Made by a program: the position numbers and the translations under genes
Shown: positions 1-64,000 of the stretch, in pieces
How the letters are laid out: every line of letters begins with the position of its first letter
Position numbering within the stretch: position 1 is the first letter of the stretch
Assembly (NCBI RefSeq): GCF_004804275.1
Contig: NZ_STGI01000001.1
Location: 248,001-312,000, forward strand
From: Herbaspirillum sp. ST 5-3
GTDB lineage: Bacteria > Pseudomonadota > Gammaproteobacteria > Burkholderiales > Burkholderiaceae_D
Length of the DNA: 64,000 nucleotides
Reading direction: 5' to 3'
The notes under the pieces: model-generated
Seen by the model: the letters and a program-made list of their open reading frames with translations, nothing else
What the model was told of the DNA's origin: nothing
The model's database searches: none

Positions 1-499
1 GCGACAGCAGGTTATCCAGCAGGCCCAGCTTTTGCACGAACAGGAAGAACGGCACGACGAGTGCGATGTCCGGGATCACGCGCGTGGTGAGCATGAAGTA
101 GATCGATGTCGATCGCCCGATGAAGCGGATCTTGGCCATCGCATACGCTGCCGGCACGCTGACCAGCAAGTTGAGAATGACGACGGCGATCGCCACGATG
201 AAGCTGTTCCACATGGACGGGAGCAGGTTCTTCGCGGTGGACGGAATGAAGCCGCCGGTTGCCGTATCTCCTTCTTTGCGCGTCTCGTAGGTGACGACTT
301 TTTCCTTGGCCTTGAAGATGGCGTTGAAGTTGTCCATCGTCGGCGCGTGCGGTACCCAGTGCGGCGGCACGGAGGTGATTTCCGCTTCGGACTGGAACGA
401 GGACGAAACGAGCCAGCCGATCGGCGCCAGCACGTAGACGATGAACAGCACGGAGGCTATGAATAGCAGGGCGCGCCTGCCGAGGTGAGCGATATTCAT
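1..499 (-). CDS. Sugar-type ABC transporter permease (MalG/UgpE-like), C-terminus cut by window edge
   Basis: Reading leftward from an ATG at 499 the frame stays open to the window edge, so about 166 residues of the N-terminal part are present. It begins MNIAHLGRRALLFIASVLF, a first membrane segment at about residues 9-29. A periplasmic stretch of about 70 residues follows, then a segment around IVAIAVVILNLLVSVPAAYA that opens the conserved permease core. The layout is that of the second permease of CUT1-type carbohydrate importers. The start lies 2 bp past the stop of the other permease, so the two are translated from one message. The EAA loop and any ATPase gene lie outside the window. The substrate cannot be read from the sequence. 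Confidence 0.85.
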   Translation of the reverse strand, partial: MNIAHLGRRALLFIASVLFIVYVLAPIGWLVSSSFQSEAEITSVPPHWVPHAPTMDNFNAIFKAKEKVVTYETRKEGDTATGGFIPSTAKNLLPSMWNSFIVAIAVVILNLLVSVPAAYAMAKIRFIGRSTSIYFMLTTRVIPDIALVVPFFLFVQKLGLLDNLLS

Positions 500-501
500 G
501 T

Positions 502-1419
502 TCAGAGCTTCTTACCCATGCTGCGGATGATGAAAAAGGCCAGCACGAAGGTGACGATCGCCATGATGTAAGCGAGCGCCGCGCCGGTGCCGAATGCCAG
601 CTTGCGGAAGGTCTCCACGTACACTTCCCATGCGACCACATGCGATGCGTCGGCCGGACCGCCTTCGGTCAGGATGAAGAACATGTCGAAGTGGCGAATT
701 GCCATCATCGTTTCGTAAATCATGACCAGCAGGAAGCCGGGCTTGAGCGAAGGCAGCGTGATGTGAATGAAGCGTTGCCACACGTTGGCGCCGTCGACCT
801 TGGCGGCGCTGTACAAGTCCGGCCGCACCGATTTCAAGGTGACCAGCAGGAGAATGGTGGCGAGCGGCACTTCCTTCCACACGAAGGCGTTTGTGATAAG
901 CAGCAATGTCTTGTCGACATCGCCGAGCAGCACGATGTATTTCTGGATGAAGCCGAGTTGCAGCAGCAGTCCATTGAGCGCGCCGTAGCTGGAGTCGTAG
1001 ATCCATTTCCACATCAATCCGTTGGCCACATAGGGAATGGCCCAGGGGACCAGCAGGACGGCGGACAAGATGCGGCGGCCGCGGAATTCTTCGTTCAGCA
1101 GAATGGCCATCAGCATGGCGATGAGCATGATGCACGCGACCGATACCACGGTGAACGAGGTGGTGCGCCACACCGAGGTCCAGAACATCGGATCCTGGAA
1201 CAGGTGCACATAGTTGTCGAACCAGACGAAGGGCGCCCGGTGCGGGCGCGACAGCTTCAGGTCGAACAGGCTGATCCAGAACGAGTAAAGAATTGGAAAG
1301 ACGGCAACGACGCTCAGTACGAGCATCATCGGCGCGATGAAGATCATCGCGCTCTTCTGGTCGTATGCGCTCGATGGATAGCGAAAGGCGCTGCGCGGAC
1401 CACTGCTTTTGATTTTCAT
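502..1419 (-). CDS. Sugar-type ABC transporter permease (MalF/UgpA-like)
   Basis: 305 residues with six predicted membrane segments, the usual length of the first permease in CUT1 carbohydrate importers. The N-terminus is a cytosolic Ser/Arg-rich tail followed by a segment around residues 25-47. The EAA-type cytoplasmic loop that docks the ATPase is visible near residue 205 (YSAAKVDGANVWQRFIHITLP, where AAKVDGA and the later LP are the key positions). It sits between the binding-protein gene, 127 bp upstream, and the second permease, 2 bp downstream. No strong Shine-Dalgarno is seen before the ATG at 1419. The family assignment is firm; the sugar or polyol carried is unknown. Confidence 0.92.
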   Translation of the reverse strand: MKIKSSGPRSAFRYPSSAYDQKSAMIFIAPMMLVLSVVAVFPILYSFWISLFDLKLSRPHRAPFVWFDNYVHLFQDPMFWTSVWRTTSFTVVSVACIMLIAMLMAILLNEEFRGRRILSAVLLVPWAIPYVANGLMWKWIYDSSYGALNGLLLQLGFIQKYIVLLGDVDKTLLLITNAFVWKEVPLATILLLVTLKSVRPDLYSAAKVDGANVWQRFIHITLPSLKPGFLLVMIYETMMAIRHFDMFFILTEGGPADASHVVAWEVYVETFRKLAFGTGAALAYIMAIVTFVLAFFIIRSMGKKL

Positions 1420-1482
1420 CGGTTCGGTCTTTCAAGGAGTGGAACGATGCTGGGCATCGCTCCGTCTCGGCATGAGCAGGGC

Positions 1483-1513
1483 CAATCAGGGCGCCCAAGC
1501 GGCGCCCTGATTG
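1483..1513 (-). promoter_or_regulatory. Strong intercistronic stem-loop between binding protein and permease genes
   Basis: A perfect 13-bp inverted repeat (arms 1483-1495 and 1501-1513) with a 5-nt loop lies just after the binding-protein stop at 1547. No T-run follows in the direction of transcription. It is therefore better read as an mRNA-stabilising or attenuating hairpin than as a full terminator. Such hairpins in importer operons let the binding protein be made in excess over the permeases; that role is inferred. Confidence 0.6.
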
Positions 1514-1546
1514 CCTGCGGGGTTTACCCCTTGGGGAGGGTTCGTC

Positions 1547-2869
1547 TTAGCTCTGCTTCTTGAGCTGGTTCCAGGTCTGGGCGGACTTCTTCAGCGCGTC
1601 GGCAACTGAAGTCTTGCCGAGGACGGCCGACTGCCATGCCGTCCCGTTGACTTCGTCCCACTCGCCGAACCAGCGGGTCACAACGTCTTTCTTCTTGACC
1701 AGCTGCTGCTGCTTCTCGTACATCGCGATATCGGAGTACTTCTGGTATGAAGCGCGGATGTCGGGATCCTTGAAGAGTTCCTTGGCGCCGAAGCCGGAAC
1801 CGACATCGGTGAAGAGCATTTTCTGGAACTGGTACTTGCCGTCCGCCTTGCCGCCAAACCATTCGATCAGCTTCGCCGCATTCGCCGCGCGGGACTTGTC
1901 GGCAGCCGCCTGCGCAGTCATGCCATGGAAACGCATCCAGCCGACGGTGGCGTGCGAACCTTGCGGACCGGCAGGCATCATGGCCTGGTGGACGCGGCCG
2001 GCGATCTGCGACTGTTTCGGATCGTTGAGAGTGCGGATGCGATAGCGGCTCAACAAGGCGAACGCATGGTTGCCGGCGCCGAAGGCTTTCAATCCGTTCA
2101 GCTCGCCGGTTTCCACGCACGCCGGGGAAATGATCTTGTGCTTGTTGACGGCATCGGCAATCCACTGCAAGGCCTGCTGTGCGCCCTTCTTCGGGTCATC
2201 CATCAAGGCATTGCCGTTGTCGTCCGTGAAGCGTCCGCCGTGCGAATACACCATGGCGGAGAGGAATTCGATCAGCCAGCTTTCGCGCGCCATCGACAGC
2301 ATCATCGGGTACTCGCAGATACCGGCCTTCTTGATTTGGAGCGACTGCGCCACCAACTCTTCCCAGGTGCTCGGCGGCGCCTTGATGCCGGCCTTCTTCA
2401 GCTTTTCCTCGTCGTAGAAGAAAGCCATGTAATCGGAGTAGTAGGTGAGGCCGTACTGCTTGCCGTTGTATTGCATCGACTTGGTGCAGAAGTCGTCGGT
2501 CTCGGCGTTGTACTTCATCAGCTCCGGGAAGTTGTTCACCGGCGCGATCCAGCCGGCGTCAGCCCACTCGGGAAGCCAGCTGTCGGAAACCCATAGCACG
2601 TCAAGCGGCGCCTTCCCGACAAACTTGGTAACCATGGTGTCGCGATACTGCGCCCATGGTGCATTGTTGTAGACGGTCTTGATCCCGGTCTTGGCTTCGA
2701 ATGCGGTCAGATGGCTTTTCACCGCATCGACCGCCGCCGACCAAGTGTAGAAGTTGATCGCATCGGCAGCGTGCGCGTTGCCCGCCAGCGAAAAGATGCC
2801 CGTTCCTGCGAGGCCGGCTGCCGCCGACATCTTCAGGAAGTCGCGCCTGCTTGAATGATTGTTGCTCAT
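1547..2869 (-). CDS. Tat-exported ABC transporter substrate-binding protein (carbohydrate type)
   Basis: 440 residues from the ATG at 2869, which has an ideal ribosome site (GGAGGAG, 4 nt before ATG). A longer frame to 2932 lacks such a site. The N-terminus SSRRDFLKMSAAAGLAG is a twin-arginine signal, with likely cleavage after NAHA near residue 33, so the protein is exported folded. The mature part is a MalE-like periplasmic sugar-binding fold (extracellular solute-binding family 1), with blocks such as FEAKTGIKTVY and TWEELVAQSLQIKKAG. It is the first gene of the importer operon, followed by a stem-loop and two permeases. The promoter and two operator palindromes lie within 250 bp upstream. 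The ligand is not identifiable. Confidence 0.92.
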   Translation of the reverse strand: MSNNHSSRRDFLKMSAAAGLAGTGIFSLAGNAHAADAINFYTWSAAVDAVKSHLTAFEAKTGIKTVYNNAPWAQYRDTMVTKFVGKAPLDVLWVSDSWLPEWADAGWIAPVNNFPELMKYNAETDDFCTKSMQYNGKQYGLTYYSDYMAFFYDEEKLKKAGIKAPPSTWEELVAQSLQIKKAGICEYPMMLSMARESWLIEFLSAMVYSHGGRFTDDNGNALMDDPKKGAQQALQWIADAVNKHKIISPACVETGELNGLKAFGAGNHAFALLSRYRIRTLNDPKQSQIAGRVHQAMMPAGPQGSHATVGWMRFHGMTAQAAADKSRAANAAKLIEWFGGKADGKYQFQKMLFTDVGSGFGAKELFKDPDIRASYQKYSDIAMYEKQQQLVKKKDVVTRWFGEWDEVNGTAWQSAVLGKTSVADALKKSAQTWNQLKKQS

Positions 2870-2954
2870 TGCTCCTCCGTTATTGTTGGCTGCGCTTTTT
2901 GGACCCGCAGCACCGCATAAAACCCTGTGCACCGTTATTTTTCTTATTTTGCGA

Positions 2955-2983
2955 ATTATTGCCGGAAATATTTATATCGTCAA
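2955..2983 (-). promoter_or_regulatory. Sigma70-type promoter of the ABC importer operon
   Basis: On the minus strand a TTGACG -35 box (2983-2978), a 17-bp spacer and an AATAAT -10 box (2960-2955) precede the binding-protein ATG by about 85 bp. The -35 box lies inside the left operator palindrome, so a bound protein would block RNA polymerase. Confidence 0.6.
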
Positions 2984-3001
2984 GTGACGATATAAATATT
3001 T
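2966..3001. promoter_or_regulatory. Operator palindrome 1 overlapping the importer -35 box
   Basis: Perfect inverted repeat with 17-bp arms (2966-2982 and 2985-3001) around a 2-bp centre. The core is TATCGTC-N4-GACGATA. It covers the -35 element of the importer promoter, as a repressor site would. The regulator family (GntR or LacI type) is a guess from the symmetry; no regulator gene is in the window. Confidence 0.75.
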
Positions 3002-3088
3002 TTATCGGGAGCGATTTGAGCCTATTGATTTCAGCAATTCGCTGCTATCGGCCTACACAAGACCCTGCAGAGCAAACAATGTGGTCAA

Positions 3089-3116
3089 ATTTTTATCGTC
3101 GTACGACGATAAAAAT
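3089..3116. promoter_or_regulatory. Operator palindrome 2 of the importer operon
   Basis: Perfect 28-bp palindrome with 14-bp arms and no spacer. Its core TATCGTC-GTAC-GACGATA matches that of operator 1, with only the central four bases differing. The centres are 119 bp apart, a spacing that would allow DNA looping by one regulator. Confidence 0.75.
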
Positions 3117-3318
3117 GACAAAATAGAAATGCAACCAACGACCTCGACGTGGCCGTCAGCGCGTATCCGCAGGGGAGAAAGAAAAGTGCTGGCGCTACGC
3201 CGGCAGTCATCGCAACGGGTGCCCCGCGTTACTTTCCGGGCTGTGAGCGGGCGATGATGCGGAGGCGGAATATGGGCATCCGGGAGGCTGCCTCAATCCA
3301 CCACTCGGATGGGAATGC

Positions 3319-3350
3319 CGAAATCCGGTTGCCGACATAACCGGATTTCG
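3319..3350 (-). terminator. Hairpin after the hybrid kinase gene
   Basis: Perfect 12-bp stem (3319-3330 with 3339-3350) and an 8-nt loop, beginning 15 bp past the stop codon at 3366. No clear T-run follows on either strand, so intrinsic termination is uncertain. It may instead protect the 3' end. Confidence 0.45.
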
Positions 3351-3365
3351 CATGGCAGACGCGTA

Positions 3366-6300
3366 TCAGATGCCAGGCAGCGTCTTCGTCTGCCCTTCCC
3401 AATGCGGCGGTTCCCTCGTCAGCAGATCGCGCGCAAACTGCTCCGCCGGCACGGGCTTGCTCAGGTAATAGCCCTGCAGCAGATCGCAGCGCTGTTCGCG
3501 CAGGAAGCGCAACTGCGCTTCGGTCTCCACGCCTTCCGCCACCACTTCAAGTCGCAGGCTGTGGGCCAGCGCAATGATGCCGGTCACGATCGACGCGTCA
3601 TCCGAGTCGTCCGGCACGTCGCGCACGAAGGAGCGGTCGATCTTGATGATGTCGACCGGAAAGCGCTTCAGGTAGGACAAGGATGAATAGCCGGTACCGA
3701 AGTCGTCGATCGACAGCCGCACACCCAGGCTACGCAAGCGATGCAATGCCTCCAGCGTATCCTGCGCATGCTCCATCAAGGTGCTTTCGGTGATCTCCAG
3801 CTCCAACAGATTGGCTGGCAGGCCGGTGTCTTCCAGCGCACGTTCCACGATCTCCGCGAAGTTCTTTTGCAGCAGCTGCTTGACCGACAGATTGACCGCC
3901 ACCCGCATGGTCCGTCCCGCCTGGTTCCAACGCTGCATCTGCGCACAGGCAGTCCGCAACACCCATTCACCGATCGGATTGATCAGCCCGGTTTCCTCGG
4001 CCAGCGGGATGAACTCCACCGGCGACACCATGCCGCGCGCAGGATGATGCCAGCGCACCAGCGCTTCCACACCAATGATCATGCCATTGTCGACGCGCGC
4101 CTGCGGTTGATAATGCACATCGAGTTCGTTGCGTTCGATCGCGCGACGCAAATCGTTTTCCATCCGCACATGCTCCGAAATCGAACGCTCCATCGAAGGC
4201 TCGAAGAACTGGAAGCCGCTGTTGGTTTTCTTCGCGCGGTACATGGCGGTGTCGGCATGCTTGAGCAAGGTGCCGACGTCGGTGCCGTCGTGCGGATAGA
4301 TCGAAATGCCGACGCTGGTGGTGACAAAGATATCGTGCCCGTCGATCTGGAAAGGCGTTGCCAGTGAACGACAGATATTCTGCGCCGCGGCGACGGCCGC
4401 GTTGGGACCGACGACTTCGGCCAGCACCACGGTGAACTCGTCGCCTCCGAGGCGCGCCACGCAATCTGCATTGCGCACACTGCGGCGGATGCGTTGCGCC
4501 ACCGCCACCAGCAACTTGTCGCCGATATCATGACCGAGCGTGTCGTTGACGTTCTTGAAGCGGTCGAGGTCGAGGAACAGCACGGCGATCGACTCGCCGG
4601 CGACACGCGCCTGTTCGATACGTCGTCCCAGCTGGTCGATGAACAGCGCGCGGTTCGGCAGGCCGGTCAGCAGATCGTTGTAGGCGAGATGACGAATGCG
4701 CTTCTCGGCCTGATTGGCTTCGATGATGCGCCGCACGCGCTGTGACAAGACGGCGAAGTGGATCGGCTTGGGAATATAGTCGCTGGCCCCGGCGGCGAAC
4801 GCGCGCTCGACCGAGGTATTGTCTTCCAGCGCAGTAATCATCAGCACCGGAATGGCGCGTCCATTGGGCAATTCCTGCACGCGGGCGCAAGCGGTAAAGC
4901 CGTCCATCACCGGCATCACCGCATCCATCAGAATTACGTCCGGCTGCAGGCGTTTGAGCATCAGCAAGGCCTGCGCGCCGTCGGCGGCCTCTTCGACCTG
5001 GAAGCCATCGCGTTGCAGCGTGTGACGCAATGAGCTGCGCGTGCTGCGATCGTCGTCGACGATCAGCACCTGCGCCACTTCCTCTCCCCTGCGGATGCTC
5101 AAGCGGTCCTCGACATAGGCTTCCGTGCCTAGCACCATCGCCACCGCGTCGAACGCCTGCCGCAGGCGCGGCAATAGCGGACGGATATCGGCCACCCGGT
5201 GCTCGATGGCCAGATCTTCCGCTTCCTTCGCTAGCTGTGCCAGGACAGTCGCGCCCAGGTTGCCGCTGCTGCCCTTGACCGAGTGAGCCATGGCGCGCGC
5301 TGCATCCGCATTACCGTCCTGCACTGCCTGCTCCAATTGCGTCAGGTAGTCGGGCGTGTCTTCCAGGAAGGGCGTGATCGTTTGCCGAAGTGCCGGCCCC
5401 AGTATCTCGCGCAACTTGTCGAACACGAGCTGGTCGATCGGATTGTTATCGAGGTCGTTGACGCTGACTTCCGGCAGTTCCGATCGCCCGCCGTGCTCAT
5501 GCCGCGACAGCCAGCGTTCCAGCTTGAAGCGCAGTTCGACCAGGGTGATCGGTTTCGCCAGATAGTCATCCATGCCGGCGGCCAGGCATTTTTCTGCATC
5601 GCCCTGCTGCGTATTGGCGGTCATCGCCACAATGGGAGTACGCCTTCCGAGCGGTTCCTCGAAATTGCGGATATGCGCCGTCGCCTCGTAACCGTCCATC
5701 TCCGGCATGCTGCAGTCCATCAGGATCAGGTCAAAGCGGCCTCGGCGCGCCGCCTCGACTGCCTCGCGTCCATTGGAGGCAAACTCGCACTCGCAGCCGT
5801 TCATCGTCAGCATGCCGGCGGCGACCATCTGATTGGTGCGATTGTCCTCGGCGACCAGCACCCGGAATTCCTTGGCGACGCGATGCCTTGCGAGCGGCTG
5901 CGAGGGCGGAAATAGCGACACGCCGATCGCCTGTTCTCCCGGGAGCAAGCGGCGCACCGCCTCCATCATCCGATCGCGGCGCAAGGGCTTGCCGAGATAC
6001 ATGTCGGCCCCCAGCGAACTGCTGCCCATCGGCGACGCATAGCGATCCAGCACCAGCATGCGCGGCACTGTCATCTGGACTTCGACACGAATCCGGCGCA
6101 CCAGATCGCTGCCGCGCTCGTCGATCGCGTCCACGTCCATGATCAGGAGGTCATAGGGGGTGCGGGCATGTTCGCCTCGCGCCAGTTCGGCCAGCGCCTC
6201 GGCGCCATTGGTCACGGCATGGCAACGCATGCCCGCGGACGCCAGCGTCTGCTCGATGAACGCTCGCACGATTTCACTTTCGTCCACGGCCAGCACGCGC

Positions 6301-7832
6301 TTGCCGAACAATGTGCGATCGTCGGCCGACAGCGCCTGCGTATCGCTTTGCCTGCAGCTCGCGGTGAACCAGAAGGTACTGCCCCTGCCCTTTTGGCTGC
6401 TCACGCCGAGTTCGCCCTTCATCAGTGCAACGAGCTGCTTGCAGATCGCCAGGCCAAGCCCGGTGCCGCCGTATTTGCGCGTGGTCGAACGGTCCGCTTG
6501 CGCAAATGAGTCAAAGATATGCTTGACGGCATCCTCGCTCATGCCGATGCCGGTATCGACCACATCGAAACGCAGTCCGAAGTCGTTCTCCTCGATGCAG
6601 GAAATCCGCACAGCGACCTCGCCGTGTTCGGTGAATTTCACCGCATTGCCGATCAGATTCAGCAACACCTGGCGCAGACGCAGCGAATCCCCCCTCACCC
6701 GTTCCGGAACGCCGGGTGCCATCAGGTAGCCGATCTCCAGCCCCTTTTGCTGCGCCTGCTTGGCGAGCAGTTCGATCACTTCCTCGACCAGTTTGCGCAG
6801 ATCGAAGTCGACCTCGTCCAGTTCCAGCTTGCCGGCCTCCATCTTGGAGAAGTCGAGAATGTCGTTGATCAGCTCGATCAGCGCGCGCGATGAATTCCAC
6901 GCCACATCGACGCATTCCTGCTGACGCTTGGTGAGCTGCATTTCCTTGAGCATGTCGAGCATGCCGACCACGCCATTGAGCGGCGTGCGCACCTCATGAC
7001 TGACCGTCGCCGCGAATTGGGTCTTCATCAAGGCGGTATGCAATGCCTCGTCGCGCGATTGCTTCAGCTCGGCTTCGCGTTCTTCCAGCACGCCCATCAT
7101 CTTGTTGAACGCATGCGCCATTTCCACGATGTCGCGCGGTCCGTTCGGTACGGCACGCATGCCGGATTCGCCCGCTTCGGCGCGCCCCATCAGCTTGGAC
7201 AACGCCTGCAGCGGTTGCAGCATGCGACGCGCAAGCAGCCGCATGATCCCCAGCAGAACCGCCGCGAACGACAGCGTGACGGCCAAATTGCCGATCAACA
7301 GCGACGCGATCAGCTTGTTCAGTGTTCCCTTGCCGATCGTCACATGGACATAGCCGAGCAATTGCGGCTGGCGTTCCTGCATCTCGAATGGCGAGGAATC
7401 GGACTGCCCGCCGTACACGGGTGCACTGAAATACCATTCGTTGTCGGTTTGCTGCTCCAGCGTTGCGCGCGACACCGGCTGGCCGGTAATGCGGCTTTGC
7501 GGCGGCAGATCAACACCGGCCTTTGCCTGCGACAGCAGCACCTTATGCGCGGCGTCGGTAATTTCCACCTGCAGCACATCGGGAAATGCGAGCGTCGTGG
7601 CCACACCTTCGCGCACGTTCTCGGGCGAGCGGTAAAGCAGCGCAAGAATACTCTGTCGCGCCAGGTTCTCGGCGATGCGCTGCCCCTGCTCGACCAGGTA
7701 GCCTTCCATCCGGCGACCGGCCTCCCAGGAGTTCATCAATGAAGAAAACAAGGCCAGTCCGAGAATGGCAGCGGTGACCGTGATGGTCAGCTGCCTTCGG
7801 AAGCCGGTGCGGCTCAGTGAATCGCGGAACAT
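3366..7832 (-). CDS. Membrane hybrid histidine kinase with phosphorelay, GGDEF and EAL domains
   Basis: 1488 residues from the ATG at 7832; a TTG 24 bp upstream is possible. Order: membrane segment 16-35, periplasmic sensor 36-172, membrane segment 173-198, HAMP, HisKA (His279 in SHEVRTPLNG), ATPase domain 380-492 (DTGIGM, GTGLGLAI), a divergent receiver 511-630, receiver 656-775 (Asp706), HPt (His850 in AHSVKGSSGNLG), receiver 920-1035 (Asp970), GGDEF 1045-1207 with intact GGDEF and an RxxD inhibitory site five residues before it, and EAL 1230-1475 (EAL at 1256, DDFGTGYSS). It should autophosphorylate, relay phosphate internally and control cyclic-di-GMP synthesis and/or breakdown. The orphan binding protein 111 bp upstream is a likely signal partner (inference). 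Confidence 0.95.
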   Translation of the reverse strand: MFRDSLSRTGFRRQLTITVTAAILGLALFSSLMNSWEAGRRMEGYLVEQGQRIAENLARQSILALLYRSPENVREGVATTLAFPDVLQVEITDAAHKVLLSQAKAGVDLPPQSRITGQPVSRATLEQQTDNEWYFSAPVYGGQSDSSPFEMQERQPQLLGYVHVTIGKGTLNKLIASLLIGNLAVTLSFAAVLLGIMRLLARRMLQPLQALSKLMGRAEAGESGMRAVPNGPRDIVEMAHAFNKMMGVLEEREAELKQSRDEALHTALMKTQFAATVSHEVRTPLNGVVGMLDMLKEMQLTKRQQECVDVAWNSSRALIELINDILDFSKMEAGKLELDEVDFDLRKLVEEVIELLAKQAQQKGLEIGYLMAPGVPERVRGDSLRLRQVLLNLIGNAVKFTEHGEVAVRISCIEENDFGLRFDVVDTGIGMSEDAVKHIFDSFAQADRSTTRKYGGTGLGLAICKQLVALMKGELGVSSQKGRGSTFWFTASCRQSDTQALSADDRTLFGKRVLAVDESEIVRAFIEQTLASAGMRCHAVTNGAEALAELARGEHARTPYDLLIMDVDAIDERGSDLVRRIRVEVQMTVPRMLVLDRYASPMGSSSLGADMYLGKPLRRDRMMEAVRRLLPGEQAIGVSLFPPSQPLARHRVAKEFRVLVAEDNRTNQMVAAGMLTMNGCECEFASNGREAVEAARRGRFDLILMDCSMPEMDGYEATAHIRNFEEPLGRRTPIVAMTANTQQGDAEKCLAAGMDDYLAKPITLVELRFKLERWLSRHEHGGRSELPEVSVNDLDNNPIDQLVFDKLREILGPALRQTITPFLEDTPDYLTQLEQAVQDGNADAARAMAHSVKGSSGNLGATVLAQLAKEAEDLAIEHRVADIRPLLPRLRQAFDAVAMVLGTEAYVEDRLSIRRGEEVAQVLIVDDDRSTRSSLRHTLQRDGFQVEEAADGAQALLMLKRLQPDVILMDAVMPVMDGFTACARVQELPNGRAIPVLMITALEDNTSVERAFAAGASDYIPKPIHFAVLSQRVRRIIEANQAEKRIRHLAYNDLLTGLPNRALFIDQLGRRIEQARVAGESIAVLFLDLDRFKNVNDTLGHDIGDKLLVAVAQRIRRSVRNADCVARLGGDEFTVVLAEVVGPNAAVAAAQNICRSLATPFQIDGHDIFVTTSVGISIYPHDGTDVGTLLKHADTAMYRAKKTNSGFQFFEPSMERSISEHVRMENDLRRAIERNELDVHYQPQARVDNGMIIGVEALVRWHHPARGMVSPVEFIPLAEETGLINPIGEWVLRTACAQMQRWNQAGRTMRVAVNLSVKQLLQKNFAEIVERALEDTGLPANLLELEITESTLMEHAQDTLEALHRLRSLGVRLSIDDFGTGYSSLSYLKRFPVDIIKIDRSFVRDVPDDSDDASIVTGIIALAHSLRLEVVAEGVETEAQLRFLREQRCDLLQGYYLSKPVPAEQFARDLLTREPPHWEGQTKTLPGI

Positions 7833-7943
7833 AGGGTCACACTCACTGCAGGCCAAGGCGTGCGCAGGCGCGTCGCCATGTTGAACGGACCATCAAGCCA
7901 TCCGGCAGAAAACAGGTGTTCCAGTCTTGTGCGAGTCTATACA

Positions 7944-9065
7944 TCAAGGCTCCGGGAAAATGAAATCGAAATTGCGTTGTTCTTGATAACCGATGCTCAA
8001 GCCGATATGGCTGGCGGTGCGCAGATTCACCGCGGTCTGCACCTCGCGCAAGGGCTGTACGCCGCGGCGACGTGAATCGCCCGCCATGGCAGCAAGCGCG
8101 GAACCGGCCAATGTGCGACCGAGTTCCAGATTGTTGGGATAGAGCGCGAACAGCGCGCCTTTTTTCACATGCAGGAAGCTGCTGGAAAACACCGGCACGT
8201 TGCGGTTCCAGGATTCCTTCAAGACGAGTGGCAGGATGATGGTTTCATCGACCGTGGTCGCGTCCTGCGGCAACCAGATGGCATCGCGCCGGGCTTCGCT
8301 GTAAGCGAAGGCGGATTCATACAAGCGCGCCGCGCTGGCAAGATCACGCGCCTCGTGTGCCACCAGCTCCAGGCCTTGCGCCTTCGCTGCTTCGCGGGCG
8401 AACTTGATCAGCCATTCATTGTTCTGCGGGTTGTAGATGACGATCACCCGCTTGACACCAGGCAGCAGACTTTTCAGGCGGGAGAACAGCAGCGCCGGAT
8501 CCGGCGTCAGGCTCACACCGGTCAGATTGCGCGTTTCGTTTTCCGGCACCGCCAGCACGCCGCCGACCACGACCGGAATATCGCGGTCGAGTCCCGATAC
8601 CGCCTTCAGTCCCTGTCGGCCCAGCGCAATCACCACTTTCGCCCCGTTGCGTTTCAGCTGCGCCCCGAGTTCGGCAGATTCCACGTTCGGCCCGATCGGA
8701 TAATGACGCACCGCTGACTTCGCACCGTCTTCGATGCCCTCAATGATCCTAGCGAAGATGCTGCGATACGGTTCGCCGATATCAGGATAAACAATGGCCA
8801 GCGCCCCCGCGGTGGCAGCAAAGTCGCCGCGTCGCGCCTGGTCCCCCAACTCGGCAAGAGTAATCGGATTGAGGTCCTGGTATCTTGCCTTGGGCCCGAT
8901 CTCAATCGGTAACTGGACTGCTGGCGTATTCGCCTGGTAGCCGGCAGCAAGCGGCTCCGGCTTCGCAGACAGCATTCCCTGGCCGGCATGGGCGGCAGCC
9001 AGCGCGAGCAGCAGCAAAAAGCCGAACCCGAAACGCAACGCGCCAATCTGCAAGCAGCTCATCAT
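7944..9065 (-). CDS. Orphan periplasmic ABC-type substrate-binding protein (ABC_sub_bind / TrpX-like)
   Basis: 373 residues from tandem ATGs at 9065 and 9062, preceded by GGGAA; the open frame to 9182 has no ribosome site. A signal peptide (FGFGFLLLLALAAAHAG) ends near residue 28. The mature part has the two-lobed fold of the ABC_sub_bind family, with segments such as AKVVIALGRQGLKAV, IPVVVGGVLAVP, VKRVIVIYNPQNNEW and the hinge-side VPVFSSSFLHVKKGALFALYP. No permease or ATPase gene accompanies it. Instead it lies between a TonB-dependent receptor and a giant sensor kinase on the same strand. I infer that it presents a ligand to the kinase sensor domain rather than feeding a transporter. Confidence 0.85.
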   Translation of the reverse strand: MMSCLQIGALRFGFGFLLLLALAAAHAGQGMLSAKPEPLAAGYQANTPAVQLPIEIGPKARYQDLNPITLAELGDQARRGDFAATAGALAIVYPDIGEPYRSIFARIIEGIEDGAKSAVRHYPIGPNVESAELGAQLKRNGAKVVIALGRQGLKAVSGLDRDIPVVVGGVLAVPENETRNLTGVSLTPDPALLFSRLKSLLPGVKRVIVIYNPQNNEWLIKFAREAAKAQGLELVAHEARDLASAARLYESAFAYSEARRDAIWLPQDATTVDETIILPLVLKESWNRNVPVFSSSFLHVKKGALFALYPNNLELGRTLAGSALAAMAGDSRRRGVQPLREVQTAVNLRTASHIGLSIGYQEQRNFDFIFPEP

Positions 9066-9206
9066 TGAGCATTCCCAGCGAACATATGCCTTTTTGAAAC
9101 AAACAGTTACCGATAGTATCGAAGGATAGCGCAGATGGATGCTTTGGAGAAAGGTTCCTGAGTTGCGCGCGAAACGCCCCACGCTAAATTACAACGCTCC
9201 GGACAC

Positions 9207-9224
9207 GAGGTCGGTAATGACCTC
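9207..9224 (-). terminator. Weak hairpin after the TonB receptor gene
   Basis: 6-bp perfect stem with a 6-nt loop, 30 bp past the receptor stop codon at 9254 and before the binding-protein gene. There is no T-run, so it is at best a weak terminator. Confidence 0.3.
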
Positions 9225-9253
9225 CACTTTCCTGAGTCGGGTTCAGATCAACG

Positions 9254-11362
9254 CTAAAGGCTATGCTGAACCTGGAAATAAACGGCCCGACCAGGCAACG
9301 GCAAATCAAATGGAATATTCCCCGGTGCGAAGCTCGGCTCCCTCGCATCGCGATTAAATAGGTTAAGCACCGTCGCGCGGAAGTCCCAATTGCCGGCAAG
9401 CTTTTCTCGTTGCAAAGTCATGTCGACGGTGGTGTAGTCGGCAATCTGCGGGCGGTTGTCACCCGGTTGGCGCCGGCGATCGGCGACGTGATTGATTGTG
9501 GTGCCCCATTGCCATGACGGAGCCAAGCGCCAGTCTGCTCGCAAGAAAAGACGCTTGCGCGGAGCCAATCCCGCATCCTGCCCAGTCGCCTCATCTGTGG
9601 AATGCTGGAGTGAGTAACTACCTGTCAAGCGCAGGTTCCGCGTCGCATCCCAGGTTGTCTCCAATTCGAGGCCGCGCCCTGTTTGGTCTCCGGTATTCTG
9701 CGCTGTTGAGCCCGTAGTCGGATCGGTATTCGCTGTAAAGCGGATGATGTCCCTCATCTTGTACTGGAACAGGCTGAGGTTGGTCTCCAGACTCGATGCC
9801 GGCTTCCAAGAAAATGCAAGTTCGTTGGTCGCGATGGTCTCAGGCCTGAGGTTGGCATTACCGATTGTCACCGGGTTGTTGATGCTATAAAGCTCGGTGA
9901 AATTCGGCGCCCTGAACGCGCGCCCATGCATTGCCTTGACAGTCAAATTGTACGCAGCGTCCCATACCAAAGCGAGACGTGGATTGGTTGTACTTCCAAA
10001 ATCCGAATAACGGTCGTGACGCACGCCTGCTGTAAGCGACCAGTCTTTTGCGAGGTTCCATTCGTCTTGAGCGAAGACATAAGCTAAATGTCGCTTATGC
10101 GGTTGCATGTAGATGAATGAGGGGTTACCCGTAGCATCGACTATGCTCGGCAGTGGGAGAAATACAGGACCAACACCTGGAACTGTTACCAGATTGAAGT
10201 TCTTGAATTCTCTCGTGTCGTATAAATCCTCCTCCCGGGCACCAGCTCCGATTCTGACTCGATGATCGCTAAAGCCAGTGTAGAAGGATGACAGACTGAA
10301 ATGTGAATGGCGTTCTGAGTGGCCAGGATTCCCGAATACCCCATTCGGGAATGTTCCGCCAAATGCTCCTGGCGGGAATAACATATACGCAGGATCTCCT
10401 GGCTGCTCCTTGACATCGTAATAGCCAAAAACCGCAGAAACGTCCCAATTCGGTGCCCAGTTCGCATCCCGATAAGTCATGTCCAGGTACAAGCGTGAAG
10501 CTGGTGCACGACTATTCGGATCCAGGCTTTCCGCCAAACCAGCGCCGATGCCAACCTCTCGCTGTTGAAAACCCGCGCGAAAGCGCCATTGATCTAATGC
10601 GAGGTCAGCACGAGCATCAACTGCATTTCGAACTGCATTGACACGCCCCGGCGCAAGCGAAGCGTTGGTCCCGAAAACAGGGTCGAGGAGAGACTGTAGG
10701 TCTCGCTGTATCACGCCTTTCTGTCCATCGGTATGTCCGACTCGAAGATAGAACGCGGCCTCCAGCGCGCCAATGTTGCCGCCGTGCTGAATCCACGCGT
10801 CACGCGTATTGAAACTACCGGCTCGCAGGCCATACTCGGTGCCCTTGATGTCCGCGGCCGTTTTCGTAATGACGTTAATCACACCCGAGTATGCATCTGC
10901 TCCATATAGCGCTGACCCAGGCCCGCGAATTATCTCGATCCGTGCAATATTCTCAGTTGGCATCCCCCCCCAAACTTGACTGCGGTTTCCAAGAAAAACC
11001 GTGGTAATTGGGATGCCGTTGACCAGCATTAGAACTTGAGGATTGTAGCCTGTGAATATGCCGCGAAAACTATAAATGGGGTTAAAGGCCTGTGAATAGA
11101 CGGAAACATGAAGACCGGGCACGCTTTCCAACACCTGATCAAGATCCGTCACGCCCATCGCTTCAATCTCCCGGCTTGTAATGACGGTTGCCACCGCCGG
11201 TGCCCGAGCAATCGATTGTTGGCTACCTGTAGCGATGCTTATCGTTTCCTTATCGCCGTATGCAAGGGCGAGATCCTCCTCATCGGCAGTCTGTGCAGAA
11301 GCAATGTCGGCCAACGAGAGAGCAAGTACGGCACAAAACGCTCGACGTTGCAACGGTCGCAT
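9254..11362 (-). CDS. TonB-dependent outer-membrane receptor
   Basis: 702 residues from the ATG at 11362, with AAAGGGGA before it; the 20 codons upstream in the track frame are unlikely to be translated. A signal peptide ends near IASA, residue 24. A TonB-box-like stretch (KETISIATG) comes next. The plug domain (about 45-160) has VTDLDQVLESVPGLHV, VLMLVNGIPI and the plug signature RIEIIRGPGSALYGADAYSG. The rest is a 22-strand barrel typical of Cir/BtuB-like receptors, ending in FQVQHSL. It follows the second citrate-synthase-like gene by 56 bp and precedes the orphan binding protein. It could therefore be the last gene of that operon, the first of the sensory set, or both. The ligand is unknown. 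Confidence 0.92.
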   Translation of the reverse strand: MRPLQRRAFCAVLALSLADIASAQTADEEDLALAYGDKETISIATGSQQSIARAPAVATVITSREIEAMGVTDLDQVLESVPGLHVSVYSQAFNPIYSFRGIFTGYNPQVLMLVNGIPITTVFLGNRSQVWGGMPTENIARIEIIRGPGSALYGADAYSGVINVITKTAADIKGTEYGLRAGSFNTRDAWIQHGGNIGALEAAFYLRVGHTDGQKGVIQRDLQSLLDPVFGTNASLAPGRVNAVRNAVDARADLALDQWRFRAGFQQREVGIGAGLAESLDPNSRAPASRLYLDMTYRDANWAPNWDVSAVFGYYDVKEQPGDPAYMLFPPGAFGGTFPNGVFGNPGHSERHSHFSLSSFYTGFSDHRVRIGAGAREEDLYDTREFKNFNLVTVPGVGPVFLPLPSIVDATGNPSFIYMQPHKRHLAYVFAQDEWNLAKDWSLTAGVRHDRYSDFGSTTNPRLALVWDAAYNLTVKAMHGRAFRAPNFTELYSINNPVTIGNANLRPETIATNELAFSWKPASSLETNLSLFQYKMRDIIRFTANTDPTTGSTAQNTGDQTGRGLELETTWDATRNLRLTGSYSLQHSTDEATGQDAGLAPRKRLFLRADWRLAPSWQWGTTINHVADRRRQPGDNRPQIADYTTVDMTLQREKLAGNWDFRATVLNLFNRDAREPSFAPGNIPFDLPLPGRAVYFQVQHSL

Positions 11363-11418
11363 AATCTTTTCCCCTTTAATCTTGCACCAACATGCTCGGC
11401 CTCTGATCAGGTGCTGGG

Positions 11419-12255
11419 TCACTCCCTAGAACTGCTGCCTGTGTTTCTCCATGGGCGCTTCGACCTCCCCTCATAGAGAATATCACTACATGAAATCGGA
11501 TATAAAGCACCTTCAGGACGTTCTGATGCTTCTATAAGACACGGTTGCATCCCCGCGAGAAATGCGGGAAACAAGAAAAGGTAATATTCGCGGGGTGAAA
11601 ATCCGAGATCGGCGGCCAGCGCGGCAACCAATCCTGCGTAATTCATTTTCATTCGCCAGCGGCCTGCGAACAGAAACTCTTCGATCTCAAATGCGAGTCG
11701 CAGATATACTCCTTCACCGAAACCAAGTTCCTTTTTCAACGCCAGCAAATGCTGGTTGCGTTCATCGCCGTTGATAAGCGGTCGGCCATAACCCGCAATA
11801 CTACGATTGCTTTCCAATTCTCGACGAACGCACTCCTCCAAGGAGCATCCTTCGTCCAATTGCTTGCGCGTACGCAGAAGAAATTCAATCGCGCGTATAT
11901 CAATTCCACGCCCATAAATCGATGCTTCCGATACTGCCAACGCAGCAGCTACACCTAGATTGCCAGTACTGCGAGCACTGCCGGCAAGCGCAGCGACCCT
12001 GTTATTCCAGAGTCGAACATCCGGATAGCTAGTGTAGGTCCAGATCGAATGCAGCAACCGCAATTCCTTCGGAGAGAAACGACGTCCAGTGATACCAAAC
12101 GTATAGAGCTCCACCCAGTCCATGTCCTTGAGCTCTGTATGCAGGTCATGGCCTCGAAATATCACATGACTTCCCGGAAAAAAAGTCCCCATGCGGCTTT
12201 TTAGCACGCCGACATTCTCACGCAACAGATCCGGCCCCTTCGACCCTGTCTTCAT
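11419..12255 (-). CDS. Citrate-synthase-family protein B, apparently lacking catalytic residues
   Basis: 278 residues. The ATG at 12255 overlaps the TGA of the preceding gene (ATGA), so translation is coupled; a TTG 12 bp upstream is less likely. The family is recognised by IWTYTSYPDVRLWNNRVAAL, AALAVSEASIYGRG, RSIAGYGRPLINGDERN and DLGFSPREYYLFLFPAF. By eye alignment, the first active-site His of citrate synthase (GPLHGGA) falls at IYGRG, the second (GFGH) is Arg in GYGR, and the catalytic Asp of NVD is not seen. It may bind an acyl-CoA-like ligand or act only with its neighbour. An automated call would be citryl-CoA lyase; I would not trust that function. Local G+C is low. Confidence 0.75.
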   Translation of the reverse strand: MKTGSKGPDLLRENVGVLKSRMGTFFPGSHVIFRGHDLHTELKDMDWVELYTFGITGRRFSPKELRLLHSIWTYTSYPDVRLWNNRVAALAGSARSTGNLGVAAALAVSEASIYGRGIDIRAIEFLLRTRKQLDEGCSLEECVRRELESNRSIAGYGRPLINGDERNQHLLALKKELGFGEGVYLRLAFEIEEFLFAGRWRMKMNYAGLVAALAADLGFSPREYYLFLFPAFLAGMQPCLIEASERPEGALYPISCSDILYEGRSKRPWRNTGSSSRE

Positions 12256-13058
12256 GGCTGTCCCCAATCGGATTCATCAACCAACTCCACTGTCCCAAAT
12301 GGAAATTTCTTGTAGCCGAGCGGACGCTGTTCCAGTGCGTGAGCGGCAGCACCGGGCAGCCGCAACAACAGGTGAACCATTTCCGCCTGTTCAGGTGAGA
12401 ACCCAAGGTCGGCGAATGCAGCTGCGGCAACCCCCGATAGAGCCAGAGGGATTCCGGCAAGCTTTTCCATTGCTTCCCTGTTCTCATTCAGCCAGGGCAG
12501 AAACGGTCCGGATTGATATCGAACCAGGCAGGAAAGAGTTTGCGTCACTGTTGTAGCAGTACTGACGCCGTGTGGGTCAAAGCCAGGGGGGTGATCAGCT
12601 TTTGGCCAAATACTCCCCGCAGGCGTTGGGAAGTTATCGAAGCGGTTCTTCCATGCGCCAAGATCGGTGCCGCAAGAAGCCCAACCTTCCATCGCAAGGA
12701 AAATCTCCCGACCCCCTGACAACTGCCCGGCGCCAACAGCAAGCGCGGCCATTAACGAAGATGCAGCTGTCGAGCCACAGACACCCCCGCACATTGCAGC
12801 ATGTATGGAAGCATCGCGAGGCCCTGGGTTGGCAAGGGCAACAGCCAAAGCCTCCAATAAATCCGCTTGTGCTGCCGTTGGCGGCTCCTCAAAAAAAAGC
12901 AAGTAGAGCATCTCCACCCAGCGTGCTTGCCCCACCATTTCGCCGTAGACATCAAAACCTCGGCAATAGGCTGCCTTGGTAGCAAATGGATTGTCCGGCT
13001 CGGCTTCTTCTCGCCAAATTCGGCTGCGAATGGCGTTCGGGTTTTCTTTTTCGCTCAT
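12252..13058 (-). CDS. Citrate-synthase-family protein A, atypical active site
   Basis: 268 residues, ATG at 13058, 16 bp after the dehydrogenase gene. The citrate synthase large-domain pattern is clear: CRGFDVYGEMVGQARWVEML, LLFFEEPPTAAQADLLEAL, SIHAAMCGGVCGSTAASS, and a C-terminal DLGFSPEQAEMVHLLLRLPG with AAAHALEQRPLG. The segment that should read LSGPLHGGA is shortened to LSGGRE, so the oxaloacetate-binding His seems missing, and NVD is replaced by LSG. At 268 residues it is much shorter than a true citrate synthase (about 380-430). It overlaps gene B by 4 bp, and the pair may form a hetero-oligomer. No function is assigned. Confidence 0.75.
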   Translation of the reverse strand: MSEKENPNAIRSRIWREEAEPDNPFATKAAYCRGFDVYGEMVGQARWVEMLYLLFFEEPPTAAQADLLEALAVALANPGPRDASIHAAMCGGVCGSTAASSLMAALAVGAGQLSGGREIFLAMEGWASCGTDLGAWKNRFDNFPTPAGSIWPKADHPPGFDPHGVSTATTVTQTLSCLVRYQSGPFLPWLNENREAMEKLAGIPLALSGVAAAAFADLGFSPEQAEMVHLLLRLPGAAAHALEQRPLGYKKFPFGTVELVDESDWGQP

Positions 13059-13074
13059 TGTCTTTGGTCGCCCG

Positions 13075-13824
13075 CTATAACAAACTCATGCCGCCATCGA
13101 CCACGATTTCTTCGCCGACCACATATGCGGAGTCGTCGGAAGCGAGAAACAACGCAGTCTTTGCAATTTCGTCGGGTGTTCCAAATCGCTTGATGGGGGA
13201 TTTGCGCTCGATCTCCCCTTTGACGGCCTTGACCATCTCCGCAGGAAGTCCGAAGCGATCAAAAATCGGAGTGGCAATCGGCCCCGGGCTAATAGCGTTC
13301 ACTCTTATGCCGCGCTCAATCAATTCCAGCGCTAGCGACTTCACGACAGAGCGCAACGCCGCCTTGCTCGCGCCATATACGCTGAAGTTGGGAGAGCCCA
13401 ATTGATTCGTAATCGAGGTCGTGACGATGATCGACGCACTGGAACTGAACAGCGGCAACGCTTTTTGAATCGTGAAGAACACCCCCTTGAAATTGGTATT
13501 CATGATTTCGTCAAAAAGCGACTCGGAGACATGTTCAATGGGAGCCGCCTTCGCCGCACCAGCATTAAGGAGTAACACATCGATTGTTCCGAAACGTGCT
13601 CTCGCCTGTTCCATCAGTGACTCGATTGCGGAGATATCGCTTGCGTCACTGCAAATCGCCAGCGTTTCAATTCCCAATTCCTGTTGTGCACGAGCCAATC
13701 CCTCGGGATCTCTGCCCGTAATAATCAGAGACGCGCCCTCGTCCTTGAATAATTTCGCGGTCGCCAACCCAATGCCACTGGTCCCGCCAGTGATCAATAC
13801 GTTTTTTCCTTTTAGCCGGTTCAT
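13075..13824 (-). CDS. Short-chain dehydrogenase/reductase (SDR)
   Basis: 249 residues, ATG at 13824 with AGGAAG before it, 9 bp after the thiamine-enzyme gene. Classical SDR motifs are present: cofactor loop GGTSGIG at residues 13-19, NAG near 89, active-site Ser in TTSITNQLG, and YGASK with catalytic Tyr and Lys near 150-154, then SPGPIATP. The residue after the second strand region (ITGRDPEG) suggests NADP(H) rather than NAD(H); this is weak evidence. In this operon it probably reduces or oxidises a keto/hydroxy group on the product of the thiamine enzyme. The substrate is unknown. Confidence 0.9.
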   Translation of the reverse strand: MNRLKGKNVLITGGTSGIGLATAKLFKDEGASLIITGRDPEGLARAQQELGIETLAICSDASDISAIESLMEQARARFGTIDVLLLNAGAAKAAPIEHVSESLFDEIMNTNFKGVFFTIQKALPLFSSSASIIVTTSITNQLGSPNFSVYGASKAALRSVVKSLALELIERGIRVNAISPGPIATPIFDRFGLPAEMVKAVKGEIERKSPIKRFGTPDEIAKTALFLASDDSAYVVGEEIVVDGGMSLL

Positions 13825-13833
13825 CGTTTCTTC

Positions 13834-15702
13834 CTAAAGCAAATCTCTTAAAATGCGCATCCGAACACTCATCGGCGGTACCTCTTCCGGATCCACCAAC
13901 ACATCCAGCAAGGTCGGCCCCGCGCGCGTGCACATCGCTTCCACATCGAGTTTCATCAAATCTTCCGGGGAGCGAATCGTGAATCCTTCCGCGCCAAGCG
14001 CCCTCGCCAGCGCCGCAAAATCGGTCGGGGGCAAATCGCATCCGATCTGCTCCGCCTTGGCCAGCCGCTGGCCGTGCTTGACCATGCCCAACGCCCGGTC
14101 GTTGAGTACGACAAAAATCACGGCGAGCTTTTCTGCTACAGCGACCGAGACTTCCTGTCCGTTCATCAGCATGCTGCCGTCCCCGGTGATGCATACGACA
14201 GGCGCGTCGGGATTGGCGGCGGCAGTGCCGACTGCGCCGCCGATCGCCCATCCCATCGGGGCGTAATTCATCGTCACCCGCAGCCATCCGCCGGAGGTCT
14301 TGCGACGTCCGAGCGTTCGCTTGCGTTCGCTGCCCAGCCGGCGTTCACCGACACGGCGGTCTCTTGGGTGCAGATAGTGCGTGGACCAGGAGACGCTGTT
14401 GCCAGTATCGGCAAGGAAGCGCGTGGTCGGCGGGAACATCAGCCCAAGCTCGCGCATCAATCGTTGCGGCTTGATCGGCGTTGCGTCGCTCAGGTATTTG
14501 TCCATGTCCGACAACATGCGGTCGGGGTCGGATACACGTATGTCCAGATCGCGCGAGGCGCGCGCGTGCTCGATTTCGTAGGAAGCGTGCTTGCTCACGT
14601 CCTTCATGCGTTCGAGCAGGCGATTGAAAATCGAGAGAATGCGCCCGCGCACATGAAAGCGCGCCATCGGCGTTAGCGCGAGATGGTCTTCCGATTCGTC
14701 GATGTGCACCATGCGCTCGTTCAGCAGGCTGTCGCTCCATCCGCCGCTGTTCCATTCGCCCATGCTGGCGCCGACCGCGAGAATCAGGTCCACTGATTCG
14801 TCGCGCAATGCCGCCTCCGCCGATGCGTGGCCGCCGAATCCGAATACGCCGCGGAACAAGGGATGATGCGGACTGACCGATCCCTTGCCGTCCGGCGTGG
14901 TGACAAAGGTCGCGCCGATCAATGCGGCGAACTGAAGAATCGAGCCCGCAGCTTCGCCACACCATCCGCCGATCAGCAGAACGACTTTTTTTGCGTCGAG
15001 CACCATCCGGTACACGGTGTCCACCGCCTCTTCATCAACGAGCGATGAGGGCGCCAGTAGTTGGCGCAGATCGTACGACGGTTGCGCCGGGGTGCTCGGA
15101 CTGCGGAACACGTCGACTGGCATGCTCAAGTGCACCGGCCCGCGCGGCGTGCGGGTTGCCCTCTGCAGCGCGGCGATCAATTTCGGTTCAAGTTGCTTCG
15201 GATGGGACACGAGCGAGTTGTAGCGCGTGCAGTGGCGGAACATGCCGAGCACATTGACGCCGGTACAGCTGGATTCCTGCAGCGCGTGCTTGCCGAATGC
15301 AGGCAAGGCCGGCTGGCCGGTGATCACCAGCATCGGGATGTTGTTGTCGTAGGCACCCGCGACCCCGGTAATCAGGTTGGTCGCGCCAGGACCGGAGGTG
15401 GAGCAGCAAACGCCGATATTGCCTGTCTCGCGTGCATAGCCATCAGCCATGAATGCCGCACCGGCTTCGTGCCGCGCGAGGATATGTTGAATACCTCCCC
15501 TGCGGCGGCTTCTTGCGATGGCATTGTAAAGAGGTTCGATCGCGCCACCCGGAACGCCGAAGATGTATTCGACGCCAATCTGCTCCAGGTAGGCCACCAA
15601 CAAATCGGCAACTTCAATTTCCACGGAGGGTTCGGAACTGCTTTGAGAGTTGTCCTGTTCCTCGTCATGAACATAGTATGTGTGCGAGATGTTGGTGCGC
15701 AT
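13834..15702 (-). CDS. Thiamine-diphosphate-dependent enzyme, acetolactate-synthase-like
   Basis: 622 residues, ATG at 15702. Three domains: N-terminal pyrimidine-binding (30-200) with activating Glu79 in ARHEAGAAFMADGYAR, a central domain (220-360), and C-terminal pyrophosphate-binding with the GDG motif at 507-509 and Asn534 (GDGSMLMNGQ, VVLNDRALGM). It resembles IlvB, glyoxylate carboligase and sulfoacetaldehyde acetyltransferase, but no IlvN-type small subunit is adjacent. It carries a 30-residue acidic/Ser-rich N-terminal extension and an Arg-rich insertion at about 447-472. It is the first gene of the SDR/citrate-synthase-like operon. It probably makes a C-C bond by carboligation or decarboxylates a 2-oxo acid; which one cannot be told. 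Confidence 0.88.
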   Translation of the reverse strand: MRTNISHTYYVHDEEQDNSQSSSEPSVEIEVADLLVAYLEQIGVEYIFGVPGGAIEPLYNAIARSRRRGGIQHILARHEAGAAFMADGYARETGNIGVCCSTSGPGATNLITGVAGAYDNNIPMLVITGQPALPAFGKHALQESSCTGVNVLGMFRHCTRYNSLVSHPKQLEPKLIAALQRATRTPRGPVHLSMPVDVFRSPSTPAQPSYDLRQLLAPSSLVDEEAVDTVYRMVLDAKKVVLLIGGWCGEAAGSILQFAALIGATFVTTPDGKGSVSPHHPLFRGVFGFGGHASAEAALRDESVDLILAVGASMGEWNSGGWSDSLLNERMVHIDESEDHLALTPMARFHVRGRILSIFNRLLERMKDVSKHASYEIEHARASRDLDIRVSDPDRMLSDMDKYLSDATPIKPQRLMRELGLMFPPTTRFLADTGNSVSWSTHYLHPRDRRVGERRLGSERKRTLGRRKTSGGWLRVTMNYAPMGWAIGGAVGTAAANPDAPVVCITGDGSMLMNGQEVSVAVAEKLAVIFVVLNDRALGMVKHGQRLAKAEQIGCDLPPTDFAALARALGAEGFTIRSPEDLMKLDVEAMCTRAGPTLLDVLVDPEEVPPMSVRMRILRDLL

Positions 15703-15963
15703 AATGGATGCTTGCTTTCGATCTGTTTAACGACTCCCTTATTGTTCTTAGCGAGAAGCACAAAACCGCATCCCATTCCAAGAGCCAGTTATTAACCCCG
15801 GGCAATGTTACCGTAAATTGCCAGCCAGAAGTAAGCTGAAGTGAAGAAAGTACATCTCGGGAATGCTGATGCGAAATATGTGTCGTCACTCAAAAGAGAC
15901 GTCTTTGAAACCGCGCTTTCAGAAACGAGAAGCGGACGAGAGAAGCGGACAAAATCAGGATTG

Positions 15964-15983
15964 CCGAAATGCAAGCATTTCGG
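15964..15983 (-). terminator. Hairpin after the diguanylate cyclase gene
   Basis: Perfect 9-bp arms (15964-15972 and 15975-15983) with a 2-nt centre, starting 7 bp past the stop codon. On the minus strand a partly T-rich stretch (TGATTTTG) follows at a distance. It separates the cyclase gene from the thiamine-enzyme operon. Confidence 0.5.
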
Positions 15984-15990
15984 GATACCC

Positions 15991-17493
15991 TCATGCATGA
16001 CATGTGGCGTCGCTGAAGCGATAGCAACTCTTGCCACACTCCTTGGCTCGATACATCGCATGATCGGCTTCGCTCAGCAGCAGTTCGGGAGACTTTGCGC
16101 CGCCCTTCGTGCTGCTGATGCCGATGCTGGCCGAAATCCTGATCACCCTGCCGTCCAGTTCCGTCAGCGCGTGCAGCTCATGCAACACAGCCTCGGCGAT
16201 CCGGATCGCGCCATCGGGAATATGTATTTCGTTCAGCACGATCACGAATTCGTCGCCACCGAGGCGGCCCATCGCATCTTCCTTGCGCACATGCCGCTTG
16301 ATGCGCGCCGCGACTTCCTGCAACACACGGTCGCCAGCCGCATGGCCGTAGGTGTCGTTGATTTCCTTGAACCCGTCGAGGTCGATGAACATCAGGGCGA
16401 CGACCCATCCGCGCCGCTCGGCGCGCTGCAAAGCCTGTGTCAGCTCCGCCATGAGATGACGACGATTGATGAGCCCGGTCAGGGTGTCGTAGGTTGCCAG
16501 CTCCGCCAGTTGCGCGGACCGATGCTCCAGCTCCGCGGTGCGTTCTGCGACACGTTGTTCCAGTGTTTCATTGGCGACCTGCAAATGCTTGTTGACCCGC
16601 GCAATCACCTGGTAGCTGTGCATCAGGCGCCATGCCGCATAGGACAACAGGATGAGCAGGAATCCCGAGTACGCGAACAAATACGTCCGATAGCGTTGTT
16701 TCTCCTCCAGCATGCTTTTGAATTGCACATCAAATGCACTTCTCACATCGTCGATCCGTTTTGCGGTCGGCAGGGAGACAATGCGCGTCGTCAGCGCATC
16801 TTCGGCCAGACGTTGCCGCACAATGATGCGCGCATGTCGGGTCAACAAATCCAGCGACTCTCGCAGCGTGTCCGGATAGGTGCCGCGTCGCTCCTCGATC
16901 CTGGCGACCGTCGAGAGAATTTTTTCTTCCAGCTCCGCCGCCGGGTTGAGGTTGAAGAGCAGGATATCCGTCAGAAGCTGATCGACCTCTGCTGACAGCG
17001 CGGCGAGCGGCCGCACCTGCTTCGAGCCTGTGCCATGCTCCTGGTGCAGCATCGCGTGGAGGTCCTCGACCGCAGTCGGAAAATAAAACAGTGAATTTTG
17101 CAGCAAGGCGTTCTGCGACTTGAATTGCTCGATCAGGTCTTCCTTGCTTGCGAACGCGACTTCCAGCTGATGCGATGCCGTTTCAAGCGCATTGCCTTGC
17201 GCCATGTCGACGCCCTGCCTCAGACGAGCGCGCAACGCGTGCAGATGTTGCAAGAGCGTGGTGACCGGATCATAGTTGCTGTTGATGCCGATGCGCGACT
17301 TGAGCACATTGGCATTCCATTCGGCGTCCAGTTGCTTGAGTTCACGCAACACCGGCAGGACGTGATCCTGCACATCGATATCAATGGCCTGCGTCCGGTA
17401 GTACAGAAATCCCGACAAGGCCGACAAAACGATGAAGCCGAGGCAGAGCAGCAGGGCGCGCGGATGTCTCATTTCATTTTTCGGCAAGCGCAT
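15991..17493 (-). CDS. Membrane-bound diguanylate cyclase with helical periplasmic sensor
   Basis: Up to 500 residues; the second Met (ATG at 17472, 1 bp past the upstream stop) is an equally good start. Membrane segments lie at about 13-32 and 270-290. Between them is an all-helical periplasmic region of about 235 residues, similar in look to DAHL-type sensors. A short coiled coil (LEQRVAERTAELEHRSAQL) leads to a GGDEF domain (about 335-495) with TYDTLTGLINRRH, FIDLDGFKEINDTYGH, intact GGDEF and an RxxD inhibitory site (RKED) five residues before it. It should make cyclic-di-GMP with product feedback. It overlaps or abuts the di-haem peroxidase gene, so the signal may be redox-related (inference). 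Confidence 0.92.
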   Translation of the reverse strand: MRLPKNEMRHPRALLLCLGFIVLSALSGFLYYRTQAIDIDVQDHVLPVLRELKQLDAEWNANVLKSRIGINSNYDPVTTLLQHLHALRARLRQGVDMAQGNALETASHQLEVAFASKEDLIEQFKSQNALLQNSLFYFPTAVEDLHAMLHQEHGTGSKQVRPLAALSAEVDQLLTDILLFNLNPAAELEEKILSTVARIEERRGTYPDTLRESLDLLTRHARIIVRQRLAEDALTTRIVSLPTAKRIDDVRSAFDVQFKSMLEEKQRYRTYLFAYSGFLLILLSYAAWRLMHSYQVIARVNKHLQVANETLEQRVAERTAELEHRSAQLAELATYDTLTGLINRRHLMAELTQALQRAERRGWVVALMFIDLDGFKEINDTYGHAAGDRVLQEVAARIKRHVRKEDAMGRLGGDEFVIVLNEIHIPDGAIRIAEAVLHELHALTELDGRVIRISASIGISSTKGGAKSPELLLSEADHAMYRAKECGKSCYRFSDATCHA

Positions 17494-18490
17494 GTGACGG
17501 GACCTGCCCGCTCAAGCTGTTGAGAAATTTGACGATCAGCGTCTTGTCTGCCCTCGGTGCCGATCGTCCGAGCTGGTACTTGAACATGACATCGACTGCC
17601 TCTTCCAGGTTTGCCGCCGACGCGTTATGAAAATACGGCGCCGTGCGTGCGACATTGCGCAGGCTTGGCACCTTGAACACAAACTTGTCGCTGTCGCGTC
17701 CGGTCACCAGGTAGCGTCCGAAGTCGGCGTCGTCCGGCTTGAGGTACGGTCGCACCACGCCAAATACCTGGAACATGTTGCCGCCGACATTGATGCCTTG
17801 ATGACATGCGATGCAGCCATAACTCTTGAACCGTGCATAGCCCTGCTTTTCTTCCGCGGTGATGGCATTGGCGTCGCCGCGCAGGTAGGCATCGAAACGC
17901 GAAGGCGTCACCAGCGAACGCTCGAACTCGGCGAGTGCATCCATGGCACTCTCGCGGCTCAGACCGCCGAGGTAGACATTCTTGAAATCGCGTACAAGTT
18001 CCGCATCGAGCGACAGCTTGGCAAGCACGCTTGTCCAGCTTGTATCGAACACATTGGGATTGGTGATCACCAGATCGATCTGATGCTCCAGTGTTTCAGC
18101 CTTGCCGTTCCATAACTGGCGAAAATTGAATCCGCTGTTGAATACGGTCGGCACATTGATCATGCCAACCCGGCCATCGACTCCGACCGGGCGCGCCCGC
18201 CCGTCCGCGCCGCCCCTGGCGAAATCATGGCAACTGGCGCAACTGACCTTATTGTCGCGGGAAAAGCGCGTATCGAAAAACAGGCGCTTGCCAAGGGCTG
18301 CCTTGGCGGCATTGAATTCGATCTTTTCAGGCAGGGGCCGGATAGGCTCATCCGGCAGAAGCCGCATGCTTGTGTCAACGCTGTCCGCCGCCCGGACGCC
18401 GGCTGTACCCAGCAGCATCGCCATCAAGGCAAGCAATCGAAAAGTGAACATGGCGATCAACAATCTGCGCATCCAAATGGCATTTGCCAT
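17474..18490 (-). CDS. Di-haem cytochrome c peroxidase family protein (CcpA/MauG-like)
   Basis: 338 residues from the ATG at 18490; an inner Met at 18472 is the alternative. A signal peptide (LLALMAMLLGTAGVRAA) ends near residue 35, so the protein is periplasmic. Two c-type haem sites are visible: CASCH at 84-88 and CIACH at 226-230. Between them are family blocks such as GKRLFFDTRFSRD, VPTVFNSGF and FERSLVTPSRFD; FKVPSLRNVARTAPYFHN follows the second haem. Length and motifs fit bacterial H2O2-reducing peroxidases. It is directly followed by a diguanylate cyclase whose start meets its stop. The electron donor is not identifiable. Confidence 0.92.
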   Translation of the reverse strand: MANAIWMRRLLIAMFTFRLLALMAMLLGTAGVRAADSVDTSMRLLPDEPIRPLPEKIEFNAAKAALGKRLFFDTRFSRDNKVSCASCHDFARGGADGRARPVGVDGRVGMINVPTVFNSGFNFRQLWNGKAETLEHQIDLVITNPNVFDTSWTSVLAKLSLDAELVRDFKNVYLGGLSRESAMDALAEFERSLVTPSRFDAYLRGDANAITAEEKQGYARFKSYGCIACHQGINVGGNMFQVFGVVRPYLKPDDADFGRYLVTGRDSDKFVFKVPSLRNVARTAPYFHNASAANLEEAVDVMFKYQLGRSAPRADKTLIVKFLNSLSGQVPSHALAEK

Positions 18491-18549
18491 TCGTGAAGGA
18501 TAGCAAGAATCGCCGCAATCGAGTTGCACAACAGAAACAAATTAGCGCG

Positions 18550-19782
18550 TCAAGCGCGCGGCATTGCCTTGTTGATAATCTCGTTCACCGCCGCGACGCG
18601 CGCCGCGTGGATTGCCTCGGGAATGTGCTGTGGTTGTTCGAGGTAACGGCCCGCGATCTCACCGGCGTTGACCGATTGCGCCGCGCTGAGCGCCGACTCG
18701 AGATGTGCGGCCTGGGGGAACGGCCTGTCAGCAAAGCCGGCGCGGCCGCGATGATCGCATTCGGAAGCACGCAGCATGTCAATGAAGCGTTGCGGCTTGC
18801 GGAAAGCGTCGCAACGCTCCAGCAAAGTGACGATGGTATTGGGGCGCAACTCCAGCGCGTGTCCCACGTTGCCGTGCTCGCGCGCGGTCATCACAGCGAG
18901 GTCGCGGCAGTCGTTCGGAATCTTCAGCCGCTTGCACACCTGTTCGACCAGACGCACGCTGCGTGCTTCGTGACCGTGATGCTTGGGCCACTCCTCCTTT
19001 GGCGTCGTGCCCTTGCCCAGATCATGCATGAGCGCGGCGCAACGAATCGCCAGGCTGAACTGTCGCTGCGCGGCATAGTCGATCACCATCATCACATGCA
19101 CGCCGGTGTCGATCTCCGGATGATGCTGCTCCGGCTGCGGTACACCCCACAGCGCGTCGAGCTCCGGCAGGATGCGCTCCAGCGCTCCGCAGGCCCGCAA
19201 TACCTCGAACATGCGCGACGGTTTCGTCTCCATCAAGCCACGCGACAACTCCTGCCAGACGCGTTCGGGTACCAGCGCATCGACTTCGCCTGCTTCCACC
19301 ATGCGACGCATCAGCGCATTGGTTTCGGGTGCGAGCGAAAAATCGGTGAAGCGCGCCGCAAAGCGTGCCACGCGCAGAATGCGCACCGGATCTTCCGCGA
19401 AGGCCTCCGACACATGACGGAACACGCGTGCCTGCAGATCCTTCCGTCCGCCGAACGGATCGACGATCACACCATCCTCGCCCTGCGCCATGGCATTGAT
19501 CGTCAGGTCGCGCCGGACCAGGTCCTGCTCAAGCGTCACGTCGGGTTCGGCATGAAACAGAAAGCCTTTGTAGCCCGGCGCAGTCTTTCGCTCCGTACGC
19601 GCCAGCGCATATTCTTCATGCGTCTTCGGATGCAGGAATACCGGGAAGTCCTTCCCTACCGGCGTAAAGCCGCGTGCGATCATCTCGTCGGGCGTCGCGC
19701 CGACCACCACATGGTCGTGGTCCTGTACCGGCAGACCGAGCAATGCATCGCGCACCGCGCCGCCGACGACATAGGTCTTCAT
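18550..19782 (-). CDS. cca: CCA-adding enzyme (multifunctional, with HD domain)
   Basis: 410 residues from the ATG at 19782 (MKTYVVGGAVRDALLG; AAGG precedes). The much longer open frame to 20097 runs through the neighbouring transferase gene and is rejected. The nucleotidyltransferase head has GGAVRD at 7-12 and the metal-binding acidic pair in VQDHDHVVVG, then RRDLTINAMA and the tRNA-binding arm EDPVRILRVARFAARF. The C-terminal HD domain carries AALMHDLGKG, as in the E. coli-type enzyme with phosphatase and phosphodiesterase activities. It adds or repairs the 3' CCA end of tRNAs in the cytosol. The stop of the glutathione transferase lies 10 bp upstream. Confidence 0.96.
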   Translation of the reverse strand: MKTYVVGGAVRDALLGLPVQDHDHVVVGATPDEMIARGFTPVGKDFPVFLHPKTHEEYALARTERKTAPGYKGFLFHAEPDVTLEQDLVRRDLTINAMAQGEDGVIVDPFGGRKDLQARVFRHVSEAFAEDPVRILRVARFAARFTDFSLAPETNALMRRMVEAGEVDALVPERVWQELSRGLMETKPSRMFEVLRACGALERILPELDALWGVPQPEQHHPEIDTGVHVMMVIDYAAQRQFSLAIRCAALMHDLGKGTTPKEEWPKHHGHEARSVRLVEQVCKRLKIPNDCRDLAVMTAREHGNVGHALELRPNTIVTLLERCDAFRKPQRFIDMLRASECDHRGRAGFADRPFPQAAHLESALSAAQSVNAGEIAGRYLEQPQHIPEAIHAARVAAVNEIINKAMPRA

Positions 19783-19792
19783 TGCCTTGCGA

Positions 19793-20506
19793 TCAATCCG
19801 GATAGACTTCGTACTTTTCGATCCTGTCCTGTTCCGCGACCGCCTCGCGCATCCATTGCGCCACCGCGGGGTGTGCCACGACGCGGTCGACGTAGGCCTG
19901 CAGTGCCGGGGCCAGCCACACGCCAAAGGTGCGGAAACGCATGACGACCGGTGCGAAATACGCATCCGCAATCGAGAAGTCGCCGAACAGGAATTGATGC
20001 GGACCGGAGCGGGCCAGGCAGTCTTCCCAGATTTCGCAGATGCGCGCGATGTCGGCTTGCGCTTGCGGCGTGCGCCCCTTGCCGGGGAAGCTCGCACGAA
20101 TGTTCATCCACATCGCCGTACGCAGGGCAGTGAAGCCGGAATGCATTTCAGCGCACACCGAGCGCGCGATTGCACGTGCTTCCACGTCGCGCGGCCACAA
20201 GCCCTTGTCCGGAAACTGTTCCGCGAGATACTCGCAGATTGCCAATGAATCCCACACCGTCGTTTTGCCGGCAATCAGCACCGGAACGCGCCCGGCAGAG
20301 GAGTACTGCGCGATGCGCGACGAGGTGTCAGGGCGGTCAAGCGAAATGCGGATTTCCTCGAACGGGATGCCGAACGCCGTCATGACCAGCCATGGGCGCA
20401 TCGACCAGGACGAGTAGTTCTTGTTGGCGATGACGAGTTTCAGGCTCGACTTCTTGGCTGCATCGAGTGTTTGGGAAAGTGTCGGGTCGAGTTCGGTGCT
20501 TTGCAT
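19793..20506 (-). CDS. Glutathione S-transferase family protein
   Basis: 237 residues from the ATG at 20506, with AGGACAG before it; the track frame extends further without a ribosome site. After a 20-residue extension comes a thioredoxin-like domain (NKNYSSWSMRPWLVMTAFGI, a Ser-type active site; the glutathione-binding cis-Pro in GRVPVLI; and DSLAICEYLAEQFPD), then an all-helical C-terminal domain with FGDFSIADAYFAPVV. This matches the subgroup beginning 'NKNYSSWSLRPW'. Detoxification or a thiol-transfer role is presumed from the family. It sits 10 bp before cca and may share its transcript. Confidence 0.92.
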   Translation of the reverse strand: MQSTELDPTLSQTLDAAKKSSLKLVIANKNYSSWSMRPWLVMTAFGIPFEEIRISLDRPDTSSRIAQYSSAGRVPVLIAGKTTVWDSLAICEYLAEQFPDKGLWPRDVEARAIARSVCAEMHSGFTALRTAMWMNIRASFPGKGRTPQAQADIARICEIWEDCLARSGPHQFLFGDFSIADAYFAPVVMRFRTFGVWLAPALQAYVDRVVAHPAVAQWMREAVAEQDRIEKYEVYPD

Positions 20507-20596
20507 GCTTCTGTCCTGTCGTTTCGGTATTGCCTCGCGTGAAATGGCGTCACCCCGTGCCGCGGCACACGGAAACATTCGAGGATAAAGCTTTTG

Positions 20597-20625
20597 CGTG
20601 ACTTTGCCAAACCGGCAAAGTCACG
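20597..20625 (-). terminator. Perfect hairpin after the NDUFA9-like gene
   Basis: 12-bp perfect stem (20597-20608 with 20614-20625) and a 5-nt loop, 24 bp past the stop codon at 20649. No strong T-run follows on the minus strand (CAAAAGCTTTATCC), so termination may be partial. Confidence 0.5.
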
Positions 20626-20648
20626 TTCAGGTTGCTACCAGGGAAGTG

Positions 20649-21614
20649 TCAGGGCGCGACGTGCACCGAATCGACCGGACCGTGGGGCTGCAAGCCGCGC
20701 AGATAGTAGGGCGCCACAGCTTCCAGCGGTGTCGGCTCGATGTGGAGCTCTTCAGCCATCGGACCATGTGCGACATTATCGACTTTCATCGAATCGAGAT
20801 TGTCGCGCGTGATCACCGGATCTCCGGGCAGGTGTTCCAGGATGAATGCCTGCAAGCGCGCCAGCGTATGCGGCATTCCGACGACCGGCCGCGGATGGCC
20901 CGAATAATTGCCGGCGACTTCCACCAGCTCGCGCAGCGTGTAGACCTTCGGCCCCGCCAACTCATAGGTCTTGCCGATCGTCTGATCATCGTAAAGCGAC
21001 GCGACGAAAGCTTGTGCCACGTCTTCCACGAATACCGGCTGGAATTTCGCATCCGGGTTGGCAAGCAACATGACCGGCAACAGCTTTTGCAAGGATGCGA
21101 ACATGTTGAGGAAATGATCATGGTCGCCGAACACCACCGACGGCCTGAATATCGTCGTCCGCACGGCGGGATTGGACATGGCGGCCGCTTCGCCGTCGGC
21201 CTTGGAGCGCAGATACATCGACGGCGCATCGGGCGCTGCCCCCAGCGCGCTCATGTGCAGATAGCGATGCACGCCCAGCTCGGCGCAAGCAGCGACGATT
21301 CTCTTCGGCAGTTCGACATGGGCCCGCGCGAAATCCTGGCCATAGGATGCGCCGGAGGATGCCGGTTTGCCATGGAGGATGCCGACCAGGTTGATCACCG
21401 CATCCTGGCCGCGGATCAGGTTGCGCAACTGCGCGTCGTCGTGCACGTTTGCTTCGACCACTAGTTCGACGTCCGGCAGCAGCAGCAGATGTTGCGCATG
21501 CGACTCGCGTCGCGTCGGCACCGTCACCCGGCAACCGGTATCCGCAAGTTTGGCGACGATATGGCTGCCGATGAAACCGGTGCCCCCGATAATCAGAACG
21601 GATTGATATTCCAT
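20649..21614 (-). CDS. NDUFA9-like NAD(P)-binding protein (atypical SDR)
   Basis: 321 residues from the ATG at 21614 (AAAGG before it). It begins with a Rossmann fold: SVLIIGGTGFIGSHIV, then RRESHAQHLLLLPDVELVVEANVHD and INLVGILHG. Active-site Tyr/Lys are not obviously in YxxxK form; MYLRSKADGEAA occupies that place. FRPSVVFGDHDHFLNMF and FVEDVAQAFVASL are hallmarks of the complex-I accessory subunit NDUFA9 and related epimerase-like proteins, common in Betaproteobacteria outside the nuo operon. The role may be in quinone or respiratory complex biogenesis, but this is not established here. slt lies 110 bp upstream on the same strand. Confidence 0.85.
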   Translation of the reverse strand: MEYQSVLIIGGTGFIGSHIVAKLADTGCRVTVPTRRESHAQHLLLLPDVELVVEANVHDDAQLRNLIRGQDAVINLVGILHGKPASSGASYGQDFARAHVELPKRIVAACAELGVHRYLHMSALGAAPDAPSMYLRSKADGEAAAMSNPAVRTTIFRPSVVFGDHDHFLNMFASLQKLLPVMLLANPDAKFQPVFVEDVAQAFVASLYDDQTIGKTYELAGPKVYTLRELVEVAGNYSGHPRPVVGMPHTLARLQAFILEHLPGDPVITRDNLDSMKVDNVAHGPMAEELHIEPTPLEAVAPYYLRGLQPHGPVDSVHVAP

Positions 21615-21723
21615 TGCCAGAGCCTTTCTTAGTAAGCGCATCTGACAATGCACACAGCGCGGGTCGCGCACCAGCGCAATGTCAGGTGCTTGGAGAATCA
21701 GCTCCGCTCTGTCGCTGCTCGCG

Positions 21724-23673
21724 TCAAGGCAAGTCGCTTGCAGTAAATCCTTTCGGCGCCACCATTCCCAGACGCGCCTTCAACGACTGCGGTTTGCTTT
21801 CGAACAGCGCCGCATAGTAGGTCGCGTTCGACAACACTTTTTTCACATACTCGCGGGTTTCATTAAACGGAATCGACTCCGCGAAAATTGCTCCTTCCAC
21901 CGCACGCGGGAGCGTCGATCGCCATGCGCGCGAACGCCCCGGTCCGGCGTTGTACGCAGCCGTTGCCAAAGGCTGCGAATCATCCAGATCGTGCAATACC
22001 ATGTTCAGGTAGTTCGTGCCCAGAACGATGTTGGTATTGATGTCTGTTACTTGCCCATGAGCATAATCGCTCATACCGATCTTGCGCGCAACGAAGCGCG
22101 CGGTGGCTGGCATGATCTGCATCAAGCCAGACGCACCAACTTGTGATCTTGCATTCAAAATAAAGCGGGATTCCTGCCGAATCAGGCCATACACCCATGC
22201 CATGTCGAGGCCGAGCCGCTGTGTCGCCGAGAGCATCACGTCGCGGAACGGCGATGGAAAACGCTGGGTGAAGTCGAATTCCGACCGGGTGCGGTCCGAG
22301 GTGTTGACCATGCGATCGAGCACGTTCTTCTGCCGTGCGAATTCCGCCGCGGCCAGGTGCTGACGCTCGTTCATCTTGCGCAATTCCCAGTTCCACTCGC
22401 GGTAGCCTTCAAAGCGCATGTTCATGTCGAAAAACTTGAGCGCGCGGCGAAAGCCCTCGTTGTTCGCCATCGGCGCTATTTCCTCCGCGGTCACGGGCTG
22501 CGCGCGCGGCGGAATCGCGATCTTCTGGTCCAGTTCCTCCAGCGCGAGCTGGCCATAGAAATTGGTTTGGTCCGTGATGGACCGGAACAGTTGCTGTGCC
22601 TCGTCCTTGTTGCCCTCGGCGAGCTGCGCACGCCCCAGCCAGTAAATCCAGGCCGGATCCTTGCGCAAGGAGGCAGGCATGGAGTCGATTGTCGCCTTCA
22701 CGAGTTTCCATTCGCCTGCACGCAGCGCGGTGCGCGCCTTCCACTGATAGCCATCGAGCGACAAGGGCGCGCCGGCCGTGCGATGCCAGTACACCACCGC
22801 ATCCGGTGCAAGCTTGACCGAGGTCGGCAAGGCGATCTGCGCCCAGCTCTGCGCCAATTCACGCTCGCTCAGACGCTCGGAAGCGGACACCAATGCCTTG
22901 ACCGCACGCTCGGGATTGTTCCTTGCGCTGCGCCCCAATGCCACAATGAAAACTTCATGACTCACACGGCCGCTTCCCGGTCCGCGCGCCAGTACCGCGT
23001 CCGGCTTCTCGAGCGCCTGCATCAATATTTTTTCATTGATATCCATCGCCGGTGCGATGCGCCGTATCGTCCCGCCGAAGCCCGATTCCGCCACCAATCG
23101 CACCTGCGCCCAGAAGTCGTCCGCCGTGAACTGATTGGTCTGAACCAGCGTTGAAATCAGAGAAGCGCAGGCTTCGCCATAATTTTGCGGTGCCACCAGC
23201 AAGGCACGCGCCTCGTCCGCAACGTTCTGCCCTTTCTCCGCTTTCGACAGCAAGGCGTAGCACTTCACCTGTGTGTCGTCGTTCACCACGAACTGCGGAT
23301 ATTGTTCATCGAACAGCGTCCAGTTGCGCGCACGCCCCAGTTCCAGCAGCCAATCGTTGCGCAGGCGATCGGCAATCGCGCTGCCTTCGTAACGGTTCAG
23401 GAAATCGCGGATCTCCTGCTCCGAGGCGCTGTTGATGCGCGGTCGCAGACGGAAGTAATCGACATAGGAAGGAATGGCATAATTGCCAAGGCGAGAAGCA
23501 AGCTCCTGCGCACGGGCGGTATCGCCGTTGCGCGATGCTTCGCGCAGGGCGGCAAACACATCGTCGTCGCTGGCAAGAACGGCAACAGGCTTCTTCGCCT
23601 CCGCAACCGGCACAACAAGAACCGCCGAAGCCGCAGCAAGCGCAATGCCGGCAATCCATTTCATGGGAAACAT
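21724..23673 (-). CDS. slt: Soluble lytic murein transglycosylase (Slt70-like)
   Basis: 649 residues from the ATG at 23673 (GAAGG 7 bp before it); the open frame continues to 24015 across the divergent gene and is rejected. A signal peptide (MKWIAGIALAAASAVLVVPVAEA) ends near residue 26. Residues 35-450 form the helical superhelix domain, and the catalytic domain begins near 490. Catalytic Glu501 is in IRQESRF, followed by GASGLMQIMPATARFVA, NIVLGTNYLNMVL and ATAAYNAGPGRSR. It cleaves the glycan strands of peptidoglycan in the periplasm, leaving 1,6-anhydromuramic ends. It is divergent from the folate gene, with 74 bp between starts. Confidence 0.95.
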   Translation of the reverse strand: MFPMKWIAGIALAAASAVLVVPVAEAKKPVAVLASDDDVFAALREASRNGDTARAQELASRLGNYAIPSYVDYFRLRPRINSASEQEIRDFLNRYEGSAIADRLRNDWLLELGRARNWTLFDEQYPQFVVNDDTQVKCYALLSKAEKGQNVADEARALLVAPQNYGEACASLISTLVQTNQFTADDFWAQVRLVAESGFGGTIRRIAPAMDINEKILMQALEKPDAVLARGPGSGRVSHEVFIVALGRSARNNPERAVKALVSASERLSERELAQSWAQIALPTSVKLAPDAVVYWHRTAGAPLSLDGYQWKARTALRAGEWKLVKATIDSMPASLRKDPAWIYWLGRAQLAEGNKDEAQQLFRSITDQTNFYGQLALEELDQKIAIPPRAQPVTAEEIAPMANNEGFRRALKFFDMNMRFEGYREWNWELRKMNERQHLAAAEFARQKNVLDRMVNTSDRTRSEFDFTQRFPSPFRDVMLSATQRLGLDMAWVYGLIRQESRFILNARSQVGASGLMQIMPATARFVARKIGMSDYAHGQVTDINTNIVLGTNYLNMVLHDLDDSQPLATAAYNAGPGRSRAWRSTLPRAVEGAIFAESIPFNETREYVKKVLSNATYYAALFESKPQSLKARLGMVAPKGFTASDLP

Positions 23674-23747
23674 CAAAAGGCCTTCTCTAACACTGACTTT
23701 ACATTTTGTAGGATAGCATGTGAAGTCACGAATATCGCGACAAATCC

Positions 23748-24290
23748 ATGCCTGAAAACACTGCACAAAAAGCCGACCTGCGGCGTGAGCTGCTTGCATG
23801 CAGACAAGCAATTGATCCGGAAGTTCGACGCGGCCGCGATGAGCGCATTGCCAGCCGCGTGCTCGCATGGTGGAAGCAGGATCGCCCTTCTTGCCTGGGT
23901 GTCTACATGCCGATGCGTGCGGAACCCGACCTGCGCGGCGCCTATCTTGAACTCGCATCTCTCGGGGTAACACTTGCCCTGCCGATTGTGACCGGACGGG
24001 AGGCGCCGCTGGCATTCATTGCATGGGCACCGGGCGATCCTTTGACGAAGGATGCTTTCGGCGTGCTGGTTCCCGCATCGGGTGAAGCCGTGCAGCCGGA
24101 CGCCTTGTTGATTCCCTGCGTGGGTTTTGATGCGAGCGGGTTTCGTCTCGGCTATGGAGGCGGTTTCTATGACCGCACACTGGCCTCGCGGCCGCGCCCG
24201 GCGGCCGTCGGCATTGCCTATGCCTGCATGCGAACACGGTTCGACGTATCACAGCATGACGTGCCGATGGATTTGATGATCACGGACTGA
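23748..24290 (+). CDS. fau: 5-formyltetrahydrofolate cyclo-ligase
   Basis: 180 residues. It converts 5-formyl-THF to 5,10-methenyl-THF using ATP, returning a dead-end folate to the one-carbon pool. Visible family motifs: KADLRRELLACRQAI at the N-terminus with the nucleotide-binding Lys/Arg, VYMPMRAEPDLR, and the C-terminal signature VGFDASGFRLGYGGGFYDRTL, where GYGGGFYD is diagnostic. Length is normal for the family. It is the only rightward gene between slt and the chemoreceptor gene. It is often found near other folate genes; metF lies 1.9 kb away on the other strand. Confidence 0.95.
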   Translation: MPENTAQKADLRRELLACRQAIDPEVRRGRDERIASRVLAWWKQDRPSCLGVYMPMRAEPDLRGAYLELASLGVTLALPIVTGREAPLAFIAWAPGDPLTKDAFGVLVPASGEAVQPDALLIPCVGFDASGFRLGYGGGFYDRTLASRPRPAAVGIAYACMRTRFDVSQHDVPMDLMITD

Positions 24291-24313
24291 GTGACATCAT
24301 CGCACCAGTCCGT
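24282..24313. terminator. Possible hairpin between convergent fau and chemoreceptor genes
   Basis: 8-bp perfect arms (24282-24289 and 24306-24313) with a 16-nt loop overlap the fau stop. The loop is long and there is no T-run, so the call is weak. Confidence 0.3.
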
Positions 24314-24325
24314 CGCTGCCTGCGC

Positions 24326-25816
24326 TCAGGTCTTGTAGATGCCGCAAGCAATCAGCACATCGCCGGCGCGTTCCAGATAGGATGACTTGACCTTGATTTC
24401 ATTGGTCACCGGATGGGCCCATTTGTATTCGATCCAGCCCTGCCCCTTGGACTTGGCCATGTTGGCCATTTCCTTGACGAACAGCTTGCCGTCGACATCC
24501 TTGCTGGCCGGGCCAAGCCCGACCGTGCGCGGATTATTGCCGTGTGCGACAAACGCCGCCTCATCCACGCTGATCGCCATCAGATAAAGATCGCGGTCGA
24601 TGAATTGCCCCTTGCCGAGCTTGTTGATCTCGTCGATCAAGGCATTCTTGCCGTGCTTCCTGCCAAATTCGATGCCTCGCTTGACCATCGCAACGGCCTC
24701 GTCGGCGTTGCCGTGTTCGCGGTCGCCGAGATTGAAGCCTGAGACGGATCTCAGCAGGGATACGGCTTGCTCATTGAGCGAAGTCGCGGTCCTGGCCGCA
24801 TCTTCGACCAGTTTCGCATTTTGTTGCGTCATGCCGTCGACTTGCGTGATCGCGTGATTGACGGAAGCGATGCCGGCGCTCTGCTCATTGCTCGCCGCGC
24901 TGATGTCCCTGATGATTTCGGCAACCTGCTTGACCGACAACACGATCTCATCCATGGTGTGGCCGGCATCGTCCACCAGCTTGCCGCCGGCCTCGACCTT
25001 CTCCACGGAGTCGTTGATGAGCGTCTTGATTTCCTTCGCCGCACCGGCGGAGCGCTGCGCCAGTGCGCGCACCTCCGCCGCCACGACCGCGAAGCCGCGT
25101 CCCTGCTCGCCTGCGCGCGCGGCCTCGACGGCAGCATTCAAGGCAAGGATATTGGTCTGGAACGCGATGCCGTCAATGACGCCGATGATGTCGACGATCT
25201 TGCGCGAGCTATCCTTGATCGATCCCATGGTTGTCACCACCTGATCGACCACATCGCCGCCCCTGACTGCCTGCTCCGACGCCGAAAGCACAAGACGATT
25301 GGCCTGTTGCGCGTTTTCCGCATTCTGATGGACCGTGGAAGTCAGTTGCTCCATCGACGACGCTGTCTCCTGCAGAGAACTGGCCTGGGTTTCGGTGCGC
25401 TCCGACAGGGAAGTATTGTCGCGGTTGATCTGCGAGGAGGTGCTGGTGACGGTCGTGGTGCCATTGCGCACATCGCTGACGATCTTGAAGAGCCGGTCGT
25501 TCATTTCCTTCAACGAATGCATGAGCTCGCCGATCTCGTCGCCCCCCGCCTCGTCGAACGTGCCGGTCAGGTCGCCGGATGCCATCCTCCTGGCACTCTC
25601 AAGCGCTACCTGCATCCGGCGCGTGAGACTGCGCACGATCCACCAGCCGCCCATGGCGCCGAGCACAACGACAAGCACGCCGGTGCCGATGATGGCGCTG
25701 CGCACGCCTCCCTGTGTCGAGGCCGCGGCCAGAAGCGTGATCGCAGCTGTCGCCAACAGAACAAGAGTGAAAACAAAAGCAAGGCGAACACTGAGCCTGA
25801 TGTTTGCCGCGTTCAT
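24326..25816 (-). CDS. Methyl-accepting chemotaxis protein with C-terminal Cache-like domain
   Basis: 496 residues from the ATG at 25816 (GGGAG before it); the frame to 26023 is not used. Two membrane segments (about 11-31 and 41-61) are joined by only about 10 residues, so no periplasmic ligand domain exists. HAMP follows (VRSLTRRMQVALESARRMA), then the signalling hairpin with IIGVIDGIAFQTNILALNAAVEAARAGEQGRGFAVVA, the CheA/CheW contact site. After the receptor helix comes a C-terminal domain of about 130 residues (AVAMVKRGIEFGRKHGKN, VDEAAFVAHGNNPRTVG, VKSSYLERAGDVLIACGIYK) resembling a single Cache domain. Sensing is thus probably intracellular. No che genes are nearby. Confidence 0.92.
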   Translation of the reverse strand: MNAANIRLSVRLAFVFTLVLLATAAITLLAAASTQGGVRSAIIGTGVLVVVLGAMGGWWIVRSLTRRMQVALESARRMASGDLTGTFDEAGGDEIGELMHSLKEMNDRLFKIVSDVRNGTTTVTSTSSQINRDNTSLSERTETQASSLQETASSMEQLTSTVHQNAENAQQANRLVLSASEQAVRGGDVVDQVVTTMGSIKDSSRKIVDIIGVIDGIAFQTNILALNAAVEAARAGEQGRGFAVVAAEVRALAQRSAGAAKEIKTLINDSVEKVEAGGKLVDDAGHTMDEIVLSVKQVAEIIRDISAASNEQSAGIASVNHAITQVDGMTQQNAKLVEDAARTATSLNEQAVSLLRSVSGFNLGDREHGNADEAVAMVKRGIEFGRKHGKNALIDEINKLGKGQFIDRDLYLMAISVDEAAFVAHGNNPRTVGLGPASKDVDGKLFVKEMANMAKSKGQGWIEYKWAHPVTNEIKVKSSYLERAGDVLIACGIYKT

Positions 25817-26152
25817 GGATGTCTCCCGTGACTGGATTCCGTGCGACCGGAATTCTGTTTTTATCGAAATGACAACATCGCCGGAAACAGGAGCAGCGAT
25901 GCATTCCAGTCCGTTTTGTTGAAAAAAGAAGCTGTGAGTTACCGCACAGCAACGAGATAATGCCAGTTTATCGGCCTCGCTGCATGCTTTCTGCAACTTT
26001 GCAGACAACAAACCGACGATCAAGGATGTTCCGCAGACGGGATTGCAACAAGCGACGGATAGAAAAGCCGTAAAAACCGCTCCCGATCAGGAGGAAGTGC
26101 GGACCGGCAATCCGGCCCGCGTGAGACATGAGGATCGTGAAGAAAGCGAAAT
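25817..26152. other. 336-bp non-coding region between metF and the chemoreceptor gene
   Basis: Holds the upstream region of the chemoreceptor gene and the 3' region of metF. Past the metF stop there is an imperfect G+C-rich hairpin near 26099-26120 (GCGGACCGG pairing with CCGGCCCGC, one mismatch) without a T-run. I see no convincing promoter boxes or small gene. Confidence 0.5.
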
Positions 26153-27007
26153 TCAGCGCGCCCCGGACGCATCCAGACGACGGCAGATTTCAGTCGTGGC
26201 GACTGCCTGGTTGAGCGTATAGAAATGCAAGCCCGGCGCACCGCCCGCCAGCAGGCGTTCGCACAAGGCAGTCACGACGTCCAGGCCAAATGCCTTGATC
26301 GACGCGCTGTCGTCCCCGAAACTGGCCAGCTTGAGACGAATCCAGCGTGGAATCTCGGCGCCGCACATATCCGAGAAACGCATCAACTGCGAGTAATTCG
26401 TGATCGGCATGATTCCCGCAGTGATGGGCACATCGGCGCCTGCCTTGCGTGCTTCTTCGACAAAACGGAAATAGGCATCCGCATTGTAGAAATACTGGGT
26501 GATCGCCGCGTTGGCACCGGCTTTCACCTTGCCCACGAAATTTTGCACGTCATCCTGCGGCGATTTCGCCTGTGGATGCATTTCCGGATAAGCCGCCACT
26601 TCGATATGGAACCAGTCGCCGGTCTCGGCACGGATGAATTCGACCAGTTCATTCGCATAACGGAATTCCCCGGATGAATAGCCCACCGCGCCATAGCCGC
26701 TCGGCAGGTCGCCGCGCAGCGCAACCAGCCGCCGAATCCCATGCGATTTGTACTCGTTCAGGATCTCGCGCAGGCTGTCGCGCGAACTGCCGATGCAGGA
26801 CAAATGCGGCGCCGCCTCATGGCCTTCGCGCCGGATCTCGAGCACCGTCTCAAGTGTCCCTTTTTGCGTCGAACCACCCGCGCCGAAGGTCACCGAAAAA
26901 TACTTCGGCTTCAATTCCGCCAGTTTGAGACGGGTGGCACGCAGTTTCTCCACGCCCTCGGGCGTCTTGGGCGGGAAAAACTCAATGCTGAAATTATTTG
27001 GCTTCAT
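26153..27007 (-). CDS. metF: 5,10-methylenetetrahydrofolate reductase
   Basis: 284 residues, a normal length for bacterial MetF. It reduces 5,10-methylene-THF to 5-methyl-THF with a flavin cofactor, supplying the methyl group for methionine synthesis. Family motifs: N-terminal FSIEFFPPKTPEG with catalytic Glu, FSVTFGAGGSTQKGTLE, HLSCIGSS, VALRGDLPSGYG, AYPEMHPQAK, and AAITQYFYNADAYFRFV, ending GLHFYTLNQA. The ATG at 27007 lies immediately after the stop of the holin-like gene. With ahcY and metK on the same strand it forms an activated-methyl-cycle group. Confidence 0.97.
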   Translation of the reverse strand: MKPNNFSIEFFPPKTPEGVEKLRATRLKLAELKPKYFSVTFGAGGSTQKGTLETVLEIRREGHEAAPHLSCIGSSRDSLREILNEYKSHGIRRLVALRGDLPSGYGAVGYSSGEFRYANELVEFIRAETGDWFHIEVAAYPEMHPQAKSPQDDVQNFVGKVKAGANAAITQYFYNADAYFRFVEEARKAGADVPITAGIMPITNYSQLMRFSDMCGAEIPRWIRLKLASFGDDSASIKAFGLDVVTALCERLLAGGAPGLHFYTLNQAVATTEICRRLDASGAR

Positions 27008-27008
27008 C

Positions 27009-27347
27009 TTATTTAAGTATGAGTGATGACAGCGCCCACGAAATCAGGCTATACAAGATGGCTCCGCCGACCGCCGGCCAAAACCCGGCGACGTGGAATC
27101 CGCTGACGAAATTGGCGACGGCGAGAAACAGCAAACCGTTAATCACGAAGATGAACAGGCCCAGCGTCAGCACCGTCACCGGCAGGGTCAGCAGCACGAG
27201 GATCGGCCGGATCAGCACGTTGACCAGCCCCAGCACCAGCGCGGCAATCAGCGCAGTGCTGAAATTTTCGACGCGGATGGACTGCATCAGATACGGCAAT
27301 GCAAATAGCGCAGCCGCATTGATCAACCAGGTAATGAGTAAACGCAT
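27009..27347 (-). CDS. Four-helix membrane protein, phage holin superfamily IV type
   Basis: 112 residues, almost wholly hydrophobic, with four membrane segments (about 2-20, 28-50, 55-78 and 87-110). The motif GLVNVLIRPILVLLTLPVTVLTLGLF is characteristic of the family named after mycobacterial phage holins (the key positions are the N, RP and LPVT). Nothing else phage-like is near, so this is a chromosomal membrane protein rather than a lysis gene. It is placed between ahcY and metF with a 1-bp gap to metF. The function in the methyl cycle, if any, is unknown. Confidence 0.88.
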   Translation of the reverse strand: MRLLITWLINAAALFALPYLMQSIRVENFSTALIAALVLGLVNVLIRPILVLLTLPVTVLTLGLFIFVINGLLFLAVANFVSGFHVAGFWPAVGGAILYSLISWALSSLILK

Positions 27348-27443
27348 GGTCCGCCTCCGATCAGTTCACAGGACGTGATGTCAGACCGCAGGGCGCGCAC
27401 GCCCGGCGGCCACCTCTTGCCAGCCTTGCTTCGCAACGCGCAA

Positions 27444-27464
27444 CTCCTCCGCATCGCGGAGGAG
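27444..27464 (-). terminator. Hairpin after ahcY
   Basis: Perfect 8-bp G+C-rich stem (27444-27451 with 27457-27464) and a 5-nt loop, 8 bp past the ahcY stop codon. No T-run follows, so it may only attenuate expression of the downstream holin-like and metF genes. Confidence 0.5.
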
Positions 27465-27472
27465 CCGTCGTT

Positions 27473-28891
27473 TTAGTAACGGTAATGATCGGCCTTGTAC
27501 GGGCCTTCCTTCTTCACGCCGATATACGCCGCCTGCTCATCGGTCAGCTCGGTGAGCTGCGCATTCAGTTTCTTCAGCTGCAGGCGAGCTACCTTTTCGT
27601 CCAGGTGCTTGGGCAAGGTGTAGACACCGACCGGATAGGACTTGGTATTGGTGAACAGTTCGATCTGTGCAATCGTCTGGTTGGCGAAGGAAGAGCTCAT
27701 CACGTAGGACGGATGTCCGGTCGCGCAACCGAGGTTGACCAGACGGCCTTCCGCCAGCAGGATGATGCGCTTGCCGTCGGGGAAAATGACGTGGTCGACT
27801 TGCGGCTTGATGTTTTCCCAGGTGTACTGACGCAGCGCGGCGACTTCGATTTCGTTGTCGAAGTGGCCGATATTGCAGACGATGGCCTGGTCTTTCATCT
27901 TCTTCATGTGCGCATGCGTGATCACATGGTAGTTGCCGGTGCAGGTGACGAAAATATCGCCATGCTCGGCGGCGTAGTCCATGGTGACGACGCGATAGCC
28001 TTCCATCGCCGCCTGCAGCGCGCAGATCGGGTCGATCTCGGTAACCCATACTTGCGCGGACAAGGCGCGCATCGCCTGCGCCGAACCCTTGCCCACATCA
28101 CCGTAGCCGGCAATGACGGCGACCTTGCCGGCGATCATGACGTCGGTCGCGCGCTTGATGCCGTCGACCAGCGATTCACGGCAGCCGTACAGGTTGTCGA
28201 ACTTGGACTTGGTGACCGAGTCGTTGACGTTGATTGCCGGGAAGGCCAGCTTGCCTTCCTTGTGCATCTGATAGAGGCGATGCACGCCGGTGGTGGTTTC
28301 CTCGGTCACGCCCTTGATTTGCGCGAGACGTGTGGAATACCAGGTCTTGTCGGTCGCCAGCTTCTTCTTGATGGAATTGAACAGGCAGATGGCTTCGTCG
28401 GAATCCGGATTGGCCAGCACGCCGATGTCCTTTTCGGCGCGCGCGCCGAGATGCAGCAACAGGGTCGCATCGCCGCCGTCGTCGAGAATCATGTTGGAAT
28501 AGCCGCCGTCCTGCCATTCGAAAATGCGGTGCGTGAAATCCCAGTACTCATCAAGCGATTCACCCTTGAATGCGAATACCGGCGTGCCATTGGCGGCAAT
28601 GGCGGCCGCTGCATGGTCTTGCGTGGAGTAGATGTTGCAGGATGCCCAGCGCACTTGCGCGCCCAGTGCTTCCAGCGTCTGGATCAGTACGGCGGTCTGG
28701 ATGGTCATGTGCAGCGAACCGGTGATGCGTGCGCCTTTGAGCGGTTGCGAGGCAGCAAATTCCTCGCGAATGGCCATCAGGCCGGGCATTTCGGTTTCGG
28801 CAATCTTGATCTCTTTGCGGCCCCAATCGGCCAAGCCGAGATCGGCGACAAAGTAGTCCTGGGAAGTGCTGGTAGAGATAACGGCGCTCAT
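27473..28891 (-). CDS. ahcY: Adenosylhomocysteinase (SAH hydrolase)
   Basis: 472 residues from the ATG at 28891, which has GGAGG 5 bp upstream; the adjacent GTG at 28894 is too close to it. The enzyme hydrolyses S-adenosylhomocysteine to adenosine and homocysteine using bound NAD. Motifs include [25 protein letters not shown], the NAD-binding [43 protein letters not shown] and the C-terminal [20 protein letters not shown], ending KADHYRY, whose Lys and Tyr reach the partner subunit's NAD. Expression is probably controlled by the SAH riboswitch in its leader. Confidence 0.98.
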
Positions 28892-28925
28892 CACGCCCTC
28901 CTTTCCTTGAGAAAATAGAAAAAAG

Positions 28926-29003
28926 TAACGTGAGCGCCGTTGCGAAGATCATCCAAGCCTGACACGGTCATGGGAAAACCGTGCTGCAACGCTCCTTGGA
29001 GCA
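28926..29003 (-). promoter_or_regulatory. S-adenosylhomocysteine (SAH) riboswitch
   Basis: The ahcY leader fits the SAH-riboswitch consensus. On the minus strand GCTCCAAGGAGCG (29002-28990) opens the element, and GAGCGTTGC (28994-28986) pairs with GCAACGGCGCTC (28943-28932) to form P1/P2. CACGGT and ACCGTG form the internal hairpin. TCCAAG (29000-28995) and CTTGGA (28957-28952) are complementary, giving the pseudoknot. The element ends about 35 nt before the ahcY ATG. Binding of SAH is known to switch on ahcY expression in this class. Confidence 0.93.
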
Positions 29004-29007
29004 GAAA

Positions 29008-29013
29008 ATTATA
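29008..29013 (-). promoter_or_regulatory. -10 box of the ahcY riboswitch transcript
   Basis: A perfect TATAAT on the minus strand lies immediately after the stop of the M14 peptidase gene and 5-10 bp before the riboswitch, so the transcript would begin at the aptamer. No good -35 match is seen. Confidence 0.55.
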
Positions 29014-29015
29014 CC

Positions 29016-29942
29016 TTAATGCGCCGCCAGTGCCGCGTTTGCGGCAGTGCGCTGGATCGATAATGTGGCCGCTTTTTTCGACTTCGGCGCAACGCTGCGT
29101 CCGATCCAGTCCAGCATGTCCAGCCAGATACGTCGCACTTCCGCCTGCGCCGGCATGGCCAGCGCATTCGGCAATTCGATCGTAATCACCGGCACGTTCT
29201 TGTGCAGGCCGCCATAATTGCCGAGCGAACCCGGGTACACGCCGACGCGATTGAAATACAGGCGACCAAAACGGCGCGGTGCCTTGGCGGGGCCATCGAG
29301 ATCCAGCACACCGAACGGGGCATGCACCGAAATAATCACATCCGGCTGAAAACGTTCCATTTCATCATTCAGCCAGCGGGTTTCCGGTTCGGACAGTGGT
29401 GACTGGCCGGGAAAACGGCGCGGGTCGCTACCCGTCACCCTGGTCCAGTAGCGCTGCGCATCCTTCTCCCATCCCGGCGTCGGGAAATTGCGGTTGAGGT
29501 CGACGCCATTGGCGTTGACGCGCTGCGGTTTTTTCGCAAGCAAACCGTCGGGATTCACGACAGGCGCAATATGCCAGTAAAACTCCTGGGCCGGTTGCGT
29601 TTGCATCCATTGCATCCACTGGAACACGATAGACGCAGCGGTCAGCTCATCGCCATGAATTCCGCCAAGCAGCAACACCCGCATCGGCACACCATGCTTG
29701 CCGGATCTGGCGGCAGGAATCGACCGCATCAGGATAGGGAAACCTTTGCGCGACACCGAACCGGTCGGCACCAGCGCGCTGCCTTGGCAGGTAGCGACGG
29801 ACACATCGGGCAGACGCGGCGTCAGCTGCTTGCACCAATCGCTTTGCGGCGGGGCATTACTCGTGCTGGCGGGATTCGCAAGGGCCGGCAGACAGACGAC
29901 GGTGACGAGAACTGCAGTGGCGTGACGGAGAAACTTGATCAT
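29016..29942 (-). CDS. Secreted M14-family zinc carboxypeptidase (MpaA-like)
   Basis: 308 residues from the ATG at 29942. A signal peptide (MIKFLRHATAVLVTVVCLPALA) ends near residue 23, so it acts in the periplasm. Zinc ligands of the M14 family are visible: His and Glu in GGIHGDELTAAS and the distal His in IISVHAP. The substrate-carboxylate Arg is in DLNRNFPTPGW and the catalytic Glu in VITIELPNAL. The closest known theme is murein-tripeptide amidase MpaA, which trims meso-diaminopimelate from wall peptides, though MpaA itself is cytosolic. It sits 42 bp after metK, and its 3' end abuts the ahcY promoter. Confidence 0.85.
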   Translation of the reverse strand: MIKFLRHATAVLVTVVCLPALANPASTSNAPPQSDWCKQLTPRLPDVSVATCQGSALVPTGSVSRKGFPILMRSIPAARSGKHGVPMRVLLLGGIHGDELTAASIVFQWMQWMQTQPAQEFYWHIAPVVNPDGLLAKKPQRVNANGVDLNRNFPTPGWEKDAQRYWTRVTGSDPRRFPGQSPLSEPETRWLNDEMERFQPDVIISVHAPFGVLDLDGPAKAPRRFGRLYFNRVGVYPGSLGNYGGLHKNVPVITIELPNALAMPAQAEVRRIWLDMLDWIGRSVAPKSKKAATLSIQRTAANAALAAH

Positions 29943-29984
29943 CAATAAAACCTTGTCGATTTTGCCACTGCAGGTCTGGCGCTT

Positions 29985-31154
29985 CTACAATCCCGCCGCG
30001 GCGCGCAGTGCAGCAGCCTTGTCGGTGCGCTCCCAGCTGAATTCTGGCTCCTCGCGGCCGAAATGACCATAAGCCGCCGTCTTCGCGTAGATCGGACGCA
30101 ACAGATCCAGCATCTGGACGATGCCCTTCGGGCGCAAGTCGAACAATTCTTGCACCAGTTCCGCCAGCTTCTCGTCGCTGATCTTGCCGGTGCCGAAGGT
30201 GGTAACCATGACCGATGTCGGCCGTGCGATGCCGATCGCATACGACACCTGGATCTGGCAGCGCTTGGCAAGACCTGCGGCAACGATGTTCTTGGCGACA
30301 TAGCGGCCGGCATAGGCGGCGGAGCGGTCAACCTTGGACGGATCCTTGCCGGAGAATGCGCCGCCGCCGTGCGGGGCCGCGCCACCGTAGGTATCGACGA
30401 TGATCTTGCGTCCGGTCAAGCCGCAATCGCCCTGCGGACCGCCAATGACGAAACGGCCGGTCGGATTGACCAGATAGCGGGTGTTTTTCAGCCACTCCTG
30501 CGGCACGACCGGCTTGATGATTTCTTCGATTGCAGCTTCCTCGATCGCCTTGTGCGTCATCTCCGGGCTGTGTTGCGTCGACAGCACAACGGTATCGATG
30601 GCAACCGGCACGCCGTTGACGTACTTCAGCGTGACCTGGGACTTGGCATCCGGACGCAGCCAGGGCAGGCGGCCGTCCTTGCGCAGTTGCGACTGGCGTT
30701 CGACGATGCGGTGCGAATAGTAGATGGCGGCCGGCATCAGTTCCGGCGTTTCATCACAGGCGTAACCGAACATCAGGCCCTGGTCGCCCGCGCCCTGATC
30801 CAGATCGAGGCCCCTGCCTTCGTCCACCCCCTGCGCGATATCGGGCGACTGCTTGTCATAGCAGACCATCACCGCGCAGCTCTTGTAGTCGATGCCGAAA
30901 TCGGCGTTATCGTAGCCGATGCGCTTGAGCGTTTCGCGTGCAACACTAATGTAATCGACGTTTGCCGCTGCGGTAATTTCGCCGGCAAGGACAACCAGGC
31001 CGGTATTGCACAGGGTTTCTGCCGCGACGCGCGCTTTCGGGTCTTGGGTGAGGATGGCGTCGAGGATCGAATCGGAAATCTGATCGGCGACTTTGTCCGG
31101 GTGACCTTCGGAGACGGATTCCGAAGTAAAGAGGTATTCGTTTTCGTTTGCCAT
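29985..31154 (-). CDS. metK: S-adenosylmethionine synthetase
   Basis: 389 residues, ATG at 31154 with AGAAGGAG 6 bp before it. It makes S-adenosylmethionine from methionine and ATP in the cytosol. Motifs are the textbook set: [18 protein letters not shown] (catalytic His and Asp), the [19 protein letters not shown] hexapeptide region, the P-loop-like [19 protein letters not shown], and the C-terminal [17 protein letters not shown]. It heads the leftward methyl-cycle group and is divergent from lpxL. No SAM riboswitch was seen in its leader. Confidence 0.98.
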
Positions 31155-31225
31155 CGCAGGCTCCTTCTAGGATTATTGTTGACCATGTCGCGGCCAGCCA
31201 ATGTGCCTGCGACGCTTTAGCGATA

Positions 31226-31256
31226 TTTATAGGCCGCCTCGCAAGTTGTCTGTTAA
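31226..31256 (-). promoter_or_regulatory. Candidate metK promoter
   Basis: On the minus strand TTAACA (31256-31251) and TATAAA (31231-31226) are separated by 19 bp, longer than the ideal 17. The boxes lie about 70 bp upstream of the metK start. Confidence 0.35.
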
Positions 31257-31351
31257 CTCGGCGGATTATCGTGGAGACATCGAAAGACGGGCCACGGTTG
31301 TGTTATTTTACGCGTCTGTAAAAAAATCGCCAAATATCTCGTCGTTTTTTG

Positions 31352-32206
31352 ATGCTCGTCACTCTTTTTCGCCTGCTGTCAGTCCTTCCCTTGTCAGCAT
31401 TGCATGCGATCGGCTCTGCGCTCGGCTGGTTGGTGTACCTGGCATCCCCTTCGTATCGCCGCCGGCTGAAAGACAATATGGCGCGTGCGGGCTTCGGCAA
31501 TCATTTGCCGTCGGCAATACGCGAAGCCGGCAAGAATATCCTGGAACTTCCCTTTATCTGGTGCGCAGAGCAGGATCGGATCCTGAACACAGTTCAGGTC
31601 GACAACTGGGATGTCGTCCAGACGGCACTCGATGCGAAGCGCGGGATCGTTTTTCTCACGCCCCACCTCGGTTGTTTTGAAATCACCGCGCAATACGTGG
31701 CGACCAGGACGCCGTTGACGGTGATGTATCGGCCGCCGCGCAAGCAAGCCTTGAAGCCGCTGATCGAAGGCGCCCGCGCTCGCGGCGACTTGCGGCTGGC
31801 GCCGGCCACCCTGTCGGGCGTGCGAACGCTGCTGAAAGTGCTTCGACAAGGAGGTCCGATCGGGATACTCCCCGACCAGGTGCCGCAAAACGGCGAAGGC
31901 GTTTGGGCCGAATTTTTCGGCAAGCCTGCATATACGATGACGCTGCCGGCCAAATTGCACCAGATGTCCGGTTCGCCCATCATCCTCACCTATGCCGAAC
32001 GTCTTCCGCACGGCGCCGGCTTCCTGATACGCTTCATCCCGTTCGACGAGCCGATGGGCGGCAGTGCCGAAGAGCAGGCACGCGCCATCAATATCGCGAT
32101 GGAAAAGCTCATCGCGCGCTGCCCCGCCCAGTACTTCTGGAGCTATAACCGTTACAAGGTCCCGGAAGGCATCGCCGCTCCTCCCGGGAAAACAGGAAAT
32201 CTATGA
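31352..32206 (+). CDS. lpxL: Lipid A late acyltransferase (LpxL/HtrB-like)
   Basis: 284 residues from the ATG at 31352; a TTG directly before it is also in frame and no clear ribosome site is visible. One N-terminal membrane segment (about 2-22) anchors it to the inner membrane. The acyltransferase motif H-X4-E appears as PHLGCFE near residue 108, followed by VMYRPPRKQALKPLIEGAR, GILPDQVPQNGEGVW and FFGKPAYTMTLPAKLHQMSG. It adds a secondary acyl chain to the lipid A precursor. A second paralogue follows with a 4-bp overlap, so two successive acylations are likely. Confidence 0.92.
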   Translation: MLVTLFRLLSVLPLSALHAIGSALGWLVYLASPSYRRRLKDNMARAGFGNHLPSAIREAGKNILELPFIWCAEQDRILNTVQVDNWDVVQTALDAKRGIVFLTPHLGCFEITAQYVATRTPLTVMYRPPRKQALKPLIEGARARGDLRLAPATLSGVRTLLKVLRQGGPIGILPDQVPQNGEGVWAEFFGKPAYTMTLPAKLHQMSGSPIILTYAERLPHGAGFLIRFIPFDEPMGGSAEEQARAINIAMEKLIARCPAQYFWSYNRYKVPEGIAAPPGKTGNL

Positions 32207-33069
32207 AACTACTGCTGGGAATCATGTGGCTGCTGCATTGGCTGCCCCTGCCGCTGCTCGGCCGAATGGGTGAGGCAATCGGATCGTTGCTGTATGCGGT
32301 CGTGGGGTCGCGCCGCAAGATCGCGCTCACCAATCTGCGTTTGTGTCTGCCTCATCTTTCCGAAGACGAGCGGCGCGACATCGCGAAAAAGCACTTCCAG
32401 GCCTATGCGCGCAGCGTGCTTGAACGCGCCGTCCTGTGGTGGGCGCCGGAAGCGCGGCTGAAGCGCCTCATCCAGGTGGAACCGGGCGTGCCGATGGATG
32501 TCATTCAATCCGGTCCGACCATCCTGCTTTGTCCGCATTTCGTTTGCCTGGATGTCGCCGGCGTTGCCGTGGCACTGGAAACATCCGCGTGCTCGATCTA
32601 CACGCGGCAAAAGAACAAGGCGTTTGATGACGCGCTGCGCAAAGGGAGGTCGCGCTTTCATCCCGTCAGATTGTTTTCTCGCGGCGAAGGCGTCAAGCCT
32701 ATCATCCGCGCCATGCGCGAACGCCTGCCGTTTTTCATGTTGCCGGATATGGATTTCGGCGCCAAGGACGCGGAATTCGTTCCCTTTTTCGGCATACAGG
32801 CAGCGACCCTGACGGCTCCCGCGCGCATTGCCGCCGCTACTGGCGCCAAGGTGATCCCAGTCATCGCCACCTTTCTTCCCAATTACCAGGGATGGAAAAT
32901 CCGCTTCTATCCGCCGTGGGAAGACTTCCCCGGTGGCGACATCACCGCCGCCACGCGGCGCATGAATGCCTTCATCGAAGAGCGCGCGCTGGAAGCGCCG
33001 GCAGAGTATTTCTGGGCGCACAAACGGTTCAAGACCAGGCCGGCGGGCGAAACGAGCGTGTACGGTTAA
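32203..33069 (+). CDS. Lipid A late acyltransferase, second paralogue (LpxL/LpxM family)
   Basis: 288 residues, overlapping the previous gene by 4 bp (ATGA), so translation is coupled. An N-terminal membrane anchor (about 2-25) is followed by [21 protein letters not shown], the typical LpxL/LpxM opening, and the catalytic H-X4-D motif in [28 protein letters not shown] matches the substrate-facing block, and the C-terminus has [15 protein letters not shown]. It probably adds the second secondary acyl chain to lipid A at the inner membrane. LpxL or LpxM cannot be decided from motifs alone. Confidence 0.92.
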
Positions 33070-33073
33070 GCAC

Positions 33074-33079
33074 TATAAT
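33074..33079 (+). promoter_or_regulatory. Perfect -10 box just before dapF
   Basis: TATAAT ends 6 bp before the dapF ATG at 33086, and no Shine-Dalgarno lies between. A transcript from it would start at or next to the ATG and be leaderless. The -35 region is poor. Confidence 0.4.
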
Positions 33080-33085
33080 CTCAGA

Positions 33086-33937
33086 ATGAAACTCAAATTC
33101 ACCAAGATGCATGGTGCGGGAAATGATTTCGTCGTCATCGACGCAATCAACCAGCACATCGACTTCACGCCAGCGCAATGGAAGCGGCTGGCCGACCGCC
33201 GCTTTGGCGTCGGTGCAGACCAGATGCTGGTAGTAGAAAAACCGCAGGCGACCGGCGTCGATTTCCGCTATCGCATCTACAACGCGGACGGCGGGGAGGT
33301 CGAACAATGCGGCAACGGGGCCCGCGCCTTCGTCAAGTTCGTCACCGACAAAGGCCTGACGAACAAGCGCGCGATCAAGGTTGAGACCATGGCCGGCGTC
33401 ATCGAGCCGACGCTCGAAGCCGATGGCCGCATCACCGTTGATATGGGCGCACCAGTCCTGGAGCCGGAACGGGTACCCTTCGACGCCAAGGGTTTGCAGG
33501 GGAATGTGGAAGGCAGCGACACGCTATGGCCGCTGGACATTAACGGCAAAACGACCTGGATTTCGGTTGTTTCGATGGGCAATCCCCATGCCGTACAAGT
33601 GGTCGACGTTGCGGACACTGCTGCAGTCGAGCTCGACGGTCCGGCGATTGAACTCCATCCGCGCTTTCCGAAGCGGGTCAATGCGGGCTTCATGCAAATC
33701 GTTGATCGTCACCAGATCAAATTGCGCGTCTTCGAGCGTGGCGCAGGAGAGACACTGGCCTGCGGAACCGGCGCATGCGCGGCCGTCGTTGCAGGCATTC
33801 GCCGAGGTTTGCTTGATACGCCGGTGAAGGTATCGACCCGCGGCGGCGATCTCTCCATCTCCTGGGAGGGTGAAGGCGCGCCGGTCAGGCTGACCGGGCC
33901 GGCTGTGAGTGTATTCGAAGGCGAGATCGAGATCTGA
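33086..33937 (+). CDS. dapF: Diaminopimelate epimerase
   Basis: 283 residues from the ATG at 33086; the longer open frame overlaps the acyltransferase and is rejected. It interconverts LL- and meso-diaminopimelate for lysine and peptidoglycan synthesis. The N-terminus [19 protein letters not shown] is the family opening. The two catalytic cysteines are in [10 protein letters not shown] (near residue 76) and [11 protein letters not shown] (near 230), and [10 protein letters not shown] is also conserved. It lies 16 bp after the lipid A acyltransferase pair, as in other Burkholderiales. Confidence 0.97.
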
Positions 33938-33978
33938 AACAGCGGAATCCGTGACGGCATGCCGCTCGTGAAATCGAT

Positions 33979-35490
33979 TTAACTGCGTTCCAGCATCTTC
34001 AATCGGTACAAGCGCTGCCGGTAATTTCCCTCTGGTCCGTCAGGACCGCAGTTGACGTGCTCGAACACGCCGATCAGTCGGTCGAGTGCCTGGCGTTCGA
34101 CTGCGCTGCGCACCAGGATCAACCTGCGCTTGCTGTGCGGATGATGCGCACGAACGTCGATGACCAGGCACTGCCCCTGGTCCGCCACTTTCAGGTCGAT
34201 CAGTAACGCCTCCGTCCTCGACAAACCGAACAAGGCGGCCAGTTCGATGCGCGCTGCCAGCTGGGGATAGAGGTCGGTGATTTCTCGCGTCAGGCGCGGC
34301 AGGATGTCCTGCGCCCACGGAGCAGGCTCCGGCGGCGCCGCGATCTTGCCAATCAGTTGCGCCGCTTCGGCGACGCCCTTTGCCTGCGCCTGCTGCATCC
34401 AGCGCAGTGCACGCACATCATTCGATTCGTCTTCGCGCCGGTGACGCCATAACTGTGTCCCCAGCTCTAATTGCGCAAGCCCGTGCCCTGCTTGCGCTGC
34501 TCGCTCAAGATATCGCCGCGCGTCCGTCAGATTGCGCTGCGAGCATTCCGCTTTCAGATAAATGCGCGACAGCGCAAACCAGGCATCGGCCTCTCCTTGC
34601 TCCGCTGCCGCGAGCAGCCAGCGGATGGCTTTCTTGTAGTTCGCGGGTCCGGGAATCGCATCGACACGCTTGCCGCCCGTATCCATGCGCGCCAGCCATA
34701 ATCCCAACGAGAGCTGCGCGGCACCTTCTCCTGCCTGAGCGGCAAATTCAAGCAAGCGCGGTACGTCGGTTCCGAATTCACCTGCTTCGCACAATGCCCT
34801 TGCACAGCGCCCCACCAGACTGACATCGACCTTCGATGCGTCGCCTGGCGCCGCAATTCGCTCCACCGTGGCACGCGCCAACGGGTGCGCCCAGCGCAGG
34901 AATTCGTCGCGCTGGCCGCTCGCCCAGGCGTGTTCAGCCAAGGCATACTGAGCGTCCACCACGCCGCTGTTGGCTGCGCGCACGGCCCATTCCAGCATCG
35001 CCTTGTCATCCGCGGCACGATGTTCGTCGTCCGCATGGCGATCAAGCGCCGGCGTTTCCACATGGCCGATCGACTGCGCGAGCAGCCATTGCGCTTCGGC
35101 AATTCCAGCCTGGGCGGCCGCGTGCAAGGCACGCAAAGCCTTTTCCCGCATCGCCTCGCTGACCGCACCGTCGACTTGCCCGAGCACAAGTTTTGCCAGC
35201 ACCAGCCCGGCTTGCGCCACACCGGCATCAAAGGCTCGTTCATACCAGACGTATAGCTTGGATGGATGCGTTGCCTGGCGGACTGTTTCATAAGGCACAT
35301 GGCGTCCGATCAAAAGCCATGCATCCCGCTCGTCTTGCTGCGCAGCACGATCCAGCCAATACAAGGCCGTCGCAAGACTCTTCGGCAAGCCTGTGCCGCC
35401 GAAGAGGTACCGCCTTCCCAGATTCAATTGCGCCGACGCTTGACCCGCGCGTGCGGCGCGAATCATCAATAACTCCTCGCGATTTGCCAT
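33979..35490 (-). CDS. Sel1-type tetratricopeptide repeat protein
   Basis: 503 residues with no signal peptide, so probably cytosolic. It is built of Sel1-like helical repeats of about 36 residues with alternating Ala/Gly/Leu/Tyr positions, for example ASAQLNLGRRYLFGGTGLPK, SLATALYWLDRAAQQDERDA, AIRWLLAAAEQGEADAWFAL and YLERAAQAGHGLAQLELGTQ. The repeats fill about residues 15-390. The last 110 residues are a separate domain (ITDLYPQLAARIELAALFGL onward) that I do not recognise. Sel1 proteins are scaffolds; no partner is evident here. It faces dapF convergently and the porin divergently. Confidence 0.85.
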   Translation of the reverse strand: MANREELLMIRAARAGQASAQLNLGRRYLFGGTGLPKSLATALYWLDRAAQQDERDAWLLIGRHVPYETVRQATHPSKLYVWYERAFDAGVAQAGLVLAKLVLGQVDGAVSEAMREKALRALHAAAQAGIAEAQWLLAQSIGHVETPALDRHADDEHRAADDKAMLEWAVRAANSGVVDAQYALAEHAWASGQRDEFLRWAHPLARATVERIAAPGDASKVDVSLVGRCARALCEAGEFGTDVPRLLEFAAQAGEGAAQLSLGLWLARMDTGGKRVDAIPGPANYKKAIRWLLAAAEQGEADAWFALSRIYLKAECSQRNLTDARRYLERAAQAGHGLAQLELGTQLWRHRREDESNDVRALRWMQQAQAKGVAEAAQLIGKIAAPPEPAPWAQDILPRLTREITDLYPQLAARIELAALFGLSRTEALLIDLKVADQGQCLVIDVRAHHPHSKRRLILVRSAVERQALDRLIGVFEHVNCGPDGPEGNYRQRLYRLKMLERS

Positions 35491-35823
35491 GTATTGTTGC
35501 CAAATTGGAAACTCGATTGGCTTCAGTATTCCGCAGATAGATGTAGCTGCGACTGAGCGAGGTCAAACCTTGACGATAAAACCAAAAATCAAAGTGATTG
35601 ACGACAATTAATGTGAATTACTGGAAATTAAATAAATATCGCCGGTTTTCCACAGAAAAATGTGACAAAAAAACCACATCCGAAGCCGACTTTTCGTTTT
35701 TTGGTCAAACAGCCATCGAACATCCCACCAGTACGGGCAATTTGCGCGTGCCAGCGCTTACCGTTGGCATATCCGGCTAATGCGGATATTCAGCAAACTT
35801 TTTATTAATAAGGACAGAGCAAA
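35491..35823. other. 333-bp A/T-rich region between the Sel1 gene and the porin gene
   Basis: Clearly lower in G+C than the flanks and probably the porin promoter and leader. A 7-bp stem with a 7-nt loop (ATATCCG/CGGATAT, 35769-35789) lies 34 bp before the porin ATG, where it could affect leader stability or small-RNA control. The 60-codon frame at 35598-35780 lacks a ribosome site and looks spurious. Confidence 0.5.
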
Positions 35824-36828
35824 ATGAAAAAGTCACTCATCGCACTTGCTGTGCTTGGCGCACTTGCCAGCGCCGCTTCCGCTCAGACGTCCACGACCAT
35901 CTACGGCCTTGTCGACGCCGGTATTGTGAATGAGCGCGGCGGCCCGGCGGGAACTGTGACGAAATTGACCAGCGGCGTGCAGAACGGTTCGCGGCTCGGA
36001 TTCAAGGGCAATGAAGATCTGGGCGGCGGCTTGTCTGCGAAGTTCCTGCTGGAAGCGGGATTCAATGTCGATACCGGCACCTCAGGTCAGGGCGGGACCC
36101 TGTTCGGTCGCCAAGCCTATGTCGGTCTGGGCGGCAATTGGGGGAATCTGCTGTTCGGCCGTCAGTACACGCCTTTGCACACCGCACTGGACCAGGTCGA
36201 TCCCTTCGGCACCGGCTTGGCAGGCAATATTGAAAACCTGATTCCCGGCGGAACCGGGCCAACCGGCGTTCGCATGAACAACACGATCAAGTACACCACG
36301 CCGGAATGGAGCGGATTCGCGGGCGAACTCGCCTATGGACTCGGTGAAGTTGCAGGCAACAACAGGGCCAACCGCCAATGGGGCGCGGCCGTGGGCTATG
36401 TCAACGGACCGGCCGTCGTCAAGCTGGTTCACCATCGGACAGAGAATGCCACGGGCACCGACGATGCACGTAATTCGATGATCGGCGGCAAATGGGACTT
36501 TGGCGTCGCGGCTGCCCATATCGCGTTTCAGCGGGACCAGGGTTTTGGTACCGTCGACAATCGCGATTACATGGTGGGCGTAAGTGCACCAGTCGGCCCC
36601 GGGAAAGTTCTCGCATCCTATGTCCGCCGCGATGACCGATCCGCCCTGAACGCCGACGCGCATCAATGGGCGCTCGGCTATACGCACGCGGTTTCCAAGC
36701 GTACCAACTTCTACACTTCCTACGCCCGCATCACCAACAAGAACGGCGCAGCCTTTACCGTTGGCAATGCAACCGAGGCCGGTACCGGAGACAAGGCGTT
36801 CAATGTCGGCGTCCGCCATTTGTTCTGA
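35824..36828 (+). CDS. Gram-negative general porin
   Basis: 334 residues. A classic signal peptide MKKSLIALAVLGALASAASA is cut before QTSTTIYGLVDAG, the first barrel strand of Burkholderiales porins (16-stranded, trimeric). GSRLGFKGNEDLGGGLSAKF, FGRQAYVGLGGNWGNLLFGR and the C-terminal FNVGVRHLF, ending in Phe as needed for outer-membrane insertion, are all diagnostic. AAGGAC lies 7 bp before the ATG. It gives passive uptake of small solutes. A terminator follows, so it is a single-gene transcript. Confidence 0.96.
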   Translation: MKKSLIALAVLGALASAASAQTSTTIYGLVDAGIVNERGGPAGTVTKLTSGVQNGSRLGFKGNEDLGGGLSAKFLLEAGFNVDTGTSGQGGTLFGRQAYVGLGGNWGNLLFGRQYTPLHTALDQVDPFGTGLAGNIENLIPGGTGPTGVRMNNTIKYTTPEWSGFAGELAYGLGEVAGNNRANRQWGAAVGYVNGPAVVKLVHHRTENATGTDDARNSMIGGKWDFGVAAAHIAFQRDQGFGTVDNRDYMVGVSAPVGPGKVLASYVRRDDRSALNADAHQWALGYTHAVSKRTNFYTSYARITNKNGAAFTVGNATEAGTGDKAFNVGVRHLF

Positions 36829-36859
36829 GTACATGCTGCACTTGCAACAGGCATCGTGA

Positions 36860-36890
36860 AACAGGGTCGCTCAGGCGGCCCTGTTTTATT
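36860..36890 (+). terminator. Intrinsic terminator of the porin gene
   Basis: 11-bp stem (36860-36870 with 36875-36885, one G-T pair) and a 4-nt loop, followed by a T-rich tail TTTTATTTG, 31 bp past the porin stop codon. Confidence 0.85.
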
Positions 36891-36976
36891 TGCTTGCCGC
36901 GAACATAGGTGCCGCATGCCCGGCGTTGTCGGTTAAAATCACCGGTGATCTTGCCCGTCATCACTAATCGACACCC

Positions 36977-37645
36977 ATGAGCCAACATCTGGATTCCGCC
37001 GCCATCGCCGACTATCTTTCGGACAATCCGCATTTTTTTGAAGAGCACAGCGAACTGCTGGCAAGGGTGAAGCTGACCAGTCCGGTGGCCGGGCGCACGG
37101 TTTCACTGCAAGAGCGGCAGATGGAAGTTCTGCGAGACAAAATCAAATCGCTGGAACTGCGCCTGTCGGAATTGCTGCGCATTGCACAGGAAAATGACGC
37201 AATCACGCAAAAGTTCCTGTTGTGGACGCGTTCGCTGCTGATGGCACGCAATGATGTGGACATGCCCCATACCTTGATCAATGGTTTGCATACAATCTTT
37301 TCGGTGCCGCACGCGACCCTGCGCATCTGGGGTGTGGCCGAAGAATATTCCCATACCTGGTTTGCCGCCGAAGTATCCGAGGACGCAAAAATTTTCTGCA
37401 ACGGACTGACCACGCCCTACTGCGGCCCGAATCAGGATTTCGAAGCGGCATCATGGATTGACGATGCTGAATCCATTCAGTCGATCGCAATGCTCCCCTT
37501 ACGTAACGACACCGGAACGGAAGCGTTCGGTCTGCTGGTGCTCGGCTCGCCCGACCCGCAGCGTTTCACTTCCGACATGGCCACCGACTATCTGTCGAAG
37601 ATCGGCGAAACCGCGAGCGCGGCAATGAATTGCCTGCTTGATTAA
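36977..37645 (+). CDS. DUF484 family protein (GAF-like), XerC partner gene
   Basis: 222 residues. The opening SAAIADYLSDNPHFFEEHSELL and VSLQERQMEVLRDKIKSLELRLSELLRIAQEN are the recognised DUF484 signature: a short helical head and a coiled coil (about 40-75), then a GAF-like fold (90-220) with IAMLPLRNDTGTEAFGLLVLGSPDPQRFTSDMATDYL. The family is almost always encoded just before xerC, as here with a 17-bp gap, yet its biochemical role is not established. Neither membrane segments nor catalytic residues are seen. It probably shares a transcript with xerC and rlmI. Confidence 0.92.
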   Translation: MSQHLDSAAIADYLSDNPHFFEEHSELLARVKLTSPVAGRTVSLQERQMEVLRDKIKSLELRLSELLRIAQENDAITQKFLLWTRSLLMARNDVDMPHTLINGLHTIFSVPHATLRIWGVAEEYSHTWFAAEVSEDAKIFCNGLTTPYCGPNQDFEAASWIDDAESIQSIAMLPLRNDTGTEAFGLLVLGSPDPQRFTSDMATDYLSKIGETASAAMNCLLD

Positions 37646-37662
37646 AGATCGATTCCTTCAGC

Positions 37663-38625
37663 GTGAGCGCCTCCACAAATCACGCCCGCATCGCAAGCTA
37701 TCTCGATAGCCTCGAAAAGCAGCGCAAGCTGTCACCGCACACCATCAGCAATTACCGGCGCGACCTGGTGGAACTGGTCGCGCTGACCGACACGCTCCCC
37801 GGCAATCCGGCACTTTCGGCGATCTCGCATTTTCATATTCGCAAATTCGCCGCGCAGCTTCATGCGAAAGGCTTGAACGCGCGATCGATCGCGCGCAAGC
37901 TCTCCGCCTGGCGCGGATTCTATGAGTGGCTGGCGGAACACGACACCTTGGCAGCCAACCCGGTCGAAGGCATCAAAGCGCCCAAGCGTAGCAAACCCCT
38001 TCCGAAAGCACTCTCAGCCGATGATGCAGTGCGGATCGTGGCCGAAGCCAGCCCTGGACGCGACGCCAATTCCCCCAGCCAGCTTTGCAACCGTGCGATG
38101 TTCGAGCTGCTGTACTCGAGCGGCCTGCGCGTGTCGGAGCTGGCGGCACTGGACCTGCGCTTCGTCAAGGAAGGCAACCACGAATCGGCCGGCTGGATCG
38201 ATTTTGACGAGCGTGAGGTGAGCGTTACCGGCAAGGGCAACAAGCAGCGCAAGGTGCCGGTCGGCCAACCGGCGCTGCAGGCAATCACCGCCTGGCTCGC
38301 AGCACGCGACACTCTCGTCAAGATCGATCCGCATCCGCTTTTCCTGACCGAACGTGGCACACGCATGTCGCCGCGCGTCATCCAGCTGCGGCTGAAAGCG
38401 CATGCGCAATCACTCGGTATTCCAGCCAATGTGCATCCGCATGTGCTGCGCCACTCCTTCGCCTCGCATGTGCTGCAATCATCCGGCGACCTTCGCGCGG
38501 TGCAGGAGATGCTGGGCCACGCATCGATTGCCGCCACGCAGGTCTACACCTCGCTCGACTTCCAGCGTCTCGCGCAGGTGTATGATGCCGCCCATCCGCG
38601 AGCACGAAAAAAAGACAAAATCTAA
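37663..38625 (+). CDS. xerC: Tyrosine recombinase XerC
   Basis: 320 residues from a GTG at 37663. The N-terminal core-binding domain (about 5-95) has LEKQRKLSPHTISNYRRDL. The catalytic domain carries the full set: Arg in SSGLRVSELAALDL, Lys in VTGKGNKQRKVP, HxxR in HVLRHSFASHVL, His in MLGHASIAATQVYT and the nucleophile Tyr in that last block. With XerD it resolves chromosome dimers at dif; the family also serves mobile elements, but the DUF484 neighbour and housekeeping context indicate the chromosomal enzyme. The dif site is not in view. Confidence 0.96.
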   Translation: MSASTNHARIASYLDSLEKQRKLSPHTISNYRRDLVELVALTDTLPGNPALSAISHFHIRKFAAQLHAKGLNARSIARKLSAWRGFYEWLAEHDTLAANPVEGIKAPKRSKPLPKALSADDAVRIVAEASPGRDANSPSQLCNRAMFELLYSSGLRVSELAALDLRFVKEGNHESAGWIDFDEREVSVTGKGNKQRKVPVGQPALQAITAWLAARDTLVKIDPHPLFLTERGTRMSPRVIQLRLKAHAQSLGIPANVHPHVLRHSFASHVLQSSGDLRAVQEMLGHASIAATQVYTSLDFQRLAQVYDAAHPRARKKDKI

Positions 38626-38714
38626 TGCTCCGCGGAAGACACGGAAAACGCGGAGAAATGACCGTGTGGAAATTCCTTGTTTTCCGTGGACACCCCCTAT
38701 CCTGGATTGACCTC

Positions 38715-39917
38715 ATGCTTACCATTACCCTCAAGCCCGGCAAGGAAAAAAGCCTGCTGCGCCGCCACCCCTGGATCTTTCCGACTGCGATCGACCGCGT
38801 CGAAGGCAAGCCGGAAGAAAAGAACAAGCCAGGCACTACAGCACTCGTGCAATCTTCCTCCGGCCAATTCCTGGCACGTGCAGCCTTCAGCCCGAAATCG
38901 CAGATCCGCGCGCGCGTCTGGAGCTTCAACGAAAGCGAGCCGATCGATCATGCGCTGATCAAGCGCCGCATAAAAAAGGCCCTGGCCTATCGCATGGCGA
39001 ACGTGCGCGACACGGACGCGATACGCGTGATCTTCGGTGAAGCGGACGGCTTTCCCGGACTCGTGGTTGACTGGTACGGCGGCAAGCCGGGCTGGCTGGT
39101 TTGCCAGTTCCAGTCGGCTGGCGTCGAAGCCTGGAAAGTAGCGATCGTGCAAGCATTGATCGCCGAAACCGGTTGCCCCAATGTCTACGAGCGCTCCGAC
39201 GCGTCGGTGCGCGAGCGCGAAGGCTTGCCGCTCGTGACAGGCACGCTGGCAGGAAGCGAACCGGGCGCGGAAACGCTGGTGACCGAAAACGGCGTGCGCT
39301 ACGTGGTCGATATCAAGACTGGTCACAAGACCGGCTTTTACATCGACCAGCGCGACAACCGCAAGCTGGTAATGGAACATGCCGCCGGACGCGATGTGTT
39401 GAACTGCTTCTGCTACACCGGCGGCTTCTCGCTGGCGGCGCTGAAAGGCGGCGCAAAGAGCGTGATTTCGATCGACTCCTCCGGCGAAGCGCTTGCCGTG
39501 GGACAGCGCAACATGGCTCTTAACGGTTTCGACACCGCCAAAGCGGAATGGTGGGATGCCGACGTGTTCAAGACGCTGCGCTCGCTGCGCGAACAGGGAA
39601 AATCCTTCGACCTGATCGTGCTCGATCCGCCGAAATTCGCCTCCTCGCCCGATCACGTCGATCGCGCCGCGCGCGCCTACAAGGACATCAACCTGCTTGG
39701 CTTCCAGTTGCTGCGCGAGGGCGGATTTCTGTTTACCTACTCCTGCTCGGGCGCGATCAGCGCCGATCTGTTCCAGAAAATCGTGGCCGGCGCCGCCAAC
39801 GACGCCAAGGTCGACGCACACATCCTCAAGCGCCTCTCCGCTGGGGTCGATCATCCGATGACCACCAGTTTCCCCGAGGGGGAATACTTAAAGGGCTTGA
39901 TGTTGCACAAACCATGA
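38715..39917 (+). CDS. rlmI: 23S rRNA m5C methyltransferase, RlmI-like
   Basis: 400 residues from the ATG at 38715, chosen because family members open with a strand and EKSLLRRHPWIF. An ATG at 38658 with GGAG before it would add 19 residues. The N-terminal PUA domain (about 1-75) is followed by an EEHUB-like region and a Rossmann methyltransferase domain with the SAM-binding block VLNCFCYTGGFSLAALKGG, IVLDPPKFASSP and the catalytic-type Cys in FTYSCSGAIS. E. coli RlmI methylates C1962 of 23S rRNA; the same role is likely. It is 89 bp after xerC. Confidence 0.9.
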   Translation: MLTITLKPGKEKSLLRRHPWIFPTAIDRVEGKPEEKNKPGTTALVQSSSGQFLARAAFSPKSQIRARVWSFNESEPIDHALIKRRIKKALAYRMANVRDTDAIRVIFGEADGFPGLVVDWYGGKPGWLVCQFQSAGVEAWKVAIVQALIAETGCPNVYERSDASVREREGLPLVTGTLAGSEPGAETLVTENGVRYVVDIKTGHKTGFYIDQRDNRKLVMEHAAGRDVLNCFCYTGGFSLAALKGGAKSVISIDSSGEALAVGQRNMALNGFDTAKAEWWDADVFKTLRSLREQGKSFDLIVLDPPKFASSPDHVDRAARAYKDINLLGFQLLREGGFLFTYSCSGAISADLFQKIVAGAANDAKVDAHILKRLSAGVDHPMTTSFPEGEYLKGLMLHKP

Positions 39918-40009
39918 GCGCATTTGAATTGCATCAACGTCAATTTTTGTGGACGGATTGAGAAACTAAGTCATAATCTCGGGCTCTTGTTTTTCATTGC
40001 AACAAATCA

Positions 40010-40525
40010 ATGAGCAGCAAAGCCAAGTCAGCCTCACTCCCCCCGCGGGCGACCCGAAAGACCGATGTGACGAATGCGACGGCGCTCGCCGAAGCCCAGT
40101 TGCGAAGCGCGTCGGTGCGCGTGACTTCTGCGCGGGTGAGAGTGCTGACGGCGCTGCTGGATGCGCAGCGCGCCTTCACACATCAGGACGTGCAGGACGC
40201 GCTGGCGGACATGGACCGCGTGACGCTCTACCGCGCGCTCGATTGCCTGACCGACGCCGGGCTGGCGCACAAGATTGCGGGCGACGATCGCGTATTCCGC
40301 TACAGCGCCGGTGCCGAACACCGCAGCGTCCGGCAAGATGCCCATGTACCGCATCATCAGCACGGGCACTTCAAATGCACGCGCTGCGCCAAGGTATTCT
40401 GTTTGGACAGCATAGGCGAAGCGGGATTGCTGCGGGATGCGCTGCACGAAAGCCTTGGAAAAGGCTTTCAGAGCCACGATATTGAATTCACAATCAAGGG
40501 ATGGTGCGCCGATTGCGCGCATTGA
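40010..40525 (+). CDS. Fur-family metal regulator, probably zinc-type (Zur-like)
   Basis: 171 residues. The winged-helix domain (about 30-105) has VRVTSARVRVLTALLDAQRAFTHQDVQDAL and MDRVTLYRALDCLTDAGL, the Fur recognition helix block. The dimerisation/metal part has HHQHGHFKCTRCAKVFCL and a C-terminal WCADC, which makes two CxxC pairs for structural zinc, with surrounding His as regulatory ligands. The gene is followed 16 bp later by a COG0523 zinc-chaperone-like GTPase, a partner typical of Zur rather than Fur. A long basic N-terminal tail is unusual. The metal specificity is inferred. Confidence 0.85.
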   Translation: MSSKAKSASLPPRATRKTDVTNATALAEAQLRSASVRVTSARVRVLTALLDAQRAFTHQDVQDALADMDRVTLYRALDCLTDAGLAHKIAGDDRVFRYSAGAEHRSVRQDAHVPHHQHGHFKCTRCAKVFCLDSIGEAGLLRDALHESLGKGFQSHDIEFTIKGWCADCAH

Positions 40526-40541
40526 AATCGACGGACAGCAC

Positions 40542-41582
40542 ATGAATCTGGTACCTGCAACCATACTTACCGGCTTTCTCGGCGCCGGCAAAACAACATT
40601 GCTCAACCGCGTCCTGCGCGAGCCGCACGGCCACAGGATCGCGGTGATCGAGAACGAATTCGGCCAGGAGAATATCGACAACGAAATCCTGGTCCAGGAA
40701 AGCAATGAACAGATCGTCGAGATGAGCAACGGCTGCGTCTGCTGCACGGTGCGCGGCGACCTCATTCTCGCGCTTGGCGCGCTGGCGCAAAAGCGCGATG
40801 CCGGCGAACTGAGTTTCGACCATCTCGTGATCGAAACTACCGGACTGGCTAATCCTGGTCCGGTTGCGCAAACCTTTTTCATGGATGATGAAGTTGCCTC
40901 GCACTACATGCTCGATGCCGTGATTACCGTGGTCGACGCCAAGCACGCGATGCAGCAACTGGATGAACACGAAGAGGCGCAAAGACAGGTCGGATTCGCG
41001 GACAAGCTGCTGCTGTCCAAGACCGACCTGGTCAGCAGCGATGAAGTCGATATGCTGATCTCGCGCCTGAAGCGCATCAATCCGCGCGCACCGGTCGGCA
41101 AGGTCGATTTCGGCCAGGTCCCGATCGGCGACGTCTTTGACCTGCGCGGCTTCAACCTGAACGACAAGCTGGAAATCGATCCGGACTTTCTCGCTGAAGA
41201 CGAGCACGATCACGAACATCATGCGTGCGGCGAGCATTGCGATCACGACCATGGGCATCATGATCATCATCATTCGCATCATTCGGACGAAATCGCCGCC
41301 TTTGTCTTCAAAAGCGATCGACCATTCGATACCGCAAAGCTCGACGAATTTCTCGGCAATCTGGTGCAGGTCTTCGGCCCGCGAATGCTGCGCTACAAGG
41401 GCGTATTGTGGATGGATGGCGCGGATCGCAAGGTCGTGTTCCAGGGCGTCCATCAGATGATGGGCACCGATATTGGCGCAAAATGGCCCGAAAACGAAGC
41501 GCGCGGCAGCAAAATGGTGTTCATCGGGAAAAATCTTCCGGCAGAAACTTTTATTCGCGGTCTGGAACAGTGTTTGGTATAA
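40542..41582 (+). CDS. COG0523 (G3E) GTPase, putative zinc metallochaperone
   Basis: 346 residues from the ATG at 40542. The P-loop GFLGAGKTT is at 11-19. CxCC at 65-68 (GCVCCTVRGD) is the metal-binding motif shared with ZNG1/ZigA-type chaperones. VIETTGLANPGPVAQTFF and the base-recognition LLLSKTD follow. A striking His/Asp/Glu-rich loop spans about residues 219-249. The C-terminal domain (255-346) includes VLWMDGADRKVVFQGVHQMM. It probably delivers zinc to client enzymes when zinc is scarce. Adjacency to a Zur-like regulator and to a zinc-independent-looking DksA strengthens that reading. Confidence 0.92.
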   Translation: MNLVPATILTGFLGAGKTTLLNRVLREPHGHRIAVIENEFGQENIDNEILVQESNEQIVEMSNGCVCCTVRGDLILALGALAQKRDAGELSFDHLVIETTGLANPGPVAQTFFMDDEVASHYMLDAVITVVDAKHAMQQLDEHEEAQRQVGFADKLLLSKTDLVSSDEVDMLISRLKRINPRAPVGKVDFGQVPIGDVFDLRGFNLNDKLEIDPDFLAEDEHDHEHHACGEHCDHDHGHHDHHHSHHSDEIAAFVFKSDRPFDTAKLDEFLGNLVQVFGPRMLRYKGVLWMDGADRKVVFQGVHQMMGTDIGAKWPENEARGSKMVFIGKNLPAETFIRGLEQCLV

Positions 41583-41749
41583 ACTAACGTTTGATGTAGG
41601 TTCAAGCAGCGGAGGTGGTCGTTTGGCAATATGCGTGGAAAAATGTCGCAAGCGGCGCCCGATACGATTCGAATCTCACTGAAACAGCGGGTGTGACGTT
41701 TTTCAGGCAGGAGGCGAACAGGTCGAGCGGTTCTTTTTCAGAGGAAAAC

Positions 41750-42712
41750 ATGAGCGCAACCGTTACAAGATCCGCCACAAAGGGCACAGCGGCCAAGAGC
41801 GTCAAAGAAGCAGCGAAAACTGCCACATCGAAGAGCAAGACGGATACCGCGTCTGCCAAGAAGCCCTTGCTGAAAACGGCTGCGCGCAAGCAAGCGACGA
41901 CCGCCGCGACCACACCCAAGCCAAGCCCGAAGACTTCCACTGCTGCGACAAAGCCAATTGCCAAACCAAGCAAAGCCACGGTAAAAAACAGTGTAAAATC
42001 CGCCGCCAAACCAGCGGCAAAAACCGCCGTCACGGGGACAGCGGCGAAAGAGACGATGCCTGCGGAAACGCGCGCAGCTGTCAACAGCGTCACCCCGAAA
42101 ACGGCCAATGGAGCAACTGAATCGAAGCCTGCATCACACATCCCGGCTTCGACTCGGAGTTCCAAGGAGGCATCCGGTGCTTCTATGAGCGGTAACAATG
42201 AAAGCCCCGGATTCATGGATAAAATGGAAAAACCCGTAGTTTCGAAAGTACGCGAAGTGGCTACCAAAACAACGAAATCGACCCCCGCCGCGCCGGCTGA
42301 CGGCACCTTGTTGACCGAAGAGGAAATCCTCAAGATGAGCGACAAGGACTATATGAACGAGGCACAGTTGGCCTTCTTCAAGGCGCGCCTGCAGGCCCTG
42401 GAGCGGGAACTGCTGAAGAACGCCGGTGAAACGACCGAGCACTTGCGCGAAACCGTGCTGGTGCCTGATCCCGCCGACCGTGCAACCATCGAAGAGGAGC
42501 ATGCGCTTGAACTGCGTACACGCGATCGCGAACGCAAACTGCTGAAGAAAGTACAACAGTCCATTGCCAGCATCGATGCAGGCGAATACGGCTGGTGCGA
42601 AGAGACCGGCGAACCGATCGGCATCCCGCGCCTGCTGGCACGGCCGACCGCAACCTTGTCGCTGGAAGCGCAACAGCGCCGCGAACTCAAGCAAAAGCTG
42701 TACGGCGATTGA
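41750..42712 (+). CDS. dksA: DksA-type RNA polymerase regulator with long Lys/Ala-rich tail
   Basis: 320 residues from the ATG at 41750 (AGAGGA before it); the track frame begins 45 codons earlier without support. Residues 1-185 are a low-complexity Ala/Lys/Thr/Ser tail like histone H1 or AlgP. Residues 186-320 are the DksA core: LLTEEEILKMSDKDYMNEAQ, a coiled coil whose tip keeps DPADRA (Asp240, Asp243, Ala245), and a globular end. Of the four zinc-finger cysteines only Cys283 remains (GWCEETGEP; the others read Thr, Ser, Ala), so it should not need zinc. It modulates rRNA and amino-acid promoters with ppGpp. Two terminators follow. Confidence 0.93.
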   Translation: MSATVTRSATKGTAAKSVKEAAKTATSKSKTDTASAKKPLLKTAARKQATTAATTPKPSPKTSTAATKPIAKPSKATVKNSVKSAAKPAAKTAVTGTAAKETMPAETRAAVNSVTPKTANGATESKPASHIPASTRSSKEASGASMSGNNESPGFMDKMEKPVVSKVREVATKTTKSTPAAPADGTLLTEEEILKMSDKDYMNEAQLAFFKARLQALERELLKNAGETTEHLRETVLVPDPADRATIEEEHALELRTRDRERKLLKKVQQSIASIDAGEYGWCEETGEPIGIPRLLARPTATLSLEAQQRRELKQKLYGD

Positions 42713-42720
42713 TCACCGTA

Positions 42721-42747
42721 GAACCCCGCAAGGGGTTCGACATTTTT
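42721..42747 (+). terminator. Intrinsic terminator 1 of dksA
   Basis: Perfect 7-bp stem (42721-42727 with 42732-42738), GCAA tetraloop, then CATTTTT, 8 bp past the dksA stop. Confidence 0.75.
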
Positions 42748-42749
42748 AC

Positions 42750-42790
42750 AACAAGCGTACGATGCACTGCAGCGTACGCTTGTTTGTTTT
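42750..42790 (+). terminator. Intrinsic terminator 2 of dksA
   Basis: Perfect 12-bp stem (42750-42761 with 42773-42784) with an 11-nt loop and a TGTTTT tail, directly behind terminator 1. The pair should insulate dksA from downstream genes. Confidence 0.75.
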
Positions 42791-43143
42791 CAGGCCTCTT
42801 CTGGCGTGCATGGCCATCGTGCGTGCCATGACAAGGCGTGCTGGCAATCCCGCTGTCGCTGAATCTCGCGCTTGAGTCCTCTGCTTTTTACGAAAACGCA
42901 TATTCGCAATGCCATTGCGAATACTTGAATGCCGCCCAATCTGGACGAATTGACATCGTCGAGCGGCATGCGACGCCGAGGCTGCCCTTCTTCTCCGCAG
43001 GCGGTGAAATACGCGGCGTTTGACAAACAATCACTCAACCGCTGTAATGACAAGTCCGCGCGAGATTTGTGTTACCTTTACTATGAAATTCTTCTGCACA
43101 AGGTATTGCAGGGGAGTCAAACAATAATCAGCTCAGGGAAAAC
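42791..43143. other. 353-bp non-coding region before the double-STAS gene
   Basis: Lies between the dksA terminators and the GTG of the STAS gene. Its only clear structure is a perfect 23-bp palindrome at 42901-42923. The minus-strand frames here are Arg-rich and lack ribosome sites, so I do not call a gene. Promoter boxes are not convincing. Confidence 0.5.
42901..42923. promoter_or_regulatory. 23-bp perfect palindrome of unknown role
   Basis: Arms TATTCGCAATG and CATTGCGAATA (11 bp each) around a single C. It has neither a T-run nor a nearby stop codon, so it looks more like a dimeric protein-binding site than a terminator. It lies 221 bp upstream of the STAS gene start. Confidence 0.45.
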
Positions 43144-44586
43144 GTGGGGATTTTTTCGCTTTTTGGCAAGAAGAGCGGTCAGCAGGTCAAGCCTGCGGAC
43201 AAGGACGCCTCTCGCGCAAAACGCCAGACAAACTCGCCTCGCACTGACAGCAGCAAGGCCGGCGCACGCCCGCAATCGGCCAAGCGCGATGCGCAGGCAG
43301 CTCTCGCGACCGCGCAGAAGATCGACGCCATCGAATCGGAGATGTCGTCGGAATTCGTGAATGTAACGACGACGCAAATCGGCAAGACAATTCCCGGCCC
43401 CCAGACGATCGCACCTCCGCCTCCGAAGCCCCGCGCTGTAGCAACGCCGCAACAAACACCGCAAGCCGAATCGAAAAAAAAGGAGTCCTCGCCACCGTCA
43501 CCAGCGGCCGGGCAGGCGCAGGATGATTTCGGCACCACCACCGAATTCCTGTTGGGCGGAGAGACTGCCGTCAGCAATGTCGCCTCGCCGGCTTCCGAAG
43601 CCACCGCGCTGCTCGAAGAAGCCGCTGTCCTCTACGCAAACGGTCAGAATGAAATGGTGGAGCAGATGCTGCGCGCTGCGACCGAAGCAGACAATCTCGG
43701 CAGCATGACGCGTACCGCATGGTGGATGCTGTTCGACCTGTACCAGACTCTCGGAAAGCAGCAGGAATTCGAACAACTATCGATCGCGTATGCGAACAAG
43801 TTCGAAACCTCGCCGCCGGCATGGACAGGCATCTGTCAGCAAGGGGTTCGCAACAACGCGGCGTCAAGTGCAGTCCCGATGGTGACTTTTTCCGGCAAAC
43901 TCGACGACAACAGCGCAAAGTTGATTGAGCGCATGCAAAAGCTGGCCGAAAGCCATCGTGTGCTGCGCCTTGAGTTCATGCGCATCTCCGAAGTTGCTCC
44001 GGCTGGATGTCGACTGTTGCTGGGGGAGCTGAAAAAACTGCAGAAATCAGGACATGAACTGATTCTGGTTGGCGCACCGGAACTGGCTGCAAAGATCCGC
44101 GCAATCCTGGAAGTGGGACGGCGCGACGACAGCGAAGATTCCTGGCTGTTGCTGCTGGAAATTCTGCGCCTGCTGAACCGCGAGAGCGAATTCGAGGAGG
44201 CCAGTATCGATTACTGTGTCACCTTCGAAGTCTCTCCCCCGGCCTTCGTCGCACCGAAAAACAAGGTAACCACTGCTGCAGCCGAAGCGCCAGCCAGCGC
44301 GCAGACCCAGGAAGCCTTCATGATGCCGGCGCTGATCGAGGGAAAAATCGATAATCTTATCCTGGCGATCGCTGCCTATTCGGACGAACACAGTCCGGCA
44401 ATCGTCGACTGCTCGCAGCTGACGCGCATCGATTTCAACGCCGCCGGTCGTATGCTGACCGGGCTCGCACCCTTTTGCGGCAATGGCAAGCTCATCGAAT
44501 TCCATCACGTCAATCACCTCGTTGCGGAATTGTTCGCCATGATCGGCCTCAAAGACGTGGTACGCATCGTTCCGCGCAAGAACTGA
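43144..44586 (+). CDS. Double STAS-domain protein with disordered N-terminus
   Basis: 480 residues from a GTG at 43144 with CAGGGAAAA before it. It begins MGIFSLFGKK and then has about 140 residues rich in Lys, Pro, Ala and Ser, probably disordered. Residues 150-225 are helical (EATALLEEAAVLYANGQNEM, MLFDLYQTLGKQQEFEQLSI). Two STAS-like sandwiches follow: about 235-325 (PMVTFSGKLDDNSAKLIERM, LRLEFMRISEVAPAGCRLLL) and about 395-478 (FMMPALIEGKIDNLILAIAA, IVDCSQLTRIDFNAAGRMLT). STAS domains usually act as phospho- or ligand-controlled protein switches; the partner is unknown. It precedes hslV by 193 bp. Confidence 0.8.
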   Translation: MGIFSLFGKKSGQQVKPADKDASRAKRQTNSPRTDSSKAGARPQSAKRDAQAALATAQKIDAIESEMSSEFVNVTTTQIGKTIPGPQTIAPPPPKPRAVATPQQTPQAESKKKESSPPSPAAGQAQDDFGTTTEFLLGGETAVSNVASPASEATALLEEAAVLYANGQNEMVEQMLRAATEADNLGSMTRTAWWMLFDLYQTLGKQQEFEQLSIAYANKFETSPPAWTGICQQGVRNNAASSAVPMVTFSGKLDDNSAKLIERMQKLAESHRVLRLEFMRISEVAPAGCRLLLGELKKLQKSGHELILVGAPELAAKIRAILEVGRRDDSEDSWLLLLEILRLLNRESEFEEASIDYCVTFEVSPPAFVAPKNKVTTAAAEAPASAQTQEAFMMPALIEGKIDNLILAIAAYSDEHSPAIVDCSQLTRIDFNAAGRMLTGLAPFCGNGKLIEFHHVNHLVAELFAMIGLKDVVRIVPRKN

Positions 44587-44672
44587 CATCCCATTCACGA
44601 CCTGGGGCTTCGGCGCCGGCTGAAGCTGTCTGCGGGAAGCGACCACCATTGCCCCTCCCGACGCGCATCTGC

Positions 44673-44692
44673 CCATGTGGGCCGGCACATGG
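44673..44692 (+). terminator. Possible weak hairpin between the STAS gene and hslV
   Basis: 7-bp perfect stem (44673-44679 with 44686-44692) and a 6-nt loop, 87 bp past the STAS gene stop. No T-run. It may separate that gene from hslVU. Confidence 0.3.
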
Positions 44693-44779
44693 TGATCCGT
44701 CAGCTACACTACTTGTAATCCAGCACACAGCCCTTATTTGCAGTGAGATTGCACATCAACATTCACTTCAGAGGCAAGC

Positions 44780-45316
44780 ATGGAACAATTTCACGGCACG
44801 ACCATCCTGTCCGTGCGTCGCGGCAATATTGTCGCCCTGGGCGGCGATGGCCAGGTGACGCTCGGCAATATCGTCATGAAAGGCACTGCGCGGAAGGTGC
44901 GCAAGCTGTATCAGGGCAAGGTATTGGCGGGATTTGCCGGTGGCACTGCCGATGCGTTCACGCTGATCGAGCGCTTTGAAGGCAAGCTCGAGAAGCACCA
45001 GGGCAATCTGATGCGAGCCTCCGTGGAGCTGGCCAAGGATTGGCGCACCGACCGCATCCTGCGCCGCCTGGAAGCGATGCTGCTGGTGGCAGACCGTGAA
45101 TCGACACTCATCATTACCGGCAATGGCGATGTGCTGGAACCGGAAAGCGGTATCGGCGCGATCGGCTCCGGCGGCGCCTACGCACAATCCGCAGCCAAAG
45201 CCCTGCAGGACAACACGGAACTGTCGCCGGTCGAGATCGTGAAGAAAGCCCTTACGATTGCCGGCGAACTGTGCATCTACACCAATCTGTCGCATACCAT
45301 CGAAACCCTCGACTGA
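44780..45316 (+). CDS. hslV: ATP-dependent protease subunit HslV
   Basis: 178 residues. It is the proteasome-like peptidase of the HslUV complex. The N-terminal Met-Glu-Gln-Phe-His-Gly is removed to expose the catalytic Thr in [49 protein letters not shown] and [19 protein letters not shown] are family blocks. It forms a double hexamer capped by HslU and removes misfolded or regulatory proteins. hslU starts 27 bp downstream. No convincing heat-shock sigma32 promoter was found upstream by eye. Confidence 0.98.
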
Positions 45317-45343
45317 CGCGCAGCGACGCGTCCACACTTCATC

Positions 45344-46687
45344 ATGAACATGACTCCCCAAGAGATAGTTTCCGAACTGGACAAGCACGTGGTCGGCCAG
45401 TCGCGTGCCAAGCGCGCGGTGGCGATTGCCTTGCGCAACCGTTGGCGCCGCCAGCAAGTGACGGAACCTCTGCGTCACGAAATCACGCCCAAGAATATCC
45501 TGATGATCGGCCCGACCGGCGTGGGCAAAACCGAGATCGCACGTCGCTTGGCGAAACTGGCCGACGCTCCCTTCATCAAGATCGAAGCCACCAAATTTAC
45601 CGAGGTCGGTTACGTCGGTCGGGATGTCGACACCATCATCCGCGACCTGATCGACATCGGCATCAAGCAAACACGCGAGTCGGAAATGCGCAAGGTGCGC
45701 ACGCTCGCGGAAGATGCTGCGGAAGATCGCATCCTCGACGTCCTGCTGCCACCGGCACGTGATTTCGGTTTCAGCGCATCGCCCAACGCGAACGAAGGCG
45801 AACAGGCCGGCAACACGACGCGCCAGACTTTCCGCAAGCGCTTGCGCGAAGGTGCACTCGACGACCGCGAGATCGAAATCGAAGTGGCCGATACCGGTCC
45901 GCACATGGAAATCATGGCGCCGCCCGGCATGGAAGAAATGACGGAGCAGATCAAGTCGATGTTTTCCGGGCTCGGCGCATCACGCAAGAAGAAGCGCAAG
46001 GTAAAGATCAAGGAGGCGATGAAGCTCTTGATCGAGGAAGAAGCCGCCAAGCTGATCAACGACGATGAACTCAAGCAGAAAGCGATTGCGAACGTCGAGC
46101 AGAACGGCATCGTGTTCCTCGACGAGATCGACAAGATCGCGAGCCGCTCCGAGGTCGGCGGTGCCGACGTGTCGCGTGCGGGCGTTCAGCGCGACCTGCT
46201 GCCGCTGGTGGAAGGAACGACAGTCAACACCAAGTACGGCATGATCAAGACCGACCACATCCTGTTCATCGCCTCAGGTGCGTTTCATCTCGCCAAGCCT
46301 TCCGATCTGATTCCGGAGTTGCAGGGACGTTTTCCGATCCGCGTCGAACTGGAATCCTTGTCGATTGCGGACTTCGAGCGCATCCTGACCAGCACCGACG
46401 CCTGCCTCACGCGGCAGTATGAAGCACTGCTCGATACCGAAGGCGTGAAGATCGAATTCACCCAGGACGGCATCCAGCGCATGGCGGAAATCGCGTTTTC
46501 GGTGAATGAAAAAACCGAAAACATCGGCGCGCGGCGACTGTACACCGTGATGGAGAAACTGCTGGAAGAAGTGTCGTTTACGGCCAGTGAATCCTCCGGC
46601 AAGACCATCTCGATCGACGCCGCGTATGTGGACGACAAACTCGGCGCGCTGTCCGACAACGAAGACTTGTCGCGCTACGTGTTGTAA
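45344..46687 (+). CDS. hslU: ATP-dependent protease ATPase subunit HslU
   Basis: 447 residues, the usual length. It is the AAA+ unfoldase that feeds HslV. It opens [35 protein letters not shown]; Walker A is [15 protein letters not shown] near residue 57, Walker B is [11 protein letters not shown] near 260. The I-domain lies between them (about 110-240), with [20 protein letters not shown]. Sensor regions follow in [14 protein letters not shown] and [20 protein letters not shown], and the C-terminal tail ends SRYVL, which inserts into HslV. The start ATG at 45344 or the second Met two codons later is possible. Confidence 0.98.
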
Positions 46688-46696
46688 GCGCAGTCA

Positions 46697-46718
46697 AGGC
46701 GGGCCTGGTCGCCCGCCT
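46697..46718 (+). terminator. Hairpin after hslU
   Basis: Perfect 8-bp G+C stem (46697-46704 with 46711-46718), 6-nt loop, 9 bp past the hslU stop; only a weak T-rich tail (CATCATTTCATC) follows, ending at the ATG of the next small gene. Confidence 0.5.
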
Positions 46719-46732
46719 CGCATCATTTCATC

Positions 46733-46930
46733 ATGGCTAACAAGGCACTCTCGAAACGGCAGAAGATGATCATCCGGGTCGAACCGTCGCAACGGGCGCT
46801 GAAGCCGCGCAATCCGATTGCGCTGGCGGCAAAACAACGCGTCGCCGGATCCCATCGGAAATCCGCGTCCGCCGGTCGGCAATTGCAGCAACGCCTGTTG
46901 AAGAAAGTGATCGGCGAGTCCGACGACTAG
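46733..46930 (+). CDS. Small basic protein of unknown function
   Basis: 65 residues, strongly basic (many Lys and Arg). It begins MANKALSKRQKMIIRVEPSQ and includes ALKPRNPIALAAKQRVAGSH. Codon use matches the neighbours, with third positions mostly G or C, which supports translation. There is no clear Shine-Dalgarno, and a hairpin lies just before it, so expression is uncertain. Charge suggests nucleic-acid or ribosome binding, but nothing in the sequence proves it. I do not recognise a named family. It ends inside a bidirectional hairpin facing the type II secretion operon. Confidence 0.55.
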   Translation: MANKALSKRQKMIIRVEPSQRALKPRNPIALAAKQRVAGSHRKSASAGRQLQQRLLKKVIGESDD

Positions 46931-46949
46931 CGCAGGACTTGCGCTAGTC
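46925..46949. terminator. Bidirectional hairpin between the small basic gene and gspC
   Basis: Perfect 10-bp stem (46925-46934 with 46940-46949) and a 5-nt loop between convergent genes, overlapping the small gene's TAG. It lacks a T-run on both sides. Confidence 0.5.
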
Positions 46950-46957
46950 TGCAGCAA

Positions 46958-47806
46958 TCAGCGGCTCTGCAAAGGCGTGTTCGGTCCGGCCGTACCCGGC
47001 GGAACCTGGTTCGTGAAGGGTGCGTAGGGCTGCGTCGCAGGCGCGGCAGGCGCAGCGTTTTGCGGGCTTGGCGCGGGAGCCGGTGCGGGCGTGACGACTT
47101 GAGGTGTCGCCGGAATCGGTGTCATTGGCGCCGGCACCGCCGGCACGGGTGTCGGTGTGACGACCGGAGAAGGTAGTCCAGCAGTTGGTGCAGGCATGGT
47201 AGCGGCCGAGCTTCCCGATCCGTTCGCAGTCGGCTGCGTCTGTGTTTGGGCCGCCGAGGGAGGCGGACTCACGACCATGGTCGGTGGAGCGGTCGTCGCC
47301 GCCGGCGGCGTCATTTGCCCGGGCCGACCGGAAACCGCCGGACTCTGGGCCGGAGCCGGCGATGCCGAACTCCCCGATGGCGTCATCGCAATACCGCCCT
47401 GCCCTTTCGCATTCTCAGGCAACTCCACCCGTTTGGTGGCCCCACCCTCGGATAGCAAGACATACCCGCGGTGCACCTCTTTTACCTTGACGCCCGGTAC
47501 GACTTCGGCGTCGACCCGCACTGGCTGTGCCGGCTTGCCGTCGGCACTCAGGATCGCAATGCTGTCATGCGGATTGCCGGAGAAGATCACGCCTCTCAGT
47601 TGATAGTTGCTGGCACCTGCAACCGGCCCTGAGCGCCCGCCAAACAATGCTGCGGCTGCCTCCGGGTGTACATCCGCGGCGGCAACACGCACTGGCGGCG
47701 CGACAGGGCGCACCGGCGGCTTGAACAACTGCATCGCCCAATAAGCGACCGAGGCGCACAGGGCAATGAACATCAAGAAACTCGCAGCAAGCGGCAAGCG
47801 CTTCAT
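46958..47806 (-). CDS. gspC: Type II secretion system protein GspC, PDZ-less
   Basis: 282 residues from the ATG at 47806 (AAGGA five bases before it). One membrane segment (about 8-28), then a short Pro-rich linker and the HR domain (about 45-130: AAAALFGGRSGPVAGASNYQ, LRGVIFSGNPHDSIAILSAD, VKVKEVHRGYVLLSEGGATK) that contacts the secretin GspD. Instead of a PDZ or coiled coil, the last 140 residues are Pro/Ala/Thr-rich and probably disordered. It links the inner-membrane platform to the outer-membrane channel. It is the last gene of the operon, unlike the common gspC-first order. Confidence 0.85.
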   Translation of the reverse strand: MKRLPLAASFLMFIALCASVAYWAMQLFKPPVRPVAPPVRVAAADVHPEAAAALFGGRSGPVAGASNYQLRGVIFSGNPHDSIAILSADGKPAQPVRVDAEVVPGVKVKEVHRGYVLLSEGGATKRVELPENAKGQGGIAMTPSGSSASPAPAQSPAVSGRPGQMTPPAATTAPPTMVVSPPPSAAQTQTQPTANGSGSSAATMPAPTAGLPSPVVTPTPVPAVPAPMTPIPATPQVVTPAPAPAPSPQNAAPAAPATQPYAPFTNQVPPGTAGPNTPLQSR

Positions 47807-47829
47807 CACATTCCTTTTTATTTGTTTTG

Positions 47830-49050
47830 TTATCGCACCAGTTGGTTGATTTCGATAATCGGCATCAACACCGCCAACACAATCAGCAAGACCACCACGC
47901 CCATTACCAGGATCAGTGCCGGTTCCAGCAGGCCCGCGATCGTCATCGCGCGCCGTTCCAGGTCCTGTTCCTGCGCGTTTGATGCCCGCTCAAGCATCTG
48001 AGGCAATTCGCCGGTAACCTCGCCGGCACGAATCATGTGAATCAGCATCGGCGGGAAATGCTTGTGCGCCGATAGTGCGCGCGCCAGGCTCACGCCTTCG
48101 CGCACGCTGTTGGTCGCTTCTTCCACCTGTTCTCGCATCGCGACGTTGGAGAGTGTATCGCGGCTGGTTTGCAGCGCTCGGAGTATGGGCACGCCGGAGC
48201 CGGTCGTGATGGCCAGCGTACTAGCGAAACGCGCGGTATTCAGGCTGCGTTCGAACTTGCCGTACAGCGGTGCATTCAACAGCCAGCGATGCCAGCGGTA
48301 CTTGACGTCCGGATTCTTCAATGCCGTGCGCCATGCGAACAGACCGCCAACAAAGGCCAGCAGGACGATCCAGCCGTAACTGCGCACGAAATCGGAAATC
48401 GCCAGCATGATGACGGTCAGGATCGGCAGCTTCTGCTTGGTATTCGCAAAGACCGACACGATCTGCGGCACCACATAGGCGAGCAGGAATATCACGATGG
48501 AAAATGCCACGACCGTCACGATTGCCGGATAGGTGAATGCAAGCCGCACTTTTTGCACCAGCGAATTGCGACGCTCGATGTAGTCGGCCAGACGCGACAG
48601 CACATGCGACAACTGACCGATCTGTTCGCCGGATGCGACCAGCGCGCGATAGATATCGGCAAAGTCGCGCGGATGTCGCGACAAGGCATCGGACAAGGAT
48701 GCGCCGCCCATCACTTCGGAACGGATCGATGCCACCAGGTCGCGCACGTAGGGCCGCTCGGCTTGTTCCAGCAAGGCGGTGAAGGCTTGTTCCAGCGGCA
48801 GGCTTGCCTCGAGCAGGCTGGCGAGCTGGCGCGTAAAGAGTGCAAGCTCGGTAGTCGACAAGCGGTCGCCGAAAGCCCGGATCCTGGTCTGTCCCAGTTC
48901 GTCGACCTGGGTGGCGATGGCATCGACCACGATGGGCACCAAGCCTTGCGAGCGCAGGTCCGAACGCGCCGAGCGCGCACTGTCGGCATTGACCACGCCC
49001 TTTTTGGTGGCCCCTGCGGCATCAACGGCTTCGTAGCGGAATGCCGGCAT
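47830..49050 (-). CDS. gspF: Type II secretion inner-membrane platform protein GspF
   Basis: 406 residues, normal length. It has the two repeated T2SF cytoplasmic domains (about 70-190 and 270-395) and three membrane segments. Motifs: MPAFRYEAVDAAGATKKGVV at the start, LALFTRQLASLLEASLPLEQ, the repeat match FASTLAITTGSGVPILRALQ and the C-terminal GLLEPALILVMGVVVLLIVL. It forms the platform that couples the GspE ATPase to pseudopilus assembly. It starts 3 bp after gspE ends. Confidence 0.97.
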   Translation of the reverse strand: MPAFRYEAVDAAGATKKGVVNADSARSARSDLRSQGLVPIVVDAIATQVDELGQTRIRAFGDRLSTTELALFTRQLASLLEASLPLEQAFTALLEQAERPYVRDLVASIRSEVMGGASLSDALSRHPRDFADIYRALVASGEQIGQLSHVLSRLADYIERRNSLVQKVRLAFTYPAIVTVVAFSIVIFLLAYVVPQIVSVFANTKQKLPILTVIMLAISDFVRSYGWIVLLAFVGGLFAWRTALKNPDVKYRWHRWLLNAPLYGKFERSLNTARFASTLAITTGSGVPILRALQTSRDTLSNVAMREQVEEATNSVREGVSLARALSAHKHFPPMLIHMIRAGEVTGELPQMLERASNAQEQDLERRAMTIAGLLEPALILVMGVVVLLIVLAVLMPIIEINQLVR

Positions 49051-49053
49051 CGT

Positions 49054-50493
49054 TTACTCTTTCGTTACGCGCAGCAATTCCGCCTGCGTGGTGGTGCCGT
49101 CGGCAAGCCAGCGCTCGCCGTCCTCACGCATGGTGCGCATGCCGTTTCTCTGGGCCGTGGCACGAATTTCCGCTTCCGATGTCTGGTCGTGGATCTGCGC
49201 GCGGATCTGATCGGTCGTCAGCAGCAATTCATACACGCCGACACGGCCCTGGTAACCCGTGTGCCCGCACTTGTCGCAGCCGACTGCGTGCCACTCCTGC
49301 CCGTCATGCCGACGGCATACCGGGCACAGCTTGCGCACCAGACGCTGCGCGACGACGCCGAGCAACGAGGATGAGAGCAGGAACGGTTCGATGCCCATGT
49401 CGAGTAGACGGGTGACCGCTGCAGCCGAATCGTTCGTGTGCAAGGTCGCCAGCACGAGGTGACCGGTGAGCGATGCCTGCACGGCGATCTGCGCCGTTTC
49501 AAGATCGCGGATCTCGCCGATCATGATGATGTCCGGGTCCTGGCGCAGGATCGCGCGCAATGCCTTGGCAAAGGTCATGTCGATGCGCGCATTGACCTGG
49601 GTCTGGCCGACGCCCGGCAATTCGTATTCGATCGGATCTTCGACCGTCAGGATATTGGTGGTCGGCGTGTTCAGCCGCGACAGGGCCGCATACAAGGTCG
49701 TGGTCTTGCCGGAACCGGTCGGGCCCGTGACCAGCACGATGCCGTGCGGCTGGCTGATCAGTTCGTCGAATTGCTTCTGCACATCGGCGCTCATGCCGAG
49801 ATGTCCCAGGTCGAGCCGGCCGCCTTCCTTGTCGAGCAGACGCAGCACCGCGCGCTCACCATGGCCGGTGGGCAAGGTCGATACGCGCACATCCACCGGC
49901 TTGCCGCCGATGCGCAATGTGATGCGGCCGTCCTGCGGCAGGCGTTTTTCCGCGATGTCGAGTTGCGCCATGATCTTGATGCGCGAAATCAGCGATGCGT
50001 GTATCGCCTTCTTCGGCCGCACGATGTCACGCAGCGCGCCATCAACACGGAAACGCACGACGGAAACCTGCTCAAAGGGCTCGATGTGGATATCCGATGC
50101 TTCTTCGCGCAAGGCCTGCGTGAGCAGCGCGTTGATCATCCGGATCACCGGTGCATCGTCGGCCGATTCCAGCAGGTCTTCGATGGCCGGCATGTCCAGC
50201 ATCAGCTTGGTCAGGTCGAGATCCGATTCCACTTCGTCGACCACCTGCGCCGCATCGCTTCCGGAATTGGCATAGGCTTTCGCAATGGCTGCTTCCAGGT
50301 CTTCACGCGGCAAGGATTTGAGCTTGACGCGGCCGAAGCGGCGGCTGACTTCCGCGATGGCGGAAGGAACGGTTGCTTCCGACACCCACACCTCGACGGC
50401 ATTGCCGGCCGTTTCGCTGCGGCGCGCAAGCAGCGCGTGGTCGCGGGCGAATGCGTAAGGTAAAAGGCGGGCGTCGGTCATGGTATTGCTCAT
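49054..50493 (-). CDS. gspE: Type II secretion ATPase GspE
   Basis: 479 residues. The N-terminal domain (about 1-130) docks on GspL; the catalytic domain has the Walker A GPTGSGKTTTLY near 245, the Asp box LTVEDPIEYELPGVGQ, Walker B RQDPDIIMIGEIRDLETA, and the His box ATLHTNDSAAAVTRL. A four-Cys zinc motif (CPVC and CDKC) lies near 400-420, as in true GspE. It powers pseudopilus extension from the cytosolic face. The ATG overlaps the gspD stop by 4 bp. Confidence 0.97.
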   Translation of the reverse strand: MSNTMTDARLLPYAFARDHALLARRSETAGNAVEVWVSEATVPSAIAEVSRRFGRVKLKSLPREDLEAAIAKAYANSGSDAAQVVDEVESDLDLTKLMLDMPAIEDLLESADDAPVIRMINALLTQALREEASDIHIEPFEQVSVVRFRVDGALRDIVRPKKAIHASLISRIKIMAQLDIAEKRLPQDGRITLRIGGKPVDVRVSTLPTGHGERAVLRLLDKEGGRLDLGHLGMSADVQKQFDELISQPHGIVLVTGPTGSGKTTTLYAALSRLNTPTTNILTVEDPIEYELPGVGQTQVNARIDMTFAKALRAILRQDPDIIMIGEIRDLETAQIAVQASLTGHLVLATLHTNDSAAAVTRLLDMGIEPFLLSSSLLGVVAQRLVRKLCPVCRRHDGQEWHAVGCDKCGHTGYQGRVGVYELLLTTDQIRAQIHDQTSEAEIRATAQRNGMRTMREDGERWLADGTTTQAELLRVTKE

Positions 50494-52703
50494 TGCTGTC
50501 TGCTTGGGTTCTGATCTGTTGGTGGTGGGGCCGCCGGCACGGGCGCGGTCGCTGGCGCAGCCGGCTGGGCCTCGCGCTCCGGTCGCGGCGGCAGGTTCAG
50601 CAGGGAACCGCCAACCGGGCGGCCATTCTGCATGGGCGGCAGCACCGGCACGTTGACGTTGGGCAGCACCGCTGACGGCGCCTGTTGCGTATTCATCTGG
50701 ATATTGCGGATGAAGTCATAACGATCGCTTGCAACATTATTGCTCTGTTCGCTGGTTCGGATGACGGTCGGCCGCAGGAACACCATCAGGTTGGTTTTGT
50801 TCCCGCTGCGGGTGCGGTACTTGAACAGGTTGCCGACCACGGGGATATCGCCCAGCCCCGGCACCTTTTCCTCGTTGTCCGATGCCTTGTCCTCGATCAG
50901 GCCGCCGAGCACGATGATTTCGCCATCATCGACCAGGACGTTGGTTTCGATCGAACGCTTGTTGGTAACGATGTCCGATGCCTTGCTGGTGGTCTGAATA
51001 TTCGATGTTTCCTGATAAATCGCCATCTTGACCGTACCACCTTCGGAAACCTGCGGACGCACGCGCAAGGACAAACCCACATCGCGGCGCTCGATGGTCT
51101 GGAACGGATTCTGCGCACCGGAAGCCGCCGTGGTGAAGGTGCCGGTAATGAATGGCACGTTCTGGCCAACGATGATCCGCGCTTCTTCATTGTCGAGCGT
51201 AATCAGGTTCGGCATGGACAAGATGTTGGCGTTGCCTTCCGATTCCAGTGCGCGGGCCAATGCCCCCAGCGTGAGCGAACCGTTCACCTGCTTGAAGATA
51301 CCCACATTGATGCCGTTGCTGGGCGCAATCGGATTGCCGGTGGTTGCCTTTGAGACTGCCTGAGCGATGAGATTGTTCCCGCCCTGCCCGAATCCGCTGG
51401 CGATGCCAAGCCGATAGTCGCTGGTCGCGTCGCCGGTCAAGCCGGCCCACTGGATGCCGAACTCGGCAGCCTTATCTGCCGTAACCTCGACAATCAGCGA
51501 TTCGACATAGACTTGCGCACGGCGTGCGTCGAGCTGATCGATGACGGCACGCAGATTGCGATACACCGACTCGTTGGCGGTAATGATCAGCGCATTGGTC
51601 GCCGGGTCAGCCTGAATGAAGCCGGCCGGCCCGCCGGTCGGCAAGGCGGTCGGGGTCGGCGACGAAGGCGACAAAGAGCCTTGTCCGAGCTGCCCCTGCT
51701 GGCCCTGCTGCCCCATCGCAAATCCGGGCTGTTGCGCCTGTTGCTGCGGCTGCTGTGCGCTGGTACCCGCCTGTTGCGTGCTGCTGTCGGAAGCAACAAC
51801 TGCACGCAGCGTTTGCGCCAGCCGGACGGCGTCGGCATTCCTGAGATACACCACGTGCACATTGCCCGGCTGCGCGGTCGGCTGATCCAGCTTGGCGATC
51901 AGCGATTTTGCAAGATTGGAACGCGCCACCGATGGCGCGCGCACAATCAGGGAATTGGTGCGCGAATCGGCCAGCACCGACATGGTGCCTGCAGCGCCGC
52001 CCGGAACCGGGCCGGCGCTCTGCTCCACCAGCCGGTTGACGGTCGTCGCGAGGTCGGTGGCGATGGCATAGCGCACCGGCACGACATCCAGGTCACCGAC
52101 GGCCGGCGTGTCGAGTGCGGCAATGATCCTGCCAAGACGCTTCAGGTTGTCCGCATAATCGGTAATGACGATGCTGTTGTTGCCGGGATTGACGTTGATC
52201 GTGTTGTTCGGCGAAATCAGCGGGCGCAGCACCTGTACCAGGTTGTTTGCCGACTCGTAGTTGAGGCGGAAGATCTGCGTGGCAATCTGGTCGCCCCGTA
52301 CGTCGGTCGGCCGGGTCGGACCGGCCTGCAGTTTCGCATCGGCTTCCGGCACGACCTTGGTATAGCCGTCGATCTTCACCATGGCAAAGCCCTGCAGGCG
52401 CAAGGCGGAGGCGAGCAACTCCATGGCCTGCGGCTTGGTGACCGGTTTTTCGGATACCAGGTTGATGGTGCCCTTGACGCGCGGATCGATGACGAAAGTG
52501 GTCCGGGTATAGTGGCCGATCGCCTTGATGACCGACTCGATATCAGCGCCCACAAAATTCAGGGTCGCCTGATTGGACGAGGGATCTTGTGCATAAACGG
52601 GCGGGAAGCTCGTCGTCATTGCGCACAACAACAAGGCGGTTGCTCCCACTTTGCGCCAACCCGCCGGCCTTTGTAATGTTTCTGCTGATTGATTTTTTTT
52701 CAT
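50490..52703 (-). CDS. gspD: Type II secretion outer-membrane secretin GspD
   Basis: 737 residues from the ATG at 52703, which overlaps the gspN stop (ATGA); the 919-residue open frame extends into gspN and is rejected. A signal peptide ends at VYAQ near residue 38. N0-N3 domains follow (LNFVGADIESVIKAIGHYTR; PLISPNNTINVNPGNNSIVI), with a Gln/Gly/Ser-rich insertion at about 325-370. The secretin core has VYVESLIVEVTADKAAEFGI, NANILSMPNLITLDNEEARI, VGQNVPF and VPGLGDIPVVGNLFKYRTRS. It forms the exit pore for folded exoproteins. The C-terminal tail is Pro-rich. Confidence 0.97.
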   Translation of the reverse strand: MKKNQSAETLQRPAGWRKVGATALLLCAMTTSFPPVYAQDPSSNQATLNFVGADIESVIKAIGHYTRTTFVIDPRVKGTINLVSEKPVTKPQAMELLASALRLQGFAMVKIDGYTKVVPEADAKLQAGPTRPTDVRGDQIATQIFRLNYESANNLVQVLRPLISPNNTINVNPGNNSIVITDYADNLKRLGRIIAALDTPAVGDLDVVPVRYAIATDLATTVNRLVEQSAGPVPGGAAGTMSVLADSRTNSLIVRAPSVARSNLAKSLIAKLDQPTAQPGNVHVVYLRNADAVRLAQTLRAVVASDSSTQQAGTSAQQPQQQAQQPGFAMGQQGQQGQLGQGSLSPSSPTPTALPTGGPAGFIQADPATNALIITANESVYRNLRAVIDQLDARRAQVYVESLIVEVTADKAAEFGIQWAGLTGDATSDYRLGIASGFGQGGNNLIAQAVSKATTGNPIAPSNGINVGIFKQVNGSLTLGALARALESEGNANILSMPNLITLDNEEARIIVGQNVPFITGTFTTAASGAQNPFQTIERRDVGLSLRVRPQVSEGGTVKMAIYQETSNIQTTSKASDIVTNKRSIETNVLVDDGEIIVLGGLIEDKASDNEEKVPGLGDIPVVGNLFKYRTRSGNKTNLMVFLRPTVIRTSEQSNNVASDRYDFIRNIQMNTQQAPSAVLPNVNVPVLPPMQNGRPVGGSLLNLPPRPEREAQPAAPATAPVPAAPPPTDQNPSRQQ

Positions 52704-53473
52704 TTGAACTCTAGCGCGATAACATCCTTGTCGCCTTCTCTTCGGCGTTGTCCCAGCAAATTCAAAAGATTTGCCAACCTTTCTTCCTGTCCTGCTTCCG
52801 CTTCTGCCTTTCCTGAAAACTGCAGACGTCCGTTCGACAACGTCCCATTGCCGCTCAACAACATCGGCCCTTGCAGTGTCTTCAACGCAAGTTGTGCCTG
52901 CCGGCCGCGCCAATCCATTATCAATTGGTAATCCCCAAGCGGTTTGATCGGTGACAGACGCGAAGCAATGTCGCTCATCCGCAAGGTCATCGTCCCTATC
53001 ACTTCCAGACCGCCTCCCTGCCTCGCGACCTGCAAGGGAGTCCATGACAATCGCATCTGGCCCGAGGGCCGAATCGTGTTCAGCGGCGCACCCAATCCCG
53101 CCAATCGTTCCGCAGGCAAGGAAACACTTGCCGGACTCACCTGCCATTGATACCAGCTTCCGGCGATGGCGACCGCTTGCGACAGTGCCGCCGGATTCTC
53201 CAGGTGCAGATCGACCTGTCCCAGCAGCACCAGCGGCGACAAGCGCCATGCGAAGCGCCCGGGCAACAGCGGCGTCACCGGATCAGCACCGCTCGGCGCA
53301 CCGCCGATGAAGGCGGAGCCCCGCCATAGGGTGCCCTGTGCATCACCGAGCGTCAAGCGCCCGCCGGTCTGCCCCTCGAGAATCGCCGCCATCCATGCCG
53401 CCGGGCAAAACACGATCACGGTCAACAGGATGGTCGCGGCACCCGCCAGCAACCATATCACGAGGCGGCGCAC
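52700..53473 (-). CDS. gspN: Type II secretion protein GspN
   Basis: 257 residues from a GTG at 53473, preceded by GGAGATG. One N-terminal membrane segment (about 5-28) is followed by a mostly beta periplasmic domain. The block GGRLTLGDAQGTLWRGSAFI is the recognised GspN start, and SSYxW-like repeats are replaced by SWYQWQVSPASVSLPAERLA. GspN occurs only in a subset of type II systems and its role is not well defined. It is translationally coupled to gspD and follows gspM by 28 bp. Confidence 0.88.
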   Translation of the reverse strand: MRRLVIWLLAGAATILLTVIVFCPAAWMAAILEGQTGGRLTLGDAQGTLWRGSAFIGGAPSGADPVTPLLPGRFAWRLSPLVLLGQVDLHLENPAALSQAVAIAGSWYQWQVSPASVSLPAERLAGLGAPLNTIRPSGQMRLSWTPLQVARQGGGLEVIGTMTLRMSDIASRLSPIKPLGDYQLIMDWRGRQAQLALKTLQGPMLLSGNGTLSNGRLQFSGKAEAEAGQEERLANLLNLLGQRRREGDKDVIALEFK

Positions 53474-53501
53474 GGCATCTCCATCCGGTCATGAACCCGC
53501 A

Positions 53502-54029
53502 TCATTGCTCGCTTTTCTGCTGGCGCAGGGTGAAGCTTGCATTGACCATATCGGGTTGCGTCAGTGCTTCGACCTTCGCATCGACCACCGACACGCGGGC
53601 GGTACGCTGCATGTCCGCCAGCCAGTCGGTGATGCCGGCGAAGGACACGCTGTTCAATTGAAGCTTCGCCATTTCGCCGGTCACGGTAACATTCTGCGGC
53701 TTCAATCCCTTGCCCGCGAGAGCCGCTTCGATGCTCTCCCTGGTCATCGTCGTAACCGGGCCAGCATTCTTGCGCGACACGGTCGTCGATTCCTTGGCCA
53801 GTGCCTGCACCTCCGCAGCCTGCTGGCGCAAGGCCGGCAGTTTCTTCGCCATGTCCGTACGGCCGCTGAGCGCAGGATCGATGAACAAGACGTAGATCAG
53901 GCCGAGCACGATGACGGCAATGGCAGCGAGCAGCATGTTCTGCTCGCGCTTGTTGCGTTCGCTCCAGAACGTCGACAGCGACTGCTTCAGGCCGCTCAAC
54001 TGAGTGGTGCGTGCGTTCCTTGCGTTCAT
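53502..54029 (-). CDS. gspM: Type II secretion protein GspM
   Basis: 175 residues. A short cytosolic tail (WSERNKREQNML) leads into a single membrane segment (about 33-51), then a coiled stretch (MAKKLPALRQQAAEVQALAK) and a ferredoxin-like periplasmic domain (GLKPQNVTVTGEMAKLQLNS, VSFAGITDWLADMQRTARVS). It dimerises with GspL in the inner-membrane platform. It overlaps the gspL stop by 4 bp (ATGA). Confidence 0.93.
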   Translation of the reverse strand: MNARNARTTQLSGLKQSLSTFWSERNKREQNMLLAAIAVIVLGLIYVLFIDPALSGRTDMAKKLPALRQQAAEVQALAKESTTVSRKNAGPVTTMTRESIEAALAGKGLKPQNVTVTGEMAKLQLNSVSFAGITDWLADMQRTARVSVVDAKVEALTQPDMVNASFTLRQQKSEQ

Positions 54030-55276
54030 TTGGTGCTCCTGACCAGCCAGGTGCCGGAGGCCGGCTGCGAGGCAGTCACATTGCGTGCGGCCAGCGCACC
54101 GCGCATTTGCTCAAGCGAAACACCGGCGTCGGGCTTGAATTTGACGGTCAAGGCGCGATCGTGATATTCCAGCGACGCCACGACGGAACCGCTCTTGCCG
54201 GCGCTGGACAAGGCTTCGCCAACCGCCGCGGACAGCGCGAGAAAATCGTCCGGAGCGATTTCGCCGGACTCACGCTGCGCGGAGGCCATCTTCTGCCGCA
54301 GTTGCGCCAGCGGATCGACAATGACGGTATCTTTCGGATAAGCGGACTTGTAGGTCTGGATCATGCCGTTGCGCAGCACGTCGGCCTCGCGTTTCATGCG
54401 CATCCAGTCGACGTTCAGGCCAATGATATTGACCAGCAGCACTGCCGCCGCCAGCGCAAGAGGCCAGCGCCATGGGCGCCAGTCGAAACTGGGGCCGCTT
54501 GCCGCGCCCAGTCCGCTCATCATGTCGATCGAGGTCTTGCCCGCGCCAGCGATCCAGCGCTGCCAGCTGTCGGCATGAATGGTGATGCGCTCCTGCAAGG
54601 GCGGCGCGACATGCAGGGATTCCTCGTAGTCGCGCACGCGGGCCTGCGGCACGTACAAGTCGATCGGTCCATGCGGTACGACCGCGCTCAATGACTGCAT
54701 CGCGTCGAATGCCGCAGACTCGGGCTGATCGGCGACGATCGACAGGCCGATGCCGTCCTGTTCGCCCATGCGCACGGCGATGTCGATATCGGTGCCGTGC
54801 TCGGAAACGGCCGCGCTTGCCGCCTCATTCCTGCGCGGCAGGGACAACTGCGAAGGCACGGCGCTGATGCTGCGCGCGCCGAGTCCAATCAAGGTCCTGT
54901 TCAATATCTCCAGCCACGAACGCTGCACAACCGCGACCGTGCGCACGCCTTCATGCATCTCGCCGCCGACGACAGCGCATTCGGCGGGATCGCTCATCAG
55001 CTGATCTTCCACCAGATTGGGCAGCGCCGCTTTCAGGCGCGCGCCGGACAGGGGCGGCATTTTCACGCGCAGCAAGGTGACATCGCTCGCCGCGAGCAGC
55101 AAGACCGTGCGTTGGGATTTGCCGACCAGTTCGGATAATTCGGACAGCGCCGCCACCCCTTCCCGCTCGATCGCGCCGCTGTTGCCTGCCGACGCGAACT
55201 GGCAATACAGCGGCATGCCGGGTTGCTGGCTCTCTGCGGTGGCATGCGACGGCAGCCGGATATACAGTGTGCTCAA
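54026..55276 (-). CDS. gspL: Type II secretion protein GspL
   Basis: 416 residues from a TTG at 55276 with AAGAGA upstream. The cytosolic actin-like domain (about 1-255) recruits GspE. Family pieces include RTVLLLAASDVTLLRVKMPP, LSGARLKAALPNLVEDQLMS and CAVVGGEMHEGVRTVAVVQR. The membrane segment is WPLALAAAVLLVNIIGLNVDW near 270-290. The periplasmic part (about 295-416) is ferredoxin-like. The unusual start codon may keep its level low relative to the pseudopilins. It is 15 bp after gspK. Confidence 0.92.
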   Translation of the reverse strand: MSTLYIRLPSHATAESQQPGMPLYCQFASAGNSGAIEREGVAALSELSELVGKSQRTVLLLAASDVTLLRVKMPPLSGARLKAALPNLVEDQLMSDPAECAVVGGEMHEGVRTVAVVQRSWLEILNRTLIGLGARSISAVPSQLSLPRRNEAASAAVSEHGTDIDIAVRMGEQDGIGLSIVADQPESAAFDAMQSLSAVVPHGPIDLYVPQARVRDYEESLHVAPPLQERITIHADSWQRWIAGAGKTSIDMMSGLGAASGPSFDWRPWRWPLALAAAVLLVNIIGLNVDWMRMKREADVLRNGMIQTYKSAYPKDTVIVDPLAQLRQKMASAQRESGEIAPDDFLALSAAVGEALSSAGKSGSVVASLEYHDRALTVKFKPDAGVSLEQMRGALAARNVTASQPASGTWLVRSTK

Positions 55277-55291
55277 GATATCTCTTTCTTC

Positions 55292-56254
55292 TTAGTTTTC
55301 TCGGATCCAGCGAATTTTTGTGTTGCCGTTATCCTGGCGCTCGATCAAGGCCTGCATGTCCATCGTTGCGCGGCTTAGGCGTACCTTGCCATTCACGAGG
55401 AAATAGTTCGTGCTGACCGAAATCGTGTTCGGCTTGACCGACGCCTGCTTCGGCAGAAGACCGGTGAATTCAGCGTTGGTCTTGAACCATGCGCTTTCCC
55501 GATTGACAGCCAATGATGCTGCCTCCGAAAGCGACAGTGTAGCAATTCTGGCAGACAGAACCTCCGGCGCGGCGGTATTGACGTTGATATTAGTCCTCAC
55601 CGGCAGAACCACAATGAAATCCCTCAACTTTGCGAGTATCTCCGGGGTAAAACCGGGTACGGCCAGCAAGTCGTCAACATAAGAGATCGTCAGCGGCTGC
55701 GATTGCGGATTGGTGCTGCCGGTCGACGCGGCCGGGCGGCTGAGCGCGGACTGCATCAACTCCGCGGTAGCACGAGCGAGTGCCGGATTCTGTCCGACAT
55801 TGGTCAGCAGCTTCCCGAAGGCCGCCACCTCGTCCGCGTCGACGGGCCCGCTCGGTGGCGGGTACAGATTGGTGATGTTGAAGCGCGACTGGGCGTCAAC
55901 GATGCCACCGGACAGCGCGGCATCGGGGACATCGGTCTCCGTCCGTCCGTTCTCCACGTATTGATCGAGCCGGGTCTCGGCAAGAGGAACCGCCCAGGGC
56001 TCGCCGAGATGATCAACTATGCTGCGGGTCCGTGAGTCAGTCTTTTTGTCCTCGCGCAAGATCAGCTTGGTCCAGTCCAGCGCACCGCGCAGTATCCACT
56101 GCTTCTGCAACTGCAAGCGCTGGTTTTCGATCGAGCGCACCTGTACCTGCTGCTGCCAGAACAGGCTGGCGACGATGGTGATCGCGAGCGTAGTCAACAG
56201 CAAGGCGGTGATGACCGCCACGCCGCGCTGATGCAGGATGGGTTGCATTCTCAT
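55292..56254 (-). CDS. gspK: Type II secretion minor pseudopilin GspK
   Basis: 320 residues. The N-terminus has a prepilin-like leader with QRGVAVITALLLTTLAITIV. As usual for GspK, position +5 of the mature protein is not Glu. The large globular domain has SRFNITNLYPPPSGPVDADE (the acidic alpha-domain feature), VDDLLAVPGFTPEILAKLRD and NINVNTAAPEVLSARIATLS. It caps the pseudopilus tip with GspI and GspJ. The ATG overlaps the gspJ stop by 4 bp; a second Met two codons later is an alternative. Confidence 0.95.
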   Translation of the reverse strand: MRMQPILHQRGVAVITALLLTTLAITIVASLFWQQQVQVRSIENQRLQLQKQWILRGALDWTKLILREDKKTDSRTRSIVDHLGEPWAVPLAETRLDQYVENGRTETDVPDAALSGGIVDAQSRFNITNLYPPPSGPVDADEVAAFGKLLTNVGQNPALARATAELMQSALSRPAASTGSTNPQSQPLTISYVDDLLAVPGFTPEILAKLRDFIVVLPVRTNINVNTAAPEVLSARIATLSLSEAASLAVNRESAWFKTNAEFTGLLPKQASVKPNTISVSTNYFLVNGKVRLSRATMDMQALIERQDNGNTKIRWIREN

Positions 56255-56904
56255 GCCGGCCCCAGCAGGAAGATCTTCACCAGCCTGGCGCCGCGATTAC
56301 GCATGTGCAAAGCCACTTCGACGCCGCTCGGCACCGCCGGGTTAAGGGGCGCCGCTCCCTGCACGGGTGCGGGTGCGGGCGCGGGTGTCGGTGCAATGCT
56401 CGCATCGCTCGTCCAGCCGGTGCTTTCCTTCCAGACCCGGATGGCCATATTGTCGATGTCGGAGTTCAGGGCAACTGCCGGGCCGATTTCTCCGTTGCTG
56501 GTTGCTGCCTTCCATGCCGTGTCCAGTTCATTCAAATCCCGCGTTGCCAGTGATTCCCGGCGAATCAATACGCCGTTCTCGAGCCGGTAGCTGACTACCT
56601 GGATGCGCGAGGGCTGATTTTCGGCAAACACGGTGCGCACCAGGCTCAATCTTCCGGCCTGCGTATCGAGTATCTGTCGCCCCGCTCCGATCGTGCCCTG
56701 GTCCACAATATTTCCGCAATCGCTCTGCATCTGTGCGAACGCGAGCTGCAGCCCGCGTGTCTCTTCCAGTTCACTGGTCAGCGCAACACGCGCCCGGATG
56801 ATGCTGTCGAGTCCGCGCCATCCAAGCACCGCAACGATAGCCAGCACGCTGATGGCCACCAGCAATTCGATCAGGGTGAAACCGCGTCGTTTCCCGTTCA
56901 TCAT
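56251..56904 (-). CDS. gspJ: Type II secretion minor pseudopilin GspJ
   Basis: 217 residues from tandem ATGs at 56904/56901 (AGGGGTG before them); the longer open frame is not used. The prepilin cleavage site is in KRRGFTLIELLVAIS, cut after Gly with Glu at +5. LAFAQMQSDCGNIVDQ and the C-terminal EVALHMRNRGARLVKIFLL are consistent with GspJ. An Ala/Pro-rich loop (APTPAPAPAPVQGAAPLNPA) near residues 166-185 is unusual. It helps start the pseudopilus with GspI and GspK. Its ATG touches the gspI stop (TGATG). Confidence 0.93.
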   Translation of the reverse strand: MMNGKRRGFTLIELLVAISVLAIVAVLGWRGLDSIIRARVALTSELEETRGLQLAFAQMQSDCGNIVDQGTIGAGRQILDTQAGRLSLVRTVFAENQPSRIQVVSYRLENGVLIRRESLATRDLNELDTAWKAATSNGEIGPAVALNSDIDNMAIRVWKESTGWTSDASIAPTPAPAPAPVQGAAPLNPAVPSGVEVALHMRNRGARLVKIFLLGPA

Positions 56905-57281
56905 CACCCCTGCGACACCACTTGGGCGAGCTTGATGATGCGGCGATCCATGTTGTCGCCATCGAACACACTGACCTCGACACGTCGGAAAAACGGATTC
57001 GGCGTCGCGAACACTTCCTCTTCGCAGGTCAGGCGCAGATCGCCTTGCGAGCAATCGAAGCTGCGCTTGCCGAAAGCCGGGTATTCATGCGCGAGACGAA
57101 TCTGCGCCAGGCGGTTTTCCGCCGACCAGGTCGCCATCATGGATGCGCGCAAGCCATTGCTGTTCTGCGTCAGGCTGCCGACGGCGCGCAGGCTTGCACC
57201 CAGCGCCGTGCCGACGATGACCAGTGCAACCAGCACTTCGAGCAGTGTGAATCCTGAGGATCGGGAGAGGCGGCGATGCAT
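56904..57281 (-). CDS. gspI: Type II secretion minor pseudopilin GspI
   Basis: 125 residues from the ATG at 57281 (GGAG before it); the track frame starts 19 codons earlier inside gspH. The leader MHRRLSRSSG is followed by FTLLEVLVALVIVGTALGAS, with Glu at +5. SAENRLAQIRLAHEYPAFGK is the typical GspI signature, and the Cys pair (DCSQGDLRLTCEEE) may form a disulfide. It nucleates the pseudopilus tip complex. It starts 4 bp after gspH ends. Confidence 0.95.
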   Translation of the reverse strand: MHRRLSRSSGFTLLEVLVALVIVGTALGASLRAVGSLTQNSNGLRASMMATWSAENRLAQIRLAHEYPAFGKRSFDCSQGDLRLTCEEEVFATPNPFFRRVEVSVFDGDNMDRRIIKLAQVVSQG

Positions 57282-57285
57282 GCGT

Positions 57286-57747
57286 TCACTCCACCACGAA
57301 ATGGCCGATGCCGTCGGCGCGGACTGCGACACTGGCATCGCCCGCTGCCATGGTCAGCACAAACGGCTTGTCGACCGGTTCACGGCCGAAGATGATGCGT
57401 AGGGGATTGTTTTCCGCCGCGACCGGCGGGCTGATCGACAAGGCAATCGGCGCCCGCTTGAATTCGCGTTCACGCAGCAAATCGTCCTGCGACAGCGGTT
57501 CCCACTTGTCGCCATCGCGGATCAGGAAACGGTAGCGTTCGGAATCCGCCTCGAATGCAATCGGACGATTGCGCACGATCGCCTCATCGCGCGCGAGCTG
57601 CAGCAGGAGTGCGATGCGTTGCGCTTCGTTCTGCAATGCCTGCCGCTCGCCCGGCATCGCATTGAAAGCGACCACGCCCATCAGAATGCCGGCGATCACC
57701 AGCACCACCAGCAATTCAAGCAAGGTGAAGCCGCGCGCCTGTTTCAT
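57286..57747 (-). CDS. gspH: Type II secretion minor pseudopilin GspH
   Basis: 153 residues from the ATG at 57747, chosen because it gives the normal short leader MKQARG before FTLLELLVVLVIAGILMGVV. An upstream GTG at 57798 would overlap gspG. QNEAQRIALLLQLARDEAIV and IAFEADSERYRFLI are the usual GspH blocks. It is a minor component at the pseudopilus. No strong ribosome site is seen, so its translation may depend on coupling with gspG, 38 bp away. Confidence 0.92.
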   Translation of the reverse strand: MKQARGFTLLELLVVLVIAGILMGVVAFNAMPGERQALQNEAQRIALLLQLARDEAIVRNRPIAFEADSERYRFLIRDGDKWEPLSQDDLLREREFKRAPIALSISPPVAAENNPLRIIFGREPVDKPFVLTMAAGDASVAVRADGIGHFVVE

Positions 57748-57785
57748 GCGGGGCCCGCGCGCGGCGTACGAGAGAGAAGCGTTGA

Positions 57786-58250
57786 CTATAGATCCCACGA
57801 ACCGATATCTGCGTCGTTACCGGCACCGCCCGGCTGTCCGTCGGCACCGTAGGAGAAAATATCGATCTCGCCTTTGACACCGGGGGACAGGTATTGATAC
57901 TGGTTGCCCCACGGATCCTTCGGCAATTTATCGATATACCCGCCACTCTTCCAGCCATTCGCCGCAGGACCGCTGGTCGGCTTGGCGACCAATGCCTGCA
58001 AGCCCTGCTCGGTGGTCGGGTAACGCTGGTTGTCCAGCTTGTACAGCTTGAGCGCCTGCATCAGGGTCGCAATGTCCTGCCTGGCGGCAGTGATGCGTGC
58101 GTCGTCGGCGCGGCCCATCAGCTTGGGCACCACCAACGCCGCCAGAATACCCATGATGACAACCACCACCATGATTTCAATCAGGGTAAAGCCGCGGCTG
58201 ACGGCTTTGGCGAGCTTGCGGCGTGGTGAGAAGGCAAGGTTAGCGATCAT
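57786..58250 (-). CDS. gspG: Type II secretion major pseudopilin GspG
   Basis: 154 residues from the ATG at 58250; the open frame upstream to 58445 is not used. A 19-residue leader, longer than usual, ends in SRG, then FTLIEIMVVVVIMGILAALV with Glu at +5. The block KLYKLDNQRYPTTEQGLQAL and KDPWGNQYQYLSPG plus FSYGADGQPGG form the GspG calcium-binding C-terminal region. It is the main pseudopilus subunit, processed by a prepilin peptidase encoded elsewhere. It is the first gene of the twelve-gene operon, which gives it the highest expression. Confidence 0.97.
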   Translation of the reverse strand: MIANLAFSPRRKLAKAVSRGFTLIEIMVVVVIMGILAALVVPKLMGRADDARITAARQDIATLMQALKLYKLDNQRYPTTEQGLQALVAKPTSGPAANGWKSGGYIDKLPKDPWGNQYQYLSPGVKGEIDIFSYGADGQPGGAGNDADIGSWDL

Positions 58251-58623
58251 GGAAGTTTCTTTTCGAGAATGACAAATGAACATTAGTATAAAGCCAAGGA
58301 AGGACATCAGCTTGCCCCAGCGCAAGCTGCATACTTCCGAATAGTGAAAAGAGGTAGGACAGCAGCATACGGAAAAAGTGCTGCAAAGCACAAAATTCGC
58401 GGATTTTCTGTCTCTTGGGTGTTTGATTCCTGGATGAATATCCACGCTTCGCAGGAAAAAAATTTATTTCCGGAACCGTACGGCGACATTGATCTGCAGG
58501 GCAAAGCGCGCCATTTCAAGACTGGTCAATGCATTGTCTCCGCACGTAGTAACCGGCGATTACCCGCTCCATGACGACAAGGCGAACAATGACCCTCCTT
58601 ACAACTTCAAAGGAGACAAGATC
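58251..58623. other. 373-bp divergent region between gspG and the DJ-1 gene
   Basis: Relatively A/T-rich. A candidate gsp -10 box (TATACT on the minus strand, 58290-58285) lies 35 bp before the gspG start, with a poor -35. The rightward gene has a strong AAAGGAG ribosome site, but its promoter boxes are not obvious. No conserved small frame is seen. Confidence 0.4.
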
Positions 58624-59205
58624 ATGGCTGCCAAAACCATCCTCATGCTGGTCGGCGATTTCGGTGAAGATTATGAAATCATGGTCCCGTTCCAGGCCTT
58701 GCGCGCCGTCGGTCACGAAGTCCACGCAGTGTGTCCGGACAAGAAGGCGGGCGACTTCGTGGTCACCGCGATCCACGATTTCGAGGGCCACCAGACCTAT
58801 TCCGAGAAGCCGGGCCATCGCTTCACTCTGACGCACGATTTCAACGCGGTGCAACCGGCTTCCTATGATGCACTGCTGATTCCCGGCGGACGTGCGCCTG
58901 AATATCTGCGGCTCAACGCGACGCTGCTGGAAACCGTGCGCCATTTCGCGCAAGCGAAAAAACCGATTGCAGCGATCTGCCATGGCGCGCAGATCCTCGC
59001 CGCGGCTGGCGTTCTCGAAGGCAAGCGCTGCTCCGCCTATCCCGCCTGCCGTCCGGAAGTCGAGCAGGCAGGCGGACATTATGCCGAAATCGCAGTGGAC
59101 GCAGCGGTTACCGACGGCAACATCGTCAGCGCGCCAGCCTGGCCCGCGCACCCCGCATGGATCGCGCAATTCCTCAAATTACTGGGCACGGAGATTGTGC
59201 TATAA
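58624..59205 (+). CDS. DJ-1/PfpI family protein
   Basis: 193 residues from the ATG at 58624 (AAAGGAG 9 bp before it). The family's class-I-glutaminase-like fold is plain: [37 protein letters not shown] and the nucleophile elbow [15 protein letters not shown] with Cys119. The acidic partner is probably Glu in the FGEDYE segment. Members act as deglycases, chaperones or proteases; which applies here is not decidable. It heads a rightward trio with an RHH protein and a cupin protein, with 43-bp and 27-bp gaps. Confidence 0.92.
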
Positions 59206-59248
59206 CCTTAGCAAACGACCGGAGCATACAACCAACGCAGGAGCGCCC

Positions 59249-59623
59249 ATGTGTGAAATCTTCGTCAAGGCCGATCCACACCTCTACGAATGCCGTGCGC
59301 GCTCCATCCGGCTGCATGGCGCAGTCACATCCATCCGTCTGGAGAACCTGTTCTGGCATGCGCTGGAAGAAATCGCCACGCGCGACGGCATGAGCGTCAA
59401 TCAACTGATCACCAAGCTGTACGATGAACTGGTCGAATACCGGGGTGAAATCGACAATTTCACCTCCTTCCTGCGCGTATGTTGTCTGCGCTACCTGTCA
59501 CTGATGGTCGACGGCGCGATCTCCACCGACAAACGCATACCGCTTGCGGGTGCCAAATTGATGACCGGCGGTGCGCCCACGATGAACAATGGAACAAACA
59601 TGGTGCTGATGCAGTCTCGATAA
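59249..59623 (+). CDS. Ribbon-helix-helix domain protein
   Basis: 124 residues from the ATG at 59249 (AGGAGC before it); the longer frame runs over the DJ-1 gene. The central part ARSIRLHGAVTSIRLENLFW, ALEEIATRDGMSVNQLITKL and YDELVEYRGEIDNFTSFLRV matches the RHH_4 family of small, probably DNA-binding dimers. The first strand is RSIRLHGAVTSIRLE, and helices follow. The last 35 residues look disordered. No toxin partner sits next to it, so an antitoxin role is not supported. It may regulate itself and its neighbours. Confidence 0.82.
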   Translation: MCEIFVKADPHLYECRARSIRLHGAVTSIRLENLFWHALEEIATRDGMSVNQLITKLYDELVEYRGEIDNFTSFLRVCCLRYLSLMVDGAISTDKRIPLAGAKLMTGGAPTMNNGTNMVLMQSR

Positions 59624-59650
59624 AACCCGCATCGAGCAAGGAGATCGCCC

Positions 59651-60016
59651 ATGTCGCTGCACCACGCCACTTCCGGAGAAAAAATCGATATTCGTCCGCT
59701 CGGCGACAAGCTGACGCAAACCGCGTCTACCGCGCTACTGAGAACGGCGGACCTTGAAGTGATGCGCGTCGTGCTGGCAAAAGGAAGGTCCGTTCCCGAA
59801 CATCATGTCCCGGGGGAAATCACGATTCAATGCATCGAGGGAACGGTGGAAGTGCAGGCACATGACAAGACGCAAGTCTTGACGGCCAGTGAGATGCTCT
59901 ATCTTGAAGGCAACGTGCCGTATGCGTTGAATGCTCTGGAAAATACATCGGTGCTGATGACGATCCTGCGCAAGCCTGATCCGTCTGGCTCAGGTGCCGC
60001 CAAGCATTCTAATTAA
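59651..60016 (+). CDS. Small cupin-domain protein
   Basis: 121 residues, ATG at 59651 after GGAGAT. A single conserved beta-barrel cupin: LRTADLEVMRVVLAKGRSVP leads to EHHVPGEITIQCIEGTVEVQ, the metal-binding motif 1 with two His, and motif 2 is reduced (GNVPYALNALENTSVLMTIL, His replaced by Tyr/Asn). Metal binding may thus be weak or absent. Function is unknown; members often bind small organic ligands. It ends 3 bp from the stop of convergent gpsA. Confidence 0.85.
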   Translation: MSLHHATSGEKIDIRPLGDKLTQTASTALLRTADLEVMRVVLAKGRSVPEHHVPGEITIQCIEGTVEVQAHDKTQVLTASEMLYLEGNVPYALNALENTSVLMTILRKPDPSGSGAAKHSN

Positions 60017-60019
60017 TGT

Positions 60020-61057
60020 CTAGGCAGACTCGATCCGCGGGTCGCGCGACAACAAGCTTTCCACCAACTCGCGCGGCGAATCGCCATCGAACAGGACCGC
60101 CGCCACTGCATTGGTAATCGGCATATCGACGCCATGAGCGTGCGCAAGCAAACGCACCGATTGCGCACAACGCACACCTTCGGCGACATGCCCGAGTTCG
60201 GCGACGATCGCATCGAGCTTCTTGCCCTGTGCCAGGCCAAGGCCAACCTGCCGATTGCGCGACAGATCGCCGGTGCAAGTCAGAATCAGGTCGCCCATGC
60301 CTGCCAGCCCCATGAAGGTCTCGGGACGTCCGCCAAGCGCGATGCCCAGGCGCGTAATTTCAGCCAGGCCGCGCGTGATGAGTGCGGCACGCGCATTCAT
60401 GCCCAGTCCCATGCCGTCAATGACGCCGGTGGCGATGGCAAGGATATTCTTTACTGCACCGCCCACCTCGACGCCGATCAGGTCATCGGTCGAGTACACA
60501 CGGATCGACCGACCATGAATGGCGCGCACCACGCAGTCGCGCAGCTCCGGCGAATCGGAGGCAATGGTCAGCGCACACGGCAGGCCGCGTGCGACTTCCT
60601 GCGCGAACGACGGCCCGGACAATGCGCCATGCGGAATGGCCGCGCCGAGTTCTTCATGCACGATCTGGTGCGGCAGCAGTTGGGTCTTTTCTTCAAAGCC
60701 CTTGCACAGCCACACGATGTTGGGAATGCGATGGGATTGCAGCCGCTGCGCCAGCGGACGCAATCCGGCAACGGAAGACGCAACAATCAGCAAACGCTCG
60801 CCACCGGTATTCACATTCGCTACGGCCGATTCAAAATCGGACGTCACCTTGAGGCTGGGCGGTAGCGCGAAGCCGGGGAAGTAAGCCGCATTCTCGCGCT
60901 TGGCTGCTGCCTCGCGCATGGCGTCTTCCTCTCGGCCCCACAGCACGACATGATGGCGGTCCGACAGCACGATCGCGAGCGCGGTGCCCCAGGCGCCGGC
61001 ACCGAGGATGGTGACATTCATCGGCTGATGCGTCTTGAAAGCGGAGTTGGCTGACAT
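60020..61057 (-). CDS. gpsA: Glycerol-3-phosphate dehydrogenase [NAD(P)+]
   Basis: 345 residues from the ATG at 61057 (AAGGG before it); the internal ATG at 61021, where family homology starts (MNVTILGAGAWGTALAIVLS), has no ribosome site. The NAD-binding GAGAWGTALA is followed by VVLWGREEDA, IPNIVWLCKGFE, GALSGPSFAQEVARGLP, and the catalytic Lys in VGGAVKNILAIATGV. It makes sn-glycerol 3-phosphate for phospholipids. It follows the SH3 protein by 6 bp and belongs to the leftward rhodanese-grxC-secB-gpsA group common in Proteobacteria. Confidence 0.97.
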   Translation of the reverse strand: MSANSAFKTHQPMNVTILGAGAWGTALAIVLSDRHHVVLWGREEDAMREAAAKRENAAYFPGFALPPSLKVTSDFESAVANVNTGGERLLIVASSVAGLRPLAQRLQSHRIPNIVWLCKGFEEKTQLLPHQIVHEELGAAIPHGALSGPSFAQEVARGLPCALTIASDSPELRDCVVRAIHGRSIRVYSTDDLIGVEVGGAVKNILAIATGVIDGMGLGMNARAALITRGLAEITRLGIALGGRPETFMGLAGMGDLILTCTGDLSRNRQVGLGLAQGKKLDAIVAELGHVAEGVRCAQSVRLLAHAHGVDMPITNAVAAVLFDGDSPRELVESLLSRDPRIESA

Positions 61058-61063
61058 AGGCCC

Positions 61064-61510
61064 TTATTCACCCCAGACTTCGGACGCGCGCACAAATCCG
61101 CCCTGCCCGTCGCGATGGCGCACCTTGACCCAGCCGCCCGCGGCGGGTTCGACCAGTTCCAGCAATACGCCCTTGTCTGCGGTAAACGCGATGGCGGAAG
61201 CGTCGGAGGCGGCTTCGCGCACGCGCGCATTTGCCGCGCTGACAATCACGTTGCGCCGCGTGCTCAACAGCCTGGAATCAACCCAGGCCAGATCGCCGGC
61301 GGCGTCACGCACCTTGGTCCATTCACCATAGGTCAGCACGACTTCGACAGGCATGCCCCGCGGCGCGATGAACACCTTGCGGCCCTTCGCCGAGGGCGCG
61401 TCGTAGAGCACTGCAGGTGCGGCGCCAACGGACTTGAACTCCAGCGCTTGTGCAATGCCCGCTGCGGACAGCAGCAGCATGGACAAGACGAGCAATCGCG
61501 CAGATTTCAT
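61064..61510 (-). CDS. Exported SH3-domain protein
   Basis: 148 residues from the ATG at 61510 with GGAGGG before it; the in-frame GTG at 61516 is too close to that site. A signal peptide (MKSARLLVLSMLLLSAAGIAQA) ends near residue 22. Two bacterial SH3-like repeats follow: about 25-85 (APAVLYDAPSAKGRKVFIAP, GEWTKVRDAAGDLAWVDSRL) and 88-148 (NVIVSAANARVREAASDASA, AGGWVKVRHRDGQGGFVRAS). Such proteins bind cell-wall or protein ligands in the periplasm. It lies between secB and gpsA, 36 bp after secB. No enzyme domain is attached. Confidence 0.88.
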   Translation of the reverse strand: MKSARLLVLSMLLLSAAGIAQALEFKSVGAAPAVLYDAPSAKGRKVFIAPRGMPVEVVLTYGEWTKVRDAAGDLAWVDSRLLSTRRNVIVSAANARVREAASDASAIAFTADKGVLLELVEPAAGGWVKVRHRDGQGGFVRASEVWGE

Positions 61511-61546
61511 CAACACCCTCCCTGTTCTCGTGAAAACCGCAGCTTG

Positions 61547-62047
61547 TTACTGCTTGGTAGCTGCCGTGCCGTCGGGCATGACGAGACCGGAGCCGCCTTC
61601 TTTCTGCTGCTGTTCCGCCACAGCTTGCAGGCGCTGCTGGTAGAACGCTTCGAAATTGATCTCGGCCAGATGCACCGGCGGGAAACCGGCACGGGTGATC
61701 ATGTCGGCGATGTTCGCGCGCAGGTACGGGTAGATGATGTTCGGGCAGCCGATGCCGAGCAGCGGGTCGAGCTGTTCCGGCGGAATGTTGGCCGCTTCGA
61801 AGATGCCTGCCTGCTTGCCTTCAACCAGGAAAGCAACCTTGTCCTTGATCTTGGCGGTGACGGTAATCGTGACCGTCGATTCGAAAATCGTTTGGGCCAG
61901 CGCTTCGGCGCCGACGTCGACGGCGACCTCGATGTTCGGTGCTTCCTGCTCCAGGAAAATTGCCGGCGAATTGGGCTGCTCCAGTGACATGTCCTTCAGG
62001 TAGACGCGCTGGATCTGGAATACGGGTTGTTGGTTTTGGTCGGACAT
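61547..62047 (-). CDS. secB: Protein-export chaperone SecB
   Basis: 166 residues. SecB tetramers hold secretory proteins unfolded and pass them to SecA. The sequence has [60 protein letters not shown] and [20 protein letters not shown] with [16 protein letters not shown], all conserved in the family. A strong terminator-like hairpin lies 34 bp before its start, between grxC and secB, so secB may need its own promoter or controlled read-through. Confidence 0.98.
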
Positions 62048-62080
62048 GGGCTACTTTCGTGAGTGTAATAATAAGGAAAA

Positions 62081-62100
62081 GGACGGCGCATATGCCGTCC
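62081..62100 (-). terminator. Intrinsic terminator between grxC and secB
   Basis: Perfect 7-bp stem (62081-62087 with 62094-62100) and a 6-nt loop; on the minus strand TTTTCCTTATTATT follows. It lies 22 bp past the grxC stop and 34 bp before the secB start. Confidence 0.75.
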
Positions 62101-62122
62101 CTTCGGTTCAAGCTGCCAAGCG

Positions 62123-62386
62123 TTATGCGCCTTGCAGAAGCGGATCAAGCTTACCCGCGTGATCCAATGCGCTCAAGTCGTCGAAGCCGCCGACGTGCGT
62201 GTCGCCGATATAGATCTGCGGCACGGTACGGCGTCCTGTCTTCTGCATCATTTCGGCGCGTTGTTCCGGTTGCAGATCGACGCGGATCTTTTCGATGTTT
62301 TCGACGCCCTTGGACTTCAGAAGCCGCTCCGCCATGATGCAATACGGGCAGACGGCGGTACTGTACATTACAACACGTGCGGTCAT
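62123..62386 (-). CDS. grxC: Glutaredoxin 3
   Basis: 87 residues, one thioredoxin-like domain. The dithiol active site is CPYC at residues 13-16 (STAVCPYCIMAERLL), the cis-Pro block is RRTVPQIYI and the glutathione-binding tail is HVGGFDDLSALD. It reduces protein and glutathione-mixed disulfides in the cytosol. It is 13 bp after the rhodanese gene and just before secB, an order common in Proteobacteria. Confidence 0.97.
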   Translation of the reverse strand: MTARVVMYSTAVCPYCIMAERLLKSKGVENIEKIRVDLQPEQRAEMMQKTGRRTVPQIYIGDTHVGGFDDLSALDHAGKLDPLLQGA

Positions 62387-62399
62387 GATTGCTGCTCCA

Positions 62400-62801
62400 T
62401 TACTTCGCGATCGGCAGGCCCTGCGCCTGCCAGCCGGCGACGCCGCCGTCCAGGCTGAACGCCTCCGCGAATCCGGCCTTCTTGAGCGCTGCCACAGCCT
62501 TGGCCGAGCGCGTGCCGGACTGGCAAACGACGATCACGGATTTCGACTTGAACTTGTCCAGTTCGCCGATCCTGTTCGACAGTTCCTTCAATGGAATGTT
62601 CTTTGCGTCGCGCAAATGCCCGGCGCCGAACTCTGCCGGCTCACGCACATCGACAATCACGGCCTTGCCCTGATTGATGAGTTGCGTCGCCTGCAAAAGG
62701 GACACTCTGCTGCCGCGGCGCTGAAGGTTTGGCCAGAGCAAGGCACCGCCGGAAATGAGGGCAATGCCGATCAGCCAGATGTTGTCGAGGAAGAATTTCA
62801 C
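62400..62801 (-). CDS. Membrane-anchored rhodanese-like protein
   Basis: 133 residues. An N-terminal membrane segment (about 6-24) is followed by one rhodanese domain: SLLQATQLINQGKAVIVDVR, EPAEFGAGHLRDAKNIPLKE, and the active loop VVCQSGTRSAKAVAAL with catalytic Cys near residue 93. It probably carries sulfur as a persulfide, with the domain on the cytosolic face; the topology is a guess. It is the YibN-type gene that heads the grxC-secB-gpsA group and is divergent from gpmA. Confidence 0.93.
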   Translation of the reverse strand: MKFFLDNIWLIGIALISGGALLWPNLQRRGSRVSLLQATQLINQGKAVIVDVREPAEFGAGHLRDAKNIPLKELSNRIGELDKFKSKSVIVVCQSGTRSAKAVAALKKAGFAEAFSLDGGVAGWQAQGLPIAK

Positions 62802-62922
62802 AGTACTCCAATGGTCCTAAATGGTTTTAAGCAATCCCGACATTATAAAATAGAAGCCGAAACAGGATTTCCAAATCACGGCATCATCTTATAAATTCCT
62901 TATTTCTCTTCATTACTGAACC

Positions 62923-63669
62923 ATGTACAAAATCGTATTCATGCGTCACGGCGAATCCACGTGGAACCTGGACAATCGTTTTACCGGCTGGACGGACGTC
63001 GATCTGACGGAAAAAGGCATCGCCGAGGCACGCCAGGCCGGCAAGATCCTGAAGGAAGCCGGATTCACCTTCGACCTCGCCTACACCTCGGTGCTCAAAC
63101 GCGCGATCCGCACCCTGTGGCTGACCATGGACGAGATGGACCTGATGTGGTTGCCCGTAGTGAACGACTGGCGTCTGAACGAGCGCCATTACGGCGCCCT
63201 GCAGGGCCTGAACAAGGCGGAGACCGCAGCCAAGTACGGCGACGAGCAAGTTCTGATCTGGCGCCGCAGCTACGACACCCCGCCGAATCCGCTGGAGCCG
63301 AACGATCCGCGCACCTCGTATAACGACCCGCGCTATGCCAGCCTGAAAAAGGAACAGATTCCGCTCACCGAATGCCTGAAGGACACCGTGGCGCGCGTGA
63401 TGCCTGCATGGGATGAGTCGATTGCTCCTGCCATCCGCGCCGGCAAGAAAATCCTCGTTTCCGCCCACGGCAACAGCCTGCGCGCGCTGATCAAGAGCCT
63501 GGACGGCATCAGCGACAAGGACATCGTCGGCCTGAACATCCCGAACGGCCAGCCGCTTGTGTATGAGCTGGATGCCGATCTGAAGCCGATCAAGAGCTAT
63601 TACCTGGGCGACCAGGCGGCAATTGAAGCGGCCATGAAGGCGGTCGCCAGCCAGGGAAAAGCCAAGTAA
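62923..63669 (+). CDS. gpmA: 2,3-bisphosphoglycerate-dependent phosphoglycerate mutase
   Basis: 248 residues, the usual length of the dimeric enzyme. It interconverts 3- and 2-phosphoglycerate in glycolysis. The phospho-accepting His is in [10 protein letters not shown] (residue 8), with [48 protein letters not shown] and the second catalytic His in [29 protein letters not shown] closes the family pattern. The EnvC-like gene follows by 48 bp, a conserved neighbour in Betaproteobacteria. Confidence 0.98.
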
Positions 63670-63717
63670 GCTCGCCATGCAGCCCATTCGTCACTTCGGA
63701 ACCTGATAGGAATCTTC

Positions 63718-64000
63718 TTGTTTGATCGCACGTCCTTCGGGAGAAGATGCCTCATTGCGCTCGGAGTGACCGCGCTGCTGCTCCACACCGCAAGCTTTGC
63801 GGCCAAGGTCAGCGAACGCACGCGCCAGAAGCACGAGGCCGAGGCCGAGCGCGCCGAGTTGCAGAAGAAACTCGACGCGCTCAAGCACGACATCTCCCAG
63901 ACCGAAACAGCCAAAAGCCATGCAGCCGATGCGCTCGCGCATTCGGAAGAGGCGATTTCGCAGGCCAATCGCGCCCTGCACGAGCTGGATCAGGACCAGC
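63718..64000 (+). CDS. EnvC-like murein hydrolase activator, C-terminus cut by window edge
   Basis: A TTG at 63718 with AGGA six bases before it opens a frame to the window edge (94 residues present). A signal peptide (RRCLIALGVTALLLHTASFA) ends near residue 29. The rest is a charged coiled coil (KHEAEAERAELQKKLDALKH, HSEEAISQANRALHELDQDQ), the N-terminal half of EnvC-type proteins whose LytM/M23 domain would lie beyond the window. EnvC activates amidases at division. The position after gpmA agrees; a ctp-type protease gene would be expected next. Confidence 0.78.
   Translation, partial: MFDRTSFGRRCLIALGVTALLLHTASFAAKVSERTRQKHEAEAERAELQKKLDALKHDISQTETAKSHAADALAHSEEAISQANRALHELDQDQ

Follow-up and report, generated by a model that had tools for sequence, protein, structure and literature searches.

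A seven-gene unit joining a ThDP enzyme and two citryl-CoA-lyase-fold proteins to a TonB receptor, a PF04392 binding protein and a GGDEF-EAL sensor: a candidate circuit for making, recapturing and sensing a small molecule

What purpose is served by a ThDP-dependent enzyme, a short-chain dehydrogenase/reductase (SDR) and two proteins resembling citrate synthase when their genes lie side by side? The question is raised by the window analysed here, a stretch of 64,000 nucleotides from Herbaspirillum sp. ST 5-3, in which a sequence-only reading had recognised these four genes as one unit of enzymes that, to our knowledge also, fit no standard pathway. Their coordinates on the minus strand and their spacing are as that reading gave them: 9 bp between the ThDP and SDR genes, 16 bp between the SDR gene and the first citrate-synthase-like gene (CSa), and a 4-bp ATGA overlap between CSa and the second (CSb). 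Family scans concur with the families that it named, returning ThDP N, M and C domains, an SDR domain, and two weak citrate-synthase/citryl-CoA-lyase matches, both under the curated cut-offs. The linkage of the four genes is real, being evident both from their spacing and from their recurrence in relatives' loci, but the extent proposed was too short, since the recurring unit also includes the genes for a TonB receptor, a PF04392 protein and a sensor. These four genes thus supply the enzymatic half of a unit of seven genes, all on the minus strand, laid out as follows.

15964-15983, no strand assigned: perfect inverted repeat of 9 bp in the interval separating the ThDP gene from the DAHL-GGDEF gene upstream of it, a possible boundary of the unit
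13834-15702, minus strand: 622-aa ThDP-dependent carboligase of acetolactate-synthase/BbmA-CsmA type, predicted to act first (Pfam, PDB relatives, motifs)
13075-13824, minus strand: SDR, optional tailoring enzyme (Pfam adh_short_C2)
12252-13058, minus strand: CSa, half-size protein of predicted citryl-CoA-lyase fold (profile, predicted fold, alignments)
11419-12255, minus strand: CSb, second half-size protein of predicted citryl-CoA-lyase fold (profile, predicted fold, alignments)
9254-11362, minus strand: TonB-dependent outer-membrane receptor (Pfam plug and barrel)
7944-9182, minus strand: PF04392 periplasmic binding protein (Pfam)
3366-7856, minus strand: membrane sensor, 1496 aa, ending in GGDEF-EAL (domain scan)

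The start of CSb is the ATG at 12255, within a reading frame that opens at 12267 with TTG; that of the TonB receptor is the ATG at 11362, its frame opening at 11422 with GTG, and this ATG lies 56 bp from the end of CSb, as had been claimed. The four enzymes show 41-80% identity to aligned relatives, so their reading frames are not chance. A terminator scan of positions 3000-16200 found no minus-strand sites in the spacers of the unit, and the inverted repeat is not among the terminator-like sites of that scan. A shared upstream 8-mer, TATCTGGA, was rejected (with its overlaps) as a regulatory site, since in 19 of 21 loci it lies within the beginning of the ThDP coding sequence.

Linkage was counted on the best 80 of 181 relatives, so that distant forms are under-represented, and more closely on the 51 well-covered loci among them that have at least 7 kb on both sides. 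The sequence-only reading had proposed searching other genomes for the same synteny, and in these 51 loci the enzyme genes do recur together, with the ThDP gene in 49 and CSb in 50. The SDR gene is present in 17, and is not a core member but an optional one. That the TonB receptor belongs with the enzymes, as had been suspected, is borne out by its presence in 46 loci; the binding protein and the sensor are each found in 42, and in the remaining nine they are not nearby. Where they occur, these last two are neighbours on the same strand (41 of 42 loci, again among the best 80 relatives), and the pair is oriented plus relative to CSa in 23 cases and minus in 18, so its link to the enzymes survives rearrangement. 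A divergent Geobacter locus retains the ThDP enzyme, the TonB receptor, the PF04392 protein and a hybrid kinase.

The ThDP enzyme retains the catalytic glutamate (Glu79) and the GDG...N cofactor motif of the ThDP-dependent decarboxylase superfamily; in 93 ThDP sequences the glutamate is present in 91 (two gaps), and GDG and N in 92 (one gap). In acetolactate (acetohydroxyacid) synthase an acceptor-pocket tryptophan occupies the position aligned to Gly544 of the ThDP enzyme, and a paralogue in the same genome (L143), AHAS-like by inspection of its sequence, has tryptophan there. Gly544 itself is conserved in at least 97% of the 93 sequences. Assignment as acetolactate synthase is not supported, given this replacement and a TIGR00118 score of 304.5 bits, against a curated equivalog cut-off of 538. 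The enzyme's best PDB relatives are BbmA and CsmA (8x3x and 8x3z), which are alpha-hydroxy-beta-keto acid synthases according to the PDB names and the reference list of PMC13307353, and to which it is related in sequence. At the residue aligned to Gly544, PDB entry 8xod, named BbmA-G484F, has phenylalanine for glycine; an arginine-rich segment of the ThDP enzyme (residues 444-471), on the other hand, does not align to BbmA.

CSa and CSb are predicted to share the overall fold of citryl-CoA lyase and citrate synthase. For both, the top Foldseek match is citryl-CoA lyase 6hxp (CSa: E 4e-08, TMq 0.68, rmsd 8.0; CSb: E 9e-11, TMq 0.74, rmsd 3.1), profile comparison agrees (E 8e-11 and 4e-11, respectively), and an RGxD motif is shared. 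Catalysis by citryl-CoA lyase and citrate synthase depends on two histidines and an aspartate. With L028, which carries DHG and NIDG, as comparator, the column of the first histidine (DHG/DHE) holds proline in 79 of 81 CSa rows, and histidine in none, and proline in 77 of 78 CSb rows; the aspartate column holds serine or threonine in 72 of 81 CSa rows and alanine or glycine in 68 of 78 CSb rows. The second histidine (GYGH) is arginine in all 78 CSb rows, giving GYGR, so that CSb has replacements at all three positions. CSa may keep this residue, because His156, conserved in 77 of 81 rows, matches it in two alignments. With the first histidine and the aspartate gone in nearly all aligned members of both families, the earlier suggestion of a CoA-ester-type condensation pair loses its support. 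Nor is either protein the ordinary citrate synthase, for which a Pfam search of the genome picked two other genes. Unlike citryl-CoA lyase and citrate synthase, they come from a pair of paralogous genes, and 50 of the 51 well-covered loci contain the two together. The residue losses also fit a structural or regulatory role.

The TonB receptor has the Pfam plug and barrel domains and, among the 25 TonB families listed, reaches the cut-off of none. The binding protein is the sole PF04392 protein found in the genome, and together with the lack of any unassigned neighbour family, one kinase-like group apart, in more than 7 of the 80 loci, this suggests that it has no general permease partner. The sensor has the architecture sCache_4-HAMP-HisKA-HATPase, three receivers, Hpt, GGDEF and EAL; over 46 sensors, HAMP was found in 42, GGDEF in 33, EAL in 33 and HisKA in 31. 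The sensing domain is recognised only in part, since the sCache_4 model matches 6 of the 46 at E 1e-5.

Because a binding protein and a GGDEF/EAL sensor recur with the enzymes, we read the unit as a make-and-sense circuit and not as a pathway. By analogy it would be a self-contained system for making, recapturing and sensing a chemical, like LuxP/LuxQ equipped with its own synthase and with mainly c-di-GMP output, a reading that we place just on the probable side of even. The ThDP enzyme would build an alpha-hydroxy-keto compound from a 2-oxo acid and a second substrate, either another 2-oxo acid or a bulky acceptor; CSa and CSb, a repurposed citryl-CoA-lyase fold and probably a heterodimer whose active site is new, would process it further, and the SDR, or a sulfotransferase and APS kinase, may tailor the product in some lineages. 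The product would leave the cell and be recaptured through the TonB receptor; the PF04392 protein would bind it and then act on the periplasmic domain of the sensor, as LuxP does on LuxQ, with phosphorelay and, in most of the members scanned, c-di-GMP turnover as the likely output.

In LuxP/LuxQ (AI-2) and NspS/MbaA of Vibrio, a periplasmic binding protein works together with a sensor in the membrane, which is either a kinase or a GGDEF/EAL protein. The genes of the unit suggest a similar pairing, and the adjacency of binding protein and sensor, with no recurring permease partner, is LuxP/LuxQ-like. Unlike those systems, the pair here is accompanied by its own TonB receptor and by a block of ThDP and CS-like enzymes, and its binding protein is of the PF04392 family; the ligand, too, is probably different. 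A dedicated synthase gene near a sensor kinase recalls the alpha-hydroxyketone quorum-sensing systems CqsA/CqsS, LqsA/LqsS and JqsA, and the product of the unit might likewise be an alpha-hydroxyketone. CqsA, LqsA and JqsA, however, are PLP enzymes, whereas the unit uses a ThDP enzyme and a CS-like pair, along with a TonB receptor and a binding protein.

The distribution of the parts bears on whether such a circuit would serve communication. In a class sample of 369 genomes the binding protein is present in 36 of the 41 with CSa, as against 10 of the 328 without it (Fisher p 2e-35, which is optimistic because members of the unit themselves served to build the binding-protein and sensor profiles and because the sensor cut of 170 bits was set after viewing the list; the sampled genomes are also related to one another). 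CSa and the binding protein lie within 15 kb in 27 of these 36 genomes and on different contigs in nine; the sensor, too, co-occurs with the binding protein across genomes, CSa and both receptor parts being found together in 36 of the 369, about one in ten. Five of the 41 CSa genomes have neither binding protein nor sensor at the cut-offs used; in a family sample of 145 genomes, all 12 with CSa have both. Fifteen genomes bear the receptor parts without CSa. Eight of them retain a ThDP match, in some cases weak or fragmentary, so some bacteria use the ThDP enzyme and the CS pair separately; this counts against the proposed circuit, as do the nine well-covered loci and the five CSa genomes that lack the receptor parts. 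The other seven lack CSb and a ThDP match (E 1e-60) as well, and five of these (G111, G125, G138, G376 and G357) are at least 98% complete. Receivers without makers count in favour of a signalling circuit. The unit occurs in many water and soil bacteria, Collimonas and Methylomonas among them; spread by plasmids was rejected, a tblastn search with CSa having found nothing in 72,556 plasmid records. It is tempting to propose a widespread new class of cell-cell signalling, in which a signal made by the ThDP enzyme and a CSa/CSb heterodimer is imported by the TonB receptor and read out by the PF04392 protein and sensor, with receiver-only genomes as eavesdroppers, although we offer this tentatively and think it somewhat more apt to be wrong than right.

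The direction of the pathway may instead be the reverse. The TonB receptor could import a hydroxyketone-like nutrient, which the PF04392 protein and sensor would detect and which the ThDP enzyme (as a lyase), the SDR and the CS-like pair would degrade; ThDP enzymes and SDRs can act in both directions, a TonB receptor, binding protein and sensor are usual in nutrient detection as well, and the enzyme-less receptor genomes could merely be detecting the nutrient. The neighbouring genes make this unlikely. They were clustered from frames of at least 150 aa, using the 25 largest clusters and clusters in at least 4 of the 80 loci. The largest unassigned cluster occurs in 27 of the 80, and its two scanned members are sensor kinases; beyond this kinase-like group no unassigned family, and hence no catabolic or transport family, is found in more than 7 of the 80 loci among the 25 largest clusters. 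Of the minor clusters scanned, one is an aminotransferase, one is FolD-like and one had no match; a further minor cluster is a family of roughly 334 aa seen in 6 loci. A sulfotransferase and an APS kinase adjoin the enzymes in a few loci, which is a better fit for synthesis than for breakdown, and the CS-like pair lacks the residues required for citryl-CoA lyase chemistry. The same clusters contain no recurring permease-like neighbour and no recurring exporter, the latter counting against the make-and-sense circuit.

It is also conceivable, but distinctly improbable, that the enzymes make an alpha-hydroxy-acid chelator as a metallophore or public good, that the TonB receptor imports its loaded form, and that the binding protein and sensor gauge the chelator. 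The enzyme genes do adjoin a TonB receptor, alpha-hydroxy acids can chelate iron, and several hosts belong to iron-oxidising or iron-reducing genera. Upstream of the ThDP gene, Fur-box matches of at least 10 of 14 are a little commoner than in one shuffle each (13 against 6 of 67 stretches, the window included), yet the difference is minor and the window itself reaches no more than 8 of 14, so this was not taken as a signal of Fur regulation. No importer recurs among the neighbour clusters of the best 80 relatives, and the receptor reaches the cut-off of none of the 25 listed TonB families. The least probable reading, with only a slight chance of being correct, is a specialised metabolite cluster (antibiotic-like or pigment) whose sensor provides local feedback and not communication: AHAS-like enzymes serve such metabolism (the ScyA model matches the ThDP enzyme at E 3e-71, under its cut-off) and the tailoring genes vary, but receptor parts persist without all three searched enzyme genes in seven of 15 genomes, and the mostly GGDEF/EAL output suits control of lifestyle better.

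Returning to the make-and-sense circuit, the nearest family models would name its parts separately, as acetolactate synthase, citryl-CoA lyase, TonB receptor and sensor kinase, and a literature search short of full-text depth found no account of the seven-gene unit. Gene order, co-occurrence and the receiver-only genomes make the circuit testable. Because the unit probably makes a small molecule, retrieves it and reports its level to internal signalling, bacteria may be using it to communicate in a way not yet described. If so, roughly a tenth of the sampled class genomes would hold a unit for both making and reading a signal, the signal would be of a new class, the citrate-synthase fold would have a new use, and there would be a direct handle on c-di-GMP switching in the bacteria that carry the unit.

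The sequence-only reading had proposed that four genes at 11419-15702 of the window form one uncharacterised pathway, and their positions, all on the minus strand, and their spacing (gaps of 9 bp and 16 bp, then a 4-bp overlap) were reproduced, as was the distance of 56 bp to the ATG of the TonB receptor downstream. Pfam and NCBIfam searches gave a ThDP enzyme, an SDR and two weak citrate-synthase/citryl-CoA-lyase matches, here called CSa and CSb, neither of which matches a family above curated cut-offs in these databases. The unit extends beyond the four genes, downstream on the same strand:

11419-15702, minus strand: ThDP enzyme, SDR, CSa and CSb
Downstream, minus strand: TonB receptor (Pfam)
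Downstream, minus strand: PF04392 binding protein (Pfam)
Downstream, minus strand: sensor of 1,496 aa with sCache_4, HAMP, HisKA, HATPase, three receiver stretches, Hpt, GGDEF and EAL

The sensor sequence shows GGDEF and EAL signature residues, and no PF04392 protein other than this one was found in the genome. Two genes on the same strand lie just before the unit: one for a DAHL-GGDEF sensor protein (15991-17493) and, overlapping it, one for a MauG-like di-haem peroxidase (17474-18529). For the peroxidase, no counterpart was matched in the family loci compared. After the unit, also on the same strand, 502-2932 reads like an ABC transporter, of which neither the putative binding protein nor the permease was matched in those loci.

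Comparison with relatives shows that the enzyme block and the capture-and-sense block belong together in one conserved unit. CSa matches occur in 12 of 145 same-family genomes, the present one counted, in loci mostly collinear in the order ThDP, (SDR), CSa, CSb, TonB receptor, binding protein, sensor; some carry the receptor part elsewhere (genome G113, for example), and in genome G043 the receptor parts are more distantly related (50% and 44% identity). Scanning a genome collection with the CSa alignment gave 181 relatives, and linkage was counted on the best 80 loci, whose hosts include Gallionella, Sideroxydans, Rhodocyclales, Collimonas, Methylomonas, Aquabacterium and Geobacter. Among these best 80 of 181, the ThDP enzyme is found in 75, CSb in 78, the TonB receptor in 64, the binding protein in 55, the sensor in 54, the SDR in 24, and sulfotransferase and APS kinase in four each. 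For the 51 of them covered by at least 7 kb either side of CSa, the counts are ThDP 49, CSb 50, TonB receptor 46, binding protein 42, sensor 42 and SDR 17. Binding protein and sensor are missing together from nine of the 51 (L047, L064, L082, L084, L087, L094, L098, L107 and L110); L064, from Noviherbaspirillum denitrificans, matches at 8925-10648 only the ThDP C-terminus, the SDR and part of CSa, has 90 N in the locus, and may reflect either decay of the unit or a gap in the assembly. Binding protein and sensor share a strand with CSa in 23 loci and are opposite to it in 18, so the association of enzymes and receptor has survived rearrangement. At L056, from Geobacter, a divergent ThDP enzyme is accompanied by a TonB receptor, a PF04392 protein and a hybrid kinase; because the binding-protein profile (A7) contains two Geobacter sequences, Geobacter loci are counted as having the protein by construction. 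In L047, a Rhodocyclales locus, a CSa-CSb-CSa-CSb-CSb row stands behind the ThDP and SDR genes (8152-12653), and an APS kinase gene follows after roughly 4 kb.

The same association is seen across whole genomes. In the sample of 369 genomes of the class, CSa occurs in 41 (28 strong matches and 13 weak, at 98-146 bits) and the binding protein in 46; the sensor part matches in 104 at E 1e-15, and was counted only at 170 bits or more, a cut picked after the list was seen, which gives 49. The binding protein is present in 36 of 41 genomes with CSa, against 10 of 328 without; the sensor is likewise present in 36 of the 41, accompanies the binding protein in 45 of 46 genomes, and occurs alone in four. 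Where CSa and binding protein co-occur, they lie within 15 kb in 27 genomes and on different contigs in nine, and in none of the 36 far apart on one contig. In the family sample both receptor parts are present in 12/12 CSa genomes, and six genomes have the binding protein without CSa. Loci were inspected for nine of the 13 genomes with a weak CSa match. In five of them (L129, L131, L132, L133 and L135) the ThDP enzyme, TonB receptor, CS pair, binding protein and sensor are all grouped, in an order that varies; L130 is without the ThDP gene in the stretch examined, L134 without the receptor pair on its contig, and L139 and L140 have the TonB receptor and CS pair without ThDP enzyme or receptor pair, L140 adding an SDR. 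Three strong-CSa loci (L136-L138) carry the ThDP enzyme and CS pair without TonB receptor, binding protein and sensor, with an SDR in L136.

ThDP enzyme and CSb were searched for in 15 genomes with both receptor parts and no CSa, six from the family and nine from the class sample (G196, G019, G219, G347, G356 and G457, with one receptor part, were excluded); G113 was recovered as positive control. The ThDP enzyme matched at E 1e-60 in eight of the 15, only as a fragment in G007 and on the same contig as the receptor genes in G009, G276 and G177, and CSb in one (G323). Neither was found in seven, namely G111, G125, G138, G376 and G357 (98-100% complete) and G021 and G430 (86% and 85%). In G009 (locus L033, 3134-12502) the ThDP gene adjoins two binding proteins and a sensor; neither CSa nor CSb is matched in that genome, so the unit may have the ThDP enzyme as its core. 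In L029, L030, L032 and L034, where the receptor pair is separate from CSa, the pairs have neighbours in common: upstream a protein like hydroxyacylglutathione hydrolase and downstream a LysR regulator (each scanned in L029 alone), and others without a Pfam match. L032 comes from G113, whose enzymes sit on another contig.

Among proteins of solved structure, BbmA and CsmA are closest to the ThDP enzyme, which retains the catalytic Glu and cofactor motif. The 93-sequence ThDP set may contain a few enzymes from outside the unit. Gly544 aligns with a Trp of the genome's own AHAS-like paralogue (L143); in acetohydroxyacid synthases this Trp restricts the acceptor pocket, and we infer that a bulkier acceptor would be taken. 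A PDB entry named BbmA-G484F has Phe in place of Gly at the aligned residue. The predicted structures of CSa and CSb are confident (mean pLDDT 86 and 89), and both match citryl-CoA lyase best. Unlike that enzyme, both lack the first catalytic His, replaced by Pro in 79/81 CSa and 77/78 CSb rows, and the catalytic Asp; CSb also lacks the second His, being Arg in 78/78. His156 of CSa, conserved in 77/81, aligns with the second His, so one of the three catalytic residues may be retained in CSa. Residues invariant or nearly so (Asn77, Gly79, Arg81, Arg233 and His240 in CSa; Arg162, Pro163, Asp168, Glu169, Arg170 and Asp220 in CSb) suggest a new active site, not decay. As both proteins occur together in 50 of the 51 well-covered loci, a CSa-CSb heterodimer is likely.

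The main rival explanation, that the unit breaks down an imported compound, is possible. Sulfotransferase and APS kinase lie close to the enzymes in L022 and L027, with further matches in L060, L072 and L082 (both), L065 (sulfotransferase) and L047 (APS kinase), L060 and L065 apparently duplicating the contigs of L019 and L018. Their presence speaks for a product that is made and tailored, but only a minority of loci have them. One unassigned neighbour cluster recurs in 27 of the best 80 loci, its two scanned members being kinases; no other unassigned family of at least 150 aa occurs in more than seven, and several smaller clusters are without assignment. Thus no permease generally accompanies the binding protein, which points to sensing rather than import. 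Sensor domains were tallied at E 1e-5 in 46 sequences, the window and 45 loci, from 50 loci with a sensor (L088, L090, L116 and L122 exceeded a size limit and L102 is truncated): HAMP 42, GGDEF 33, EAL 33, HisKA 31, receivers 25 and sCache_4 six. The sensor end is common to members and the output varies. The receptor half is presumably analogous to LuxP/LuxQ. No account of such a unit was found in the open-access literature, where absence is weak evidence. On the simplest reading the unit senses the same molecule that it makes, and it would then be a self-contained signalling circuit.
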